A DNA stretch of 64,000 bases. Source: Limnanthes douglasii subsp. nivea (Eukaryota; Streptophyta; Magnoliopsida; Brassicales; Limnanthaceae). The first letter of the stretch is position 1, and every line of letters starts with the position of its first letter. The stretch lies in NCBI GenBank assembly GCA_036936605.1, contig JAUPFV010000004.1:143698973-143762972 (forward strand), written 5' to 3'. The notes beneath the pieces were generated by a model. That model was not told the DNA's origin, did no database searches, and saw only the letters and a list, made by a program, of their open reading frames with translations. Of the stretch, positions 1-64,000 are shown one piece after another. Both the position numbers and the translations under genes were made by a program.

Positions 1-403
1 TTTCATTCTCTTGTATGTGGTTAGGAAAAGGATATTGGTTGAGCTTCTAGTATCCACCAAAATTCGTCTTATGTCGTTGCCCCCAATAGATGCTCCTATG
101 ACAACAGCATCCTGATGAGGACCATAAATCATCTTCATAAAAAACAATGAAGGGGAATAAATTTTGTGACTGATAGGAAGTCATGCCTCCTTCTAGCTGG
201 GAGGCGAAAGTATGAACGTGCCTCTTCCTCGAAGAAGCAGTAGGAGCTGTCATAGTGTCCCCTCCGAAAATTGTAAGTGACTCAAAAAACTTAATGAGTC
301 CAAAGACCGACCTAGAACATTCCTCAATTGTACCCACTCTGTTTCGAGTTGGATCATGATCCAAGTACTCAGATTCCACATCAAACCTCTCAATCATAAC
401 CAT
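1..403 (-). pseudogene. Ty3/gypsy aspartic protease (element A), partial, active site altered
   Basis: A second minus-strand frame reads GPHQDAVVIGASIGGNDIRR followed by ILVDTRSSTNILF, which aligns with the retropepsin active-site segment of plant Ty3/gypsy elements (usual core D-T-G-S/A-S). The glycine is arginine here (codon aga). The longer frame (403 to 47) carries the gag-protease linker, and the two frames are joined by a frameshift. The gene continues past the left edge. Confidence 0.72.
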
Positions 404-463
404 GGCTCCCTCCGGAGCAGCATTACTTGGACCAACCCGGTGAGTGTTGTCAGGCCCGTTACC

Positions 464-2026
464 TCATCTTCTTTTGACGTAAGCTCCCAGTTTTCCCCTC
501 TCAATCAAGTTCTGAACTTCTTGTTTCAATGCTATGCAGTCATCAGTGGTATGACCAATATCATTGTGATATTGGCAAAAAGAGTTATTGTGATGTTCTC
601 TGGGAGACTGCAATGTGGCTGGTCTCCGATAATGCACCTCTTCCTTTGTTTTATCAAAAATGGTGGCCACACTTTCTTTTAATTCTGTGAACCACTCCGG
701 TTGGACCCATGGCCCTCTCTTGTTTCTGGATTGCTGACTCTAAGCAGGAGCAGCTGGCTGAGACTGAGCTTTTGCCCTACCATGCCCCTGTCCGGTCTCT
801 CTTGCTTTGTTCCCGGACTAATTCTGATTGAGATTTGGTGTTACCGGGGCAGACCTCACCTGCCTGTGCACCCTGGTTTTATTCGTTTCATCAACATTAA
901 TTTGTTTTCCAACCTGATTCAGCAACCCTCCCCATGTCGTGGCCTTCTTTCTGGTCACTGAGTCAGCCAAGTTGACAGGGTTCAAGCCTTGTCTTAGGGA
1001 TGCTATTGCTACCTGTTCGAAGCAATCAACCAACCCATTCTTGGTGTTCACAAAACGGCTTATATATTCTTTCAAGGACTCATTTGGTTCCTGGGCACAA
1101 TGGATTATTGTGTCTCCATTGCCCTTTAGCTCTTTACTCCCTACAAACTGCCTTCGAAAGGCTACCCAAAAAGTATCGAAATCTTTAATACAGCCTTGAG
1201 GCAGGCTGTTGTACCATTTTAGAGCACTCCCCGTAAATGATTGGGAGAATGCCCTACAAAGTAGTTTATCATCGTCGTCAATGTTCATCATGAAGTTTTT
1301 AAATTGTTCCAAATGGTTGTCCGGATCAGTACTGCCATCGTACTTTTCTATTTTGGTGCTGTCAAACCTCTTAGGGAGGTTTCCGGACAGAATTTTAGAA
1401 GATAATGGAGATTGCCTCCAATTTCTTCCACGACTGAACACAGTATCCTCATTGGGAGTTGCAAAGATACCTGGTTCATCGTGAAAAGCGAAGGGATCCA
1501 TCAGCATCCGGTCCACATGCCTCCGGCTGTGAGATGACCCTTTACCAATATTCTTCTTCATCCTTCCATGTCTATCCCTTTTTCTTGAACATTTTTTAAT
1601 CTGCTTTTGCTTCTTTCTAGTTCGACCCTCATCGCTGCTAGAGGATAAAGATTTTTCAACTCCTTCATTGTCTGAAGAGCTATCAGAAGATTCTGAGCTT
1701 GAGTCAGAACTCTCCACTAGCTTAGACCGGTGAGACTTTTTGGAGCTAGCATGAGTCTTTTTTGTGCTCACATGAGTCTTTGAAGACTCATGCTCTCTGG
1801 GGTTGTCGGTGTGATGAGCAACTGATGCTTTGGACTTTTCTTTCATGCCCATCTTAGCCTTTTCTGCCCTCAGAGCTTCTATTTCACCCTTTAGCCTATC
1901 ACGCTCTTCGATAATGTACTCATCGTTCTCTCCCACCACTTCGAGCAGAGCTGGTGGTACTTCTGGATTGTCTGGATTCATTCGGATAGACTTTCTTAGT
2001 TGGTTTTGAATGCTTGATTCAGGCAC
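464..2026 (-). pseudogene. Ty3/gypsy gag (element A), broken
   Basis: The first 402 codons (2026 to 818) are open. After a charged, Ser/Lys-rich N-terminal third comes the retrotransposon gag core with KYDGSTDPDNHLEQF, ALKWYNSLP and FRRQFVGS, typical of plant Ty3/gypsy capsid. Translation then meets stops and a frameshift, and resumes at 670 to 464 with the knuckle-like segment FCQYHNDIGHTTDDC and the following IERGKLGAYVKR, normal for the gag/protease border. Gag forms the virus-like particle that packages element RNA. The broken C-terminal part makes this copy a pseudogene. Confidence 0.88.
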
Positions 2027-2037
2027 CTTCTCCTCAC

Positions 2038-2050
2038 ATTGTGGTCGCCA
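2038..2050 (-). other. Primer binding site of element A (tRNA-Arg-like)
   Basis: On the minus strand the sequence TGGCGACCACAAT follows the LTR end (CCACA) after a short spacer. It starts with the TGG that pairs with a tRNA CCA end. The tRNA-Arg assignment is from memory of Tat-type elements and is tentative. Confidence 0.6.
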
Positions 2051-2056
2051 ATTTGG

Positions 2057-2454
2057 TGTGGATAATTATCGCCTGAGGGTAGGCTTGTAATTTGTTTTGG
2101 TATTTTGTAGAAGTATGGGGGTATTTTATATCTAGAGTAGAGAGTAGAGAGATAATTAAGCTGGCTGGTTGCAGTTAATTCTTATTACCCACACTTAATG
2201 CAGGTAGTTGGGTATTTATACCATAATGTTTGGGCCCTTATGGGCTTTCGGGTCATGTTTAATGGACCCGGGTCATGTTCAAAGACCCATGAGCTCTAAG
2301 TAAGTAGCTTAGTCAAGTAGTGTTTAGGTTTTTTAGTACTTTTGTCATAGTTCGAACAGTCCTATGGGCTAAGTGTTCGAAGTGATCTGTCCGGTCCGGA
2401 GGCCTTGGACCGATCTGTCCTTGTCCGGGGAGCATGCAGAATTCAGACTCATCA
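2057..2454 (-). repeat. 5' LTR of Ty3/gypsy element A
   Basis: This is a 398-bp LTR, TGATGAG...CCACA on the minus strand. It aligns in patches with the LTR at 8429-8800, for example around 'actaagct', 'aatgggtcc', 'aataagcccat' and the 'cactactc' run. The overall divergence is high, so it is a relative and not the partner LTR. The inner end is followed after two bases by the primer binding site. Confidence 0.82.
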
Positions 2455-4755
2455 GGTTTATCTCAAGATCATCAGACAAATGCGCTTCATTCTTCCAAGT
2501 TTTGAGGAATGTTAAAGACTTCAATGGGTCTCTACAGTGTGAACAGAATTTTATTGAAATCAAGAAGCATTTATCCTCACCTAAAACTTTATTCAAAGCT
2601 GTTCGGGAGGAAAATCTCTATATATATCTGGTTGTATCAAAATATGTAATAAGTGTTGTACTAGTAAGAGAGGTGGAGAATTACCCTCGTCCAGAGTATT
2701 ACATCATTAAGAGTCTGTTGGATGCTGAAAGAAGATATTTGAAGTTGGAAAAATTGGAATTGGCCCTAGTAGTGGGAGCAAGAAAGATGAGACCATACTT
2801 CCAGGCTCATTCCATTGTTGTTCGAACATATTTCCCCTTGAAAAGCGCTCTTCAAAAAGCTGATGTATCAAGCAGAATGGCCAAGTGGTCAGTATAGTTG
2901 GGTGATTACGATATTGAATTTGCACCTCGAACAACAATTGAAGCCCAGACAGTGGCTGACTTCTTGGTAGAATTTGATGCTAATAGATCCTCCCGATAGA
3001 GGAATCAGAAAACTTATCTAAGAAAAAATGGGTAGTTCGAACTGATGGTGGATCAAGTACTATGGGTTGTGGAGCTGGGATTTGTCTAACTTCTTCATAT
3101 GGTGACAATATGTATCAAGCCATATGTTTTGGGTTCAGAGCTTCTAACAATGATTCTGAATATGGAGCAGTCATATCTGGTCTTAAGCTGGATCTTCTGT
3201 GTGGGGTAAAGAGATTCCGGTTAATGAGTGATTCCCAATTACTAATTCACCATGTTCAGGGGAAATCTGAAGCAAAGAAAGAACAATTCATTAAATACTT
3301 GCTTATGTTGAAAGAAGATGCAGCAAACTTCAAAAATATCTACCATGAGCACATTCCTAGATCGGAAAACACTTTGGCAGACTTTTTGGAAACTATAGCT
3401 TATTCAAAATCCTACCCATGGATTCTTGTGCAGGAATGTCCATCCATACAGACAGGTCAGGAAAAGAAAAGTGAAGAAAATATGAATATACTCGTTATCA
3501 ACCTAAAGATTGGAGATATGCTTTTCTCCAATACATCTCTGATGGGATATTGCCTCCTGATAAAGTTGTGGCAAAAAAGATCAAGTACAAGGCTCGTGCT
3601 TTCTTGAGACTAAGAGAGGTTATTTACAAGAAATATTTCAGCAGACCTCTCCTACGTTCTTTAGGATTTGAAGAATCCCAAGTTGTATTATTTGAGCTAC
3701 ATGATGAAGAAGGTTCTGCACACTGTGGCTATAAGGCCTTAACCAGAAGGGTCCTATTAGCAGGATACTACTGGCCAACCATAATGGCAGATGCTAAAGA
3801 GATGGTGAAAGGGTGTGACCTTTTTCAAAAGTATGGAAATGAAATTCATGTGCCAGAAATTCCTATGAAATTCATATCTGAACCAATACCCTTTGCCAGA
3901 TGGGATATGGATATAGTTGGGCCTCTTCATATGACATCCGGTCGATGTAGAACAATTATAGTCACTATTGACTATTTTTGTAAGTGGATAGAGGCAGCTG
4001 TTTTGGCTGGAACCACATCGAAAGCAGTTATTAAATTTATGTTATCTAACATATGTTGTAGATTTGGAGTTTCCCAGAAGATTACTACAGATAATGGGCT
4101 ACAGTTTGATAATAAAGACATGGAAGCTTTCTGTACTTCCAGAGGGATTCAACATTATTTTTCTTCGCCTTTGCACCCTAAAAAATGGCCAGGTTATGGT
4201 AGCGAATAGTACAATCTTGTCCGGATTAAATAAAAATTTGGAAGGAGCTGCAGGAAAGTGACCAAGTTATTTACAAGAAGTATTATGGGCCTACCAGACT
4301 ATACCTCAAGCTGCTACACAAGAGTCTCATTTTGCTCTAGTATATGGGATGAATGCAATTACTCCCATAGAAGCTACTTTACCATCTCACAGAGTCCATA
4401 ACTATTCTGAACAGGCTAATGACATAGCAGTTAGGAATTAGTTGGGTTTAATTGAAGAAAAGAGAGTTAAAGTACATATGAGAACAGTGCATTACCAAGG
4501 CTTGATGAAGAGCAAATTTGATTCCAAAGTTAAAAGAAGGGCTTTTGAACATGGGATAAAGTTTTAAGAAAAGTCTTTTTACACACCAAGTAAAGAAGTT
4601 CGGTAAGTTGGCACTGAACTAGGAGGTCCCCTATGTGGTCTGTGAAAAGGTTAAACCACGATCATACATGCTCCAAGATAAAGAAGGGAGAGCTCTAAAG
4701 CACCCATGAAACGTTGAACATCTCAGGTTATACTTAGAGGAAAACTCTTTTGTAA
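2455..4755 (+). pseudogene. Ty3/gypsy pol (element B): RNase H, second RNase H, integrase; 5'-truncated
   Basis: From 2455 the frame reads RFISRSSDKCASFF, the connection after the reverse transcriptase, then the first RNase H (to 2897, stop). The linker DYDIEFAPR is followed by a second RNase H domain: VRTDGGSS near 3035, NDSEYGA near 3150, MSDSQLLIHHV near 3225. Integrase covers about 3700-4400: HCGYKA...CDLF zinc site with one Cys lost, WDMDIVGP and TTDNGLQF supplying two catalytic Asp. After a frameshift near 4190 the third motif reads NGQVMVAN, so the usual catalytic Glu is Met. The C-terminal part carries several stops. Dual RNase H supports the Tat lineage. Confidence 0.88.
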
Positions 4756-5404
4756 ATATTTACTTTTTAAATATCAATGTAAATATTATGGGGTATACTC
4801 TTTCCTACCCTGGTGGCGTGGGAAGGTTTTAATGAGGTGTCCAGGTTTTTTTAATAATATATGATGCATTGTTTAAAAGTCTGGTGCAATATTGTTTCAA
4901 TTCGGATATTAAGTACTTATTCAACACCACGGCTCTCAAGTCCTTTTGAGTTGATCGGATATGATTAGCACTTGATCACGTTTATTAAAAACATGTGGTC
5001 GAAGATGTTAGGTACTTTTGTTCTACACATCTGAAATATTAAATTTTATTGAAACATTGGCCATAAAAGAGTTAAACAAAATTTAAACAAATGGGAATAT
5101 GATAGTTAGAATCTGATCGGACTAAAACGATCTCTGATACACAAAAAATGCCTTGGTTGTTCAAAAACTTTAACGTTTTACAGCATAGAGGTTAAACAAA
5201 CACTGCAACAAAATCCCTTGGCCATCCAATGACTTTAGTCTTAAAAAATAAAGAGTACATAATGTAACCTTAAGGTTTGTTCCCTTCAGACTTTTCTTCA
5301 CCACCATTGTTTTTGGGACTTTTGAGTTCAGCATTTGAACGCTCACCCACCTCTTCATCATCATCAGATTCTATACCACTGGAGTAGTTGTGCTTGTCCC
5401 CATC
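4756..5404. other. Non-coding stretch between pol and antisense gene of element B
   Basis: This is mixed sequence with no reading frame I can connect to a family. It lies inside element B, between the end of the integrase tail and the 3' end of the antisense gene remnant. Confidence 0.5.
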
Positions 5405-7998
5405 AGCCATCTAATGGAAAGGGAATTCTTAATAGTCTACATATTTCCACAAAGGACTAAGAGTTCTCTTAGGAAAAGTCTCATGGAACAATAAGACCAT
5501 ATCGGACTTAATTCCATCATCCCTCTTCTCCAGAGAATCCACTACTCCACTGGAATAATTCTCTATCCCTACATCTATTGTTTGAGCTTGTTGGCGTTCT
5601 AGGGAAGGTTTATCTTTGGTCTTCTCTCGGACAGTATTCTCCAACTTGACTTTGTCATTGGATAAAGTTTGGATAGTACTTTCCTTAGTTTGTAGTTGCT
5701 CCTTCAAAGCTGTGATATCATCCAGATCAGAGTACTTGGTTTGAAGTTCTTTGCTGGCCGTTTCTGACTTAAGCAGTTTGGCAGTTAAATCGTATTTTTC
5801 CTTTCTAAATAATTCTATGTTTTGCTGAGCACTGAGAATATCGTTTGACAAGTTTTGTTTCTCTGTATTCAGGGAGTTGATGGTAACAGTTTGATCTCTT
5901 ACCTGTCTCTGCAGATCAAGCACTAGTCGAATATAACCCAAGAGGACATGGATCAAGGTATCTTGCTCACTAGATATCGCATAAGTCTCGCCGTTATGAG
6001 TCACAACGTTGGAAGAACTAAGAGGATGGTAAGGCCCCGCAAAATAATATTTATCTAAGTCATTGAAATAGATGTTGATGTTCAGAAAAGCGTCAAGGTC
6101 TACCTCTTCGTTACCATCGCCAGTAACCTGTTCAAAATGGAGATTGGCTGGAATTTCCTCTTGTAAAGTAGGATCGGCAGGAGCTGGGGGAGGGATTTTA
6201 GAAGGATGAAGGATTATTTTTGCTCAGAGAGTAACTTTCTTATTTTTGGAAGCTTTCTTATCACTGTTGGCTTTACGCTTCTTGTTCTTCTTCAAAATGT
6301 TCGGTGGGTTGTCTAACCCACTAGCCTCCTTCACAATGACTTCTACTGCTTCCAGTAAAGCAGCATTAATACCTCATTGGTTCTCCGCACCGGTCCCTTT
6401 AGTGGTTGTTTGAGGTGGGTCTATTGTAGTTTTATTCTTCCTCTTGTTCTGCATCTTATTCAGATGACTGGAGGTTTTAGCTCTGGCAGGAAGGTAAAGT
6501 TTAGCATCTTTAGCCTCTGCTCTCCTCAGGATGATATCTACAGGAGGAATGGTGGTCAGCTCTTCCCAGGTGAGGTTCTTTTTTCTTGTGGTGTTCCACA
6601 TATGAGACCTCATATATATCCCCGATGTGAAGCAGTTATGGAAAGCATTGTCCCACTTCTCTAAGGCCTAAGCGTTGAGTTTGGCAAAGGTATCCTGACC
6701 TGCCTCCACATAGTCTAAAAAATCCTTCAGAAACACTGGGAAAAAGTATGAATCGGTTTGGATTAAAAACTTAATGCTTAAAATATTAAAGAGGAAATAA
6801 AAAAAACTCGCCAATGCTCTTCCAGCGGCTGGTCAGCTGGCTGGGGTTTAAGTCAACCTTGATTTTTTTTTATCATTCTCCCAAGCCCCATTGATGAATA
6901 AGAACGGCATCCTCCACGAATTTTCTTACTCCAAGAGATCGTTCACTACCTTGTAGTCATTCCCCATGTTGTTTTAGTAGAAGGGAATGTGATAAGTTTT
7001 ACACAAGTTTGCCACATCAGCAAACTGTTCCATTGGTAGTGGAATCTTAGACAACCTGGATGCCATGATGCAGACCAGTAGAGTATACCAAGCGTTGGGG
7101 CTTAGTTGGCTGGGACATAGCTTGGACATAACTTCTATATAGACCACCAGTTCATTGGGTTTGCAGTCCATCGGGATTTCTGGGGTGATTGGAATTCTCA
7201 TTTTCATAGACTCTAGGATTCCCCACTTAGTACGAATACGACCCAATTCAACAGTATGGGTGTATACGTAGGCTATATTTTGAAGGGCCAACAAATACTT
7301 CAGATTGAACTTTTTATAGATTGGCCCTACTCTACCTTCCACACTCTCTTGAAGCGCATCTGGATGAGTCATACCTACTTTGGTGTTGACCTTCTTATTT
7401 AAAGTCGTGTCTCCCGTTTGAACGAACGCCTCAAAAGGGGCTTCATCTAAACTATCTTCTATTACAGTGGAAGGCTGTTCGGATGGCTGCACACATGGCT
7501 GTTCGGATGGTCTGGCTTCTGCCAGGGGCTGGTGTCCGGACAGTTTGGATTTTGGCACGAGTTTTACTGCCTTCAAACTAGAGGGTTTCGAAGAAGTAGG
7601 TGTGGATTTTGATTTGGACTGACGAGTGACTCAGCGTAGAGTTAGTTTCTATGGATATTTTTTGTATCTGCCCCATTGCGATAAAAGGCGAGGGTTTTCT
7701 GATGCTAGATACGTCTTTCTCTTTAGGGAGAGGGTTTTGGGACTCCTAAGGACCCTGATGGAAGATGTGAAAGACTTGTGACAAATGGCAGTTTTCTAAC
7801 CTTGGAATTTTTTGAGGATGAGGAACCCTGGTCTGTATTCACTTGTGGTTGATTGTTTCCCTCATCAGAAGAAAAAGGAAAGCCAGCAGCAATGCATTCG
7901 TCTCTTGCAACTTTTCTCGCTTTCTCTAACTCAGATAAGTTCAACCAACCTCCTTTTACTAGGGCGTTTCTAGCTGTGAACATATATGACTCAAACAC
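5405..7998 (-). pseudogene. Antisense accessory gene of a Tat-type element (aORF remnant)
   Basis: Minus-strand frames follow one another from 7998 to about 5405 with only local breaks. The first (7998-7723) starts MFESYMFTARNALVKGGWL; the next (7576-6974) contains IYKKFNLKYLLAL, MRIPITPEIPMDCKPNELV and LSPNAWYTLLV; then a Lys-rich stretch (6613-6240). Last is a 191-codon coiled coil (6004-5429) with heptad-like LDLQRQVRDQTVTINSL and KEQLQTKESTIQTL. Tat-lineage elements are known to carry extra genes, some antisense, between pol and the 3' LTR. Position and orientation fit that. The function of such proteins is not established. Confidence 0.62.
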
Positions 7999-8428
7999 GA
8001 ATTTGAAGATGAATTAAGCTTTCTCTCACTAGGAATGTTTGTAATTTTTTAAGACAATGAAACAATAAGAAGATCTATATATAACAATGAAAAATGACAG
8101 TTGCCTAGGAGAAGGTAAATCGATTTGGGTAATGATTAAAAGATGTAAGATATGGGAGTTAAAGCCTAGGTAACTTTCTAGCCTAATAAGTACAAGAATC
8201 AAGGAGGAAAATGGCTGAGAGGTCGAACCAGAGCCTGACACGTGTCCCACGATTGAAAAAAGACTTTTAGAATTCTGAATTGAGAAATCAGTTCCACCAA
8301 AATTCGAACAAAGTCACTCTTGAAGGAAAAGTTTACAGCTCAGACGAAACAACAGATCGGAGAATGTTGGTATTGATTTTTAAGAGTTAGCTCTTCCAAA
8401 GATTCTTTAAAAGACCTAAAGGGGCTAC
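7999..8428. other. Region upstream of the antisense gene, ending in the polypurine tract of element B
   Basis: No coding signal is seen. This segment would hold the promoter of the antisense gene. It ends with the purine run 'aaaggggctac' just before the LTR start, a suitable plus-strand primer site. Confidence 0.5.
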
Positions 8429-8800
8429 TGATGAGATCATATATTTTAGCTAATGTGTCTTGATTTAATCTGATGGGCCGCTCGGACCATGACCACTATT
8501 ATAAAACTCAGAACATGACAAATGTAATAAATGATGACTAAGCTAGTTGATTGTCACTTCAAACAAAATTACTAATGGGTCCTTAAACTCGAACCGACTT
8601 CACGATCCGATCCAATAAGCCCATGGATCAGTAATTAAGTAAAAATACCCCAACCACTTTTATTAATGAAGGTAATCATAATTTATTACTAGCACACGGC
8701 TTAATTTACTCACTACTCACTACTCACTACTCTAAACATTAAATTCCACAAAACATCCCAAACACTTTACAAAATTACCCTCAAACAGAAATAAACCACA
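8429..8800 (+). repeat. 3' LTR of Ty3/gypsy element B
   Basis: A 372-bp LTR, starting TGATGAG after a polypurine tract and ending CCACA. It shares both ends and several internal blocks with the LTR of element A. The 5' partner is outside the window. Confidence 0.82.
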
Positions 8801-9836
8801 TCATAATCTATGCTAAATAATTTAGAACCAATAGGCTCCCTCTTTGGGATAGAATGAGATCATTTGCCAACAATCCACTTGAATGAATTTTTATTGGGGA
8901 TTTCAATTGCATCACTAATCATTCTAAACAATTTTCTTGTAAAACCATATGCCTTAAAAATATTGATGATTTTAATGATACAATCTCTAATTTTCATCTT
9001 GAAGAACATGGTTTTATTGGTAATACTTTTACTTGGTCTAGTAAAATATTTAAAACAATTGATATAATTCTTATAAACAACCAAATGAGAGGCTTCTATG
9101 ATAACATTAAGATAAAACATCGACCTAGAACTTGTTTTGACCACTCTCTTACCAAATTCCTCATTTAAACCAAAATCCTCTTTTAAATTTCTTAACATGT
9201 GGACACTAAATCAAAACTTTAACAAAACCTTTAAGGACTATTGGGAGGCTCTAATGTTTGGTCAACCTCTTCAAGCTTTATGGGTTAAAATCAAAATATT
9301 AAAGGATATATTAAAAATCTAGAATCATGACAACTTTAGCAATATATTTTCGGCTGTTGCCAAAACTCGAGATGAAATTTTCTTCCTTGAGAACACTTAT
9401 AAAACTCTTATCATTTATGATCTTACTAAGAAATTTCAAGGCAGTAACATCTTATTATAAGTTGACATGGCTAAATCCTTAGACAACATTTCTCATTCTG
9501 TTAAATATCCTTAAATTTTTTGGCTTCAACAATAGTTTTTTAAATCTTATCATTAATGGTATTTCTTCTGTTTATTTCACCATTATCATTAATGGTGAAA
9601 CTAAATGTTATTTCAAAAGAACCAATGATATTAGGCAAGGAGATCCAATCTCTCCCACCATTTTCATCTATCTAGAAGAATACCTCCTCAAAGGTATTAA
9701 TCTACTTTATAACAAATACCATCAAAGGAAGTACATCATAAGAAGTAATATCAATATAAATTTACTGACATTTGTTGATGCCTTATTCATCTATACAAAT
9801 GGTTCTAGAAATAACATTAGACGATTAAACTATTAA
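8801..9836 (+). pseudogene. Old LINE ORF2, part 1: endonuclease end to reverse transcriptase FADD box
   Basis: Despite many stops the frame shows L1-type ORF2: YAK.FRTNRLPLWDRM, IFIGDFNCITNH (GDFN endonuclease motif), FTWSS, then after a gap the RT segment LINGETKCYF-like, IRQGDPISPTIF and LTFVDALFIY (degenerate FADD box). It stops at the codons RRLNY at 9836. The next expected residues (FL.DYQDISGQ) appear at 38313, which shows a large later insertion here. Its left edge is the LTR of Ty3 element B, also a later insertion. Confidence 0.8.
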
Positions 9837-9892
9837 ATTAAGGGTAAACGAAGTAGATACAGACTCTTAAAAATTTAAATATATAGGGGTAA

Positions 9893-10265
9893 ACGAAGAA
9901 AAAGCGAAACCTTCTTTGTTTTGATATATGCGAAACTTTATTTGTTTTGCTAGATGCGAAACCTTCTTTGTTTTGCTAGATGCGGAACCGTTTTTGTTGT
10001 GCTAGATGCGAAACATTCTTTGTTCTGCTAGATGTGAAACCTTCTTTGTTTTGCTAGATGTGAAACCTTCTTTGTTTTACTAGATGTGGAACCTATTTAA
10101 ATTGTGTACTGCTAGATGCGAAACCTCTTTGTTTTGATAGATGCGAAACCGTTTTTGTTTTGCTAGATGTGAAACATTCTTTGTTTTATTAGATGTAGAA
10201 CCTATTTAAATTGTGTACTACTAGATGCGAATTCAGGGCCACTATGATAGATGCTAGATGATGCG
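9893..10265. repeat. Minisatellite, 26-bp unit, about 13-14 copies
   Basis: The unit is close to 'gatgcgaaaccttctttg' followed by 'ttttgcta'. Copies vary between c/t at 'gatgcg/gatgtg' and in the poly-T stretch. A longer variant with 'ctatttaaattgtgtact' occurs twice (near 10090 and 10200), giving a weak higher-order pattern. The array ends in the short word 'gatagatgctagatgatgcg'. No long open frame is maintained. Confidence 0.85.
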
Positions 10266-10790
10266 AAACCATAATTGAGAAACGTGTGTAAAATATATTT
10301 TTTATAAAAAAAATTCAAAACATATTATAAGTGGAACTAGTTTTATTCGTCTTAAAAAACAAAACCAATAGTATTTTCGGATTGTTTTTTTGAGTTACGG
10401 TTTAAAAAATACGAAACTTTTAAAATTAAAATTAAAAAAGAGAAGAAAGAAAAGTGTGTTACTGGATTTAGCATAGAAGAGTATTTAAGGTATAAAGTCT
10501 CCTAAAAAATTTAGGCTTTTGTCGATGAGTCTTAAATGGTAAGTCTCTTTTTTTTTATTTGTATTTTTTATTTAATATATATTAAAATTAAAATTGTTAA
10601 AATAAATTATTTAAATAAAATAATACATAATATGTTATTATATAAATTGAAGCTATAAAATCAAATTTTGTTCACACACAAATTTTTATTTTATTTCAAT
10701 CGCTAAAACATTTCGAAATTATTAAAAAAACTAAATAAAAAATTTAAAATACTTTAATCTCTAAATCAAACAAACTAAATCTCTATATAC
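10266..10790. other. AT-rich stretch, no recognised content
   Basis: This is homopolymer-rich AT sequence between the minisatellite and the target site of LINE-2. I see no gene, repeat family or RNA. Confidence 0.6.
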
Positions 10791-10807
10791 ATATTCTAAA
10801 AAATAAA
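10791..10807. repeat. Target-site duplication of LINE-2, 5' copy
   Basis: The 17-bp sequence atattctaaaaaataaa is repeated perfectly at 17093-17109, directly after the A tail. Confidence 0.88.
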
Positions 10808-10928
10808 GAAAATGACTGAACATAAAAAAAATGGAAGTTGGAACATAAATGGCTTGTGCTCCAAGAAACAAGAATTCCTCCTTCTTCCTTGATTTTCATC
10901 TCCTGATGAAGTAATTTATTTGTTTTCC

Positions 10929-12488
10929 ATGGATCAATTCCCATCTGTTCAAGAGGTTTTCAGTTCTTCAGCAACCAAAATTTGCAAAATGATATAAAAA
11001 AAAGCAGCCAGTGGAAGAAGAAGTCTTTCGTTGATGCTGTGTCTGCTGATTCAAAAGGTTCGGTTGATTCTTTCAACCCTGAGGAAGTTAGATACAAGAA
11101 TGATCACGTTCATTTGCAGTATGATGATTCCTTCTTGGATCATCTAAAATCGAAATCAAAACGTACTCTTGTGGGTAAGTGTTCTGCTGGCTTACCTAAG
11201 AGAATACATCTTCTCGATTTCTTTTCAAAGTTCAATTTTGTTCAAAGTTACAGTTATACGATTAAGGACTCAAGACATATCTTTATTGAGTTTGACTTGT
11301 ATGAAGATTTAGCTAAACTATGGAGGAAAAATGTGTCGACGATTGGTTCCACGATGATGAGGCTGTTGAAATGGACTGAAGGCTTTAATACAAAATATGA
11401 ATGTCCTGTTACACCAATATGGATCAAGATGGAGAATCTGCATGAGCATTTGTTCAATGAGAAGGTTATCTCTGATATAGCCTCTTCTTTGGGAAGGCCT
11501 ATGTAGATAAAAGTTCCATCCAAAAATAGAGCTTTCTACAATCATTGTTTGGCTAGGATTGAAATGGATATAACAAGAAAGATTTGTATATGATGTCTGG
11601 GTTGGTTTTGGAAGCAATCAAGAGTGTTGGGTGAGAATTTCATATCTAAACCTCCCAATGTATTGTAAATCTTGTTTTCATATTGGCCATGGCATTGATC
11701 AATGCAAGAAACACAAAGGTTTTGAGAAATCCAGAAAGTCTGATATGGAAATCAGCAAACAATTGGATAACGATAAAGTTGAAGATCATGCCAGTGAAGA
11801 TATTGTTATTGTTGTGTCTAATAATTTTGATATCAGTAAGAAATTTGATAGTTTTAAAACTGTTGAAGAGCATGCCATTAATGCTATGCCTTCAAGAACA
11901 GATATTGAGGGTGCTATTCAAACGATGGAATTCGGGTTTAATGTTTTGAAAAGTGTTAAAGATAAAGATCTGAATAAATTTTCTCCTAAGAACTCAAATC
12001 TTGGGAGTCTTTCATCTTCTCCTTTTCGTAGCCGTGTTGAGGATAAGAATGCTGATACTTGTCAGCATGTTCTTTCAAGGAGTAACGTTGAGGATGTTGA
12101 GGGTGTTAATGGTGTGACAGATCCTCAAGAAGTTGATATGGATAATAATAACAAACAGGATGAAATGATTGGAGCCTTACAAACCCTGGGGAATGCTAAC
12201 AATCAGGATTATGAAAATCTAGCTTCTGAATTTTCTTCTCCTAAAGTTGGTTGTGAGAGTCCTTAAGTTTCCTCAAAAAGTCATTTGCTTGTCTCTAGGA
12301 GTGCCCAGCCTGTTAAAAGATTGACCAGGAGTCAGATTCAAAGGAAAGATTCATCAGAAGAAGAGGAGGATTTCACTACTATAAATGACAGACAGCTCAA
12401 GCAAGCCAAAAAGAAGAGGCTGGTTAGGAATACTCATCAATTGTCTATAACAACACGTAACTTTAAACACTCTCTCAATTATGATTAG
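10929..12488 (+). pseudogene. LINE-2 ORF1 (DUF4283-like and zinc-knuckle RNA-binding protein), broken
   Basis: The likely start is the ATG at 10929 (MDQFPSVQEVFSSSATK). A small frameshift near 10980 leads into a DUF4283-like domain (SKSKRTLVGKCSAGLPKR, IHLLDFFSKFNFV, HIFIEFDLYEDLAKLW), as found in plant L1 ORF1 proteins. A stop at 11504 and a frameshift near 11600 precede the knuckle YCKSCFHIGHGIDQCKK (C-x2-C-x4-H-x4-C). A Ser/Asp-rich tail follows, with one more stop (12264) before the basic end RLVRNTHQL...NYD at 12488. ORF1 proteins bind element RNA. The end overlaps the ORF2 start by 8 bp. Confidence 0.82.
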
Positions 12489-15400
12489 CATTCTCAATTG
12501 GAATATTAGAGGGATTAAAAATAAATCTTCATTTAGGAGACTTAAGCATCTTTCTAGAGTTAACAATGTTGATATTGTTGTTATTCAAGAGCCCTTAATT
12601 AGTAATGAAAATCTGTTTCTTGTGCTTCTAAAATTGGTTTCAACCATAGTGCATCGATTTTGTGGAATGATAACATATCAGTTAACATTTTGCTTGATCA
12701 TATTCAATGTTTGCATATTGATGCTACTCATAACATTCTTGATAAAAACTTTCTTTTAACTTTTGTATATGCTAAATGCCAACGCTTAAATAGAATAGAT
12801 TTGTGGGATACTTTGCGTAACATTTCTTGTGATACTAAAGCTTGGCTTGTGTGTGGTGAATTTAATTCAATAAGTTCTATAGATGATCAGATTGGCTGCT
12901 CTACGTTTTTTCAAAACAGTGCTGATGATTTCAATAAAATGATAAGTGATTGTAGTCTTATGGATGCTGGTTATGCTGGGTCTAGATTTACTTTGTCTAA
13001 CAAGACTAAGTGGAGACGTCTGGATTGGGTATTTACTAATAACTCTTGGAATGATATCTTCAATAATACTAATGTCATTCATAAAGCCATAACTGGTTCT
13101 GATCACATGACCATCATTGTTAATTGTTCATCTTTGTCTTATAGTTCTAGAAAGAATGTTAGATTTCAAAACATGTGGTTTCTTGATGAAGGGTTTTTGT
13201 CTATTGTGTCTAATATTTGGGATTAGGATATGGATGATGATCCTTTGAATATGTTTTGGCTTAAGCTCAAAAGGTTAAAAGCTGTTCTTGTTGATTGGAA
13301 TAAGCATCATTTTGGAAATGTTTTCAACAAGGTTCAAGCTTTGGAGGATAAAGTTTTTAGGGTGGATACTTTACATCAGCATCAAAATACTAGTCAATCG
13401 AAGGAGGAGTTGAATAAGTTTAATGCTTTGCTAATGAATGCTTACAAAATGGAGGAAGAGTATTGGTTGCAGAAGTGTAATGTTGACTGGATTAGAGATG
13501 GTGATAGAAGTACAAAGCTCTTTCATAGCTATGTCTCCAAGAAAATAAAGAAGAGTGCTATTAATGGCATTAAGGAAAACAACATTTGGATTACTGAGAA
13601 AGACTCTATAGGTCATTCTGTTGTTGATTTCTTTACTAAAGCCCTTGCTTGTAGCCCTTACAAAGACAAGCAAGATGAGTTGGATAAGCTGAGTCATAAC
13701 CTGTTTGATACCATTCCCTGTGTTGTTACTCAAGAGGATAACAAGAGGCTGCTCACTCTGCCTGGTGAAGATGAAGTTCTCAAGACAATCAACAATCTAA
13801 AAGCATCTAGTGTGGCAGGTATGGATGGATTTAATCTAGTCTTTTATAAAAAATGTAGGAACATCATAAAAAAAGATCTCATATCTGCTCTTCACCAGTC
13901 TATTAGAGGGTGTAATATTCCTAGAGGTATTCTTGCTACGGGTATCTGTCTCATCCCAAAGTCTAGTAATCCCACTTGTTCGAGTGATTATCGGCCTATT
14001 AGTTTATGCACGCTCCTTAATCGTATAATGACTAAAATTCTGAATGACAGACTTGTTATTCTGCTTCCTAAAGTAATCTCTAGTTCTTAAGGTGGGTTTG
14101 TTCATGGTCGTTCTATTCATTCTAATATCTTAACTGCCAAAGAGCTTCTTTATGACTTGAATAGAAAAGTTAAAAACAAAAACATCATCATTCAGTTGGA
14201 CATGTGCAAAGCTTTTGACAAGCTTAGTCACCCTTTTCTTTTTAAAGTATTAACCTGCTTTTCTTCTTTAAAATATTTGTTAGGCTCATTAATAGCATGA
14301 TATCTAATGTATTTGTCTCTATATTAGTTAATGGTGCTTCATATGGTTTCTTTAAAACTGCTAAAGGTCTTAGGCAGGGTGATCCCCTTTCACCTAGCCT
14401 GTTTATTATTGCTGAAGAGGTGTTGTTGAGGGGTATATCTTTGCTCTTTAATGATAATAAAAACATGAGATACAAAAGTCGTAGCAAGTTATGTATTAGT
14501 AACTTGGCTTTTGCAGATGATATCCTATTGTTTACTAACTGCAAGGATGCTTCTTTAGCATCACTTAATCTCTTCTTGCAGAACTATCAAGCAGTTACTG
14601 GTCAGGTCATTAATAAAAGCAAAACAAAGGTGATCATTGCTAGTGGTATGAATGATGATAGAATTAGTTTTGTTTCTAACATCACTGGATTTAATAATGC
14701 TATGCTCCCTACTGATTATCTTGGTATAACTATCAGCACCAATAACAAGTCTGTTATTTATACCAATCTCCTTAAAAAGATTAATAATAGAATAGTTGAT
14801 TGGGAATCCAAACACCTATTGTTTGCTGGTAGAATCACTCTCATTAATGGTGTTCTTATGAATATTGTGCTTTACTGGATGCATAGTAATGTTATCCCTT
14901 GTAATGTTATTAACAAAATTGAAAAAGCCTTCAATGCCTTTCTTTGGGGTTCTACTGGCTTGGATCACAAAATCCATTGGTGTAGTTGGAAATCCATTTG
15001 TAAAACGTATAAGGAGGGGGCCTAAACATTAGAGATTTAGCTGATGTTCAAATGTCTACTTCTTGTAAGCTTTGGTTGCAGTTTAGGGACAACAAGTTAC
15101 TCTGGGCTAATCTGATTCATGATATCTGGAATACTCTGGGCTAATCTGATTGCAATAAGAAGCATCCTTTGCAGCTGGTTATAACATCAAGGGTTCTATG
15201 GTCTGGAATAGGCTTAAGATGATTCAGTCTACTGCTGAGCAGTTTGTGAGTTGGTCTTTAGGTGATGGCAATGTGGACTTATGGCTGGATAGATGGTCTA
15301 ATTCAGCTCCTCTTCTTTTTGTTGATAATTCTATTGACAATAGTTGGTTTCATCATGAGAAGGTTAATTATTATTGGTCTAACTATTAATGGGATCTGAA

Positions 15401-16609
15401 TCGTATTGCAAATCTTATTAGTAAGGAGGACCTTGATCGTATTAAAAACTATTCTATCAACCATAATAAGAAGGATAAGATCATATGGACCTTATCTTCT
15501 ACTGGTAACTTTAGTCTAAAGCATACATGGGATTTCATCAGAACTCATCACATTGAATCTAGTCTGTGTTACAAAATCTGGAATGATTTAACTCCCAAAA
15601 AGCATTCTTTCATTCATTGGAAGCTTGTTAATAATTTTATGTCTACTGATTCGGTTCTTATGAAAAGGCACATGTACATTGTTTCAAAATGTCAATTTTG
15701 CTTAAGTTGTGAAACCAATGATCATGTTTTTATTTCTTGTGATGTTGCCTGGTCTGTCTGGTTGCATTTTGCTGATCTTTTTAATATAATTGTTTATAGA
15801 TATATGACTCCTATCCACATGTCTAGAACTTGGTTTAGGAGCACTAGTAAGAAAAATCATATCAGAAATGTCATTTCATCTATTATTTACAGTACCATTT
15901 GGAAATATAGAACCATTCTAAGTTCAAAAATAAGACCGTTTCTTCTAATGTTATCATTAAGGACATTCATAAGATCATTTACTACATGAACGTTGCTGGT
16001 ATATTCAAGTTTAAGCACTAGTCTAGTGATAGAACTATTGCTAAAAGACTAGGCTTCTTAAACTTATGTTGTAACTCTTTAACTAGGCCTTTTATGCTTC
16101 AGTGGGTGCCTCCTTCAGTTGGTAGGTATAAGCTTAACACTGATGCTTCTGTGATTTTCAATGGTGAAGCTAGAGCTGGTTTCATTATCAGAGACTTTGA
16201 AGGTAATCTATTGTATGATGGTGGCAATGTCTATGGTAAGTTGTCTTCTATTATGGCTGAAGCTAGGGCCCTAATGGACGGTCTGACTATTTGTAATTCT
16301 AAAGGTCTCTCTTCTGTCGACATTGAAACTGATTCTTCATTACTTGTTGATTTTATGAGGAATGATAATATGGGTGCCTTACATTGGTCTCTTTATCATG
16401 TTAAAAATTGTTGTAGACTGATGCTCACTCCTACTATGACCCTTATTTATGTTTATAGGGACCAAAATCAAGCAGCTGACTGGTTGGCTCGTTGGACCTT
16501 AAAATGTAAACTCAAGACTGAATATGTGTTCACTTCTGCTCCTGCTAATCTGAAGTCTATTCTTATACTTGAAAGCCTTGGCTTACCTTACATAAACATG
16601 CCAGACTGA
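12481..16609 (+). pseudogene. LINE-2 ORF2 (endonuclease, reverse transcriptase, RNase H), broken
   Basis: It starts MISILNWNIRGIKNK, the first APE-type endonuclease motif. After a frameshift near 12650 come LVCGEFNSI (GDFN motif with D changed to E), RLDWVFTN and GSDHM. Reverse transcriptase runs from about 13500: SVAGMDGFN, LIPKSSNPT, YRPISLC, then GLRQGDPLSPSLF and FADDILLF. A zf-RVT segment (KCQFCLSC...HVF) is near 15690. RNase H (16094-16609) has NTDAS, AEARAL, ETDSSLL and AADWLA with all four acidic residues. Breaks include stops at 13224 and 14088 (SSS-stop-GGF, consistent with CAA to TAA) and frameshifts near 14270 and 15023. 'actctgggctaatctgatt' is locally duplicated at 15101-15151. 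Confidence 0.9.
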
Positions 16610-17092
16610 GTTTGTTTGCAAGTTTTGATTCTAGGTCCTTTTGGTCCTTCTCACCGCTTTGGTTGGCTTACTCTACTGCTGGAGCTTTCTTGGCTGTCGT
16701 TCATTCCCGTTGAAGCAAGTCCTTGCAAGGAGTGTTAATCTTGGGGAAGGCTGATGATTGCTGATTGAGTTCTCTGATGTTAGCTTGTGTTATGGTCTTG
16801 GCTGAGATTGTTGTCTAAGCTTTAGCGAAAGTATTGCATGGTGTTTGTAAAGGTTTTGCTGGCTGAGTCTGTCGATTAAGCTTTGGAATGCTGAGCTCTT
16901 TGGATTGATTTTGGAAGCTCCCGTGTTTGATCTAAGTGCTGCTGGCTTTTAGTCTTCTCAAGTGATTGGTCTCTATGTTTGTAATTGGCTTTATTTTGGT
17001 CAAAGTTCTTTTTTGTATTTTGGAGGGAAAATTCCCGCCTTTGTATCCAACTATTTTCAATTTATCAAATATAAGTCCTTTGCTTAAAAAAA
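16610..17092 (+). other. 3' UTR and A tail of LINE-2
   Basis: T/G-rich untranslated sequence after the RNase H stop, ending 'tcctttgcttaaaaaaaa'. No further frame. Confidence 0.7.
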
Positions 17093-17109
17093 ATATTCTA
17101 AAAAATAAA
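17093..17109. repeat. Target-site duplication of LINE-2, 3' copy
   Basis: Perfect copy of 10791-10807, directly following the element's A-rich tail. Confidence 0.88.
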
Positions 17110-17448
17110 AATAATGCTACAATCCTTTTTTTTTTAATTATTAAAACATCATAAAATTATTTTGAAAAAAATTAAATAATAAAAGCCTCAACATTTTTGG
17201 GTCCCAAAATTAAACAAATCAAGTTTCTATTTATAGATCTTAAAAATAAAAAATAATAACATAATAATTATTTTTTAAATTATTTTTTAAATTATTTTTT
17301 AAATATTTAGAAAATTGTTTTAAAAAAAACGAAAAAAATTGAAAAAACTAAGAAAAAACTATGCTAAATATATCTTATAAATAAATTTCGAAAAAATAAA
17401 AAATAATGATAAAATTCATTTGTTTTTGTAATAAATAAACTTTTCCAA
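17110..17448. other. AT-rich host/target DNA left of MULE-1
   Basis: AT-rich with runs of A and T, including a tandem 'attattttttaa' near 17265-17305. No gene seen. Confidence 0.6.
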
Positions 17449-17457
17449 TTTTGAAAA
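17449..17457. repeat. 9-bp target-site duplication of MULE-1, left
   Basis: ttttgaaaa, repeated at 25643-25651. The sequence is its own reverse complement, so element ends were set where the two TIRs and the two duplications are both maximal (GGG start). Confidence 0.82.
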
Positions 17458-17540
17458 GGGTATGGCTATATATACCCAAAACGAGTTTAAGTATACCCAA
17501 TTTTGAGTATACCCAAAGGTGATCTAAGTATACCCAATTT
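17458..17540 (+). repeat. Left TIR of MULE-1 with subterminal repeats
   Basis: The first 40 bp match the right end perfectly in reverse complement. Within and just inside it the word 'agtatacccaa' recurs three times (near 17490, 17510, 17530). Similar 'gggtatac' words recur near the right end (25448, 25480, 25603). Repeated subterminal words are candidate transposase sites. Confidence 0.88.
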
Positions 17541-17564
17541 TTTCCAAAAATGCCCTTTTGTGGG

Positions 17565-17571
17565 TATATAA
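17565..17571 (+). promoter_or_regulatory. TATA box for the MULE-1 plant mobile domain gene
   Basis: TATATAA lies about 150 bp before the chosen ATG and just inside the left TIR region. A CT-rich leader typical of plant 5' UTRs (17583-17715) follows. Confidence 0.6.
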
Positions 17572-17718
17572 GCCATTTTTTTTACTAACTTCATCCACTC
17601 CACTTTCTCTCACTTCACTCATACCTCTCACTTCTCTCTAGAATTTCACCTCACTTATCTCTTTTTTTTTCCGGCGAACCACCACCACCACCACCACTCT
17701 TCCTCCTCCTCCTTCATT

Positions 17719-20414
17719 ATGGTCAAGAACAAAAACCCTCCGCCGCCTCCTACGTAAGTCCTCAAATTCATTTTGTTACTTAATTTTGTTAGATTTAGGT
17801 ATGAATTTTAGTTTTTAGGGTTGAATTTTGTGTTTAGAATAGAATTAGGTAGAGAATTAGGGTTTAGGGTAGGATTAGGATGAGTTTTTGGGCCATTTTC
17901 CAGCCAACTGGCCGGCTGGAAAATGGCCGGCGGCGCACCGGTGGTGCGCCTTGGGCAGCACCATCGGTGCGTGATGGTGTGCCGCTCGGTACACCAGCTG
18001 TGTACCGAGCGGCACACCATCTGTGTGCCGAGCGGCACACTAACCTGTGTCGCTCGGTACACAGTGCCGCAACCGAGCGGCACACGGCACCCGTGCCGCT
18101 CGGTTCGTCCTCTTTGGTACCTATGGTACTCCAATTTTTTTTAAAAAAAACTCTAATTTTTGGGTTTCTAAAGTTCTGGTTTGGTACTTTTTAAAAAAAC
18201 TTCAAATTTAACCATACGTATAGGAGTGTTGTTGATTTAAATTTTATATGTTAGTGTTATTAATTTCTTTCTTTGTTTTGTATTTTTGTAGGTCAGACGC
18301 AGTGGAGGAGCGACGTCTTCCACGATCCAGGGCGTACCCCCCTGGGTCACGTCCACCACCGCCAGGCAAGAGTATTAAGACTGCTCGCGCGGTTGAGGAT
18401 GAGCGGGTCCGCGATGCCAAGCGCGGACGAGATACTCCTGATGACTCTCAGACTATTCGTCTTCGGGAGGAGGAGGAACGGATACGGACTGATCGGTCTT
18501 TGCGCCGAATCAAGCATGGCCAGAGGAAGGAAAAGGCCATAGTTTCTGAGGCGATTGATATCAGATGTGGAGGGTCCTCACGACGAGAGACGTCGTCATC
18601 GCATACACATAGATCACCACCTCCCACTGCTAGTGATCCACCACCTCCCTCACCTTCTCGCAGAGGTGCGTCCCCTGCGCATACTATTACGCATCCACCA
18701 CCTGTTAGCGACAGGGTGGATGCCACTGGGGACCCTGAGCAGGACACGATTGACGAGGAGCACATAGATGCCATCCACGCCGAGGAGCAGCGAAAGACGT
18801 TTGCATTTCTGAAATGCAACAAGATCCCTCTATTTCCTGACTACAAGGAGCATGAGGCGTACCACGTCTTCATCGGACAGGTAAGTACCTAATTATTAAA
18901 CGTCTAATCTATGGTTTTGCTATTATTATGTTCTGACTTTGTTTTTAATTTATAGGGTCGCACTACACTGGGCGTACAGGCACATTATAATGTGCTACGT
19001 ATGTGGGACTTGACTGCTCAGCCAGATGTGCAGCGATTTTTGGCGCGGACTCCTTTTGGTCCTCTTATAGCCCACCTGCCTCAGTACTTCACACATTCCG
19101 TCTTAGACGAGGTTTTTGTTGAGCGTTGGCATCAGGAGACCAACACTTTCCATTTCTCATTTGGAGAGATGACGATTACGCTCGATGATGTCAGCTGCAT
19201 TACAGGTCTCCCTGTAGTTGGTCGGACACTTGATGTAGTCACGGCTCCACGTGACGAGGCATACAGCTACTACGCTAGTATGTTAGGTCTGACAGTGGAT
19301 GAGGTCCGCACAGAGATACAGTCCACCAGAGGCGTTGGCTTCAAGATAAAGTGGCTGAGGGAGACTTTCACCAGGGGGCGCTACATCGAGCAGACTGATG
19401 ATGAGACTATCCGCCAGGTATCACGAGCATACCTTATGTTCTTATTTGGTTGCACTATGTTTGCGGATACTAGTCAGAAGAGTGTGAAGGCTGACTACTT
19501 GTACGGGTTAGCCAATATGGACTCTGGGCTGTGGGATATAGCGTGGGGTACGAGTGCATTGGCATTCCTGTTCCGTGGTTTGGGTGATGCTTCGAAAGCA
19601 TCGAAACATAACCTTTATGGTTTTGTAGCTATGCTTGATTGTTGGATCTATGACCACTTCCCAGCGTTTAGTGCCTCAGAGAATGCTGACCACGTATCGA
19701 GGCAGCCTAGGATTGTGAAGTGGCTGCCGAAGCGGATTGTTGGGCAAAACATCCGCCCCAAATCGGTCATTCGTACTCTCCTTGCTGATCAGAAGGAGTC
19801 AGATGTAAGTTGGTAAATATTTGTTTTACATTACAATATTGATATTAAGTGTTAGGATTTTAATTCAATCTATTTTTTTTAATGTTTTGTAACAGGTGCT
19901 ATTTGAGCCATACGAGGACATTAGAGTCCAATTTCCAGTCCAGGAGATCCGCACTATTGTTTATCCTTTGCGGATGATGAGCACGGTCGAGGGCTACATG
20001 CCTGATCGGGTTATGCGCCAGTTCGGACGGGTTCAGGATGAGCCCCAACTCCCACTTGTACTACGACCTGGTTACAAGAAAGGAGATCTGGCCAGGTACA
20101 CGTGGCGGGAGAGCGCATGGCTAGATTGGCGTCGGCACTTGCTTGCTGAGGATCGTTTGACAGTTACCATTGCCACATATAGACAGTCAGCGACGAATAC
20201 CTACTGGAGGTACCTGGCTGACTATGGTTGGCATACTATCACTCCCCCACCGCGTACCACGGACGATAGACTTTTAGACGCCGTTCGCTCCATTGTTACT
20301 ATGCCTGTCGAGCGTGGGGAGGCGGGTGCGCTGAGGTGGAGAGATCAGGTCCTGCAGCTATTCTCTCCATGGTTGTTCGTCCTCATCATCGGACTTGTTC
20401 TAGCGTTGTTATGA
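17719..20414 (+). CDS. Plant mobile domain (MAIN/MAIL1-like) protein, MULE-1, four exons
   Basis: Predicted exons 17719-17753, 18292-18880, 18956-19804 and 19896-20414, all with GT-AG borders and compatible phases, give 663 aa with no stop. The first 200 residues are charged and Pro/Arg-rich, probably disordered. The plant mobile domain follows: RFLARTPFGPL, then NTFHFSFGEMTITLDDV and ITGLPVVG around residues 270-300, AYLMFLFGCTMF and LDCWIYDHFPAF. In Arabidopsis the host homologues MAIN and MAIL1 act in the nucleus in silencing and genome stability, and related domains are known inside plant transposons. What the element gains is unknown. It reads inward from the left TIR, and its first intron holds a palindrome array. 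Possibly intact. Confidence 0.86.
17937..18127. repeat. Palindrome array A1 of MULE-1 (9 cores, 22-24 bp period)
   Basis: Nine 9-bp quasi-palindromic cores of the form ACC-N3-GGT or close (accggtggt, accatcggt, accgagcgg, its reverse complement ccgctcggt, acctatggt) start at 17937, 17960, 17982, 18004, 18027, 18050, 18072, 18096 and 18119. Linkers of 13-15 bp are also self-complementary in part (gtacac/gtgtac, gtgtgcc/ggcacac). The array lies entirely in intron 1 of the plant mobile domain gene. An extra hairpin (ccagccaactggccggctgg) precedes it at about 17900. Confidence 0.85.
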
Positions 20415-20787
20415 TCTTTCATTCATGTGGACTTCTTAGTTGTTTCATTATCTTGTTTTGTATTATGACTTATGACATCTACTTTGTAATACGACTTATG
20501 ACTTCTACTATCTACGGCTTTCTACCTTCGTTCTTATTGAGTTTTTGTACTTAACTTGATCTAACATAAGTCATACCATAACTTGAAAACACCATAACAA
20601 TATACTAGTAATTCGACATTTTTTGTACTTCACTTCATATTAAATTCGTCAAAAACTAAAATTATTATAGTAATTAATTCACTTAAAATCCATAACAGCA
20701 AAACAGAATAACATTCGGATATAAACTTGTCAAAAAAACCCCACAACACCGAAAACATATTTTTTTAAAAAATACAAGTTAAATTGC
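20415..20787. other. 3' flank of the MULE-1 plant mobile domain gene
   Basis: AT-rich, presumably 3' UTR and terminator. No distinct motif or frame. Confidence 0.5.
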
Positions 20788-21139
20788 ACCATGGGTACGC
20801 AGTCAGTGGTACCTATGGTGCACACTACTGCGTACCCATGGTACTGTAGCCCGTGCACCATGGGTACACAGGAGGGAGTACCGATGGTACATGGTACCAT
20901 CGGTACACATTGTGGTGTACCGGCGGTACACTAGACTGTGTACCGATGGTACCATGCACCGGTCGGCACGTTACGTACCGACCGGTGCATGGGACCATCG
21001 GTACACAGTCTAGTGTGTCGATGGTGCACTACACTGTGTACCGATGGTGCACGCAGTTTGCACCATCGGTACACAGTGTGGTGTACCATCGGTACACCAG
21101 ACTGTGCACCATAGGTACACAGAAGACAGTACCTATGGT
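20788..21139. repeat. Palindrome array of MULE-1, central (17 cores, mostly 23 bp period)
   Basis: Seventeen cores of ACC-N3-GGT type (accatgggt, acctatggt, acccatggt, accgatggt, accatcggt, accggcggt, accataggt and near variants) start at 20788, 20811, 20834, 20857, 20880, 20896, 20919, 20942, 20958, 20977, 20994, 21017, 21040, 21062, 21085, 21108 and 21131. Eleven of sixteen intervals are exactly 23 bp; the rest are 22, 19, 17 and two of 16. Linkers are rich in acac/gtgt, and the array folds on itself many ways. It ends about 95 bp before the TATA box of the SANT-like gene. Confidence 0.9.
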
Positions 21140-21234
21140 GCGCAATTTTGTCTTGGATTTTTTTTCCCGGTTTTTTTTCCCGCGTTTTCTTTTTTCCCGC
21201 TCTAGATTTCCCGCCAATGTAAACTCTCATTCTT

Positions 21235-21242
21235 CTATATAA
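21235..21242 (+). promoter_or_regulatory. TATA box for the MULE-1 SANT-like gene
   Basis: 'ctatataaga' lies about 70 bp before the ATG at 21308 and just downstream of the central palindrome array. The array occupies the usual position of upstream promoter elements. Confidence 0.6.
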
Positions 21243-21307
21243 GAAAGCATACCTTACAACACCAAACACACAAAACTCTCATTTTAACATAGTTGAAGTC
21301 CATCTTA

Positions 21308-21697
21308 ATGGGTTGGAGTGTGTTTGATGATGCTCATCTGCTCAAGGCTGCGAAAGCTGTGAAGTTCAAACGGCCGGACGATAATACCGATGAGTTCTTC
21401 GATGAAGTTTTGTGTATGATGTATTTCATGTACGGCGAAATGTCTACATCAAGACAAATGCCTCGATCCCGTACTCGTCAAGAGGTAGCCACTAGGTACA
21501 AGGCTATAACTGGTGGACCGGTGTTCTTGGTGTTTAACGAGCCCCCAGAAGTTAGGAATGAAGCGTTCGACTCCTTTGGTCTAATGATCACAGACTATAT
21601 GTCGTTCGAAATGGCATAATACGTTCATTCTCAAATTGCCATGAAGGAGGAAACAGTGCGTATTCTCAGCGACAATGGAGGCTATGATTTCGACTAA
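21308..21697 (+). pseudogene. SANT/Myb-like small protein of MULE-1, one premature stop
   Basis: The frame opens MGWSVFDDAHLLKAAKAV, followed by EFFDEVLCMMYFMYGEM and RTRQEVATRYKAI. This fits the helix pattern of Myb/SANT-like DNA-binding domains (W..ED..LL.A ... FF..VL..MY..YG ... R..VK.RY). The frame meets TAA at 21617. The same frame then continues QIAMKEE...NGGYDFD and stops at 21697, and the MULE-2 homologue at 30327 ends GYDFD at the matching point. So this stop is a nonsense change in a gene of about 129 codons. The product may be a nuclear DNA-binding protein. The palindrome array lies just upstream. The family call rests on motif pattern only. Confidence 0.72.
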
Positions 21698-21972
21698 CTG
21701 TCTGTTATATATCAATTTATGTACTAATGTTTAGAATATGTTGTTCTTGCTTGTTTGTGATGTTTTATTTTAGTTATGAAATGATTATTGGCTTATCGTT
21801 ATTAGTCGGTACACAGAATGAATAAATGCAATAATAGAGAAAATACCAAACGAACCAAAACGATGTAGTAAAACAAAGTTCTAAACAACATAAATCCTCA
21901 CAAATGACGTAAAGCGACCAAGAGACACAGAAGAGTTTGAAACAATAAACCCGAACGAAACACATACACCTA
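21698..21972. other. Convergent 3' region between the SANT-like and transposase-OTU genes
   Basis: Untranslated tails of two convergent genes. No repeat or motif stands out. Confidence 0.45.
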
Positions 21973-24900
21973 CTAAACAAACTCGTCAAGATTAGTTACT
22001 TCTGGGAATGAACTAACTGGCTTTCTACCTTCGAGTTCCGTATATTTCTGGCAGCGACCAACTAATGGTAGCTCCCAATGCGTAGCCTCTTCGCTCTTCA
22101 ACTTCTGCCACGTAGGATGTATGCGTGCGCAAGGGCAAAGGGGCTTGATTGATAATTGTTTCATAGGTACTTAAATTAGAATCAACAATTGAGTTATATA
22201 GTGGTGAGGAAAAACATAACCATATATCGAATGACTTACATTGACAAAGTGGTTAGTATCGACGAATCCAAACCCAATCTCACGTCTTTGGGCCATAATG
22301 GGAGGCTTACCGCGCAGAGGTAAAAAAGTATGACTACAGTTGTGATTCCCTACGAGTGACACAAAATGAACAATGCATTCGAACTTGGTTGCAATCGCAA
22401 TACCCATCTCAGGCATTGTCATCCAATATTTGGGTGATGCTGGTGTCTCGTAGTAGTTTATACTTTCTGCAACCTTCAGGTAATCCTCTTTACCGTTATA
22501 AATCTTGCTGTATGTGTCGTAGTTTTCCATTAGCTCATCGTATATTGCCTTCCGAACACCTCGCCATCCTTCTTCATGACCATACAACCCGAATGAAACT
22601 GCTATGTATCCACAATGTCCATCTGGCTTAACATCATTAATACCGGATATAAAAGGGTTGAAGTGAATCGGAAACCAACGCAAAAAACCTTTCGGGTCAT
22701 GTACTAGTTCTGTGACTCGATCAATGGACGGTTGTACGATGTTGCTACCTAGGGAGGCAATGGAAGAGGTACGAGTACGAGTACGAGGTACTCTAGGCAC
22801 ATCTTTCCGAATCGTTGATTCACTACCAACTGCTTTACTCTTTTTAACTTTTGTTGGTTTTAAAGACTGCATGACTGCGTCATGACTAGCTTCATCCTCT
22901 TTCAGCGGGTACTCCCATCCGCTCATGTCCCGTTTAGTGGATGATGTATCAACCACTAACTTTCTTTTCACCTGTGGGCGGCCTCAGTGTTTCTGCTTCT
23001 CCAATGGCTCTAGCAATGACGATGTTTCAGGGTAAACAACTTCAAACCATTTCTTGTAAATATGTTTGATACGGCTTTCATCTTTCGTATCCATGACATC
23101 GTTAACTAGCTTTAGCAGATCATCTTTGAGAATTTCCATGGTCGTACGGAAAGTACGAGGCATTATTTCTAACCTTGTCCAGTGGACGTGAAAAGCACCT
23201 AGAGAGGCAGACATTCCACCTTCACGCCACTTGCGGACCTGGTGATAGCAAGGTATACCATGGGTAGATTTTACAGCGCATATACACTCGCCAGTGTCTT
23301 TAACATCCGGCCCATCTTCAATAGCGACCATCTTGGTATCTTCGGCCTTCTCTACTTCCTCGAAAAATAGTTCTAAAGCCACGTGGGAAACCTGGCCTCG
23401 AATCTCATCAAACAGTTTATCCGAGAACTTATGCAGTGCTATGTAAAGACTTTTCTCGAACGACGCCCTGATGGCAGCATGTTGGATTTCAACAAGCGAA
23501 TGAACCCTGCCCCAAAATAACTCGAAGTTTAATTTGCTCGTACGTATGTAACGCTTTAGGTTAGAATGAGCACTCTCAACGCGGTTTGTTGTGCAATGTC
23601 CCAAATGCATGTTTTTGTTCGTCTTCCAAACAACAAATTTGTCCATGTACTTATCGAGCCACGATTTTTCAGTGTATTCAATTGCTTTAGGGTAAGCTTT
23701 GTACTTCAATAGCATCTCCCGTCTGGCGTCATCGAATTCAATCTCTGATTTACTATACGCAATCTTCTGCCAAGCACTAACAAATTCTTTATGATCACTT
23801 TTCTCGCGGAAGTGCTCTCTTGTTTGCCCTAGAACATTTTGTTTAACGTGCCAGCGACATAACATATGCGTTGTCTTTGGGAATACCACTCCTATAGCAT
23901 TCATCAATGCTAAATCTCTGTCGGTTAGGATAACCCGCGGTTCTTCAATTCCATGAACGGAAATCAACGATTTCAAACACTCTAATACCCATTTGAAGTT
24001 GTTTAACTTCTCACCCGACATGAAGGCAAATGCCGCGCAGAAAGTCAATCCAGTACACGTCACACCGACTATCTCGAAAAATGGCATACCATATCGTATC
24101 ACTTTATATGTACTATCCATAATCAAAACTATAGGAAATGTGCGCAAAAGGTCAACACTGACAGGATGGACAAAAAACAAATCTGTAATGATTTGTCCAT
24201 CGTCTTCACCAGATTTATGCCATTCATAATAATTGTGTGACTTAAGCTCACCCCACAAGAACTGAAGTTGTGACCTACCCGCCTTCTTTAGAACCCGATT
24301 TTTTTGTCGTGCATTGTAGATCGTCCGCATGGTAGAAACATTATCTTCGTTCAATTTCTTCACACCATTCAGTATATCTCTGGGGTTAGTACCAATGAAG
24401 GTCGCTCGTTCAACATACTCCATCTCTTCATCATTCAAACGGCCAGCAAAAGAATGACCATCTAGATGTATAGAAGTGTCATGGTTATGAGTACCACATT
24501 TTACTTCTAACTTCCATTGATCTGGGGCAACCATTGACCCGAGAAGCTCAAATGGGCAGCCAATCTTTTTCGTTCCTGTAGACTTCCGTTTGCGGTCTTT
24601 TTCTGCAACCCTTGGAATATATTCCCCCCCCCCTCTCACACTGGAAATAAACTCTCGGGTTTTTTCTGCTGTTTACTTTGTCGCGCCGACTTATGTTGAT
24701 AACCATACCATAAAGTTTTCCGATCTTCGTAACCCATTTCACCAACGCGTCATGTGTGTAGAACTCGGTAGTGAAGAACAAATGACTATAATCGGTAGCG
24801 GAAGGTGCATCAGTCCCACTTGCGACATCCGTCCCCTGTTACACAACAAAAAGGCACAATAAACATTCAAGTATAGTTAACAACATAAAAAAATCAAGCT

Positions 24901-25325
24901 TTTTTTCGAAAAAAATGCGCGAATCCAAGGTTCTGAGGCCTAAAACCGTTGGTTCTAGGCCTCAGAACCGGCCGGACAAGGCCATCAGCACCACCGGTGC
25001 TGAGGCCATGAACCGGTGGTGCTGGGGCCTCAGAACCGAGCGGACTGAGGCCCCAGGTCCACCGGTTCTTGGCCTCAGCACCGGTGGTGCTGGGGCTGGG
25101 AACCAACCGGCTGCGTGGCCTAGCACCATCGGTTCCAGCACATGGAACCGATGGTGCTAGGCCAGCCGGGTTATTCAATACCTTCGCCGGCGACGGTGGT
25201 GGCGGTTCCGGCGACCATGGCTCCTTCTCCGGCGACTCAATCTCGTTTTCCGGCGAAAATTCATCATTCCTTCTCTCCAGCGACATCAACTCCTCCACGC
25301 TGATCCCTAATTCTGCTTCCGACAT
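21973..25325 (-). pseudogene. MULE-1 transposase with C-terminal OTU-type cysteine protease; two lesions
   Basis: Exon 1 (25325-25182) encodes an acidic leader. The second exon starts at 24835: FAR1-like zinc region (VYFQCERG...IGCPFEL...THNHD), then the MULE DDE core with VLIMDSTYK, VILTDRDLALMNAI and TNRVESAHSNLK, then a SWIM finger CICAVKSTHGIPCYH. A one-base slip in a C10 run (24624-24633) breaks the frame early. At 22984 a TGA ends the transposase. The same frame goes straight on into an OTU domain (PDGHCGYIAVSFGL with catalytic Cys, YWMTMPEMGIAIA, NHFVN with catalytic His), and MULE-2 has no stop at that place. A GTAAGT after NHFVN and a likely last exon 22143-21973 complete it. The transposase cuts and joins element ends; the OTU role is unknown. 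Confidence 0.85.
24945..25155. repeat. Palindrome array B1 of MULE-1 (10 cores, 22-23 bp period)
   Basis: Cores start at 24945, 24967, 24990, 25012, 25035, 25058, 25080, 25102, 25125 and 25147 (accgttggt, accggccgg, accaccggt, accggtggt, accgagcgg, tccaccggt, accaaccgg, accatcggt, accgatggt). Intervals are all 22 or 23 bp. Linkers centre on 'ggcc' with gctgagg/cctcagc arms. The array fills intron 1 (25181-24836) of the transposase gene, mirroring array A1 at the other end. Confidence 0.88.
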
Positions 25326-25441
25326 GATCGATTTTGCGTTTTAGTTTGAATGTTCTTGATTTTCTTAAGAAGTTTGAATTAGATTTCAAAATTTTTAAGA
25401 AACTATACTATTTGGATAGTAAATTCAGCAAAGAAGAGTGT

Positions 25442-25642
25442 TTGTTTGGGTATACATAGCAAAATAGGACTTTTGGTGAATTGGGTATACTCAGGATAAA
25501 CTTAGTAGTTTTTTTTTACTTAATGGCAGTTTTGATATTAATTTTCTGATGGAGGGTAAAAATGTCAAAAAAAAGTCAATCCAAAGTCAACTGTTGTTTT
25601 TTGGTATACTTAAACTCGTTTTGGGTATATATAGCCATACCC
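25442..25642 (-). repeat. Right TIR of MULE-1 with subterminal repeats
   Basis: The outer 40 bp (25603-25642) are a perfect inverted match to the left end. Inside, 'gggtatacatag' and 'ttgggtatactc' echo the left subterminal words in inverted orientation. Confidence 0.86.
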
Positions 25643-25651
25643 TTTTGAAAA
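25643..25651. repeat. 9-bp target-site duplication of MULE-1, right
   Basis: ttttgaaaa, identical to 17449-17457. Confidence 0.82.
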
Positions 25652-26236
25652 AAAAAAAAAACAAAAATATCCACGTCCGGTTGGTTGTCAGTAAAATAAT
25701 GGAAGGGCATCTTTTACGGCGCCGCCGACTCATCTTATAAAGTTATAAAGGTCTGACAACAGAGAAAAACACAACTATGGCCCTACCACAAAATAACGAT
25801 GCATTATCCGCGGTGTAGATTCTACCCGCCAAATGGGCCGGCCCAAATCATCTTATAAGGTCTGACACGGAGAAAAACACAGCTGTGGGTCTGTGGCCCT
25901 ACGACGTATCCACGCGTAGTCTCTTCAATATTCTTTTGTCGTCTTTTGCTGATTAATTCATAACTCAGTGTAAATTACATACTCTGATTTATTTTTGTTG
26001 TTTTTTACTTGATTTTTTCAATCGTCATCTAACAGTCCAACGAAAACTAGAAATGGGTATCCAACACGTGAATCGGATTTAGGGATATTAAAATTTGAAT
26101 ATTAAATCCGAATCTGCAGGGTAGGATTATGCGTATAAATATCCGCAAACTGTTTGCATCAAAACTCGAGACCAACCAAATTAAAATCCAATCAGATTGT
26201 AAACAACTTTTTTTTATATTACAAATTGTAATGGCC
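25652..26236. other. Spacer between MULE-1 and MULE-2, with an imperfect duplication
   Basis: 594 bp separate the element ends, target duplications included. About 50 bp near 25733 ('aaggtctgacaacagagaaa') recurs imperfectly near 25851 ('aaggtctgacacggagaaaa'), each followed by 'tggccctac'. No gene seen. Confidence 0.6.
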
Positions 26237-26245
26237 AATATATAA
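26237..26245. repeat. 9-bp target-site duplication of MULE-2, left
   Basis: aatatataa, identical to 36887-36895. Confidence 0.9.
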
Positions 26246-26330
26246 GGGCTAGGCTAAAATGAGACTCCAAATCTTTATAGTGAGACCCGGTTATAGTGAG
26301 ACCCGGGTTGGTTATAGTGAGACCCCAATT
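26246..26330 (+). repeat. Left TIR of MULE-2 with three 'ttatagtgagacc' repeats
   Basis: The outer 40 bp match the right end with one mismatch. 'ttatagtgagacc' occurs near 26275, 26293 and 26313, the last two outside the strict TIR. These are candidate protein-binding repeats. Confidence 0.88.
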
Positions 26331-26350
26331 ATTTACCAAAATGCCATCGA

Positions 26351-26358
26351 TATAAATA
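26351..26358 (+). promoter_or_regulatory. TATA box for the MULE-2 plant mobile domain gene
   Basis: TATAAATA just inside the left TIR, upstream of an untranslated first exon ending at a GTATGG donor (26478). Confidence 0.6.
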
Positions 26359-26719
26359 GCTAAGATTCAGATTTTCTTCCATTTCTTCTCCCCCGAAACC
26401 CTAACTCTCTCTACTTGAAAAAACCCAAATTTTTTCCATCGACTTTTCTTCAAATCCAACTCCACAAACTTGTTAAGGTATGGATTCTACACTTCATGGT
26501 GCTTTTTTTCCCATTTTACATTGTTATTTCTAGTGATTTTTAGTGTTTTCCATTCGGGTAGAAAAATTCGATTTTTATGTATTTGGTGTTGATTTGTTTG
26601 ATTTTAAGGGCATGTATGTTGTTAGTTAGGAGACTAGGATAGTTTAGGGTGTTGGGTTATAGTTTTAGGGTCGAATTCGAGCACAGATCTGGGTATGGGG
26701 GGCTGCATTTTCGAACAGG

Positions 26720-26843
26720 TATTTCCACGCACGAACATGCGTGGAAATACCGAATCCACACAATGTGGATTCTGTGCAGAAATTCGCAATTTTCTGCGTG
26801 GATTTTCCAAATCCACTCATTAAATTGCGAATTTTCGCAATTT
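26720..26843. repeat. Palindrome array A2 of MULE-2 (5 units)
   Basis: Five inverted repeats centred near 26734, 26762, 26786, 26807 and 26832: tttccacgca/tgcgtggaaa, gaatccac/gtggattc, gcagaaa/tttctgc, gtggatt/aatccac, aaattgcga/tcgcaattt. They lie in the leader intron (26478-26905) of the plant mobile domain gene, the same relative place as array A1 in MULE-1. The ttccacgcatg word recurs in the array at the right end (36431-36456). Confidence 0.78.
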
Positions 26844-26906
26844 CAAGATTTAATTGTTTTTTTGTAGTTTCAACTATTCTAATTGTTTGGTTTTGTCTTT
26901 TGCAGT

Positions 26907-29280
26907 ATGCCTCCTCGCCCACGTCCTCCAGTTACCGCTAGAGACTACGACACGGACCATGAGACTGAGGAGGCCGATCGCGGTGAGACTTCTCGGAGTG
27001 TCCGGGTCCGTAAGAGAGGGACCTTACAGGTAGTTCAGCGCCCACCTGTGCAGCGTCGCCTATCTGCGGAGCAGCGCTTCCGTGGATACAATGGTCACGT
27101 TGTAGACCTATAGTCTACGTTTCATTCGTATAGAGAGCACGAGGCATACAGCGTCTTCAGAGGCGATGTAAGTTTTATAGTTTTAATTTACTTTTTAAAG
27201 TTATTATTATTATTATTGGTTTGTGTTAGAAATTTTATTAGTTTAGGTTAGAATCAATTTATATGTTACTGTATTGGATTTTATATTGGTTTAGTTTAGG
27301 TTAGGTTAGAGTTCTTTTATATGTTAGAATGACTTTAGGTTTTAATTTTTAACACTCTCGATTGAATATTACCTGCATTGGATTTGGTATTGGATTTCGA
27401 TTTGGTATTGGGTTTGTGTTATAAATGTACTGAATTTATATGTTAAGAATTTATATGTTACTGAAATTAGGTTTGTGTTATAAAGTTTATTAGTTTAGGT
27501 TAAAATGAGTTTATATGATATGACGAGTTTAGGTTTTAATATTTAAGACTCACTACTGCATTGTATTTGTTGGTTATTGGTTATTGTTTTATCTTAGTTG
27601 TTATACTTTATATATATTGAACATGTTGGTTATTGGATTATCTTAAGTTTTAGATTGCATATATGTTTATATATATTGTATGTTTTTAATGCATGCAGGC
27701 CCGACAGACACTGCGCTGTTATGCGATGTACCACACACACAGTAGCTGGGACTTGAAATCCCGGCAGGAGAAGGTACTCGCAGAGGTTAGGAGCACCTGT
27801 TTCTGGCCCTTGGTCGAGGCCTTGGGTAAGTGGTCAACTAACATCCACTTGATTGAGGGCTTCCTTGAGAGATGGCATCCCGAGACGAACACTTTCCACT
27901 TCTCGTTCGGGGAGATGACCGTCACCCTGGATGACGTCCACATGATAACAGGGCTCTCAGTTGTCGGTCACAGCTGTGAGATATATGAGTACCCCTCTGC
28001 TAATGAGCGTACTGCGAGATACGCTCGCTTACTTGGGTGCAGCCCTGCGGAGCTTGAGGAGGAGATAAAGGAGAACAAGGGCGGCGGTAAGAGGCATGTG
28101 CGCCTTGCATGGCTGAAGAGGAGATTCTGCACCCATCAGTATTATGATGAGGAGATCACTGATGTCGATGCTAAGAGAGCTACGAGGGGCTATTTGTTGC
28201 ACTTCTTCGGCTGTACCATTTTTGCCAACAAGTCGGGCAACAACATTAGCCTCGACTACTTGCAGTTCATCGACGATTACACCAGCTCCGTGAGGTATAA
28301 CTGGGGGCAGATGATACTGGCGCAGCTCTACTACCAGCTAGGCAGAGGTTGCCTACACTCTACTTCGGGTATATCGGGTTTTTTGGCCCTGTTAGAGACG
28401 TGGATTTACGACCATTTCTCGGCGTTTGCAGTTCATCAGTACCCGAGGTATAGTAGCTCACGCCCTACTATATGCCTTCATGCGCCTGCTAAGTTTCGAC
28501 AGAGCCAGGAGACTCGAGAGGGTATTAGAGTTTGTCTGGATAGCTTCACCGAGCAGGATGTAAGTTGTAATCAGTTTCATTTCAATTATCGTATATATAA
28601 TTTTAGTTAATAATGATAAATGGTATATGAATATTTTACAGGTATCATTCACGCCGTATACGACCATGCGGACTGCTCGAGGTAGCCCTGATATAGCCTG
28701 GATAGATGCGACGCTGAAGGCGGCGGACATTGTCGAGGCGTACTATCCGCTGCGGGTGGCTAGACAGTTTGGTCACGTTCAGCAGGTAATATTTTGTAAC
28801 TCTAAATATTAATATTGTTTGTATTGCGCATGTGTGGTACATAGTTTAGCCTTATTGTTTCAAATACAGGTTCCTGGTCCATTGCGTCCTCTTCTCACCG
28901 GTTCTACTAGGCATCGTCGTGCGAACACCCTCTACCTATGGGATGCATTCAGTTGGGATAACTGGGAGTCACACTGTATTCACGAGAGTCTGAGGGGTGC
29001 GACGTATGTTCCTGGTCAGGAGGATGGTACCACTGTGGTCTACTCCTCGTGGGTTACGAGGAACTTATGGTACATCATATCTGATCCAGAGGCTGACAGA
29101 GATGATGTTGAGATTGGGGTGAACCCTACACCACACACACATGCGACCACACTGCATGAGCTGACTTCGCGCATATTGGAGATGGAGGAGTACGACCGTA
29201 GACACCCCGGCGTTACTTTTGATAGCTTCCGGGATCCTTTGGATGAGATATACCGCATATCTCACGAGTACAGAGACTGA
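26907..29280 (+). pseudogene. Plant mobile domain (MAIN/MAIL1-like) protein, MULE-2, one premature stop
   Basis: Exons 26907-27167, 27699-28559, 28642-28785 and 28870-29280 join in frame by GT-AG borders to about 557 residues. A TAG at 27111 interrupts exon 1 shortly before YREHEAYSVFRGD, the counterpart of YKEHEAYHVFIGQ in MULE-1. Domain motifs: NTFHFSFGEMTVTLDDV, ITGLSVVG, GYLLHFFGCTIFAN, LETWIYDHFSAF, YYPLRVARQFGHVQ, TLYLWDAFSWDNWESHC. The exon plan matches MULE-1 except for an extra intron late in the gene. Residue similarity to MULE-1 is clear but far from identical, so the two genes are old relatives. Role as for MULE-1, unknown. Confidence 0.82.
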
Positions 29281-29655
29281 TTATCATTTATGTTTTTTTT
29301 TGACAGTTTTAGAATTTATATGTGATGTTTATTTTTGACCGGATTATTTTTTGCGATGTGCTACTTGTTCGATCTTTAATTATGTGTTTTGTTAATTTGT
29401 TACTTTTTTTTATATAACTTTCGAATGTTTGTTCAAACTCTATCTTTGAAACTCCAAGTTTAGGGTTACGTATCTGAATGTAAAACAAATGCAACATAAA
29501 CTGAAACATAAACCCAAAGGTTTTTTAAACACCAACAACAACACAAACTCGAACATAAACCGAAGCAGACACGTAAACATAAACTCAAACGAAAATATCA
29601 AAGATAACGTAAACCCATTGTAAAACATAGACTCCATATGGATTTCGCATTCTTG
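29281..29655. other. Convergent 3' region between PMD gene and first SANT gene of MULE-2
   Basis: AT-rich untranslated sequence. No motif recognised. Confidence 0.45.
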
Positions 29656-30027
29656 TTAGTCACGCATCTCGTCTAGGCGAATGTCAATAATGACACCGCG
29701 GACCGAATCCAGCTGATCCTCTGTTAAAAAATCCGTGGGTTGACAGTTGAACCGGTCACACGCAACACGACGTTCCAATTCGGTGAGGCTAGAAACTGGA
29801 TGTTGACGGAATGTCACTAAGCTAGACCACCTAGCTTTCACCTCATCGACACGTCTAGAAATTTTTGGCGGCTGAACACCATCCCTTCCATACAGAAAGT
29901 ACATCTTGCATAGCAATGCCCACCAGTGCTTATTACCCCCCTCCATCATGTTAAGGTTACCAACTTCAGCAGCTGCCATCATCAGATATTGATCTTCCAA
30001 CTCAGTCCATGGGCACATATTTTGCAA
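29656..30027 (-). CDS. SANT/Myb-like small protein 1 of MULE-2
   Basis: Open frame of 123 codons. It starts MQNMCPWTELEDQYLMMAAA, then HWWALLCKMYFLYGRDGV and RRVDEVKARWSSLV, the clearest Myb/SANT-like pattern of the set: W-x3-ED first helix, W/F-x2-L second helix, VKARW third helix. The C-terminal half (CQPTDFLTEDQLDSVRG) is unlike the other three. It is divergent from the gene at 30327, and the two share a 299-bp promoter region containing a 53-bp TIR-like module. Probable DNA-binding protein; family by pattern only. Confidence 0.72.
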   Translation of the reverse strand: MQNMCPWTELEDQYLMMAAAEVGNLNMMEGGNKHWWALLCKMYFLYGRDGVQPPKISRRVDEVKARWSSLVTFRQHPVSSLTELERRVACDRFNCQPTDFLTEDQLDSVRGVIIDIRLDEMRD

Positions 30028-30163
30028 TTGTTATATTTGCTATAATTGTTACTGCCTATAAAACGTCTTTTTGAACATTGTATCAATTATATACACTTGT
30101 AAGATAAGGATAGCGTAATCCATGTTGACGAATGATTGTGCGACACCTAAGACTTTTAAGATA

Positions 30164-30216
30164 GGGGTCTCATTATAGCGTAAGTTCCATTATTAGACGT
30201 ATCGCTATAACGAGAC
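30164..30216. promoter_or_regulatory. 53-bp TIR-like module, copy a
   Basis: Begins ggggtctcattatagcg and ends cgctataacgagac, with arms inverted around a 22-bp spacer containing 'attattagacgt'. Its first 18 bases match the right TIR end (ggggtctcattttagcc) almost exactly. It lies between the divergent SANT genes, 137 bp from one ATG and 111 bp from the other. Confidence 0.75.
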
Positions 30217-30326
30217 ACGTGAACATATTGCCGCAAAAAACACACGCATTTACTGCATTTCCCGCCCAAACATCCACTAGCTTATAAGCGTATGCTTATC
30301 ACTCGTCAAACATAAACAGTGCAAAA

Positions 30327-30701
30327 ATGGAGTTTACCCCTCATGAGGACTACCATTTGCTTCAGGCAGTGAAACTTGCCGTGCGTGAGTTGGGCGAAGA
30401 CAGTAGCGATGCGTTTTTCGAGCTAGTCTTGTGTAACATGTACTACAACTACGGCCGATTAGGAACTGAAGGTTTTGCTGTGCGTAACCGTGAACAAATC
30501 AAACAGAGGTACATTAATTGCAAACCAATGGATCGTTTGCTTTTCCAACCATTTAAAATTCAGCAAGAAGCGGCCGCCGTATGGAACATGACTGTGGTAG
30601 ATTACATCACTAGTGACATGGTTCTGTATCTTGAGAAAAGGATTGCTGAAAGGGAAGAGGGGACTGACTCTGACGATAACTTGGGATATGACTTCGACTA
30701 A
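30327..30701 (+). CDS. SANT/Myb-like small protein 2 of MULE-2
   Basis: Open frame of 124 codons: MEFTPHEDYHLLQAVKLAV, DAFFELVLCNMYYNYGRLG, NREQIKQRYINCKP, WNMTVVDYITSDMV, ending in an acidic tail ...NLGYDFD. It is the closest full-length relative of the MULE-1 gene at 21308 (same terminal GYDFD), and a paralogue of the gene at 31937 (MEFTADEDYHMLQAV). A TATA-like 'cttataag' lies about 45 bp upstream, and a 53-bp module is 111 bp upstream. Probable DNA-binding protein. Confidence 0.75.
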   Translation: MEFTPHEDYHLLQAVKLAVRELGEDSSDAFFELVLCNMYYNYGRLGTEGFAVRNREQIKQRYINCKPMDRLLFQPFKIQQEAAAVWNMTVVDYITSDMVLYLEKRIAEREEGTDSDDNLGYDFD

Positions 30702-30941
30702 TCGGCATTACTTATGTTTTTATTTGTTTGCTTATTGGAGTTTATGTACTGTTTGTTTAAGTTAATGTTCGAATGTTTTTTATTTTACATTTAGCATGTA
30801 CTACTGGTTCTTATTTGACTGCCCATTTTACTTTGTTTTCATTTTTTTGTATCCACTGTATCCAGACTATCCAATGTGGCATTCTTAAAACAACCGAAGG
30901 CAACTTTTAAAAAAGTACACAAATGCAGGAGTGCAGTAATA

Positions 30942-30994
30942 GGGGTTTCATTATTAAGAAACTAAAATTATTAGACGTCTCGATACAACGAGAC
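30942..30994. promoter_or_regulatory. 53-bp TIR-like module, copy b
   Basis: Same length and order as copy a (ggggtttcattatta ... acaacgagac), with a decayed first arm. The following ~60 bp (atattgccgc.aaaaacac.cgc) also match the sequence after copy a, so the whole promoter segment was duplicated. It lies 186 bp before the ATG at 31180. Confidence 0.72.
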
Positions 30995-31179
30995 TCATGA
31001 AAATATTGCCGCCAAAAACACCCGCGTTTAATGCACTTCCCGCCCATACTTTCCCGCTTGTTAATTAACGCGGGAACAAAAACCTCCTTTCCCGCTTATT
31101 TTTTTAGAACCGACACACCGACTTGGAGTCTATAAATACCATATTTTGACTATGAAACAAAATATCTTAAGCTACAACA

Positions 31180-31635
31180 ATGGGTGATTCAGAGTGGAGC
31201 GTGCACGAAGATGCAAGCCTCCTGGTCGCATTTGACTACGTCAGATGTACGATGCAAGAGGAGGTTCCTGGTTTCATCAATGTGGTTTTGTGCAGGATGT
31301 TCTTCAACCACGGTAGGGAGGCATCTTGTCCAGGATGCTCAATGCCCCGACCACGCGGAAGAGAAGAAGTGTTCGAGAGGCTGGCTTATCTTAAGCCAAG
31401 GACTGTACAGATTGAGTCATTGGATTACGAGACCCGTTTACATGTCCAACACGTATTCAACATGGGCTCCCACGGTCCAGTTACGCCGGAGATGGTGTCA
31501 CATGCGACGCAGCAAAGGGAGCAAGAAATGGCCGACGCAATTGCAAGCGCCGTTGAAACGTGTTCAACCCCCGAAGGAAGTTATGATTCCGATGATTATA
31601 AGGTCGGGAGCGGAATGAACTATCCGACTCCATAA
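31180..31635 (+). CDS. SANT/Myb-like small protein 3 of MULE-2
   Basis: Open frame of 151 codons: MGDSEWSVHEDASLLVAFDY, INVVLCRMFFNHGREA, then a short CPGCSMPRPRGREEV insert, RLAYLKPRTVQ and a long C-terminal tail with DSDD. TATAAATA (near 31131) and the initiation context are good. It shares the first-helix pattern with the others (W/F-x3-ED-x3-LL-x-A) but is the most divergent. Probable DNA-binding accessory protein. Confidence 0.72.
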   Translation: MGDSEWSVHEDASLLVAFDYVRCTMQEEVPGFINVVLCRMFFNHGREASCPGCSMPRPRGREEVFERLAYLKPRTVQIESLDYETRLHVQHVFNMGSHGPVTPEMVSHATQQREQEMADAIASAVETCSTPEGSYDSDDYKVGSGMNYPTP

Positions 31636-31936
31636 ATATAAGTGTGAGATGTTAACAGAGGCTTATTTGCTTATGTATTTCTTATTTTGCAATGCTTTGG
31701 ATTAAAATGTAATGTTTTTATGCAGTCGACGTATTTTAAAGTTTTAGTGCTATTGTTTACGAAATGAACATCGAAACATAATACATCGAATGTTTACATT
31801 CATTCGATCAAAATTTAAAACAGCAACTAATGAAATTACAAATACTGGATTGAAACATCACAAGTTAAAATAACAACAACTCACGAAATAACAAGTTCTA
31901 ACAAATACTGGAAAGAACCATCATCAAGTGGAATGA

Positions 31937-32305
31937 TTAATCGTAACGAAGTTTGTTTTCAACATCATCAATTCCACCCCTTGCAATAATCTTATCCTCC
32001 AGAAATGCTACCATATCCCTGGTGATGTAGTCTATTGTGCTCAGGTTCCAGACGGTAGCAGCTTCTTGTTTAATTAACGATGGCAAGAACAACAGATGCT
32101 GTATTGGCTGACAAAAAATATATCTGGCCTTGATCTGGTCACGAGTACGCACAACGATGCCTCTTGTACCCAAACGGCCGTAGCCCATGTACATCGTACA
32201 TAGGACACGCTCGAAAAACGCATCGCTGCTATCTTCCCCCAGTATCCGGCGGGCAATCTTCACAGCTTGAAGCATGTGGTAGTCTTCGTCCGCCGTAAAC
32301 TCCAT
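31937..32305 (-). CDS. SANT/Myb-like small protein 4 of MULE-2
   Basis: Open frame of 122 codons: MEFTADEDYHMLQAVKIAR, DAFFERVLCTMYMGYGRLG, RTRDQIKARYIFCQP, WNLSTIDYITRDMVAF, ending NKLRYD. Clear paralogue of protein 2 with inverted gene orientation. TATAAATA on the minus strand is about 80 bp upstream and a 53-bp module begins 123 bp upstream. Confidence 0.75.
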   Translation of the reverse strand: MEFTADEDYHMLQAVKIARRILGEDSSDAFFERVLCTMYMGYGRLGTRGIVVRTRDQIKARYIFCQPIQHLLFLPSLIKQEAATVWNLSTIDYITRDMVAFLEDKIIARGGIDDVENKLRYD

Positions 32306-32427
32306 AAGTAAACGTTAACGAGTTTTATTTATGTTGAATGCTCAGTGTTTGGCAAGTGTATTTTGATTTCGTGATTTTATGTCTTATTTATAGGGGACGA
32401 GTCAATTTTGGTGGGCGAGCAATAGTA

Positions 32428-32480
32428 GGGGTTTCATTATAGCCTAACTTCTATTATTAGGTGTCTCGCTATAACGAGAC
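32428..32480. promoter_or_regulatory. 53-bp TIR-like module, copy c
   Basis: ggggtttcattatagcct ... cgctataacgagac; same 53-bp length as copies a and b and the best preserved inverted arms. It is upstream of the minus-strand SANT gene 4. It is on the same DNA strand as a and b although the gene it precedes is reversed, as a palindromic site would allow. Confidence 0.75.
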
Positions 32481-32693
32481 CTCTAAAATATCTCCCCCAT
32501 TTATTTCTTGGCAGTATATGTTTGGCCGTACGTGATAACTTGATTCTATGTTTTTTTTTTGCACAAACCAATGTTCATCTTGTTGTTTTTTTGTTAAAAC
32601 TTATTCTCGTAATAGTAGTTTTAGTTTTTGGAATGATTAAACCTTACGGCTTCAGTTTATGTAGAATTTTTTTTTTTACATTTTTTAGTCCTT

Positions 32694-33130
32694 AATAGGT
32701 ACCCTTTGGCCATGATTTTTGGAGGAAGGCCAATTTTTTTTTTTTTTTTTGGATTTCCAACCTCAAATGTTGTTAAAACCATGTTTTGAAACCAATGGCG
32801 AGCATGAAAGTTCAAAAAAAAATTTAAAAATGCCCCAAAGCCCTTGTTTTACTTCTGGGCAGTGCCTTTTTTGGCACACGTTTTCGTGTGCATGTACATT
32901 TGCACGCGCCATTTCTCGTGCTTTTGTACATGCACACGAAAACGTGTGCCAAAAAAGGCACTGCCCAGAAATAAAAGAAGGGGTTTGGGGCATTTTTAAT
33001 TTTTTTTTTCGAACTTTCAGGCTCGCCAATGGTTTCAAAACATGGTTTCAACAACATTTGAGGTTGGAAATCCAAAAAAAAAAAAAAATTTGGCCTTCCT
33101 CCAAAATTAATGGCCAAAGGGTACCTATTG
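32694..33130. repeat. Long inverted repeat (hairpin) in MULE-2, arms about 215 bp
   Basis: From aggtaccctttggcc near 32697 to ggccaaagggtacct near 33125 the two halves are near-perfect reverse complements. Matching pairs include cctcaaatgttgtt/aacaacatttgagg, ttctgggcagtgcc/ggcactgcccagaa and cacacgttttcgtgtg on both arms. The loop is a few bases at about 32912. Differences are scattered point changes and T/A-run length. A transcript would fold into one long hairpin. It sits between the SANT genes and the 3' end of the transposase-OTU gene. Confidence 0.9.
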
Positions 33131-33327
33131 AGGCTCTGTTTTGGTAAAAAAAATCATACGGCCGTTTAAAAAACAATTTTTTTGCAATAACATCTACAAA
33201 GCACAAGTAAAAGTCAAAATTATTATCATGCAAAACAACACAAGTCTAGTAGTAGGAGGTGGCAAAATGTCTCTCCAAAGGATTAAAAAAAAATAAGTAA
33301 CACAAAATATTACAATACAACAAAGCA
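33131..33327. other. 3' flank of the MULE-2 transposase-OTU gene
   Basis: AT-rich sequence between the long hairpin and the stop codon. No further feature seen. Confidence 0.4.
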
Positions 33328-36300
33328 TTATGTATCCCCGGTCAAATCGTAGCATTCATGATCCCCATCGTTTAATGTCGGAGGTTGTGCTGGTTTAATT
33401 TGGTGATACTTGTTGAGACGTGCGCCTATTGGTATGGCCCAATTTGTAACTTCAGCGCAAGTGCGGAACGCAAACCACATTGGGTATATATCCGGCAACG
33501 GTCCGTCTAATACAATCTAAAAATTTCAATTATATAGAAACATTAAATACGTCGCGGATTATTTGATAAAATGAAATCTAACTATCAAGAATGTACTAGT
33601 TTACTTACTTTCACGAAATGATTACCGTGGACGAAACCAATGCCAACTTCGACAATAGGACATGATCTTGGAGGCACACCACACAAAGGAAGATACGTGT
33701 ATGGTAGTTGGAGAGAGACATGGTATACTATACATTGATACCGGGTGGCTATCACCAACCCATAGTCGGGTAATGTCATCCAGTGCCTAGTTCCGCTCTC
33801 GTACATTTTGAAACAATCCAATCTCCGCAATAGATTGTCAACACGTTCCGCACCGTCAAAAACCCTTTCCCAAAGATCACATTGACTTGAAAGTTCAAAC
33901 ATCAAATCCCTTCTCACTTCCTCCCATGCGTCCGCATTGCCTTTAATCGTCAAAGCTACCGCCCTAAATCCGCAATTACCGTCCGGAGCAACGTCTTCAA
34001 CGGTAGCCAAGTACTCGTGCAAGTACTCGGGAAAACAACTCCCGTAGGCGCTCAATCCTTTTCCTTTATTCGATTTTCTAGATCGAGTCGCTTTCTCTTT
34101 TTTCGGTGGTTGTGCTTTATCTTTGCATTTGCGTACTATAAATGCCTTAACCGCCGACGCGGCCGTGCTACCTATCGTGGCGGGAGTACTACTAGCGCCT
34201 ACACTAGGGTATTCAAACCCGGATGGGTTCCGCTTAGTTGACTTGTCGACACCGGCTTTTTTCCGACCCTTCGTGACAACCGGTTCCTTAGGTTCCAACA
34301 CATGGCTTGTAGCGGGATCTAGGATTTGCATCATCCTATTTATGATGTGATCTTGCACTTGTGGACCGTAACCGCGTATGGTACTATCAATTAAGGATAG
34401 CTTTCTCGTAAGCTCATCTTCGGTACCAACGTTTTCCCTAGGCTTGATCGCTAAAGTACTCCAATAAACATCACATTCACTCGTTTGAATCGACCGACCT
34501 TCTTTCGCGATCACATCACACTCACACGCGCAAGGCAAATTGTGTGTTGTCCTAATTACACAACCACACTTTGCGGGAGTGAACCACAAATCCCCGGCCT
34601 TTCTAATAGTTTCTTCTAATATTTGAATGACCGTACATGAAAGCTTACCTTTGATGTCGCGAAAGATAGCTCCCCTAGATGCTTGTCTAGGACGAAACAA
34701 ACTCCGTTCGAACGTTTCGAAGATGGTAGAGTGTTGAATGCGAAGCAACGCATGAACTTTATCCCAAAATTGCTCAAAAGTGCATAGGCTTGTGCCGATA
34801 GCCCGTTTTAGACTAGAGTGAGCACTCTCCGCCCTAAACCATAAACTTAGATTAGTTACAGGTCTAACAACTAGTTAAACATAGTAATGTAAATCAATGA
34901 TAATATAACTCACCGGTTGCTAGTGTGGTTCCCCAAATGTTTAATCTTGTTAGTGTAGACATTAAGGAATTTGTGTCCGTAAGGGTCTATCCATTGTTTC
35001 ATCAAGTACTCGAGAACCTTAGGACAAGATGCGTAGGCTTTGTGAAGGTCGGTAAGGTTTTTTTTATACTCTTCGATCGTCGCCGAATGTTGAACCGCGA
35101 CATAAAACTCTAAGAACTCCTCCCCCATGTCCGCTTTGGGCAACACTTTCTTAGAGTATGAGCAAATGTTCCTGTTTATATGCCAAGTGCATAACAAATG
35201 AGTTGCATCCGGGAATACCTCATCGATAGCGTTCATTAAAGCCAACTCCCTATCCGTGACGATAATATTTGGTAATGCGCACATGTTGGTCACCATCACT
35301 CTCCTTAGAACGCTCATTGCCCACGTGTAGTTCTCTTCTTTCTCCGAGCTCATAAAAACAAAAGCTATACAAAAGGTCTTTTTCGTCGAAGTTTGGCCAA
35401 CTATTTCTAGCAAAGGAAGTTTATACCTTGTAGTCTTGTACGTGCTATCCATTATAAGCACTCTAGGATTTCGTCGGTTTCTTTGTTCGTGCGCTCCCAA
35501 AAATAGTACTCGTGCTCCTTTAACTTACCAAACAAGTATTGCATTTGGGATTTGCCCGCTTTATCAACCAATTGGTGTTTGTGCCTCATGTTGTAGATGG
35601 TACGCATACTAGATACATTTTCCGGATCTCTTAACTTCAATCCACGGTATATATCTCTTGGCCGAGAACCGATTGTTGTGAGTTTGCGAACATACTCCTC
35701 CTCTTCCGCCTTTAACCTCGCAGCCCGTGAATGACCATCCAAATGCAAGAAGGGTTGGTGGTTGTGTTTTCCAATTATAACTACCAATTTCCAATAGCCG
35801 TTCTTCTAACACCGGATTGCCCCTAAGCATGAACGGACATCCGCATTTTTTGGATGAACAATCTCGTCGTTTCTTCACAATCCCCGGTTTAGGCCTCGGC
35901 TTGTAAACACCGTGCCTCTCGCACTTAAAATATAACCGCGGTGTTTTACCGTTTTTACTACCATCTTCATCTTTATCTACCACGACAATAAACCCTATAC
36001 TCTTGCTCTCTTTGTCAACCCATTCGATCAATTCCGCCTTCGTTAAGAATTTATCCGTCTTAAATATTTGACTATAATCCGCCATGTGACATGGTGCTTC
36101 GGCGGCATCCTACACAAACACAAACATGTATTTACAAGTCAAATAATAAAGACAAACCCCATATTCAACAAAAAAAGCATGTAAAACCAAGACAAACCCA
36201 ATATTGAACCAAAAAAACATGTAAAACTAAGAAGAACCCAAAATCTAACCCAAAAGGCATGCAAAACCAATTTTGTCAAATATTCGAATTTTTATGCAAA

Positions 36301-36622
36301 GATTTGGCCACATCTTCGCATGAACATGCGAAGATTTGGCAAAATCGCTGCATGACGATTTCGACAAATCTTCGCATGATTTTGCGAAGATTTGACAAAA
36401 TCTTCGCATGTTCATGCGAAGATTTGTCATCTTCCACGCATGTTCATGCGTGGAAGTGTACATTCGAAGGCACGAACTTGCGAATTTACGTACTGTGTTG
36501 AAAAAAAAATAGATTTTTACCTCGGCAACGCTCTCCAAGTGATCAGTAAGCGGCTCCTCCTCCTCCGAAAGGAAATCATCAGCGTTGCAGCTCCAATCGT
36601 CATTTAAGTCGCTTAAATCCAT
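33328..36622 (-). pseudogene. MULE-2 transposase-OTU fusion, disabled
   Basis: Exon 1 (36622-36521) encodes an acidic leader (MDLSDLNDDWSCNADDF). After a 411-bp intron, exon 2 begins at 36109 with YSQIFKTDKFLTKAELIEW, YFKCERHG and GCPFMLRG. A frameshift near 35800 and a deletion of roughly 20 codons near 35490 break the frame. The DDE core persists: VLIMDSTYK, VTDRELALMNAI and, across an intron (34913-34834), SNRAESAHSSLK. The SWIM-like site is CGCVIRTTHNLPCAC. From 34748 one open frame runs through transposase C-terminus and linker into an OTU domain (APDGNCGFRAVAL, HWMTLPDYGLVIA, GNHFVK), then GTAAGT and a last exon 33516-33328. This shows the two domains are one protein. Confidence 0.86.
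36278..36487. repeat. Palindrome array B2 of MULE-2 (7 units, mostly 28-32 bp period)
   Basis: Palindromes of 20-28 bp such as aatcttcgcatg/catgcgaagatt are centred near 36291, 36323, 36351, 36379, 36411, 36443 and 36474, giving intervals of 32, 28, 28, 32, 32 and 31 bp. The sixth unit uses ttccacgcatg/catgcgtggaa, as in array A2. They fill intron 1 (36520-36110) of the transposase gene, the same place as B1 in MULE-1. Confidence 0.87.
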
Positions 36623-36846
36623 GCTCGGAGTAATTGGGTTTAAGTTTATATAATTAATGTGTATTTAATGTTTGTGGGAGTTTGCAGAAATTAATTATTG
36701 TGGGTGTTTGTTTAAATTTTGGAGAGAGTTTTGGTAGGAAAGAGAGGAGGAAAAGAGAGAGAAGTGAGTGGGTGGAACAATTAGTGTTTTTATATGTGGG
36801 GGTAATTTGGTAATTTCACAATTGCAGAAATTTTTTGAATTAGAGA
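36623..36846 (-). promoter_or_regulatory. Promoter and leader of the MULE-2 transposase gene
   Basis: On the minus strand TATAAAAA (36787-36794) lies just inside the right TIR. It is followed by a CT-rich leader (36720-36765 in reverse) before the ATG at 36622. Confidence 0.55.
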
Positions 36847-36886
36847 TCTCACTATAAAGATTTGGGGTCTCATTTTAGCCTAGCCC
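36847..36886 (-). repeat. Right TIR of MULE-2
   Basis: Inverted match to 26246-26285 with one mismatch. The terminal 'ggggtctcattttagccta' (from 36864) closely resembles the start of the three internal 53-bp modules. Confidence 0.9.
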
Positions 36887-36895
36887 AATATATAA
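36887..36895. repeat. 9-bp target-site duplication of MULE-2, right
   Basis: aatatataa, identical to 26237-26245. Confidence 0.9.
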
Positions 36896-36916
36896 TCCTT
36901 AAATCTTATTTTACCG

Positions 36917-36947
36917 AGTCAGCTCGTGCTCGTGCTCGTGCTCGTGT
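36917..36947. repeat. Short (gctcgt)n microsatellite
   Basis: About four copies of a hexamer, 'gctcgtgctcgtgctcgtgc'. Confidence 0.75.
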
Positions 36948-37081
36948 GTTTAAGATATACAAGTGGGATACTGAGACAGTAGTAGTACTGACGCACAACG
37001 TTAGTACCTAGCTGGCTTTTGCTTTTTATAATTTTTATTTAATATAATATACTAAGCCTCAAATGATATACAGTACATAAT

Positions 37082-37090
37082 TAAATTATA
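37082..37090. repeat. 9-bp target-site duplication of the MITE, left
   Basis: taaattata, identical to 37350-37358. Confidence 0.88.
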
Positions 37091-37349
37091 GGGTTTAGTT
37101 AAATTTGGATTCAAAATATGTTAATCAATCCCAAAATTTCAGCCGTCTTTTACCCCGCCGGTTGAGAGGGTTCAACCGGCGGGGAAGCTTACTCCGGCGG
37201 GTGAAACAGCTTTTCCGCCGGGTGGGAAGGTCCCAACCGGCGGTTGAGAAAGGTTCAACCGCCGGGATAAGGGTAAAATTATAAAACTTCAAAAACGCTT
37301 GTTTTTTGGGGCTGGTTAACATATTTTGAGCCCGAATTTAGTCGAACCC
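37091..37349. mobile_element. Non-autonomous MULE-type MITE with internal palindrome array
   Basis: 259 bp, starting GGGTTTAGTTAAATT, with 43-bp imperfect TIRs whose mismatches are all transitions. It is flanked by a perfect 9-bp repeat taaattata (37082-37090 and 37350-37358). The middle carries six cores of the type accggcggt or ccgccggt, centred near 37158, 37178, 37196, 37218, 37239 and 37262 (18-23 bp apart). End type, duplication length and internal array match the two large MULEs. No coding capacity. Confidence 0.88.
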
Positions 37350-37358
37350 TAAATTATA
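37350..37358. repeat. 9-bp target-site duplication of the MITE, right
   Basis: taaattata, identical to 37082-37090. Confidence 0.88.
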
Positions 37359-37399
37359 TTCACACTCCAAACAAATAATACATTACGTGAGTTGAGGTG

Positions 37400-38200
37400 T
37401 TATCGGTCCGAGTTTTGATGGAATCGGACCGGAAACTAAGTTTATCGGTTTGAACCGGATCTTATCGTTATGTTTTATAGTTTAATTTTTTGAATCGATC
37501 GGACCGTTAAGTTTTTGGTTCGGTTCGGTTTGGTTTGCTCCGATTCCGGTTTTGGTTTGGTTCGGTCTGTATCTGATTTCGGTTCGTCCGAGTTCGGCCG
37601 GATCCGTTTCGATTCGTTCCGATTTAGGTTTGATCCGAGTTCGGTTCAGTCCGTTATCGATCCAATTTTAGTTCGATCCGTTCCGTTTCATTTTAAAAAA
37701 TTTAATTTAATTTTTTATTTTTTTTACGTAAATAAATAATCTTTAATTTTTATTAGAATTTGGTAATTTAATATTAATTTTGGCAATATAATGTATAAAA
37801 AATAAATAATAATAAAATAATAATTGGTTCTAACGGTTTTATTGGTTCGATTCTTTATCGGTTCTACTGGTTTATCGATTTTATCAGTTCAGTTTCGTAT
37901 CGGTTCTAACGGTTTATCGGTTCGGTTCCTAATCGGTTCTACTGGTTTATCGATTTTATCGGTTCAGTTTCGTATCGGTTCTAACGATTTATCGGTTCGG
38001 TTCCTAGTCGGTTCTACTGGTTTATCAATTTTATTGGTTAAGTTCCGAACCGGTTTTATTGCTTCGGTTCCTTATGGGTTTAGATTTTTAAAATGGAATC
38101 GCAAACCGGACCGTTAAGATTTGGTCTGATTCTCAGTCTGGTTTTTATTGGCTCGATTCCGGTCCGGTTCATGGTTCTCGAGAACTGTTGACAACCCTAT
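37400..38200. repeat. Degenerate CGGTT-type repeat tract with a 75-bp tandem unit
   Basis: The tract is dominated by 'cggttcggtt'-like words on the plus strand, with an AT-rich break at 37685-37815. From 37860 a 75-bp unit beginning 'ggttctactggtttatc' is repeated at 37935 and 38010. No gene. Confidence 0.75.
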
Positions 38201-38312
38201 ACATGATCCAAGAACCGTTGACAACCTTATGCATTCATAAGTAGTTTACAGATTTCATTGCATTGTATTTGCAGTCGATATCCTTATTTTTACTAACTAC
38301 TTTGGTATTTTG

Positions 38313-39324
38313 ATTTTTATTTTAAGCTTATTTTTATAAGACTATCAAGATATTTCGGGACAAACTATTTATAAGGAGAAAACCAAAATCTAAACGGCTA
38401 ACAAAATCTCTTTGATTAGAGCCAACACCTTAACTAGCTCCACTAGTTTCAGCATTAGTTTCTTCCCTATTACATATTTGGGTGTCACTCTCAATTCAAA
38501 CAACTTTGATGATATTCTAGACAAAATTAGGCTTAAGATAAATGATTGAGCAGACAAGAGTTTCTCCTATGGTGGATAATTAACTCTCATTTCTTATGTT
38601 CTTGTGGCTTACTTTATGTATTGGCTTGAAAGTTGTACTATTCCTAAATGCATAATCAACAAAATAGAGATCATGTTCCACAAGTTCCTCTAGGATTCTA
38701 ATCAGGAAGTTAACAAGATTCATTGGGCTACTTGGTCTAAAGTTTGTAAGCCCTATGATCAAAGTGGTCTCAATTTTAAAAGCATCATGGATTTGCATAA
38801 TATTTTTTTCTTGCAAGCTCTGGTTGAAATTCAGGCAGAACAATTATCTTTGGGCTAACTACATTCATATTATCTATTGCAAGAATAAACATCCTCTACA
38901 AGCTAATTTCAATGCTAATGCTATTTCTCAAGTTTGGAAAAGATTATATAAGATAAACTTTTTTGTTGAATCTAAAGCCAAATGAGATTTGGGCAAGGGA
39001 AATATTGATTTATTGATAGACAACTGGTTTCGTAAATCCCTTTTAATCATCATTGATGACAATTCAGATAATAGTTGGTACATTCATGATAATGTGGAAA
39101 ACTAATGGGTTAAATTTCTCTTGGAACAAATACAGACTCAAAACTTTCCTATCCTCTAATGACCTTCACTCCATTGATAAAATTTATATTAAAAGCAATA
39201 AGGTTGATTCTATCAGGTGTCTAGGTTCTAATGATGGAAAATTTTGCACTAAATGTACTTTGAATCTTAGAATGAGTCCTCACAATAAGTTAAGAATGTA
39301 CAACAAGCTTTGGAATCCAATTAC
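38313..39324 (+). pseudogene. Old LINE ORF2, part 2: end of reverse transcriptase
   Basis: Resumes at FL-stop-DYQDISGQTIYKEKTKI, directly continuing the RRLNY of part 1 at 9836. Then ITYLGVTLNSNN, MYWLESCTIPKCIINKIE and NKIHWATWSKVCKPYDQSGLNF follow, the usual region after the LINE FADD box. Many stops. It is cut at KLWNPIT by the Ty1/copia element at 39325. Confidence 0.82.
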
Positions 39325-39998
39325 TGTTATATATTATCCGAAATCGCATCAAATAATATATAACAAATCACGGAAAAAATAATAAAACCCTTTGCTAGAT
39401 TCATCTATAGAAGAAACAGAAAATCAAGAATACTTACGGGTTTTCCTGCTGCTATCCATCTAGTATTCTCTAGCGTTCTTTTGCGTTCTTTAGCGATTCC
39501 ACGTTCTCCGGCGATTCCGTTTATGAAACTAAGAGACCTGCAGAATCAGATTAGAGAAGGAGGAAAAGTTTCCAGACACTAAGGAAGCGGCCGTATTTCT
39601 GATTAGGGTTTAGAGTGATGTAATACCTAAACCTAGCCCCTTATTTTATAGATTTTACAATGTGAAGCCCAACATTGTAAAGCCCATCCTATGTTACTTC
39701 CTTGTGTCCGGGACCATAACCCAATAAATTGATAATTCAATTTATATCCCTGATTTATTAATTCAGGCTTAAGTGTTGAGATTTGGGCCCTCTTCATCAC
39801 AGTGCCCAAATTCAACCCGGTTACCACATTTGAGCCCATAACGCCTTTTTACCCATAGGTCCAATTTAGTTAATTAAATAATTAACTCGACTACTTTTAA
39901 TTTGGACTTCCTTAAGACAATAATCGAATATGTTTATTTAGCATATCGGTCCAAATTATTGTTAGTCTATAAATATATTAAATAAATATATTCCAACA
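39325..39998 (-). repeat. 3' LTR of Ty1/copia element 1
   Basis: 674 bp. Differences from the other LTR include ttttcctg/tttgcctg, tttgcgtt/tttgtgtt and attttatag/atttatag. Confidence 0.93.
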
Positions 39999-40507
39999 AT
40001 CTCCCATTTGGACCGTCATATGCTACTCAAGAATACATATTCAACTTTAATGGGATCCCTATATTCATTGTCAATGGGCAAACGGTACAACCCCGTACAT
40101 GATTGATAACAATAAAGGACTAAATACCTCTTTCTCGTAATGTGAACAATAGGATGCAACAGTAATCACATTACCATTATCAATCAATTACTTGGGCCAA
40201 TTATGGAGCGTGGCATAAGAGTAATATGGCTTGTAATCGTACATATCTACTCTTAAATGGTTCCTACTTTTGAAGATCCAATACAGTACAAATATCAATA
40301 AATATTTCCAAGCATATATATATTGCAATAAACTTTAATGTGCACAATATTGCAAAATATAACATCAGATCCTATTACAAACTCTCCCACTGAAACTAAC
40401 AATCCTCTAAATCAACTACACCCATATTGATGGTGTGTCCCTGGAAAACCTTAGGCAAAACCGGCTTTTGTTAGGGGATCTGCTATCATGGAGTTTGTAC
40501 CGATGTG

Positions 40508-42227
40508 CTATATACTTATTCGACCCATCTGTACTCTTTCTTTAACAGACAGAAACTTTATGTCTATGTGTTTGGATTTAGACACGCTCTTGTTGCTGTT
40601 AGAGTACTGCACTGTGGAATTTTTATCGCAATATAACCTCATAGGGCCTTCTATCCCTTGTACAATGCGTAATCCAGTAACAAAATTCCGCAGCCATAGT
40701 GCCTGGTTTGATGCCTCAAAGCATGGAACAAATTCTGCTGCCATGGTGGACGATGCAATAAGTGTTTGCTTTACACTTTTCCAGGATATTGCACCTCCAG
40801 CCAATAAGAATATGTTGCCTGACGTGCTTTTTAATGTGTCTGCGCATCCACCAAAATCCAAGTCGGAATACTCGATGATCTCCAGTTTATCCGACTTCCT
40901 ATATGTCAACATGTGCCCCTTTGTTCCTTGCAGATATCAGAGTACTCTTTTAACTGCTTTCCAGTGATCCATTCCTGGGTTACTAACATATCTCCCCAAC
41001 ATGTTTACAGCAAAGGCAATGTCCGGCCTAGTACAAACTTGAGCATACATTAAACTCCCAACTGCAGAAGCATAAGGGACCGTTTTCATTTCCTTAATCT
41101 CAAGTTTTGTCTTAGGACATTGACTCGGACTAAGTCTGTCACCCTTTGCTATAGGGGTACTTAGGGGTTTTCAATCTGCCAATCCGTAATGTTGTAACAC
41201 GCTTTTAATGTATGTTTTTTGTGATAATCCAAGAATACCACGAGAACGATCTCGCTGTATCTGGATTCCTAACACAAAACTGGCATCACCAAGATCCTTC
41301 ATATCAAACTTGTCTGATAGAAATATTTTTGTAGTGTGTAACAATTCCTTATTGTTCGAGGCAAGCAATATGTCATCCACATATAATATAAGAAATATGA
41401 AATTACTCCCACTGAACTTGTGATAAACACAATCCTCAACCGAGTTGATCTCAAAGTCATAACCGACTATCACCTCAAGCAATTTGTGATACCATTGACG
41501 AGAAGCTTGTTTTAGCCCATAAATGGATTTCTTAAGTCTGCAAACCAGATCTTTTGAGTTACTTTCTACAAAGTGTTCTGGTTGCATCATGTAGATCGTT
41601 TCCTCAATATTACCATTGAGAAAAGCGGTCTTAACACCCATCTAATGAAGCTTAAGGTCAAAATGTGCAACTAATGCCATGATTGTTCTAAATGAATCCT
41701 TTGTGTATAACCTTTTTCTACAAGACGTGCTTTATGTCTTTCCACGTTACCCATGGAATCGCGTTTGGTTTTGTAAACCCATTTAAAACCAATTGCCTTT
41801 TCCCTTCAGGTAATGTGACAAGATCCCATACCGCATTATCCTGCATTGATTTATACTCTTCTATCATAGCGTTAATCCACTTTTGAGATTCAGAGCTTGC
41901 CATGGCTTGTTTGTAGGATGAGGGATCACCTACAGTTCCAGCACATAACTCATTATGCTCCTGAAGATATACTATAAATTCTGGACCTATAGTACTTTTC
42001 CTTTCTCTAGTGGACCTTCTTAATGACACTATTTCCTCCTGTTGCACTTCTTGAGGAGGTAGAGTTTGATCATTATGAACGATGTAATTTTGATTCCCTT
42101 GTAGAAGATTATCTTGAGGTTCCTCTTGTTCTACCTGGATCTCTATATCCTGGTTAGAACCCTCAAGTGGAGCATCAGTGTTAATCTGAGGATTACCTTG
42201 TTCTAATGGGATCGAAATGATTGACAT
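40508..42227 (-). pseudogene. Copia element 1 reverse transcriptase and RNase H
   Basis: The stretch 42227-41718 holds the variable linker and the first RT segment (MASSESQKWINAMIEEY, VWDLVTLPEGKR). The next portion (ARLVAKGY...FAPV region) is damaged near 41700. RT continues at 41641 with VKTAFLNGNIEETIYM, LKQASRQWY and LYVDDILLAS, then stops. RNase H (40912-40508) shows YSDLDFGGCADTLKSTSG and SKSKHIDIKF. Loss of the RT front part makes it inactive. Confidence 0.86.
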
Positions 42228-42359
42228 TACCGCCCAATCTTCAGATATCTTAGTATCCCTATTAAAACCTTCATGAATCTTTATTTATTATTCCTCAAAA
42301 TCAACACATGTTCCCTTATTCTTCCCCCCAAACTCAGCATCCTCTAGAAACTTCGCCGT

Positions 42360-43755
42360 TCATGTCTCAAATATTGTACTAGTGAGAGAATCATAAAACT
42401 TAAACCCTCTAGAATGTTCGGAATAACCTATGAAGAAACAACTAACTGTTTTTGGGTCCAGTTTCTTTTCTTGAGGTTTGTAAGGCCTCGCCTCAGCTGG
42501 ACAACCCCACTCATGCAGATGCTTTAAATTAGGTTTACGCCCGTTCCAAAGCTCATATGGAGTCCTAACAGTAGCCTTTGTGGGTACTCGATTGAGTATA
42601 TAAGCGGCACATTTGATGGCTTCCTCCCAGAGAGATACTGGTAGAGATGAGTGACTTATCATGCTTCTAACCATATCTTTTAGTGTTCGGTTCCGTCTCT
42701 CAGATACACCGTTCATGCGAGGTGAACCGGGTATAGTGTATTGATGGACTATTCCATACTTCTCTAGGTACTGTGCAAAGGGTCCTGGACGTTGTTCACC
42801 CGATCCGTCATATCTACCATAGTATTCACCACCACGGTCAGATCTAACGGTCTTAATGCTTTTACCAAGTTGTTTCTCAACCTCGGTCTTAAAAGTTATG
42901 AACTTGTCCAAGGCCTCAGACTTTTCATGAAGAAGATACAGGTAACCAAAACGAGAGTAGTCGTCGATGAATGATATAAAGTACCGCTGCCCGTTCCACG
43001 ATTCCTGTGGAAACGGTCCACATATGTCGGTATGTATCTTTCGCTCTATATGCTCCTTTCCTTTTAACTTTGGTTTGTTTCCCTTTGATACACTCGACAC
43101 ATATACCGAAGTCAGAGTAATCAAGGGGGCCTAATAAACCTTCAGCAACAAGCTTGTCCATCCTAACTTTGGATATATGACCTAACCGTTTGTGCCACAG
43201 TTTAGAAGATCTTTCAGATTTAGTAATATTGTTTGGTGTATGTTGTGTATTCATAGAAATATTGTGATTATTAATAGTATTCAACAAATACAAATTATCC
43301 TCTTTAATCAAATTTCCATTTCCAACAATCATATTATTTAGAGAGAGTGTAAAACAATTGTTTCCCATCAGACAAGAGTAACCTTGCAAGTCTAAAACTG
43401 GAAAAGAAATTAAGTTCCTTCGAAAAGTGGGAACATACATTACATCCTCTAAAAATAATACATGTCCAGTGGAAAGTTTTAAAGAAAAATCACAAATAGC
43501 TAAAACATCACATGAGCTCCCGTTTGCTGTGAAAATGGATCTTTCATCATCACTTAGCATCCTGCTCTTTGACGTACCCTGCAAAGAAACACAAACATGA
43601 GTTGTTGCAGCCGAATCAACCCACAAAGTATTCCTTTTCACAGAAACTATATTATTTTCTGAAACAACCAAAGATGTGGGAGTACCTTTGCTTATCATGT
43701 AAGCCCGGCGTTTCTCACAATCCTTCTTCAGATGTCCTTTCTCTTTGCAGAAAAA
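42360..43755 (-). pseudogene. Copia element 1 protease and integrase
   Basis: Knuckle remainder CKEKGHLKKDC, then protease with LWVDSAATTHVC (usual D-S-G changed to D-S-A). The GAG-pre-integrase region is LWHKRLGHIS...CVECIKGK. A frameshift near 43000 leads into the integrase core with all three acidic residues: [19 protein letters not shown] and [11 protein letters not shown]. The end carries [17 protein letters not shown] and the copia-type [16 protein letters not shown]. Confidence 0.85.
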
Positions 43756-44478
43756 TCATTGACCTACAGTCGATTCCTCAGGCTTTTTCTTCTTTACCGG
43801 ACCTTGACCTGGTCCTTTGCCATCTGCTTTTCGCTTAGGTCCTGCCTTATTTGGTGATGTAATCACATTAGCCTCAGGCGCTGTGCCTTTAAGTCTTTCC
43901 TCCTCCTGTGCAGCGTGGGAAATCAACTCATTGATATTCCACTTTTCTCGCATGCAGTTATAGGTGGACTGGAAATACTTAAACCGGTCTGACAGCGAAT
44001 GAAATGTGAATCCCACTATGCATTCCTCAGGTAAGTCTAAACCGATTGTCTTTAACTTTTGGCCAATCATCGACATTCCCAGAATGTGCTCCCGGATTTT
44101 ACCTTTGCCATTATACTTTTTGGTAGCTAGCTCGATGAGCAAACGCTGCATCTCTACCTTTTCATTTTTGGCAAATGCTTTCTCAATCTCCGTGAGAAAT
44201 ACCGAGGCAGTGGTAACACCTTTAGGGACAGCCCAACGCAATGCTACTGGTATTCCCTGTAACAAGAGCGCCATGCATAACTTATTTGACCTTTCCCACT
44301 TTTCATCAGCCTTAGTTTCATTCGGTGTACTTTCCGGACTAAGGGGAGATAGTTTGGGAGTTAACAGTGCATAGTCGTAATCATGTATAGATAAAAACAG
44401 CAACATTTCTTCCTTCCACAATTGGAAGTCCGAACAATCCAACGTCGGTGGACGATTCCCCAAAAAATTGTAACTCAT
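43756..44478 (-). pseudogene. Copia element 1 gag
   Basis: Starts MSYNFLGNRPPTLDCSDF and runs through the copia gag core (FQLWKEEMLLFL, LLLQGIPVALRWA, LATKKYNGKGKIREHI) to a Lys-rich tail. TGA at 43756-43758 falls exactly where the first Cys of the CCHC knuckle should be (stop-FFCKEKGHLKKDC), consistent with TGT or TGC changed to TGA. Confidence 0.85.
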
Positions 44479-45722
44479 GGATACTATAATAAGAAGAATC
44501 AACACAAAACACATTTAGCATATTGACATATATCTGAAAACATATGCATGAATATGACAAATACATGTAAAACATAAAATTCATTGATAATAGATACCGG
44601 AGGGCAAATCATACTAACATGCAATTTTATGAGTTTGAGAAAAAAAAATAGCATGATCATTATTTTAATTTTCTAAGTACCAATGAGACCTTCCGGAGGG
44701 CCGATGTCATTTACTTAAAATTAAAATCAACACAACAACTATTTTCTGTTATTTTCTCCCGTTCATGATTAATTTAAACCCAAACGTGAACCTTCCGGAG
44801 GGCCGATAATATTTGAATTTAAATTAATCCCCGAACATTTCGAAGCCTAGGATCCTTAAGAAAATTAATTTTAACCTTCCGGAGGGCCGATTAAATTAAT
44901 TTCTTAGTTTCACCTACCGGTCTACGAAACCTTAGTCATGCATCGTCATCTAATCATTCACACACATACAATTTAATTCACAAATAAACATACAAAAAAA
45001 ATATCAAAGCATCATATTTGTGAAATATATTGTTCAAATATTTTCAAATTAATAACTTTTTTTTTATTATTTAACTTAATATTTGCAGCAGCCTGCACGT
45101 GCAGCAGGCTGCTGCAAATATTTAGCCCTGCTGCAATTTGCAGCAGGCTACGCAGCAGCTTACCTGCCTGCTGCAATTTGCAGTAGGCTGTAGGTCCTGA
45201 ACGGGCCCACCCTACAAATTTATTTGTAGTAATGCTGTGGGTTTTGGGTGGATCCAGCCTGTATTCATCTTGATGTTATTACCGTTTGGGTATTTTTTGT
45301 TGTCCCTATTCTTTTGGCGGTTACGGTGTTTATCGCCGGACAACCTTCGATCAGCGTTAACATCAGGGGTTAAGCTGTCGATGAGCCACTGTCCCAATAA
45401 TTTTGATTTTATTCGTTATTTTAGGGTTGATTTGATGCTAATTTTGGGAGAAAAATTCCAGACATCAATAAACCATAATTTTACCCGAAATTAAAAATAA
45501 TCCCCAAACTATAAAAATTGCAATTTCCTGATAATAAAACATGTGTTTCAATACAGTAAATCACATAACATGCTTTTCATACAATCCCTAAATCCATGCC
45601 CTACCAATTCAATTAACACATAATCCCAATGACATGGATTTTTTACGATTAAGAAAAATATGCATCTTTGTCTATCAATACTCAATTTGATTATTCTACT
45701 GAATCCAAAATGGGTTTATTTG
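44479..45722 (-). other. Untranslated leader of copia element 1, with repeats and palindromes
   Basis: Long leader between primer site and gag. Three exact copies of ccttccggagggccgat (44689, 44791, 44875) and a related 'accggagggc' (44596) punctuate it. At 45078-45122 there is a near-perfect palindrome built on gcagcagcctgc/gcaggctgctgc, followed by further ctgctgcaatttgcagcag units to 45190. No open frame of note. Confidence 0.7.
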
Positions 45723-45736
45723 GCTCTGATACCAAT
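45723..45736 (-). other. Primer binding site of copia element 1 (initiator tRNA-Met)
   Basis: On the minus strand TGGTATCAGAGCC follows the 5' LTR after two bases, the common plant copia primer site. Confidence 0.88.
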
Positions 45737-46409
45737 TGTTATATATTATCCGAAATCGCATCAAATAATATATAACAAATCACGGAAAAAATAATAAAAC
45801 CCTTTGCTAGATTCATCTATAGAAGAAACAGAAAATCAAGAATACTTACGGGTTTGCCTGCTGCTATCCATCTAGTATTCTCTAGCGTTCTTTTGTGTTC
45901 TTTAGCGATTCCAAGTTCTCCGGCGATTCCGTTTATGAAACTAAGAGACCTGCAGAATCAGATTAGAGAAGAAGGAAAAGTTTCCAGACACTAAGGAAGC
46001 GGCCGTATTTCTGATTAGGGTTTAGAGTGATGAAATACCTAAACCTAGCCCCTTATTTATAGATTTTACAATGTGAAGCCCAACATTGTAAAGCCCATCC
46101 TATGTTACTTCCTTGTGTCCGAGACCATAACCCAATAAATTGATAATTCAATTTATATCCCTGATTTATTAATTCAGGCTTAAGTGTTGAGATTTGGGCC
46201 CTCTTCATCACAGTGCCCAAATTCAACCCGGTTACCACACTTGAGCCCATAACGCCTTTTTACCCATATGTCCAATTTAGTTAATTAAATAATTAACTCG
46301 ACTACTTTTAATTTGGACTTCCTTAAGACAATAATCGAATATGTTTATTTAGCATATCGGTCCAAATTATTGTTAGTCTATAAATATATTAAATAAATAT
46401 ATTCCAACA
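45737..46409 (-). repeat. 5' LTR of Ty1/copia element 1
   Basis: 673 bp, TGTTGG...ATAACA on the minus strand. Near-identical to 39325-39998. Confidence 0.93.
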
Positions 46410-47938
46410 ATTACTTCTAAAAATGTTCGTTTATGGCTTGGAGACTCCTTTACAGTTGGTTTCCTAATAATACTACCATGCAAAAAAGAAATTTGGTGTT
46501 GGCATCTAAATGTCAATTCTGTGACAACATTGAAACAACAAATCATCTTTCCTCATGTCATTTTTCGGGTGATATGGCAGTTAAAAATAGATCAAAATTT
46601 AAAGACATTACCTACTCAGCTATCTCTTCGATTAATTATATCAAGAACATGATTTATGGTCTTGATCATGTCAATCTGTTAAAAAGGAAGCACTGTGAAC
46701 CTCACATTTCTATAGTTTTTGACATGGGGTGTTATCATCATCTTCAAACTTTAAACAAACCTACCTACATAAAATGGACTCCTCCTAAATCTAACAGACT
46801 CAAGATAAATACTTATGATTCTTGTCAAGCCAACGATGATGCTCGTGGTAGTATTAGTATTAAAAATAACAATGGAGAGCTAGTTTTGGTCAAAGTTATC
46901 AATATGGCAAGCTTACCCCCTTAGTGGCAGAAGCAAGAGCTCTCGTAGATGGTATTCGTACCTGCAAAAGAAAAGGTTGTGTTAATGTAGATGTTGAATC
47001 TGATTCTCAAATTATTGTTAATCTACTATCTACTGGTAATCATCCTTTGCCTCTTAACTCTATTATTAATTTTTGTTGAAGTCTTCTTTCGTCATCGATG
47101 ATTATCACTCATATCTCTATGGATCAAAATAAAGTTGTTGATTGGTTAGCAAAATGGACTTCAAAATGTAAAATGAACTTAGAATTCTATAATCTTCAAG
47201 CCCATAATCAGTTCTGAAAAGTCCTCTTGGATATATTAGAAACAATTTCTAATCTTTATCTCAATTCTATGTTATTCTAACCTATTGGCAGCTAGCAGTA
47301 TTCTGAAAAACACAAGCCATATTGCTTTGTTTATTTCAAATTCTTTTACGTATCAAAAAATCTTAACACCATTAATCGTGATTAACCTGTTTAAAATCTT
47401 CAAAGTTTTATCTCTGTATGAGTCGCCTTGTTGATACCCTGTATCTAGATGTTCTCGAATCTCATTTGCTTCTCTCCTAATGTATCTTCTTGTGGATTCA
47501 CATGTATTTTTGTTTGGCTTGCAAGATGTTAATCTTCATTTGCATGATTTCATTCTTTGGCTTGCAAGATGTTAATCTTCATTTGCATGATTTCCTTCAT
47601 TTGCTTTGAAGCTTTGCTAATGCCGATTCAAAGTTCCTGTAAGTGATTCCCTTTTAGCTCCGTTGATATTGAATTCCTTGAAGCTTTCTTCTCCAAATTT
47701 TATCGAGCTGAATCAAAATGATTCCAAAGCCATCATTTGGCTTCTCTCGTTAGCGTTTTGCTCCAATTCTAATGGTAGGAGCTTCCATTTTGCCTCAATT
47801 TTTAGTGTTTTGTTTAAGTCCATTTTGATTTGTATGTGAGCCTATAAGTAACTAGGTATATGTTAGTCCTAAACCTAAGAGTCTCTAAGGCATGTACTGT
47901 TCTTCCAATAAATCCAATTGTCTTTTGGAAGAAAAAAG
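46410..47938 (+). pseudogene. Old LINE ORF2, part 3: zf-RVT, RNase H, 3' UTR
   Basis: After the copia target copy (attac) the LINE resumes with SKNVR, then frame-shifted MAWRLLYSWFPNN, KRNLVLASKCQFC (zf-RVT). RNase H follows: KINTYDS, LAEARALVDG, VESDSQIIVNLL, VVDWLAKWTSKC. A 3' UTR to about 47938 contains a duplicated 'ggcttgcaagatgttaatct' unit (47514, 47557) and ends in 'ttggaagaaaaaa'. Inactive. Confidence 0.82.
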
Positions 47939-48575
47939 GGGTTGAGCTTTCATAGAAGTAAATTGCAAACCCACCACGACTAAGTCGGGAGGTTCAGGGT
48001 GTTCATCCCGCTGCAACTAACTATCATGATTTTGGTATACCAATCTGAGGTCGACCTAATGAGCTGAAATCTGAGGCGGCACAATCAATGTCATTCAATG
48101 AAGTGTAGGCGCAAAATGTCTTCGTTATAAAACTGACAACACCTTTGTGGGAGGTCATATGCGACATTTTAAAAGAGAAGACATTTCCCGAAAGGTCACA
48201 CATCAAATTAGGGCTGCTCGATCGGCCACACCATATGTCTTGTCGGTCATACTAGCCTTTGTTAGCATAGAAATAGTGGAAAATTTCTCGCTATTGCAAA
48301 TGATACTCATCGAGCAAAAACCGGTCAGACTATACATAATAAAGTAACAATGCTTCACGAGAAACACTCATCCCGATCACCATATGTTTTAATTTAGATA
48401 GCTGAGAGAGTACTTTTAGCGTGAAAATGGGATGGTGTATCACTCATTTACACTCAGTAAGGCAAACTATACATGACACGTTTCTCTTTTTAAAAGGAAT
48501 TAAGGAGAGTAACGAAGTATTTGTGGATGCTCAACTAGAAGAATGGAGAAAATATTAGAGACTTTGTGTCAATGT
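47939..48575. other. Unassigned sequence left of copia element 2, possibly Ty3/gypsy gag remnant
   Basis: No frame of useful length. The last 100 bp (EVFVDAQLEEWRK-like) could belong to the gag whose later part follows the copia insertion at 53369, but this is weak. Confidence 0.35.
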
Positions 48576-48580
48576 ACATT

Positions 48581-48916
48581 TGTTGGATAATCTCATATTT
48601 ATTATGTTGAATTTATGTATTTTGTGTGTTAGTTTATACCTGGTCATTACATGACTTGGTCATGTAACTGTTAGGAGCATTTATAGGGTCATTACATGAC
48701 TTGGTCATGTAACTGTTAGGAGCATTTATAGGGAATAAAAGAGTGGTAGAGATCATGTAGGAAGCAGTTTTGTTTATGGACGTTGTGGTCCTATTTCTTA
48801 GCATTTAGTTTACATCTGTTCCTATATATTTGTATTTGCTGCAAGTGAATAAACAAACCAGTTCTTGGCATACTTGAATATTCAATATTTAGCAATAGTT
48901 ATCTTATATTCTAATA
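48581..48916 (+). repeat. 5' LTR of copia element 2
   Basis: 336 bp. Contains a tandem duplication of a 46-bp unit starting gtcattacatgacttggtca (from 48644). The word catgacttggtcatg inside it is a palindrome. A TATA-like 'cctatatatttgtat' lies near 48822. Confidence 0.93.
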
Positions 48917-48917
48917 T

Positions 48918-48930
48918 TGTGGTATCAGAG
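48918..48930 (+). other. Primer binding site of copia element 2 (initiator tRNA-Met)
   Basis: tggtatcagagc directly after the 5' LTR. Confidence 0.9.
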
Positions 48931-48935
48931 CAAGG

Positions 48936-51254
48936 ATGTCAACCGTGGAGTCGAACAAGATGAAAGGAGGCTCTCTTGGCCTTACATATCCAATGCTGAC
49001 CAGAGAAAATTACACAACTTGGGCAATCAAAATGAAAGTGTACATGCAAGCTCAAGGAGCCTGGAGTGCAATTGAGGCAACGAATCCGAAAGCAATAGTT
49101 GAAGAGAAGACAGACAAAATCGCAATGGCCATGTTGTATCAGGGAATACCAGAAGAAGTCTTGCTGTCAGTTGCGGATAGGAAAACAGCAAAAGAAACAT
49201 GGGAGGCGATTCAGACACTGTGTCAGGGTGCAGATCGAGTGAAGAAGGCGAGGATTCAAACCCTCAAGGCAGACTTCGAATCTCTCAGTATGAAAGAGAC
49301 AGATGTTCTTGATGATTTCTATATGAAACTCAATGGACTCGTAACCAATATACGAGTTTTAGGAGAAGAAATGAAGGAGTCAGATGTGGTTAAACGACTG
49401 TTGAGGGCAGTCCCAGCAAAATTCTTGCAGATTACCTCCACGATGGAGCAATTCGGTGATATAGAGACCATGAGTATGGAGGAGGCTATGGGGTCTTTGA
49501 AGGCACACGAAGAAAGAGTAAAGGGGAAAACATATGTGATCGAAACAAAACTCATGCTTACAGAAGAACAGTGGCGAATCAAGGAAAGTGAAGAGAGTAA
49601 ATTACTACTTACACGAGAAGAATGGCTCAAACGTAGTGACAAGGGAGGAACAGAGGGACAAAGCTCAGGTTTCAAGGCTCGAGGAATACAAGACAAAAGC
49701 AAACTCAGGTGTTTTAATTGCAATCTTTATGGGCATTTTGCGAGACACTGCAGAAAACCAAGACGTTATAGTGAACAGAGGCAGGAGGCCAACCTAACGC
49801 GGATGGACGATGATGAACCAGCATTACTGTTGGCTGAACATTCGAAGAATAAAACACGTTCGATGGTAATTGACGAAGGGAAGGTGAAACTGTCACTGAA
49901 GGAAAGATCAGATGGAAATCAAGGAGAATCGAACGTGTGGTATCTCGACAATGGGGCTAGCAACCACATGTCTGGACACAAATCAAAGTTCTATACGTTG
50001 GACGAAGGAGTGTCTGGGCAGGTTAAGTTTGGAGATGGATCGTGTGTGGAGATAAAAGGAAAGGGCTCAATTGCTTTTAGCTGCAAAAATGGTGAGGAAC
50101 GAATGCTCAATGAAGTCTACTTTATACCAAGCCTTCGAAGCAACATCATTAGCATGGGCCAATTGACAGAAGAAGGAAACCAAGTTACGATCAAAGGTGA
50201 GTACATGTGGGTTCATGAAAGAGAGGGAAGGCTTCTTATGAAGGTCAAAAGGTCTGCAAATAGACTATATAAGCTAATCATTGAGTCTGCAACGCCAAGG
50301 TGCATGTTGTCAAAAACAGAAGAAGATTCAAAGTTGTGGCATGCTCGTTTGGGACACGTGAATTATCAAGCCATGTCACTAATGTTTAAGGAGAAAATGG
50401 TGAAGGGCTTTCTGAGGGTTATTCAGCCAAAAGAAGTGTGTGTGGGCTGTTTACTGTCAAAGCAAACAAGGAAACAAATGCCAACTAAAGCTAATTTCAG
50501 TGCAACCAAGGCGTTGGAACTGGTGCATGGTGACTTGTGTGGCCTGATTACGCCTGAAACTGCTGCTGGTAACCGGTATGTTTTCTTACTAGTAGATGAT
50601 TATAGTCGTGCTATGTGGGTTTACTTTCTAAAGTGCAAAAACGAAGCATTTGGTGCATTTAAGAAATTTCGAGCATTGGTTGAAACTGGGTTAGAACGAA
50701 GAATTGAAACGTTTAGGACAGACAGGGGGGGTGAATTCAGTTCAAATGATTTCAAGTTATACTGTGAAGAAAACGGAATAAAACGACATTACACTGCTCC
50801 TTATACGCCGCAACAGAACGGCGTGGTGGAACGTCGTAACAGAACAGTCATGGAGATGGCCAGAAGCTTACTGAAGGAAATGAGCTTACCAGCCATGTTT
50901 TGGGGGGAGGCTGTCAGGCACGCAGTGTATGTTCTAAATCGTTTGCCAACTAGAGCTTTAACTGGAATCACTCCCTATGAAGCATGGACAACGTACAAAC
51001 CAGATATTTCACTCATCTGTGTTTTTGGTTGTGTTGGTCACATGAAGGTTCCTAGTCAATACACTTCTAAACTAGACGATCGTAGTATCTGTGTTGTCAA
51101 CCTTGGAAAGGAACCTGGAAGCAAGGCTTACAGGCTTTACAATCCTAAGGAGAAACGAGTACATGTGAGTAAGGATGTCATGTTCGAAGAAAAGAAGGCA
51201 TGGAATTGGGAGAGGAAATTGACAACAGTGAGCAAATGGCTACTTTCACAATAG
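48936..51254 (+). CDS. Copia element 2 gag-protease-integrase (first part of polyprotein)
   Basis: 772 codons from the ATG 20 bp after the LTR. Gag: YPMLTRENYTTWAIKMKVYM, MLYQGIPEEVLLSV, then the CCHC knuckle CFNCNLYGHFARHC near residue 260. Protease: WYLDNGASNHMSGHKSKF near residue 340, with D-N-G where D-S-G is usual. Pre-integrase LWHARLGHVN...CVGCLLSKQ. Integrase core has all three acidic residues: VHGDLCGLITP, FRTDRGGEFSS and QQNGVVERRNRT. It ends 54 bp into the next frame, which carries reverse transcriptase, instead of continuing as one gene. It may still yield particle proteins. Confidence 0.9.
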   Translation: MSTVESNKMKGGSLGLTYPMLTRENYTTWAIKMKVYMQAQGAWSAIEATNPKAIVEEKTDKIAMAMLYQGIPEEVLLSVADRKTAKETWEAIQTLCQGADRVKKARIQTLKADFESLSMKETDVLDDFYMKLNGLVTNIRVLGEEMKESDVVKRLLRAVPAKFLQITSTMEQFGDIETMSMEEAMGSLKAHEERVKGKTYVIETKLMLTEEQWRIKESEESKLLLTREEWLKRSDKGGTEGQSSGFKARGIQDKSKLRCFNCNLYGHFARHCRKPRRYSEQRQEANLTRMDDDEPALLLAEHSKNKTRSMVIDEGKVKLSLKERSDGNQGESNVWYLDNGASNHMSGHKSKFYTLDEGVSGQVKFGDGSCVEIKGKGSIAFSCKNGEERMLNEVYFIPSLRSNIISMGQLTEEGNQVTIKGEYMWVHEREGRLLMKVKRSANRLYKLIIESATPRCMLSKTEEDSKLWHARLGHVNYQAMSLMFKEKMVKGFLRVIQPKEVCVGCLLSKQTRKQMPTKANFSATKALELVHGDLCGLITPETAAGNRYVFLLVDDYSRAMWVYFLKCKNEAFGAFKKFRALVETGLERRIETFRTDRGGEFSSNDFKLYCEENGIKRHYTAPYTPQQNGVVERRNRTVMEMARSLLKEMSLPAMFWGEAVRHAVYVLNRLPTRALTGITPYEAWTTYKPDISLICVFGCVGHMKVPSQYTSKLDDRSICVVNLGKEPGSKAYRLYNPKEKRVHVSKDVMFEEKKAWNWERKLTTVSKWLLSQ

Positions 51255-53011
51255 AAGATACTCAACCTGAGGACATCGACGGTGACGAAGGAAATCACTA
51301 TACAGGGAATGAAGCTCAACCAGAGAGTCATGTCTCACAGTCTGCATCACAATGTTTGAGAAGAGAAAATTATGATGACAGCGCCACTCCCAAGAAGAGC
51401 AGACTGCTATCAGACGTATACAATGACACAGAAGAAGTAACATTGGACGAAGAGCTATATTTGATGGGAATAGAGGAGCCAGGGAGCTACAAGGAGGCAG
51501 TGCAGGATCAGAACTGGCGTAGAGCCATGGATACAGAAATTGAGTCTATCGAAAGGAATGGTACCTGGTCCCTTGTTGAATTACCACAAGGACAGAAGGA
51601 GATAGGACTAAAGTGGATATTCAAGCTAAAGAAGGATACAACTGGGAAGGTGACAAGACACAAGGCTCGAATCGTAGAAAAAGGGTATGCTCAAGAACAC
51701 GGTATTAACTTTGAAGAAGTCTATGCCCCAGTAACACGCCTTGAGACTGTTCGATTGTTGTTGGCTCTAGCTGCAAAGAAAAACTGGCAAGTACATCATT
51801 TGGATGTAAAAACAACATTTCTTAATGGCGAGATACTCGAAGATGTATATGTCTCGCAGCCAGAGGGATATAAAAGGCGTGGTCGTGAACATTTGGTGTA
51901 CAAATTGAGAAAAGCATTTTATGGCCTACGACAGGCGCCAAGGGCCTGGTATGCAAAACTCAACCAGTGTCTCGTGGATTTGGGATTTAAACGATGTCCC
52001 TATGAGAATGCAGTCTACACAAGGGGAGAAGGCGATAACAGCTTGATTATAGCCGTGTATGTCGATGATATCTTAGTAACCGGAGCTTGTGCTACTAAGA
52101 TCGAAGCCTTTAAGACACAGATGGGAGTGAAATTTGAGATGACAGATCTAGGGAAACTCAGCTACTACCATGGAATCGAAGTTGAGCAAAACCAAGGCCA
52201 CATTATTCTGAAACAATCATCTTATGCAATGAAGATCATAGAAAGGGCAAGGATGAAGGATTGCAATCCATCGAAGTATCCTATGGATCCTAAGGATAAA
52301 ATTGGCAAGGATGAGATGGGAAAGGCGGTTGATGCTACAATGTATAAAGAGTTAGTAGGAAGTCTTCGTTATCTGGTTAATACGCGTCCAGACATTGCGT
52401 ATACAGTTGGCGTTGTGAGTCGATACATGGAACGGCCTACGGTACTTCATCTGAGTGCTGTAAAGAGGATTTTACGGTATTTGAAGGGAACTTTGCACTT
52501 CGGTTTGGTATACACAGAGAAGGGAGGAAACAATATCATTTCTGGGTATTCGGACAGTGACATCGGTGGCACGATTGATGATAGAAAAAGTACCGGGAGG
52601 ATGGCTTATTACTTGAATGAAAGTCTTATATCCTGGGTCTCTAAAAAACAAAGGTGCGTGGCTTTGTCTACACGTGAAGTCGAACTAATGGCAGCCACTG
52701 CAGCAGCCTGTCAAGGGATTTGGCTACGGAATGTGCTGAGCCAGATAACTTCAGAGTTTGTAGGACCAATCACGTTGTATATCGACAACAGGTCGGCTAT
52801 GGATTTAGCAAAAAACCCGGTGTTCAATGGTAGGTCCAAACACATTGATATTCGTTATCATTTCATCCATGAATGTGTGGAACGTGGTGAAGTCATTGTC
52901 AAACACGTGAGTAGTGAGTTGCAGCGAGCTGATAGTTTAACCAAGGCGATGACAACTGTGAAATTTGAGAGAATGCGTAATCTTTTGGGGGTGCAGCAGC
53001 TGGATAAGTAA
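51200..53011 (+). CDS. Copia element 2 reverse transcriptase and RNase H (second part of polyprotein)
   Basis: 603 codons in the -1 frame relative to the upstream ORF, overlapping it by 55 bp. The true polyprotein probably ran on without a new start. Reverse transcriptase: LKWIFKLKKDTTGKVTRHKA, EEVYAPVTRLETVR, LDVKTTFLNGEILEDVYV (usual AFLNG is TFLNG), GLRQAPRAWY and VYVDDILVTG with the catalytic Asp pair. RNase H: SGYSDSDIGGTIDDRKSTG, ALSTREVELMA, SKHIDIRYHFIHE. Complete apart from the frame break. Confidence 0.9.
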   Translation: MELGEEIDNSEQMATFTIEDTQPEDIDGDEGNHYTGNEAQPESHVSQSASQCLRRENYDDSATPKKSRLLSDVYNDTEEVTLDEELYLMGIEEPGSYKEAVQDQNWRRAMDTEIESIERNGTWSLVELPQGQKEIGLKWIFKLKKDTTGKVTRHKARIVEKGYAQEHGINFEEVYAPVTRLETVRLLLALAAKKNWQVHHLDVKTTFLNGEILEDVYVSQPEGYKRRGREHLVYKLRKAFYGLRQAPRAWYAKLNQCLVDLGFKRCPYENAVYTRGEGDNSLIIAVYVDDILVTGACATKIEAFKTQMGVKFEMTDLGKLSYYHGIEVEQNQGHIILKQSSYAMKIIERARMKDCNPSKYPMDPKDKIGKDEMGKAVDATMYKELVGSLRYLVNTRPDIAYTVGVVSRYMERPTVLHLSAVKRILRYLKGTLHFGLVYTEKGGNNIISGYSDSDIGGTIDDRKSTGRMAYYLNESLISWVSKKQRCVALSTREVELMAATAAACQGIWLRNVLSQITSEFVGPITLYIDNRSAMDLAKNPVFNGRSKHIDIRYHFIHECVERGEVIVKHVSSELQRADSLTKAMTTVKFERMRNLLGVQQLDK

Positions 53012-53032
53012 ATTGAGATTAAGGGGGGAAAT

Positions 53033-53368
53033 TGTTGGATAATCTCATATTTATTATGTTGAATTTACGTATTTTGTGTGTTAGTTTATACCTGGTCATT
53101 ACATGACTTGGTCATGTAACTGTTAGGAGCATTTATAGGGTCATTACATGACTTGGTCATGTAACTGTTAGGAGCATTTATAGGGAATAAAAGAATGGTA
53201 GAGATCATGTAGGAAGCAGTTTTGTTTATGGACGTTGTGGTCCTATTTCTTAGCATTTAGTTTACATCTGTTCCTATATATTTGTATTTGCTGCAAGTGA
53301 ATAAACAAACCAGTTCTTGGCATACTTGAATATTCAATATTTAGCAATAGTTATCTTATATTCTAATA
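53033..53368 (+). repeat. 3' LTR of copia element 2
   Basis: 336 bp, with the same internal 46-bp duplication. It differs from the 5' LTR at gaatttacg/gaatttatg and aagaatgg/aagagtgg. Confidence 0.93.
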
Positions 53369-54580
53369 ACATTAACCTAAGTGCAAAAACGTTCGACTGC
53401 CACGACCATAAAAAAAACAATCGGTGGCCTACCAAGGCCTTCACCCCAAGTATATTTTCTAAAACTCAATTAAGAAGATGGAACATCTGCCAATGACCGC
53501 CTTGATAACTCGAGCCCAAAAGTGTATCAGCCTCGAGGAAGCGAATACCCACAACCATCAAGGAAAGAACAAAAACACACCTAGAAAAAGAAATGTAGTA
53601 GTCATTTTGGAAGAGGCACCCGTATTAAGGCCCATATGGTAGTGCTTCCGCACATGCCAGCCGGTAAATCACATTAAACTTACTTTGTGAACACTAACCT
53701 TTATGAGAAGTTCAAAGACTCTAATTTCCTAAACAATCTGGGAGAAATGACTTCACACCCGGCAATGCAAAACTAGAACATGAGGTGCGAGTACCATCAA
53801 GATCACGGGTACATGAAAAATAGGTTTTGAGTGTTGAAGGCTGAGATTCAGAGGCTCATTAAAACGGTGCACTTAAAGAAGTACGTTGGAAAACCAGACT
53901 AACACCAAGTAGAAAGACCTCACATTATGTGCACCGCACCCCGGGATCGTCAAGATTAGGGAAATTGAGTTGGAGAAGAGGTGGGCAGACTAGAGGGCCA
54001 TAAGGAATAAAAAAAATGGAGAAGAAAGCCAAGACTTACATACCGACTCTTTATGGGGGCACCAGTCGGACAGGGTAGACCCACATATCTTGCAAATAAT
54101 ACATTCAAGAATTGATTTTGGTCATTGATACACCAATAGTAAACTTCATCCGTGTGCGCATATTTTGGGGATGGGCTTCAATGCCAACAATCCTCTTCAC
54201 AGAAAAAGGTCTAGAATACATCTTCCATCCCTAAGATGATGCACTTTTGATAACAACTGGCATTGTAGGTTGTAAGGCGCGTTAGAACCTGGTGGACACG
54301 GGGCAGCGGTAAACGTGTTGTTTAACTTCATAATAAAGCATCTCCCGTTTGAAATCATCATTCATCCAGTCTTTCATCCCATGGTAGGTTTCAGTAGACA
54401 TGTCATCATGCCATTAGGGACAATGCTCTTGTGGGTGTCAACTGAAGCAGCAAGATGGGCCACGACAAAAGTGACCGAGTTCGTGGTCTTCGACAGTCCC
54501 ACCCTTTACAACCTTATTCTAGGAAGATCGTGGCTACACAAATTCAAAGGAGTTTTCTCCATGACCATTAGTGCTTGAAG
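53369..54580 (+). pseudogene. Ty3/gypsy gag-protease remnant (element C)
   Basis: Plus-strand frames give TALITRAQKCISLEEAN near 53490 (gag C-terminal region), CEYHQDHGYMKNRF...LKAEIQRLIKT near 53790 (knuckle-like, later Cys lost), and the protease: NLVDTG, then after a one-base slip AAVNVLFNFIIKHL, HPMVGFSRHVIMPLGTM, VFDSPTLYNLILGRSWLHKF near 54500. This is the plant Ty3/gypsy order. Copia element 2 inserted at its left edge, so its 5' part may lie at 47.9-48.6 kb. Heavily mutated. Confidence 0.75.
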
Positions 54581-55900
54581 TACTTAGTCGATGGAGAAGT
54601 AAAGATAGCTTAAGGCAATTAAAAGATGACACACGAAGGTTTAGCCGAAGCCCTAAAAGAGTAAAACGGACGCTAATGAATCTAAAATATCTATCCAAGT
54701 TTGGCAAACCCCGAACATGAGAGAAGACCACAACAACCCATTATTTTTCTGTAATCTTTTTAAAGTTCACTATCATTTTGCATGTATCCCAACAAGTTAC
54801 CCAAGTCACTACCAATGTAACCGATAATTTTCTAATACCAAAATCTCAACTCATTTTGCCTCCATTATCAGGTATAGTTTTTTATTTTATATAAGTTTAC
54901 ACCCAACCTCATGGCTGGCTAACAGAAGGGTAAAAGATAGGTCGATAACTTGTTTAGTATAAAAATCGGTAAATCGGTAAATCGGTAGAGCATGAGCAAG
55001 CTTACAAAAAAGATACTTCAGGAAAGCCCTCAAGTGGCAATGCCTGCCCAAACCATAAGGCAGAAATAGCTTGTGGGATATGTTCAAACGTCAGTTCAAA
55101 CAAATGGATTTGTCTGAATATGGTTTTATCTTAATGACAAGTAGGAAAAGTACACACCCATAAACGAGTCAGAAAGAAAGTGAATCAACAATATATACGT
55201 AAAAATACTTTCCATTAAGATATCATCAGGGGAATACAAAACATAAGGCGATACACGTCTTCAAATGGGGCACCAACACCCATATCACAAGCCAAAATAA
55301 AAATAGGCCACACATGACAAACAACTATAAAAAACAAGTCGAAAAACAACAGCACAAAAGTCTATTAACTATGAATTTAAGGATCAGGTCTTCAAATGGG
55401 GTAACAACACCCATATTACTCGGGTTGATCTACCTCCCGCGTGGTGATTTCTTTCTTCTCTTTAGTACTAGACAACTCAAGTGATATGGATACATGAAAC
55501 CCCTTTAGTATCTTTCTGATTCCCTCATCACATATTTGGCTAAGAGATTTATAAAAAACAATGAAGTCAGTAGGACCAAAGGTTGAAGTATCCCCCTCGA
55601 TGATGACCTCTTCATCCAAAATCTCGGACGGCCTAGGATAGAAACAAGGGCTACCAAGGGCCAAGATTCCCATTTGAAAATCGTGGGAGCCTCAAGTTCA
55701 AGATTGAGAACCATATCATTATACTTATTTTTTATCGCTTGGACAACCATGACGCGGCCCCAATATTTGAATACATGAATATATGAGATAATCATATTCT
55801 CATATCGGATTTAACATATGCAATTGTTCTTTTTAAAGCACATAAGAATAAGATTACCAAAACTTTATTATCCAAGGTGCAAGATGGGCATGGAAAATAA
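54581..55900. other. Unassigned sequence, possibly continuing element C
   Basis: No domain recognised. 'cttcaaatggggcaccaacacccatat' at about 55259 and its variant with 'ggtaacaa' at 55389 form an imperfect direct repeat about 130 bp apart. Minus-strand frames (55795-55416) are open but match nothing I know. Confidence 0.4.
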
Positions 55901-58900
55901 ATCTAAGACATCAAGAAAATGTACAAGTATTGTTTGAAGAAATAATACCAAAAGTTGCAAAATTTACACTTTAATAAAATTTAAGTTAAATAACAATAAT
56001 AAACTATTGGTGCTATTTTGTTTTATGTTTTCAAAATAGGTTATAAATGGAGATTTACTCTTTTTGCATGATAAAAAAGCTAAAGTAATAATAAAATAAA
56101 TTGAAAATGAGGAAGGAATTAACGGAAAAAAATAGCGAGGAAGAGGTAGCGAAAGATATAAGATATGGATGATTTTGTTTATCATAAAAAAGATCATGTT
56201 CTAAAAACACTATAACGAGAACTACCTCTTAAATAATGGATCTAATGATAATAATGGATGATGATCGCAAATAAAAACCAGAAGAAAAAATTGGAAAGTT
56301 AGGAGGAAAATTAGGAGGAAAATAAGGAAGAAGAAACAAAAGAGAATTGTAAAGATTAATAAGTTGATATATGAAATAATAAAGAGAAAAATAATGATCA
56401 TAATGAAGACAACAATGAAGAACACATTATAGTGATATTGGACGATAGTGATGATGAAATTCAAAATATCATAATACGACAAGAAATGGAAAAAAATGTT
56501 GAATAAAGAAAGAGAAATGGGAAAGGAAGATGGAAAATGAAAAAGAAAAGAAGAAGACTACAAAAAAGAATCGGATAAAAAGATAGAAGAATTGAAACAG
56601 GAATGAGGAAAGAAAAAAGATAGCGCCAACAGAGAATAATGACTTGAAAACTGAACATAGCCAATATGTTATTCTGTTAACAAAAAATGAACTCAAGCGA
56701 GCTCTTAAAAATAAAGGTATTGTTTATTAAAAAATGATTTACAAATAACAAAATAACAAAAAATAATGTATCTAATAATTTATATTTTATAGGAAATGCA
56801 AACTAAAGTTCTCTATAAATATAGATGAAAAATAAACAAGTATAAACTTTTTGTTATAACAATATTTTTTTATTTATGTTACTAAAATTTGGTAAACAAA
56901 AACTAACTCATACTATTCTAACAGAAAATAAGTAGCACAAAAACATTATCAGGATTCTGAAAAAAGAAGTGGCTGACTCATTCTTTTATTATTAATAATG
57001 ATGTTTTTCAAAGTAATTCAAGAGATCAAGTCATAAGGAACTCAAAGAATCGATAACTAAAAATGTAAGAAAGAAGACATATGTATCTTTATCTGTAATT
57101 GCAAGAAGAAATCACAAGAGAAAAGAAATAATATCATGATTTTGATTTCGAACAAGTAAAAGAGAAGAAAAAAAACACCAAAAATAGCAAGTGGAAGAAG
57201 TTAAAAAGTCGATGTTAAGAAAATGGAAAAAATAGAAGAATTCCAACTAGTGGATATTAAGAAAAGGTAAAAAAAAAACAGTTCAAACAATTGATGTTGA
57301 AGAATAGAAAAACTAACTCCTGAAAACACAAGTCCATATATTATAGAAAAAGAGGAGAATAAAGTGAGATACAGATTAATAGTGATATTAATAAGTTCAA
57401 CATGACTCTTTAAGATAAAAAAATCAAATCGGTAAGTAATTTGAAACATATTTATAACATTTATAAAAAAAAAAATTAAATAAGGATTGTGTGATATACA
57501 TGAGACTAATGTTGATACCAATTAATTAAGTGTCGATGACTATCATTTTTATACAGTATTGGATGTAATGAAGCTGAAATTGAAATAACCAAATTTAACT
57601 ATTGTTAGTGTATGTTTGTTTGATTTTGTGTAAAAATAATCGAAATAGGAAATAACTAAAAATATTATATAGGTTTGTTTGTTTGGTTAGTTTTGGGTTT
57701 TAAATGTTTTTTATGTATGCATGTTTGGTATTGGGCCTAAAATTGTTTTCTATGTAATATCCATGGGACTAAAATAGATAGTTTATTCGAAACTGATGAA
57801 TTTAAGTATTAAAACTAAGATAAATATGAAACTTAAATTTGTTATTTTGATTCATTTTTGTAAAACAAAAAGAGGGACAATCCCTGTTTATTTCATTTTT
57901 TTCTTCAAATGATAAAATCACATATTCATTATTTTAACATTATAGATAATTGGTGGTTAACTTTCATACTTACATAGTACGTATCAACCAAAAGAAGCAA
58001 GAATTAACTCTCAAAGTGACAATGTTTTTATAGTTTTGGCCGCATTATCAATATTTTTTTATTACAATGTTTATAGTATACTTTATAATTTACTAATTTT
58101 ATCAAAATAAATTGATAATAGTCGTACACTAAGAAAATAGAAAAAAAGATCCCATATGACAAACTAAAAAACTTCGCATTTATTGAATATTGTTACGTCG
58201 CCATTCCTTTTCACACAAAAATATGAAGCATAAAATTGGATCATTGGACAATACTAGTTCTAGATTCACATCAAGAGATATGCAGACATTATAACTCTAT
58301 GTTTCTAAAATAAAAAAAGTACAAAATACAAACACATGGAATATGTAATAAAAATATTAAACATTCATTGTAAATATGTCTATTATAGAATGATATCATG
58401 TAGAAATAACAATAATAATTTTCTATTCTTTGTTGAAGATGGATCACCTCAGAAAAAAATATGAGTTATAAAAGGAAATGAATTTGTTATAAGAGAATGA
58501 CAATGTCCGCCACATATACGTAGTTCACTTGATTGCAGTATTATGGTATGCGCTTATTTGCATGAGCTTTACCACAAAAAATAAATCGATCCTAAATACA
58601 AAAAATAAAAGGCTAAAACTTTCAGAGCAAGAATGTTTCATACATTCCTAAATGACAAATTCAATGTAAATTTGCATACTCATAAATTTGCATACTCTTC
58701 ACACACATTGTTATAACTATTTTATTTCAATGTTATGCAACCCTTTTAATTTCAATTAGATGGTTTATGTTTTAATTTCATATGACAATATTATAAGTAA
58801 TTTGATTCATAATAGAAATTTGGTTTTTACATGATTTAAAAAAATAGTATTTATGGATACAATTGTCTCGAAATTACATAATCATATAATAAGATCATGT

Positions 58901-59210
58901 AGTTATATTGTCACTCATAAAACAAATCTAATTAATAATGTTAGAATAACAATACGAAGTCAACTGCTCATACGATGGGTAAAAGTAATAGTATTGTTAT
59001 TCCTAATTAGAACAATTATTCATAAAAATTAAGAAACGCACGACAATGAAATTAAATATAAGATATTACACCAGAGCTCAATAAAATTTATACTATTTAA
59101 AATATAAATATATTATATATATAATATTAGAATTAGAAATTACATTAAAATATATGTTTTTGTACATAAAAATAAAAATAAAAAATGAAAAAGACATAAA
59201 AACTCAAACA
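55901..59210. other. AT-rich and, at 56.1-57.4 kb, purine-rich region without recognised genes
   Basis: Long A-rich plus strand with GA-rich patches. The only coherent short frame (about 56387-56506, plus) reads acidic residues followed by EEHIIVILDDSDDE, which resembles a SUMO-interacting motif. It is bounded by stops and too short to call a gene. The remainder is AT-rich with no repeat family I can name. Confidence 0.5.
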
Positions 59211-59214
59211 TTTG

Positions 59215-59590
59215 TCCTCGTTCAATACCTTCTATTATGACCAACAATTTTGCATGTACTGCATTTAAGGTTTCTCACAATCAGTTCACCTCGGAAATAG
59301 ATTCTTTTCTTCTTTGGTCTATCGCATTGTGTTTTCAAAATAAAATATTGTACTATATGAGATTCATCAACAACTGAAGATTTAACAAATGAAGTAAGAG
59401 GTTCCATTGGTAATGAGTAACATTCTCGATACACACTAAAATAAAAATATTATTCAATAAAATGGTCACTTTTATGTTTTGGTGATAACATCCAAACTAT
59501 GAGAACATAGAAATAATCTGATTGTCATTTACCACATGAGCAAGTATAATATACCAAATTTACGACCATTGTTTGATTTGAAAAATCTCA
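59215..59590 (-). pseudogene. MURA-type MULE transposase C-terminus, remnant
   Basis: Minus-strand reading gives a SWIM finger start (VVNLVYYTCSCGK-stop-Q, TGA where Trp is usual), then VYRECYSLPMEPL, RPKKKRIYFRGE and a zinc knuckle KCSTCKIVGHNRRY-stop (TGA in place of the last Cys). This order is the normal C-terminus of plant MURA-type transposases. It lacks an OTU domain and is unlike the transposases of MULE-1 and MULE-2, so it belongs to another MULE family. The N-terminal part is not visible to the right, where LINE-3 begins. Confidence 0.7.
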
Positions 59591-59639
59591 CAAACCGCCG
59601 AGGAAGATGATTGAAAATACCAATTACATCCTAACTCAA

Positions 59640-59757
59640 TTCTCAATCCTACTTAAAAAAGTAGTTAAACTGATAGGCCTAAAGTCAGTCCAGCCCTTGG
59701 GAGCCTCCACTTTAAGAATCAAACAAAGAACAGTAGCACGAGAAAGGTCAAAGGTGG
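59640..59757 (-). pseudogene. Inverted reverse transcriptase fragment of LINE-3
   Basis: Minus strand reads TFDLSRATVLCLILKVEAP, then DFRPISLTTFLSRI, the RT region that normally precedes LKADMEKAFDRLDH found on the plus strand at 59765. Left limit uncertain by about 20 bp. Confidence 0.72.
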
Positions 59758-59758
59758 T

Positions 59759-62162
59759 AATGTAATGCTGAAAGCGGACATGGAGAAGGCGTTTGACAGA
59801 TTGGATCACACTTTTTTGTTAATTGTGATGGCCTCTTTTGGGTTCAGGAAAGATTTCCTAAGGAGGATTGAAAGGGGTTTAGTCAACTGTCAATTTTATG
59901 TTCTGGTTGATGGAAATCTAAGGGGGTTTTTCAGGTCTAACAAAGGGCTTAGACAGGGCGATCCATTATCACCTTGTCTGTTTATTATTGCTCATGAATA
60001 CCTAATGAGAGGCCTAAAGGTTCTTTTTTCTAATATGACTACAATAAAATATAAGCATAGAAGGGACCTGAAGTTACATGTGCTCAGTTTTGCTGATGAT
60101 ATTCTAGTCTTCTGCAATGGGGCAACTGATGCTGCAACAAAAGTAATGGAAATGTTTAGGTATTACGAAGATATTTCCGGTCAGTTGGTCAACAAGGAAA
60201 ATTCCAGAATTATTACCTCAAAGAGATGTTCGAAAATTTATGTTAAAAAGCTCGAAACCTTGTTGGGATTCAAGCAATGCTTCTTGCCCTTCAAGTATTT
60301 GGGAGCTGCAATAAACAACACAAAAAGAGTTAGTGACTATGAGTTTTTAATAGCTAAAACCATCAACAAAATCACAGAATGGGATCCTACAAATCTATCA
60401 TTTAGAGGCAGGCTGATATAGTGCAATCTGTCTTAACTACCTATCCTACTTTCACTATCCAAAGCTCTGAAATTCCTAAGACTATCATTAAGAGGCTGGA
60501 AACACTATATAACAAATTTATGTGGGGCTCTAAAGCTAACAAGACTTCTACTAACTGGGGCAAATGGTCTGCTCTTTGTAAGAATTATGATGAAGGAGGG
60601 CTGAATTTGAGAAGAATCAAGGAAATTGGGGAGGTATACTCTTTTAAACTATGGTTTAACTTGAGAAGGCATGATTCTTTATGGTCACATCTTATGAAGT
60701 CAATCTATTTCAAGAATCAGCATCCACTAATTGGGTCTTTTCACTCTAATAGCTCTCACATTTGGAAAATAATTTGGAGAGTGAGAGATAATGTTGAGAA
60801 TTACATCATGTGGCATGTAAAGACTGGTACTATTGATATAAACCTTGATAGATGGTGTCATAAGGAGCCCTTCATCAAATTTTCCATCAAGGATACTAGG
60901 TCTAATTATGATGGCTCTATGGTAAAGGATTATTAGGAGGATGGTGGATGGAATTGCTTAAAACTTGAGAGTATTTTGGACTCAAATCAAATTCAAAATA
61001 CTCTCAAGCTTTCTCTGGATCCTAACAGCAGTGACTCAATCAGTTGGGCACTCAGTGAGGATGGGGTTTTTAACACTAAAACTACATGGTCTGAAATCAT
61101 AAAAAGGGCACTAAATCTTACCTGTATGCGAGGATATAGAATTCCGTGACCACTCAAAATTACTCCTTTATGCTATGGAGAATCATCAAGGGCCGGGTTC
61201 CAGTTGAATCAGTTCTGCAGAAAAGAAATACCCAATTAGGTTCAAAATGCCAAAGCTGATGTAACACTGAAAACATTAAACATGTTTTTATTGAATGTAA
61301 AAAAGGCATGAGAGGTGAGGGTCTTTTTTGCTGCTTAATTCAATATTCACATTACCAGAAACAAGTCCCATCTCACATGGTAAGAACATGGTTCTCGTCA
61401 TCCAGTAAGGACATCCAGATTCGTTACATTATGCCTCAGATTATTGTTTGGGTAATTTGGCATGCAATGAATAAAAGCAAAATGGAGGATATGATTTTAA
61501 AGGTTGAGGACATGATAGAACATATTATTTACATTCTATCAATTCTGGACAAAGCCAACCTACTAAAGAAGAAACAGTGGGGCAAAGACAGTAACATTGG
61601 TCCATCAATCGGGTGTGTGAACCATTTATCTAAACCTAATATCCCGGTATCCTTAAGCTGGAAAAGTCCAAAACTTGGTCGTTTCAAGCTAAAATCTGAT
61701 GGTGCGTGTTCTGACTCAGGGGAATACTATGGTGGTGGACTGGTAAGGGATAGCTCAAGGAAGATGCTGTTTGGTTATGGTAGGGTTTACGACAAAGGAA
61801 GTCCGATAATTACTGAGACCATATCCATGCTGGATGGTCTTCAGCTTTGCTATGAAAGAGGCATAAACATGTTGGACATTGAGACAGATTCTGGCATTCT
61901 GGTTCAAATGCTCCTAACTGGTAGATCACCATGGTATCTCAGAGCAATCATATCTTGCTGCTTCAAATTGATCTCTTCCAATATGAAAGTCATTCACATC
62001 TTTAGAGAACAAAATGAAGCAACTGATCTTTTGGCAACAATTACTCTCGAATCTAACAAGAACTCTCACTATGAAGGTAATGGAGTCCCTGATAGATTGA
62101 GAGCAACTCTTTTTCTGGAGGAAATTGGTCTTTGTTACTTGAGAAGCAACCATAATAATTGA
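59759..62162 (+). pseudogene. LINE-3 ORF2 (reverse transcriptase to RNase H), broken
   Basis: Reverse transcriptase: MLKADMEKAFDRLDH, GLRQGDPLSPCLFIIAHEYL, VLSFADDILVF (FADD intact), FLPFKYLGAAIN. A one-base slip at 60419 continues to VQSVLTTYPTFTI and WGKWSALCKNYDEGGLNL. Stops occur at 60934 and around 61150. zf-RVT remnants are near 61200-61300. RNase H (to 62162): KLKSDGACSDS, TETISMLDG, DIETDSGILVQ, EATDLLATI, all four acidic residues kept. Inactive but relatively well preserved. Confidence 0.87.
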
Positions 62163-62495
62163 AAGATAAGTTTGTTTGGAAGATTTAAAGAAATACATGG
62201 TGTTCAACTTCATTGAAAGCTTTCGGTCCTCCTTCCTTGTATGTTTGGCTCCAATGAGTGGTTTTCTGGTTTTCCTGGAGAATTTTGGCTATTTTGAAAA
62301 TGAGTTTTGTGAATTAAAAGATCGAACAAAGATTTTGGCTAAGAATCATTAGTGAGGATCGATTTTGAGTCTTGAAGAGAAAGAGAGGAGTTTTTAAGAT
62401 TATGTTCGATTTAGAAATTTTACCTCGATAAATCAAGCTGTGTGTACTTACTATTCGTTTCCAATAAAAGGTTAAAGATTTAGCTGAAAAAAAAA
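62163..62495 (+). other. 3' UTR and A tail of LINE-3
   Basis: Untranslated sequence ending 'aaagatttagctgaaaaaaaaa', similar in form to the tail of LINE-2. Confidence 0.65.
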
Positions 62496-64000
62496 GTGAA
62501 ACTTATTAAAAAAAACTTTTGGTGTTTATTTAAAAAATTACCTTTACGATGAGTTTATAAGGCACCGATTTCAACCAAAAAACATAGGGTGAGCCACTTG
62601 CGTGAAATAATACTGATTTCACACGTCTTCGGTAAGTAGGTGTCCTTAAGAGTGAATAATAAGATGCCACGTCAACTTTCTCTACAGTGTAGTAATACAT
62701 TGCGTACAAGTTTATAATTTTACATATTTTCAAATTACATCTTCGCTTATTTTAACTTTTTGTTTTTTCCAAACAAATATAAAATATTATTTACTCCAAA
62801 CAAGACCGATTAGCCATTGTTAGTTTAAGATCTATCGGCTGGGCTTCTAAAAACTAAATACCTGGTCGGTTGTCCAAAACAAAAAGAAAAACCGAAAAAT
62901 CTATAAACTTATATTTGAAACACGAAAGATAAGATTTTATGGCATTGTTATACACAACCTATAACATTTTTTTCATTATAAGATTAAATATCATGTTTGG
63001 TGTAATATTTCGCTATTAATTTTGTATTTTGAATTATGTCCGAACTTATCTAAACTAAATTACGGATGTAAATATTATAGGAGATTATGATATTATTCAT
63101 GGACCAAAGGTGAAATCCAAAATCAAATATTTTGAAAACGACGTTGAGAGAGAACATGGAGATGAAGAGGAAAACAATTCGAAATATTGTTTTAGATATA
63201 TTCACCAACCGACACAACGTTCTTTTAACGGCACTAAGCAGATAAAACAGACGAGGTTGAATATTTCAATAAAAGCCATAAGTGTCGTCGTCACCACCAT
63301 AATCGAAAGAAACGGAACATAACAGTCGCATCAAAAGATAGAAATGACAAATAAGAAAAGAAAACCGCTGATAACATTGTCCGACCGAGGAAAACGACCA
63401 TGAAGGATGCACAACTCTAACAATAAATGACTTTATATAAAAAAAAGATGCTCATTTCTTACGACCCAACCATGAGTTTTGCCTAATTCGCAACATGATT
63501 TAATGATCCAACCATGGAGTCCTCGAATTTTTCAATCTCCGGTGGTTCGATCATGGACTCATCCATATTATCAACAATACCAAGCACCTCAAATGTAATA
63601 TTAAAATACAATTACATCGCATTCTCACCCAGATGTGTCGTAGGGATTCACGTAGGATTCAGAGCGAATGAATAACCATCAGTATATGAGTTATTTATTG
63701 GAATGTTTTAGATAAATTAAGGAATAAATTACTTGACCTATCGTAGAATACTCAATTTATTTATTGGAATGCTTAAGATGTTACAAAAGTTATAGCTTAA
63801 GTGATATGTCATAAACTATTAATCAATAATACTCTTCGACCAATTAAGAAAAAAAAACATATTCACAAAATAAAAAAAACTAAAGCAATTATTAAGGAGA
63901 TAGAAAAGCTAACCGCGATAGGGCATATACCGGGAGAATATTATCTATTATTGACAACCAATTCGGTATTGGTGAAAAATATGACTGACAAATGGAGAAT
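62496..64000. other. Unassigned right end of window
   Basis: AT-rich with no recognised gene. A 70-codon open frame at 63110-63322 matches nothing I know. 'tttatttattggaatg' recurs at about 63689 and 63757. Confidence 0.5.

Follow-up and report, generated by a model that had tools for sequence, protein, structure and literature searches.

Arrays of quasi-palindromic sites in a PMD-bearing Mutator-like element of Limnanthes douglasii suggest a VANC-like self-recognition system

The VANDAL elements of Arabidopsis carry short motifs that are recognized by proteins encoded by the elements themselves. VANC21 binds the motif YAGTATTAY in introns and in intergenic and terminal noncoding regions; VANC and VANB contain its motifs in their introns, and VANA has them upstream. 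The motifs are arranged in tandem repeats that differ from copy to copy, and VANC6 uses other motifs (PMC5735166). DUF1985 is named as a domain of VANC in the legend of Fig. 5 of the same paper. Among the Mutator-like element (MULE) groups of Repbase, Table 1 of Dupeyron 2019 (PMC6446971) includes groups with a transposase and a plant-mobile-domain (PMD) gene, on the opposite strand in several groups and with a 9-bp target-site duplication (TSD) in many; half of the VANDAL group is entered there with “PMD and/or DUF”. For PMDs captured in MULEs, Ikeda et al. speculated on an anti-silencing role (PMC5418596). A literature search, mostly outside subscription journals, found no report of palindromic arrays in PMD-MULEs or of similar internal MULE repeats, none on PMD together with DUF1985, and no such arrays for MULEs with SANT or with DUF1985/VANC. 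A sequence-only reading of the array analysed here had likewise known of no counterpart among the MULE features described so far; the arrays targeted by VANC in VANDAL, as described in PMC5735166, are nevertheless close to it in layout and evolution.

The array lies in an 8.2-kb MULE, TE1 (17458-25642), within the window, by which we mean the whole 64-kb stretch of DNA that was analysed. TE1 is flanked by the duplication TTTTGAAAA on its left (17449-17457) and right (25643-25651), and its left terminal inverted repeat (TIR; 17458-17500, forward strand) matches the right one (25600-25642, reverse strand) in inverted orientation, with 96% identity over 52 bp including the TSD. A 9-bp TSD and 43-bp TIRs agree with the MULE structure of TIRs and a TSD of 8-11 bp. 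The PMD gene (17719-20414, forward strand) is predicted by the splice model to have exons at 17719-17753, 18292-18880, 18956-19804, and 19896-20414, giving a frame of 663 aa that is open in the window's copy, and the exon 3 frame matches the Pfam PMD family (E 2.9e-44, 152.1 bits, cut-off 34.9). Downstream lies a SANT-like gene of 103 aa (21308-21619, forward strand), preceded by the sequence TATATAA (21236-21242, forward strand), by eye a possible TATA box. The MULE transposase gene is on the reverse strand (22984-25325; predicted exon 1 25325-25182, intron 1 25181-24836, exon 2 from 24835) and matches PF10551 (E 4.8e-26, 91.5 bits, cut-off 27.6). An in-frame stop divides its frame from an OTU-like part (22171-22983, reverse strand; Pfam OTU E 0.0044, under the cut-off) in the window's copy, which also has a frame shift within 24548-24672, a stretch that includes a run of ten C. 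The genome search with the array region gave 906 candidates in the 1.78-Gb genome, 40 of which were scored, and TE1 has at least 40 copies.

The array itself (array B, 20786-21141) consists of 17 sites of the form GYACC-N3-GGTRC, as the sequence-only reading had counted: 14 exact cores and three degenerate ones, of which two have a 4-base centre (20958 and 20977) and one has decayed to GTCGATGGT (21017). Eleven of the 16 intervals are exactly 23 bp, the remaining five being 16, 16, 19, 17, and 22 bp. The window holds 29 occurrences of ACCNNNGGT, where 8.8 are expected (sd 3.1) and no more than 17 occur in any of 100 shuffles; 14 of the 29 begin within 20788-21131. Both orientations of the core are present, as had been claimed, with seven forward, seven reverse, and one undecided among the 15 N3 sites, a count that takes in the decayed site. 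The central three bases had been described as varying; they do not vary freely, the centre being ATV or its complement in 14 of the 15 N3 sites. Once these 15 sites are oriented, all have G at position -2 and A and C at +9 and +10, and the linker columns carry little information. The core is a 13-bp quasi-palindrome with an orientation, GYACC-ATV-GGTAC. The decay at 21017 looks private to the window's copy, as 16 of the 19 other copies read have the spacing of an intact site there.

Absence of the array from other members of the family would have spoken against the earlier reading, and the array is readable in 39 of the 40 scored copies, window included; the exception, L023, is without one flank anchor. 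Its length in the 39 copies forms a 23-bp ladder of 286/287 bp (9 copies), 309 (2), 332 (2), 353/355 (25), and 378 (1), indicating the gain and loss of whole units, and 390 of the 503 intervals between exact cores in these copies are 23 bp.

The same core recurs in two other places in TE1. Array A (17937-18127) lies in the predicted intron 1 of the PMD gene (17754-18291) and combines three exact ACCNNNGGT sites with N4 palindromes of the GTRCCGAGCGGYAC type, and array C (24929-25155) lies in the predicted intron 1 of the transposase gene and has six exact ACCNNNGGT sites, with nearest neighbours about 22 bp apart and linkers of the GGCCTCAG type that differ from those of arrays A and B. Thus, 23 of the 25 ACCNNNGGT sites in TE1 fall in PMD intron 1 (3), the PMD-SANT intergenic region (14), or transposase intron 1 (6), and only two in the remaining 6,408 bp. 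Arrays A and C also vary among copies (19 and 20 copies compared, respectively), and array C is enlarged to 322-323 bp in L009, L011, L012, L021, and L028; in L012, the added stretch is by eye itself a long palindrome. A dyad scan without a preset motif returns ACC-N3 as the top 3-base dyad in array B (14, maximum of 200 shuffles 7) and in array C (6, largest shuffle 4). The top dyad in array A is CCG-N2 (5), and ACC-N3 (3) is not above the largest shuffle (4). A test of the period by site phase finds 0 of 500 random sets as good in array C, compared with 136 of 500 in array A and 54 of 500 in array B, where the test is uninformative because the loose site calls included linker palindromes. 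The sequence-only reading had seen array B as a promoter element of the SANT-like gene. Its position upstream of that gene is as described, but the reading is too narrow, because two other genes of the element, PMD and transposase, also have the core in their predicted intron 1.

That reading had also taken the cores for selected protein sites, and the comparison of core with linker supports this. When the units of array B are compared in pairs (105 pairs), agreement is 0.79 in unselected core columns and 0.40 in linkers, with 0.25 expected by chance. From 20 copies fetched whole, two diverged copies with full array length, L020 and L024, served for comparison; they have common ancestry, as indicated by linker changes that they have in common. 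In array B, L024 differs at 9 of 169 core-arm positions (5%) and at 24 of 131 linker positions (18%; p 6e-4), with none of 22 shifted masks as good, and L020 at 6 of 169 and 19 of 131 (p 1e-3), with two of 22 shifted masks as good. The contrast is modest when changes are counted as events, seven in 169 versus 12 in 131 for L024 and four versus nine for L020. Array A shows it as well, with 2/50 core-arm and 19/36 linker differences in L024 and 0/74 and 6/54 in L020. It is not significant in array C, neither in L024 (3/40 core, 17/100 linker, p 0.19; 13 of 22 shifts as good) nor in L020 (1/60, 6/138, p 0.68; 9 of 22 shifts as good). Pooled young copies show no contrast in array B (13/1690 core, 14/1330 linker) or array A (2/320, 5/344) and do show one in array C (3/540, 33/1242). 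L024 is a decayed copy with three stops in PMD and one in the transposase. Its PMD exons have 84/459 synonymous and 48/1479 nonsynonymous differences, so that the linkers of array B lie near the synonymous rate and the core arms far below it; its transposase has 27/324 synonymous and 71/1232 nonsynonymous differences. Taken together, arrays A and B carry signs of selection on the array core in TE1.

A second PMD-MULE family is represented in the window by TE2 (26239-36894), with a 48-bp TIR (94%), PMD and MULE domains, and a gene set of PMD, four SANT-like genes, and transposase. Palindromes are in excess in two of its predicted introns. The PMD leader intron has eight of them (26718-26845, TTCCACGCA..TGCGTGGAA and others; shuffle mean 3.1, maximum 5), and transposase intron 1 has 15 (shuffle mean 5.0, maximum 11), forming an array with a 32-bp unit (ATGCGAAGATTTG.., 36299-36456). 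This array measures 180 bp in three and 212 bp in five of eight loci, window included, a difference of one unit. Upstream of the TE2 SANT genes, palindromes are not in excess of shuffles. An N3 geometry common to TE1 and TE2 had been guessed and found no support, dyads with an N3 centre not being in excess in TE2 (z 0.0); the commonest 5-base dyad of TE2 is scarcely above shuffles (4 versus 3). Three of the four SANT-like genes are preceded by a conserved segment with TIR-like GTCTC/GAGAC motifs (30161-30271, 30939-31049, 32426-32480), and a long imperfect inverted repeat at 32716-33153 is by eye perhaps a nested foldback element.

The window holds further repeats and elements. The ends of a short element at 37084-37355 form an inverted repeat (79%), and its interior is marked by GC-rich palindromes around CCGGCGG; ACCGGCGGT occurs at 37236. 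Direct repeats at 39325-40000 and 45737-46411 are 98.7% identical and lie 6.4 kb apart from start to start, perhaps the LTRs of a young retrotransposon, and those at 48580-48916 and 53032-53368 are 99.4% identical, each with a 45-bp perfect tandem duplication. There are also 11 copies, about 81% alike, of a 26-bp tandem repeat unit (9904-10195) and ORFs that by eye resemble LINE reverse transcriptase and RNase H (14246-16609).

A genome search with an Erythranthe PMD protein (P0004) returned 14,678 candidates, of which 88 were scored, and 2 kb upstream of PMD were surveyed at 15 places chosen for variety before the sequence was seen. The number of palindromes per 300 bp is above all 20 shuffles in nine of the 15 pieces and not above shuffles in the other six; L070 is among the nine, and some of the palindromes in its cluster are ones located in PMD exon 2 in TE1. 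Five pieces align to TE1 (L060, L064, L065, L066, L070), and the array was seen only in L060 and L066. Two further families emerge, family X (L057, L058, L068) with the array TTTGGGCCTG-cgac-GAGGCCCAAA in 35-bp steps and family Y (L061-L063) with the array TACGCCA..TGGCGTA. The 11 kb read for one member of each contain PMD, SANT-like genes, transposase, and an OTU-like part in a similar general layout. The cores of X and Y were chosen from the PMD upstream pieces and then recovered in the internal and transposase-upstream regions, which were fetched afterwards. All 15 occurrences of the X 7-mer GGGCCTG/CAGGCCC in X fall in the PMD 5' region (3), the internal region (8), or the transposase 5' region (4), with none elsewhere, and the 21 occurrences of the Y 6-mer ACGCCA/TGGCGT in Y are divided into nine, seven, and three for the same regions and two elsewhere. 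TE2 has 19 of its cores, five and nine in the two introns and five elsewhere. X and Y have their internal array in the stretch from the SANT hits to the 3' end of the transposase, whereas that of TE1 is found between PMD and SANT. Compared with 50 shuffles, each of the four cores outnumbers every shuffle in its own family only; in the three other families its count is no different from what shuffling gives.

The distribution of these cores over four families points to a real family-specific site system in PMD-MULEs, probably best read as a VANC-like system of self-recognition. We infer that an element-encoded protein binds the palindromic core arrays in the noncoding regions of TE1, that this protein would be the PMD protein instead of the SANT-like protein or the transposase, that its binding would counter host silencing, as that of VANC does in VANDAL elements, and that the protein and array of each family would change together, so that one family would not activate another. 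The full reading, in which arrays A to C are binding sites of TE1's PMD protein that would keep the noncoding control regions of the family unsilenced, is one that we hold with about even confidence.

The identity of the binder can be narrowed by comparing TE2 with X, whose array cores are unlike. Two SANT proteins are 68% and 76% identical between them, whereas PMD and the transposase core are each 52% identical. The conservation of the SANT proteins beside unlike cores argues for PMD or the transposase as the specificity factor, and therefore PMD is favoured over SANT. The idea of the sequence-only reading that the SANT-like protein binds the arrays, widened here to regulation of the three genes of the element, is thus possible in principle and, in our judgement, unlikely. 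The SANT-like protein of TE1 has no Pfam Myb/SANT match, two of the four TE2 paralogues reach Myb/SANT at E 0.064 and 0.16, under the cut-off, and a protein database search with the TE1 protein gave one candidate and none at E <= 0.001. In the Foldseek list, Zeste is at rank 38, and TRF1 and TRF2 are absent among the 50 best matches listed. The transposase has diverged between TE2 and X as much as PMD has, and so it could also be the binder; a change in specificity is conceivable at 52% identity of the transposase cores, and in TE2 palindromes of the TIR-like GTCTC/GAGAC type precede SANT genes. Internal transposase sites that regulate the element or aid assembly of a synaptic complex are nevertheless a distinctly improbable explanation: the TE1 core is absent from the TIRs (neither 17458-17936 nor 25156-25642 holds a site), and the arrays are located in introns and between genes, away from the element ends. 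PMD is preferred over the transposase because eight of 26 PMD proteins match DUF1985, a VANC domain, at E <= 0.1 (best 1.5e-6, profile positions 25-138 of 141, under the Pfam cut-off). The TE1 PMD exon has no DUF1985 match in the Pfam search, and the TE2 PMD has a weak one (E 0.006). DUF7745 is matched by six of the 26 (best 9e-7), suggesting that PMD, DUF1985, and DUF7745 may form one superfamily. These matches of PMD proteins were noted at protein P0013 and at 27690-28562 of the window. The predicted PMD structure has a pLDDT of 41, and viral contigs scanned with PMD gave no match.

The arrays might also owe nothing to an element-encoded binder. Slippage of tandem repeats in the absence of selection, with growth of the arrays as its outcome, would account for the gain and loss of units in whole periods, for some linkers that look duplication-related by eye, and for the young copies without a core-linker contrast in array B. 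Against this stand the linkers of array B, which have diverged 3.4 times as much as the core arms in L024 and four times in L020, the one core common to three arrays with partly unrelated linkers, and the palindromes in comparable places of four families. A plain tandem repeat is rejected as a full account, since linkers diverge beyond cores in arrays A and B, and we give slippage without selection little credence. The palindromes could act as RNA hairpins or DNA cruciforms instead, for instance by giving rise to small RNAs or by preventing them; palindrome counts are above all 100 shuffles in arrays A and B and both TE2 introns and equal to the largest shuffle in array C, and two of the TE1 arrays are within predicted introns. 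This is nonetheless very improbable for cores whose arms of 5 bp, closing a loop of three bases, would form a poor hairpin and in which, in array B, the pair -1/+9 is C.A in eight, G.A in one, and T.A in six of 15 sites, so that arm complementarity is not kept there. Positions in promoters and first introns are usual for plant enhancers, as would suit binding by a host transcription factor, but the core differs from family to family, which is hard to explain by a single common host factor, and such binding is equally remote.

Returning to PMD as the preferred binder, arrays private to families beside PMD genes provide a direct DNA target for testing the role of PMD in MULEs. If the reading is true, sequence-specific anti-silencing would be common to other plant MULEs and not peculiar to Arabidopsis VANDAL, several protein-site pairs of different specificity would exist within one genome, and MAIN and MAIL1, which are silencing proteins of the host, might be connected with them. 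More tentatively, and with doubts outweighing our confidence, PMD-MULEs may run a second, widespread VANC-like system in which PMD unsilences its own family only, PMD and DUF1985 would derive from one ancestral anti-silencing protein, and the host MAIN/MAIL proteins would be its relatives.

The subterminal repeats of En/Spm (CACTA) elements comprise many short direct and inverted sites that are bound by the element-encoded TNPA and needed for transposition. Unlike these, the TE1 arrays are found within introns and between two genes. The PMD proteins of the host offer another comparison, since MAIN and MAIL1 tie PMD to gene regulation and silencing, with the promoter motif DOWN enriched at dependent genes (PMC7156037, PMC9899485). 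They are host genes, and the motif of the MORC1 promoter, CATGCAGTTT, is unlike the TE1 core; in the published accounts of these proteins, direct binding is not shown either. TE1 is like the Repbase PMD-MULE groups in pairing a MULE transposase with a PMD gene and in its 9-bp TSD, and differs in its palindromic arrays, OTU part, and SANT-like gene, which go unmentioned in the passages on these groups (PMC6446971).

The closest likeness is to the VANC arrays of VANDAL21 and VANDAL6 in Arabidopsis (Hosaka 2017, PMC5735166; Sasaki 2023, PMC10398659). VANC binding and demethylation have been demonstrated in VANDAL, whereas the TE1 arrays are putative binding sites. The VANDAL21 motifs all point the same way, and the passages on them do not speak of palindromes, whereas the TE1 sites are quasi-palindromic, with seven each way and one of 15 undecided, and VANC has DUF1985 and DUF287 where the accessory proteins here are PMD and SANT-like. 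In several other respects, the two systems agree, as described in PMC5735166 and PMC10398659: the element encodes its own accessory protein; a short family-specific motif is dense in introns and upstream noncoding regions, as in TE1; the motifs form tandem repeats with gain and loss of units from copy to copy, as in the 23-bp ladder of TE1 and the 32-bp step of TE2; and the motif differs between related families, as it does here in four families with four cores.
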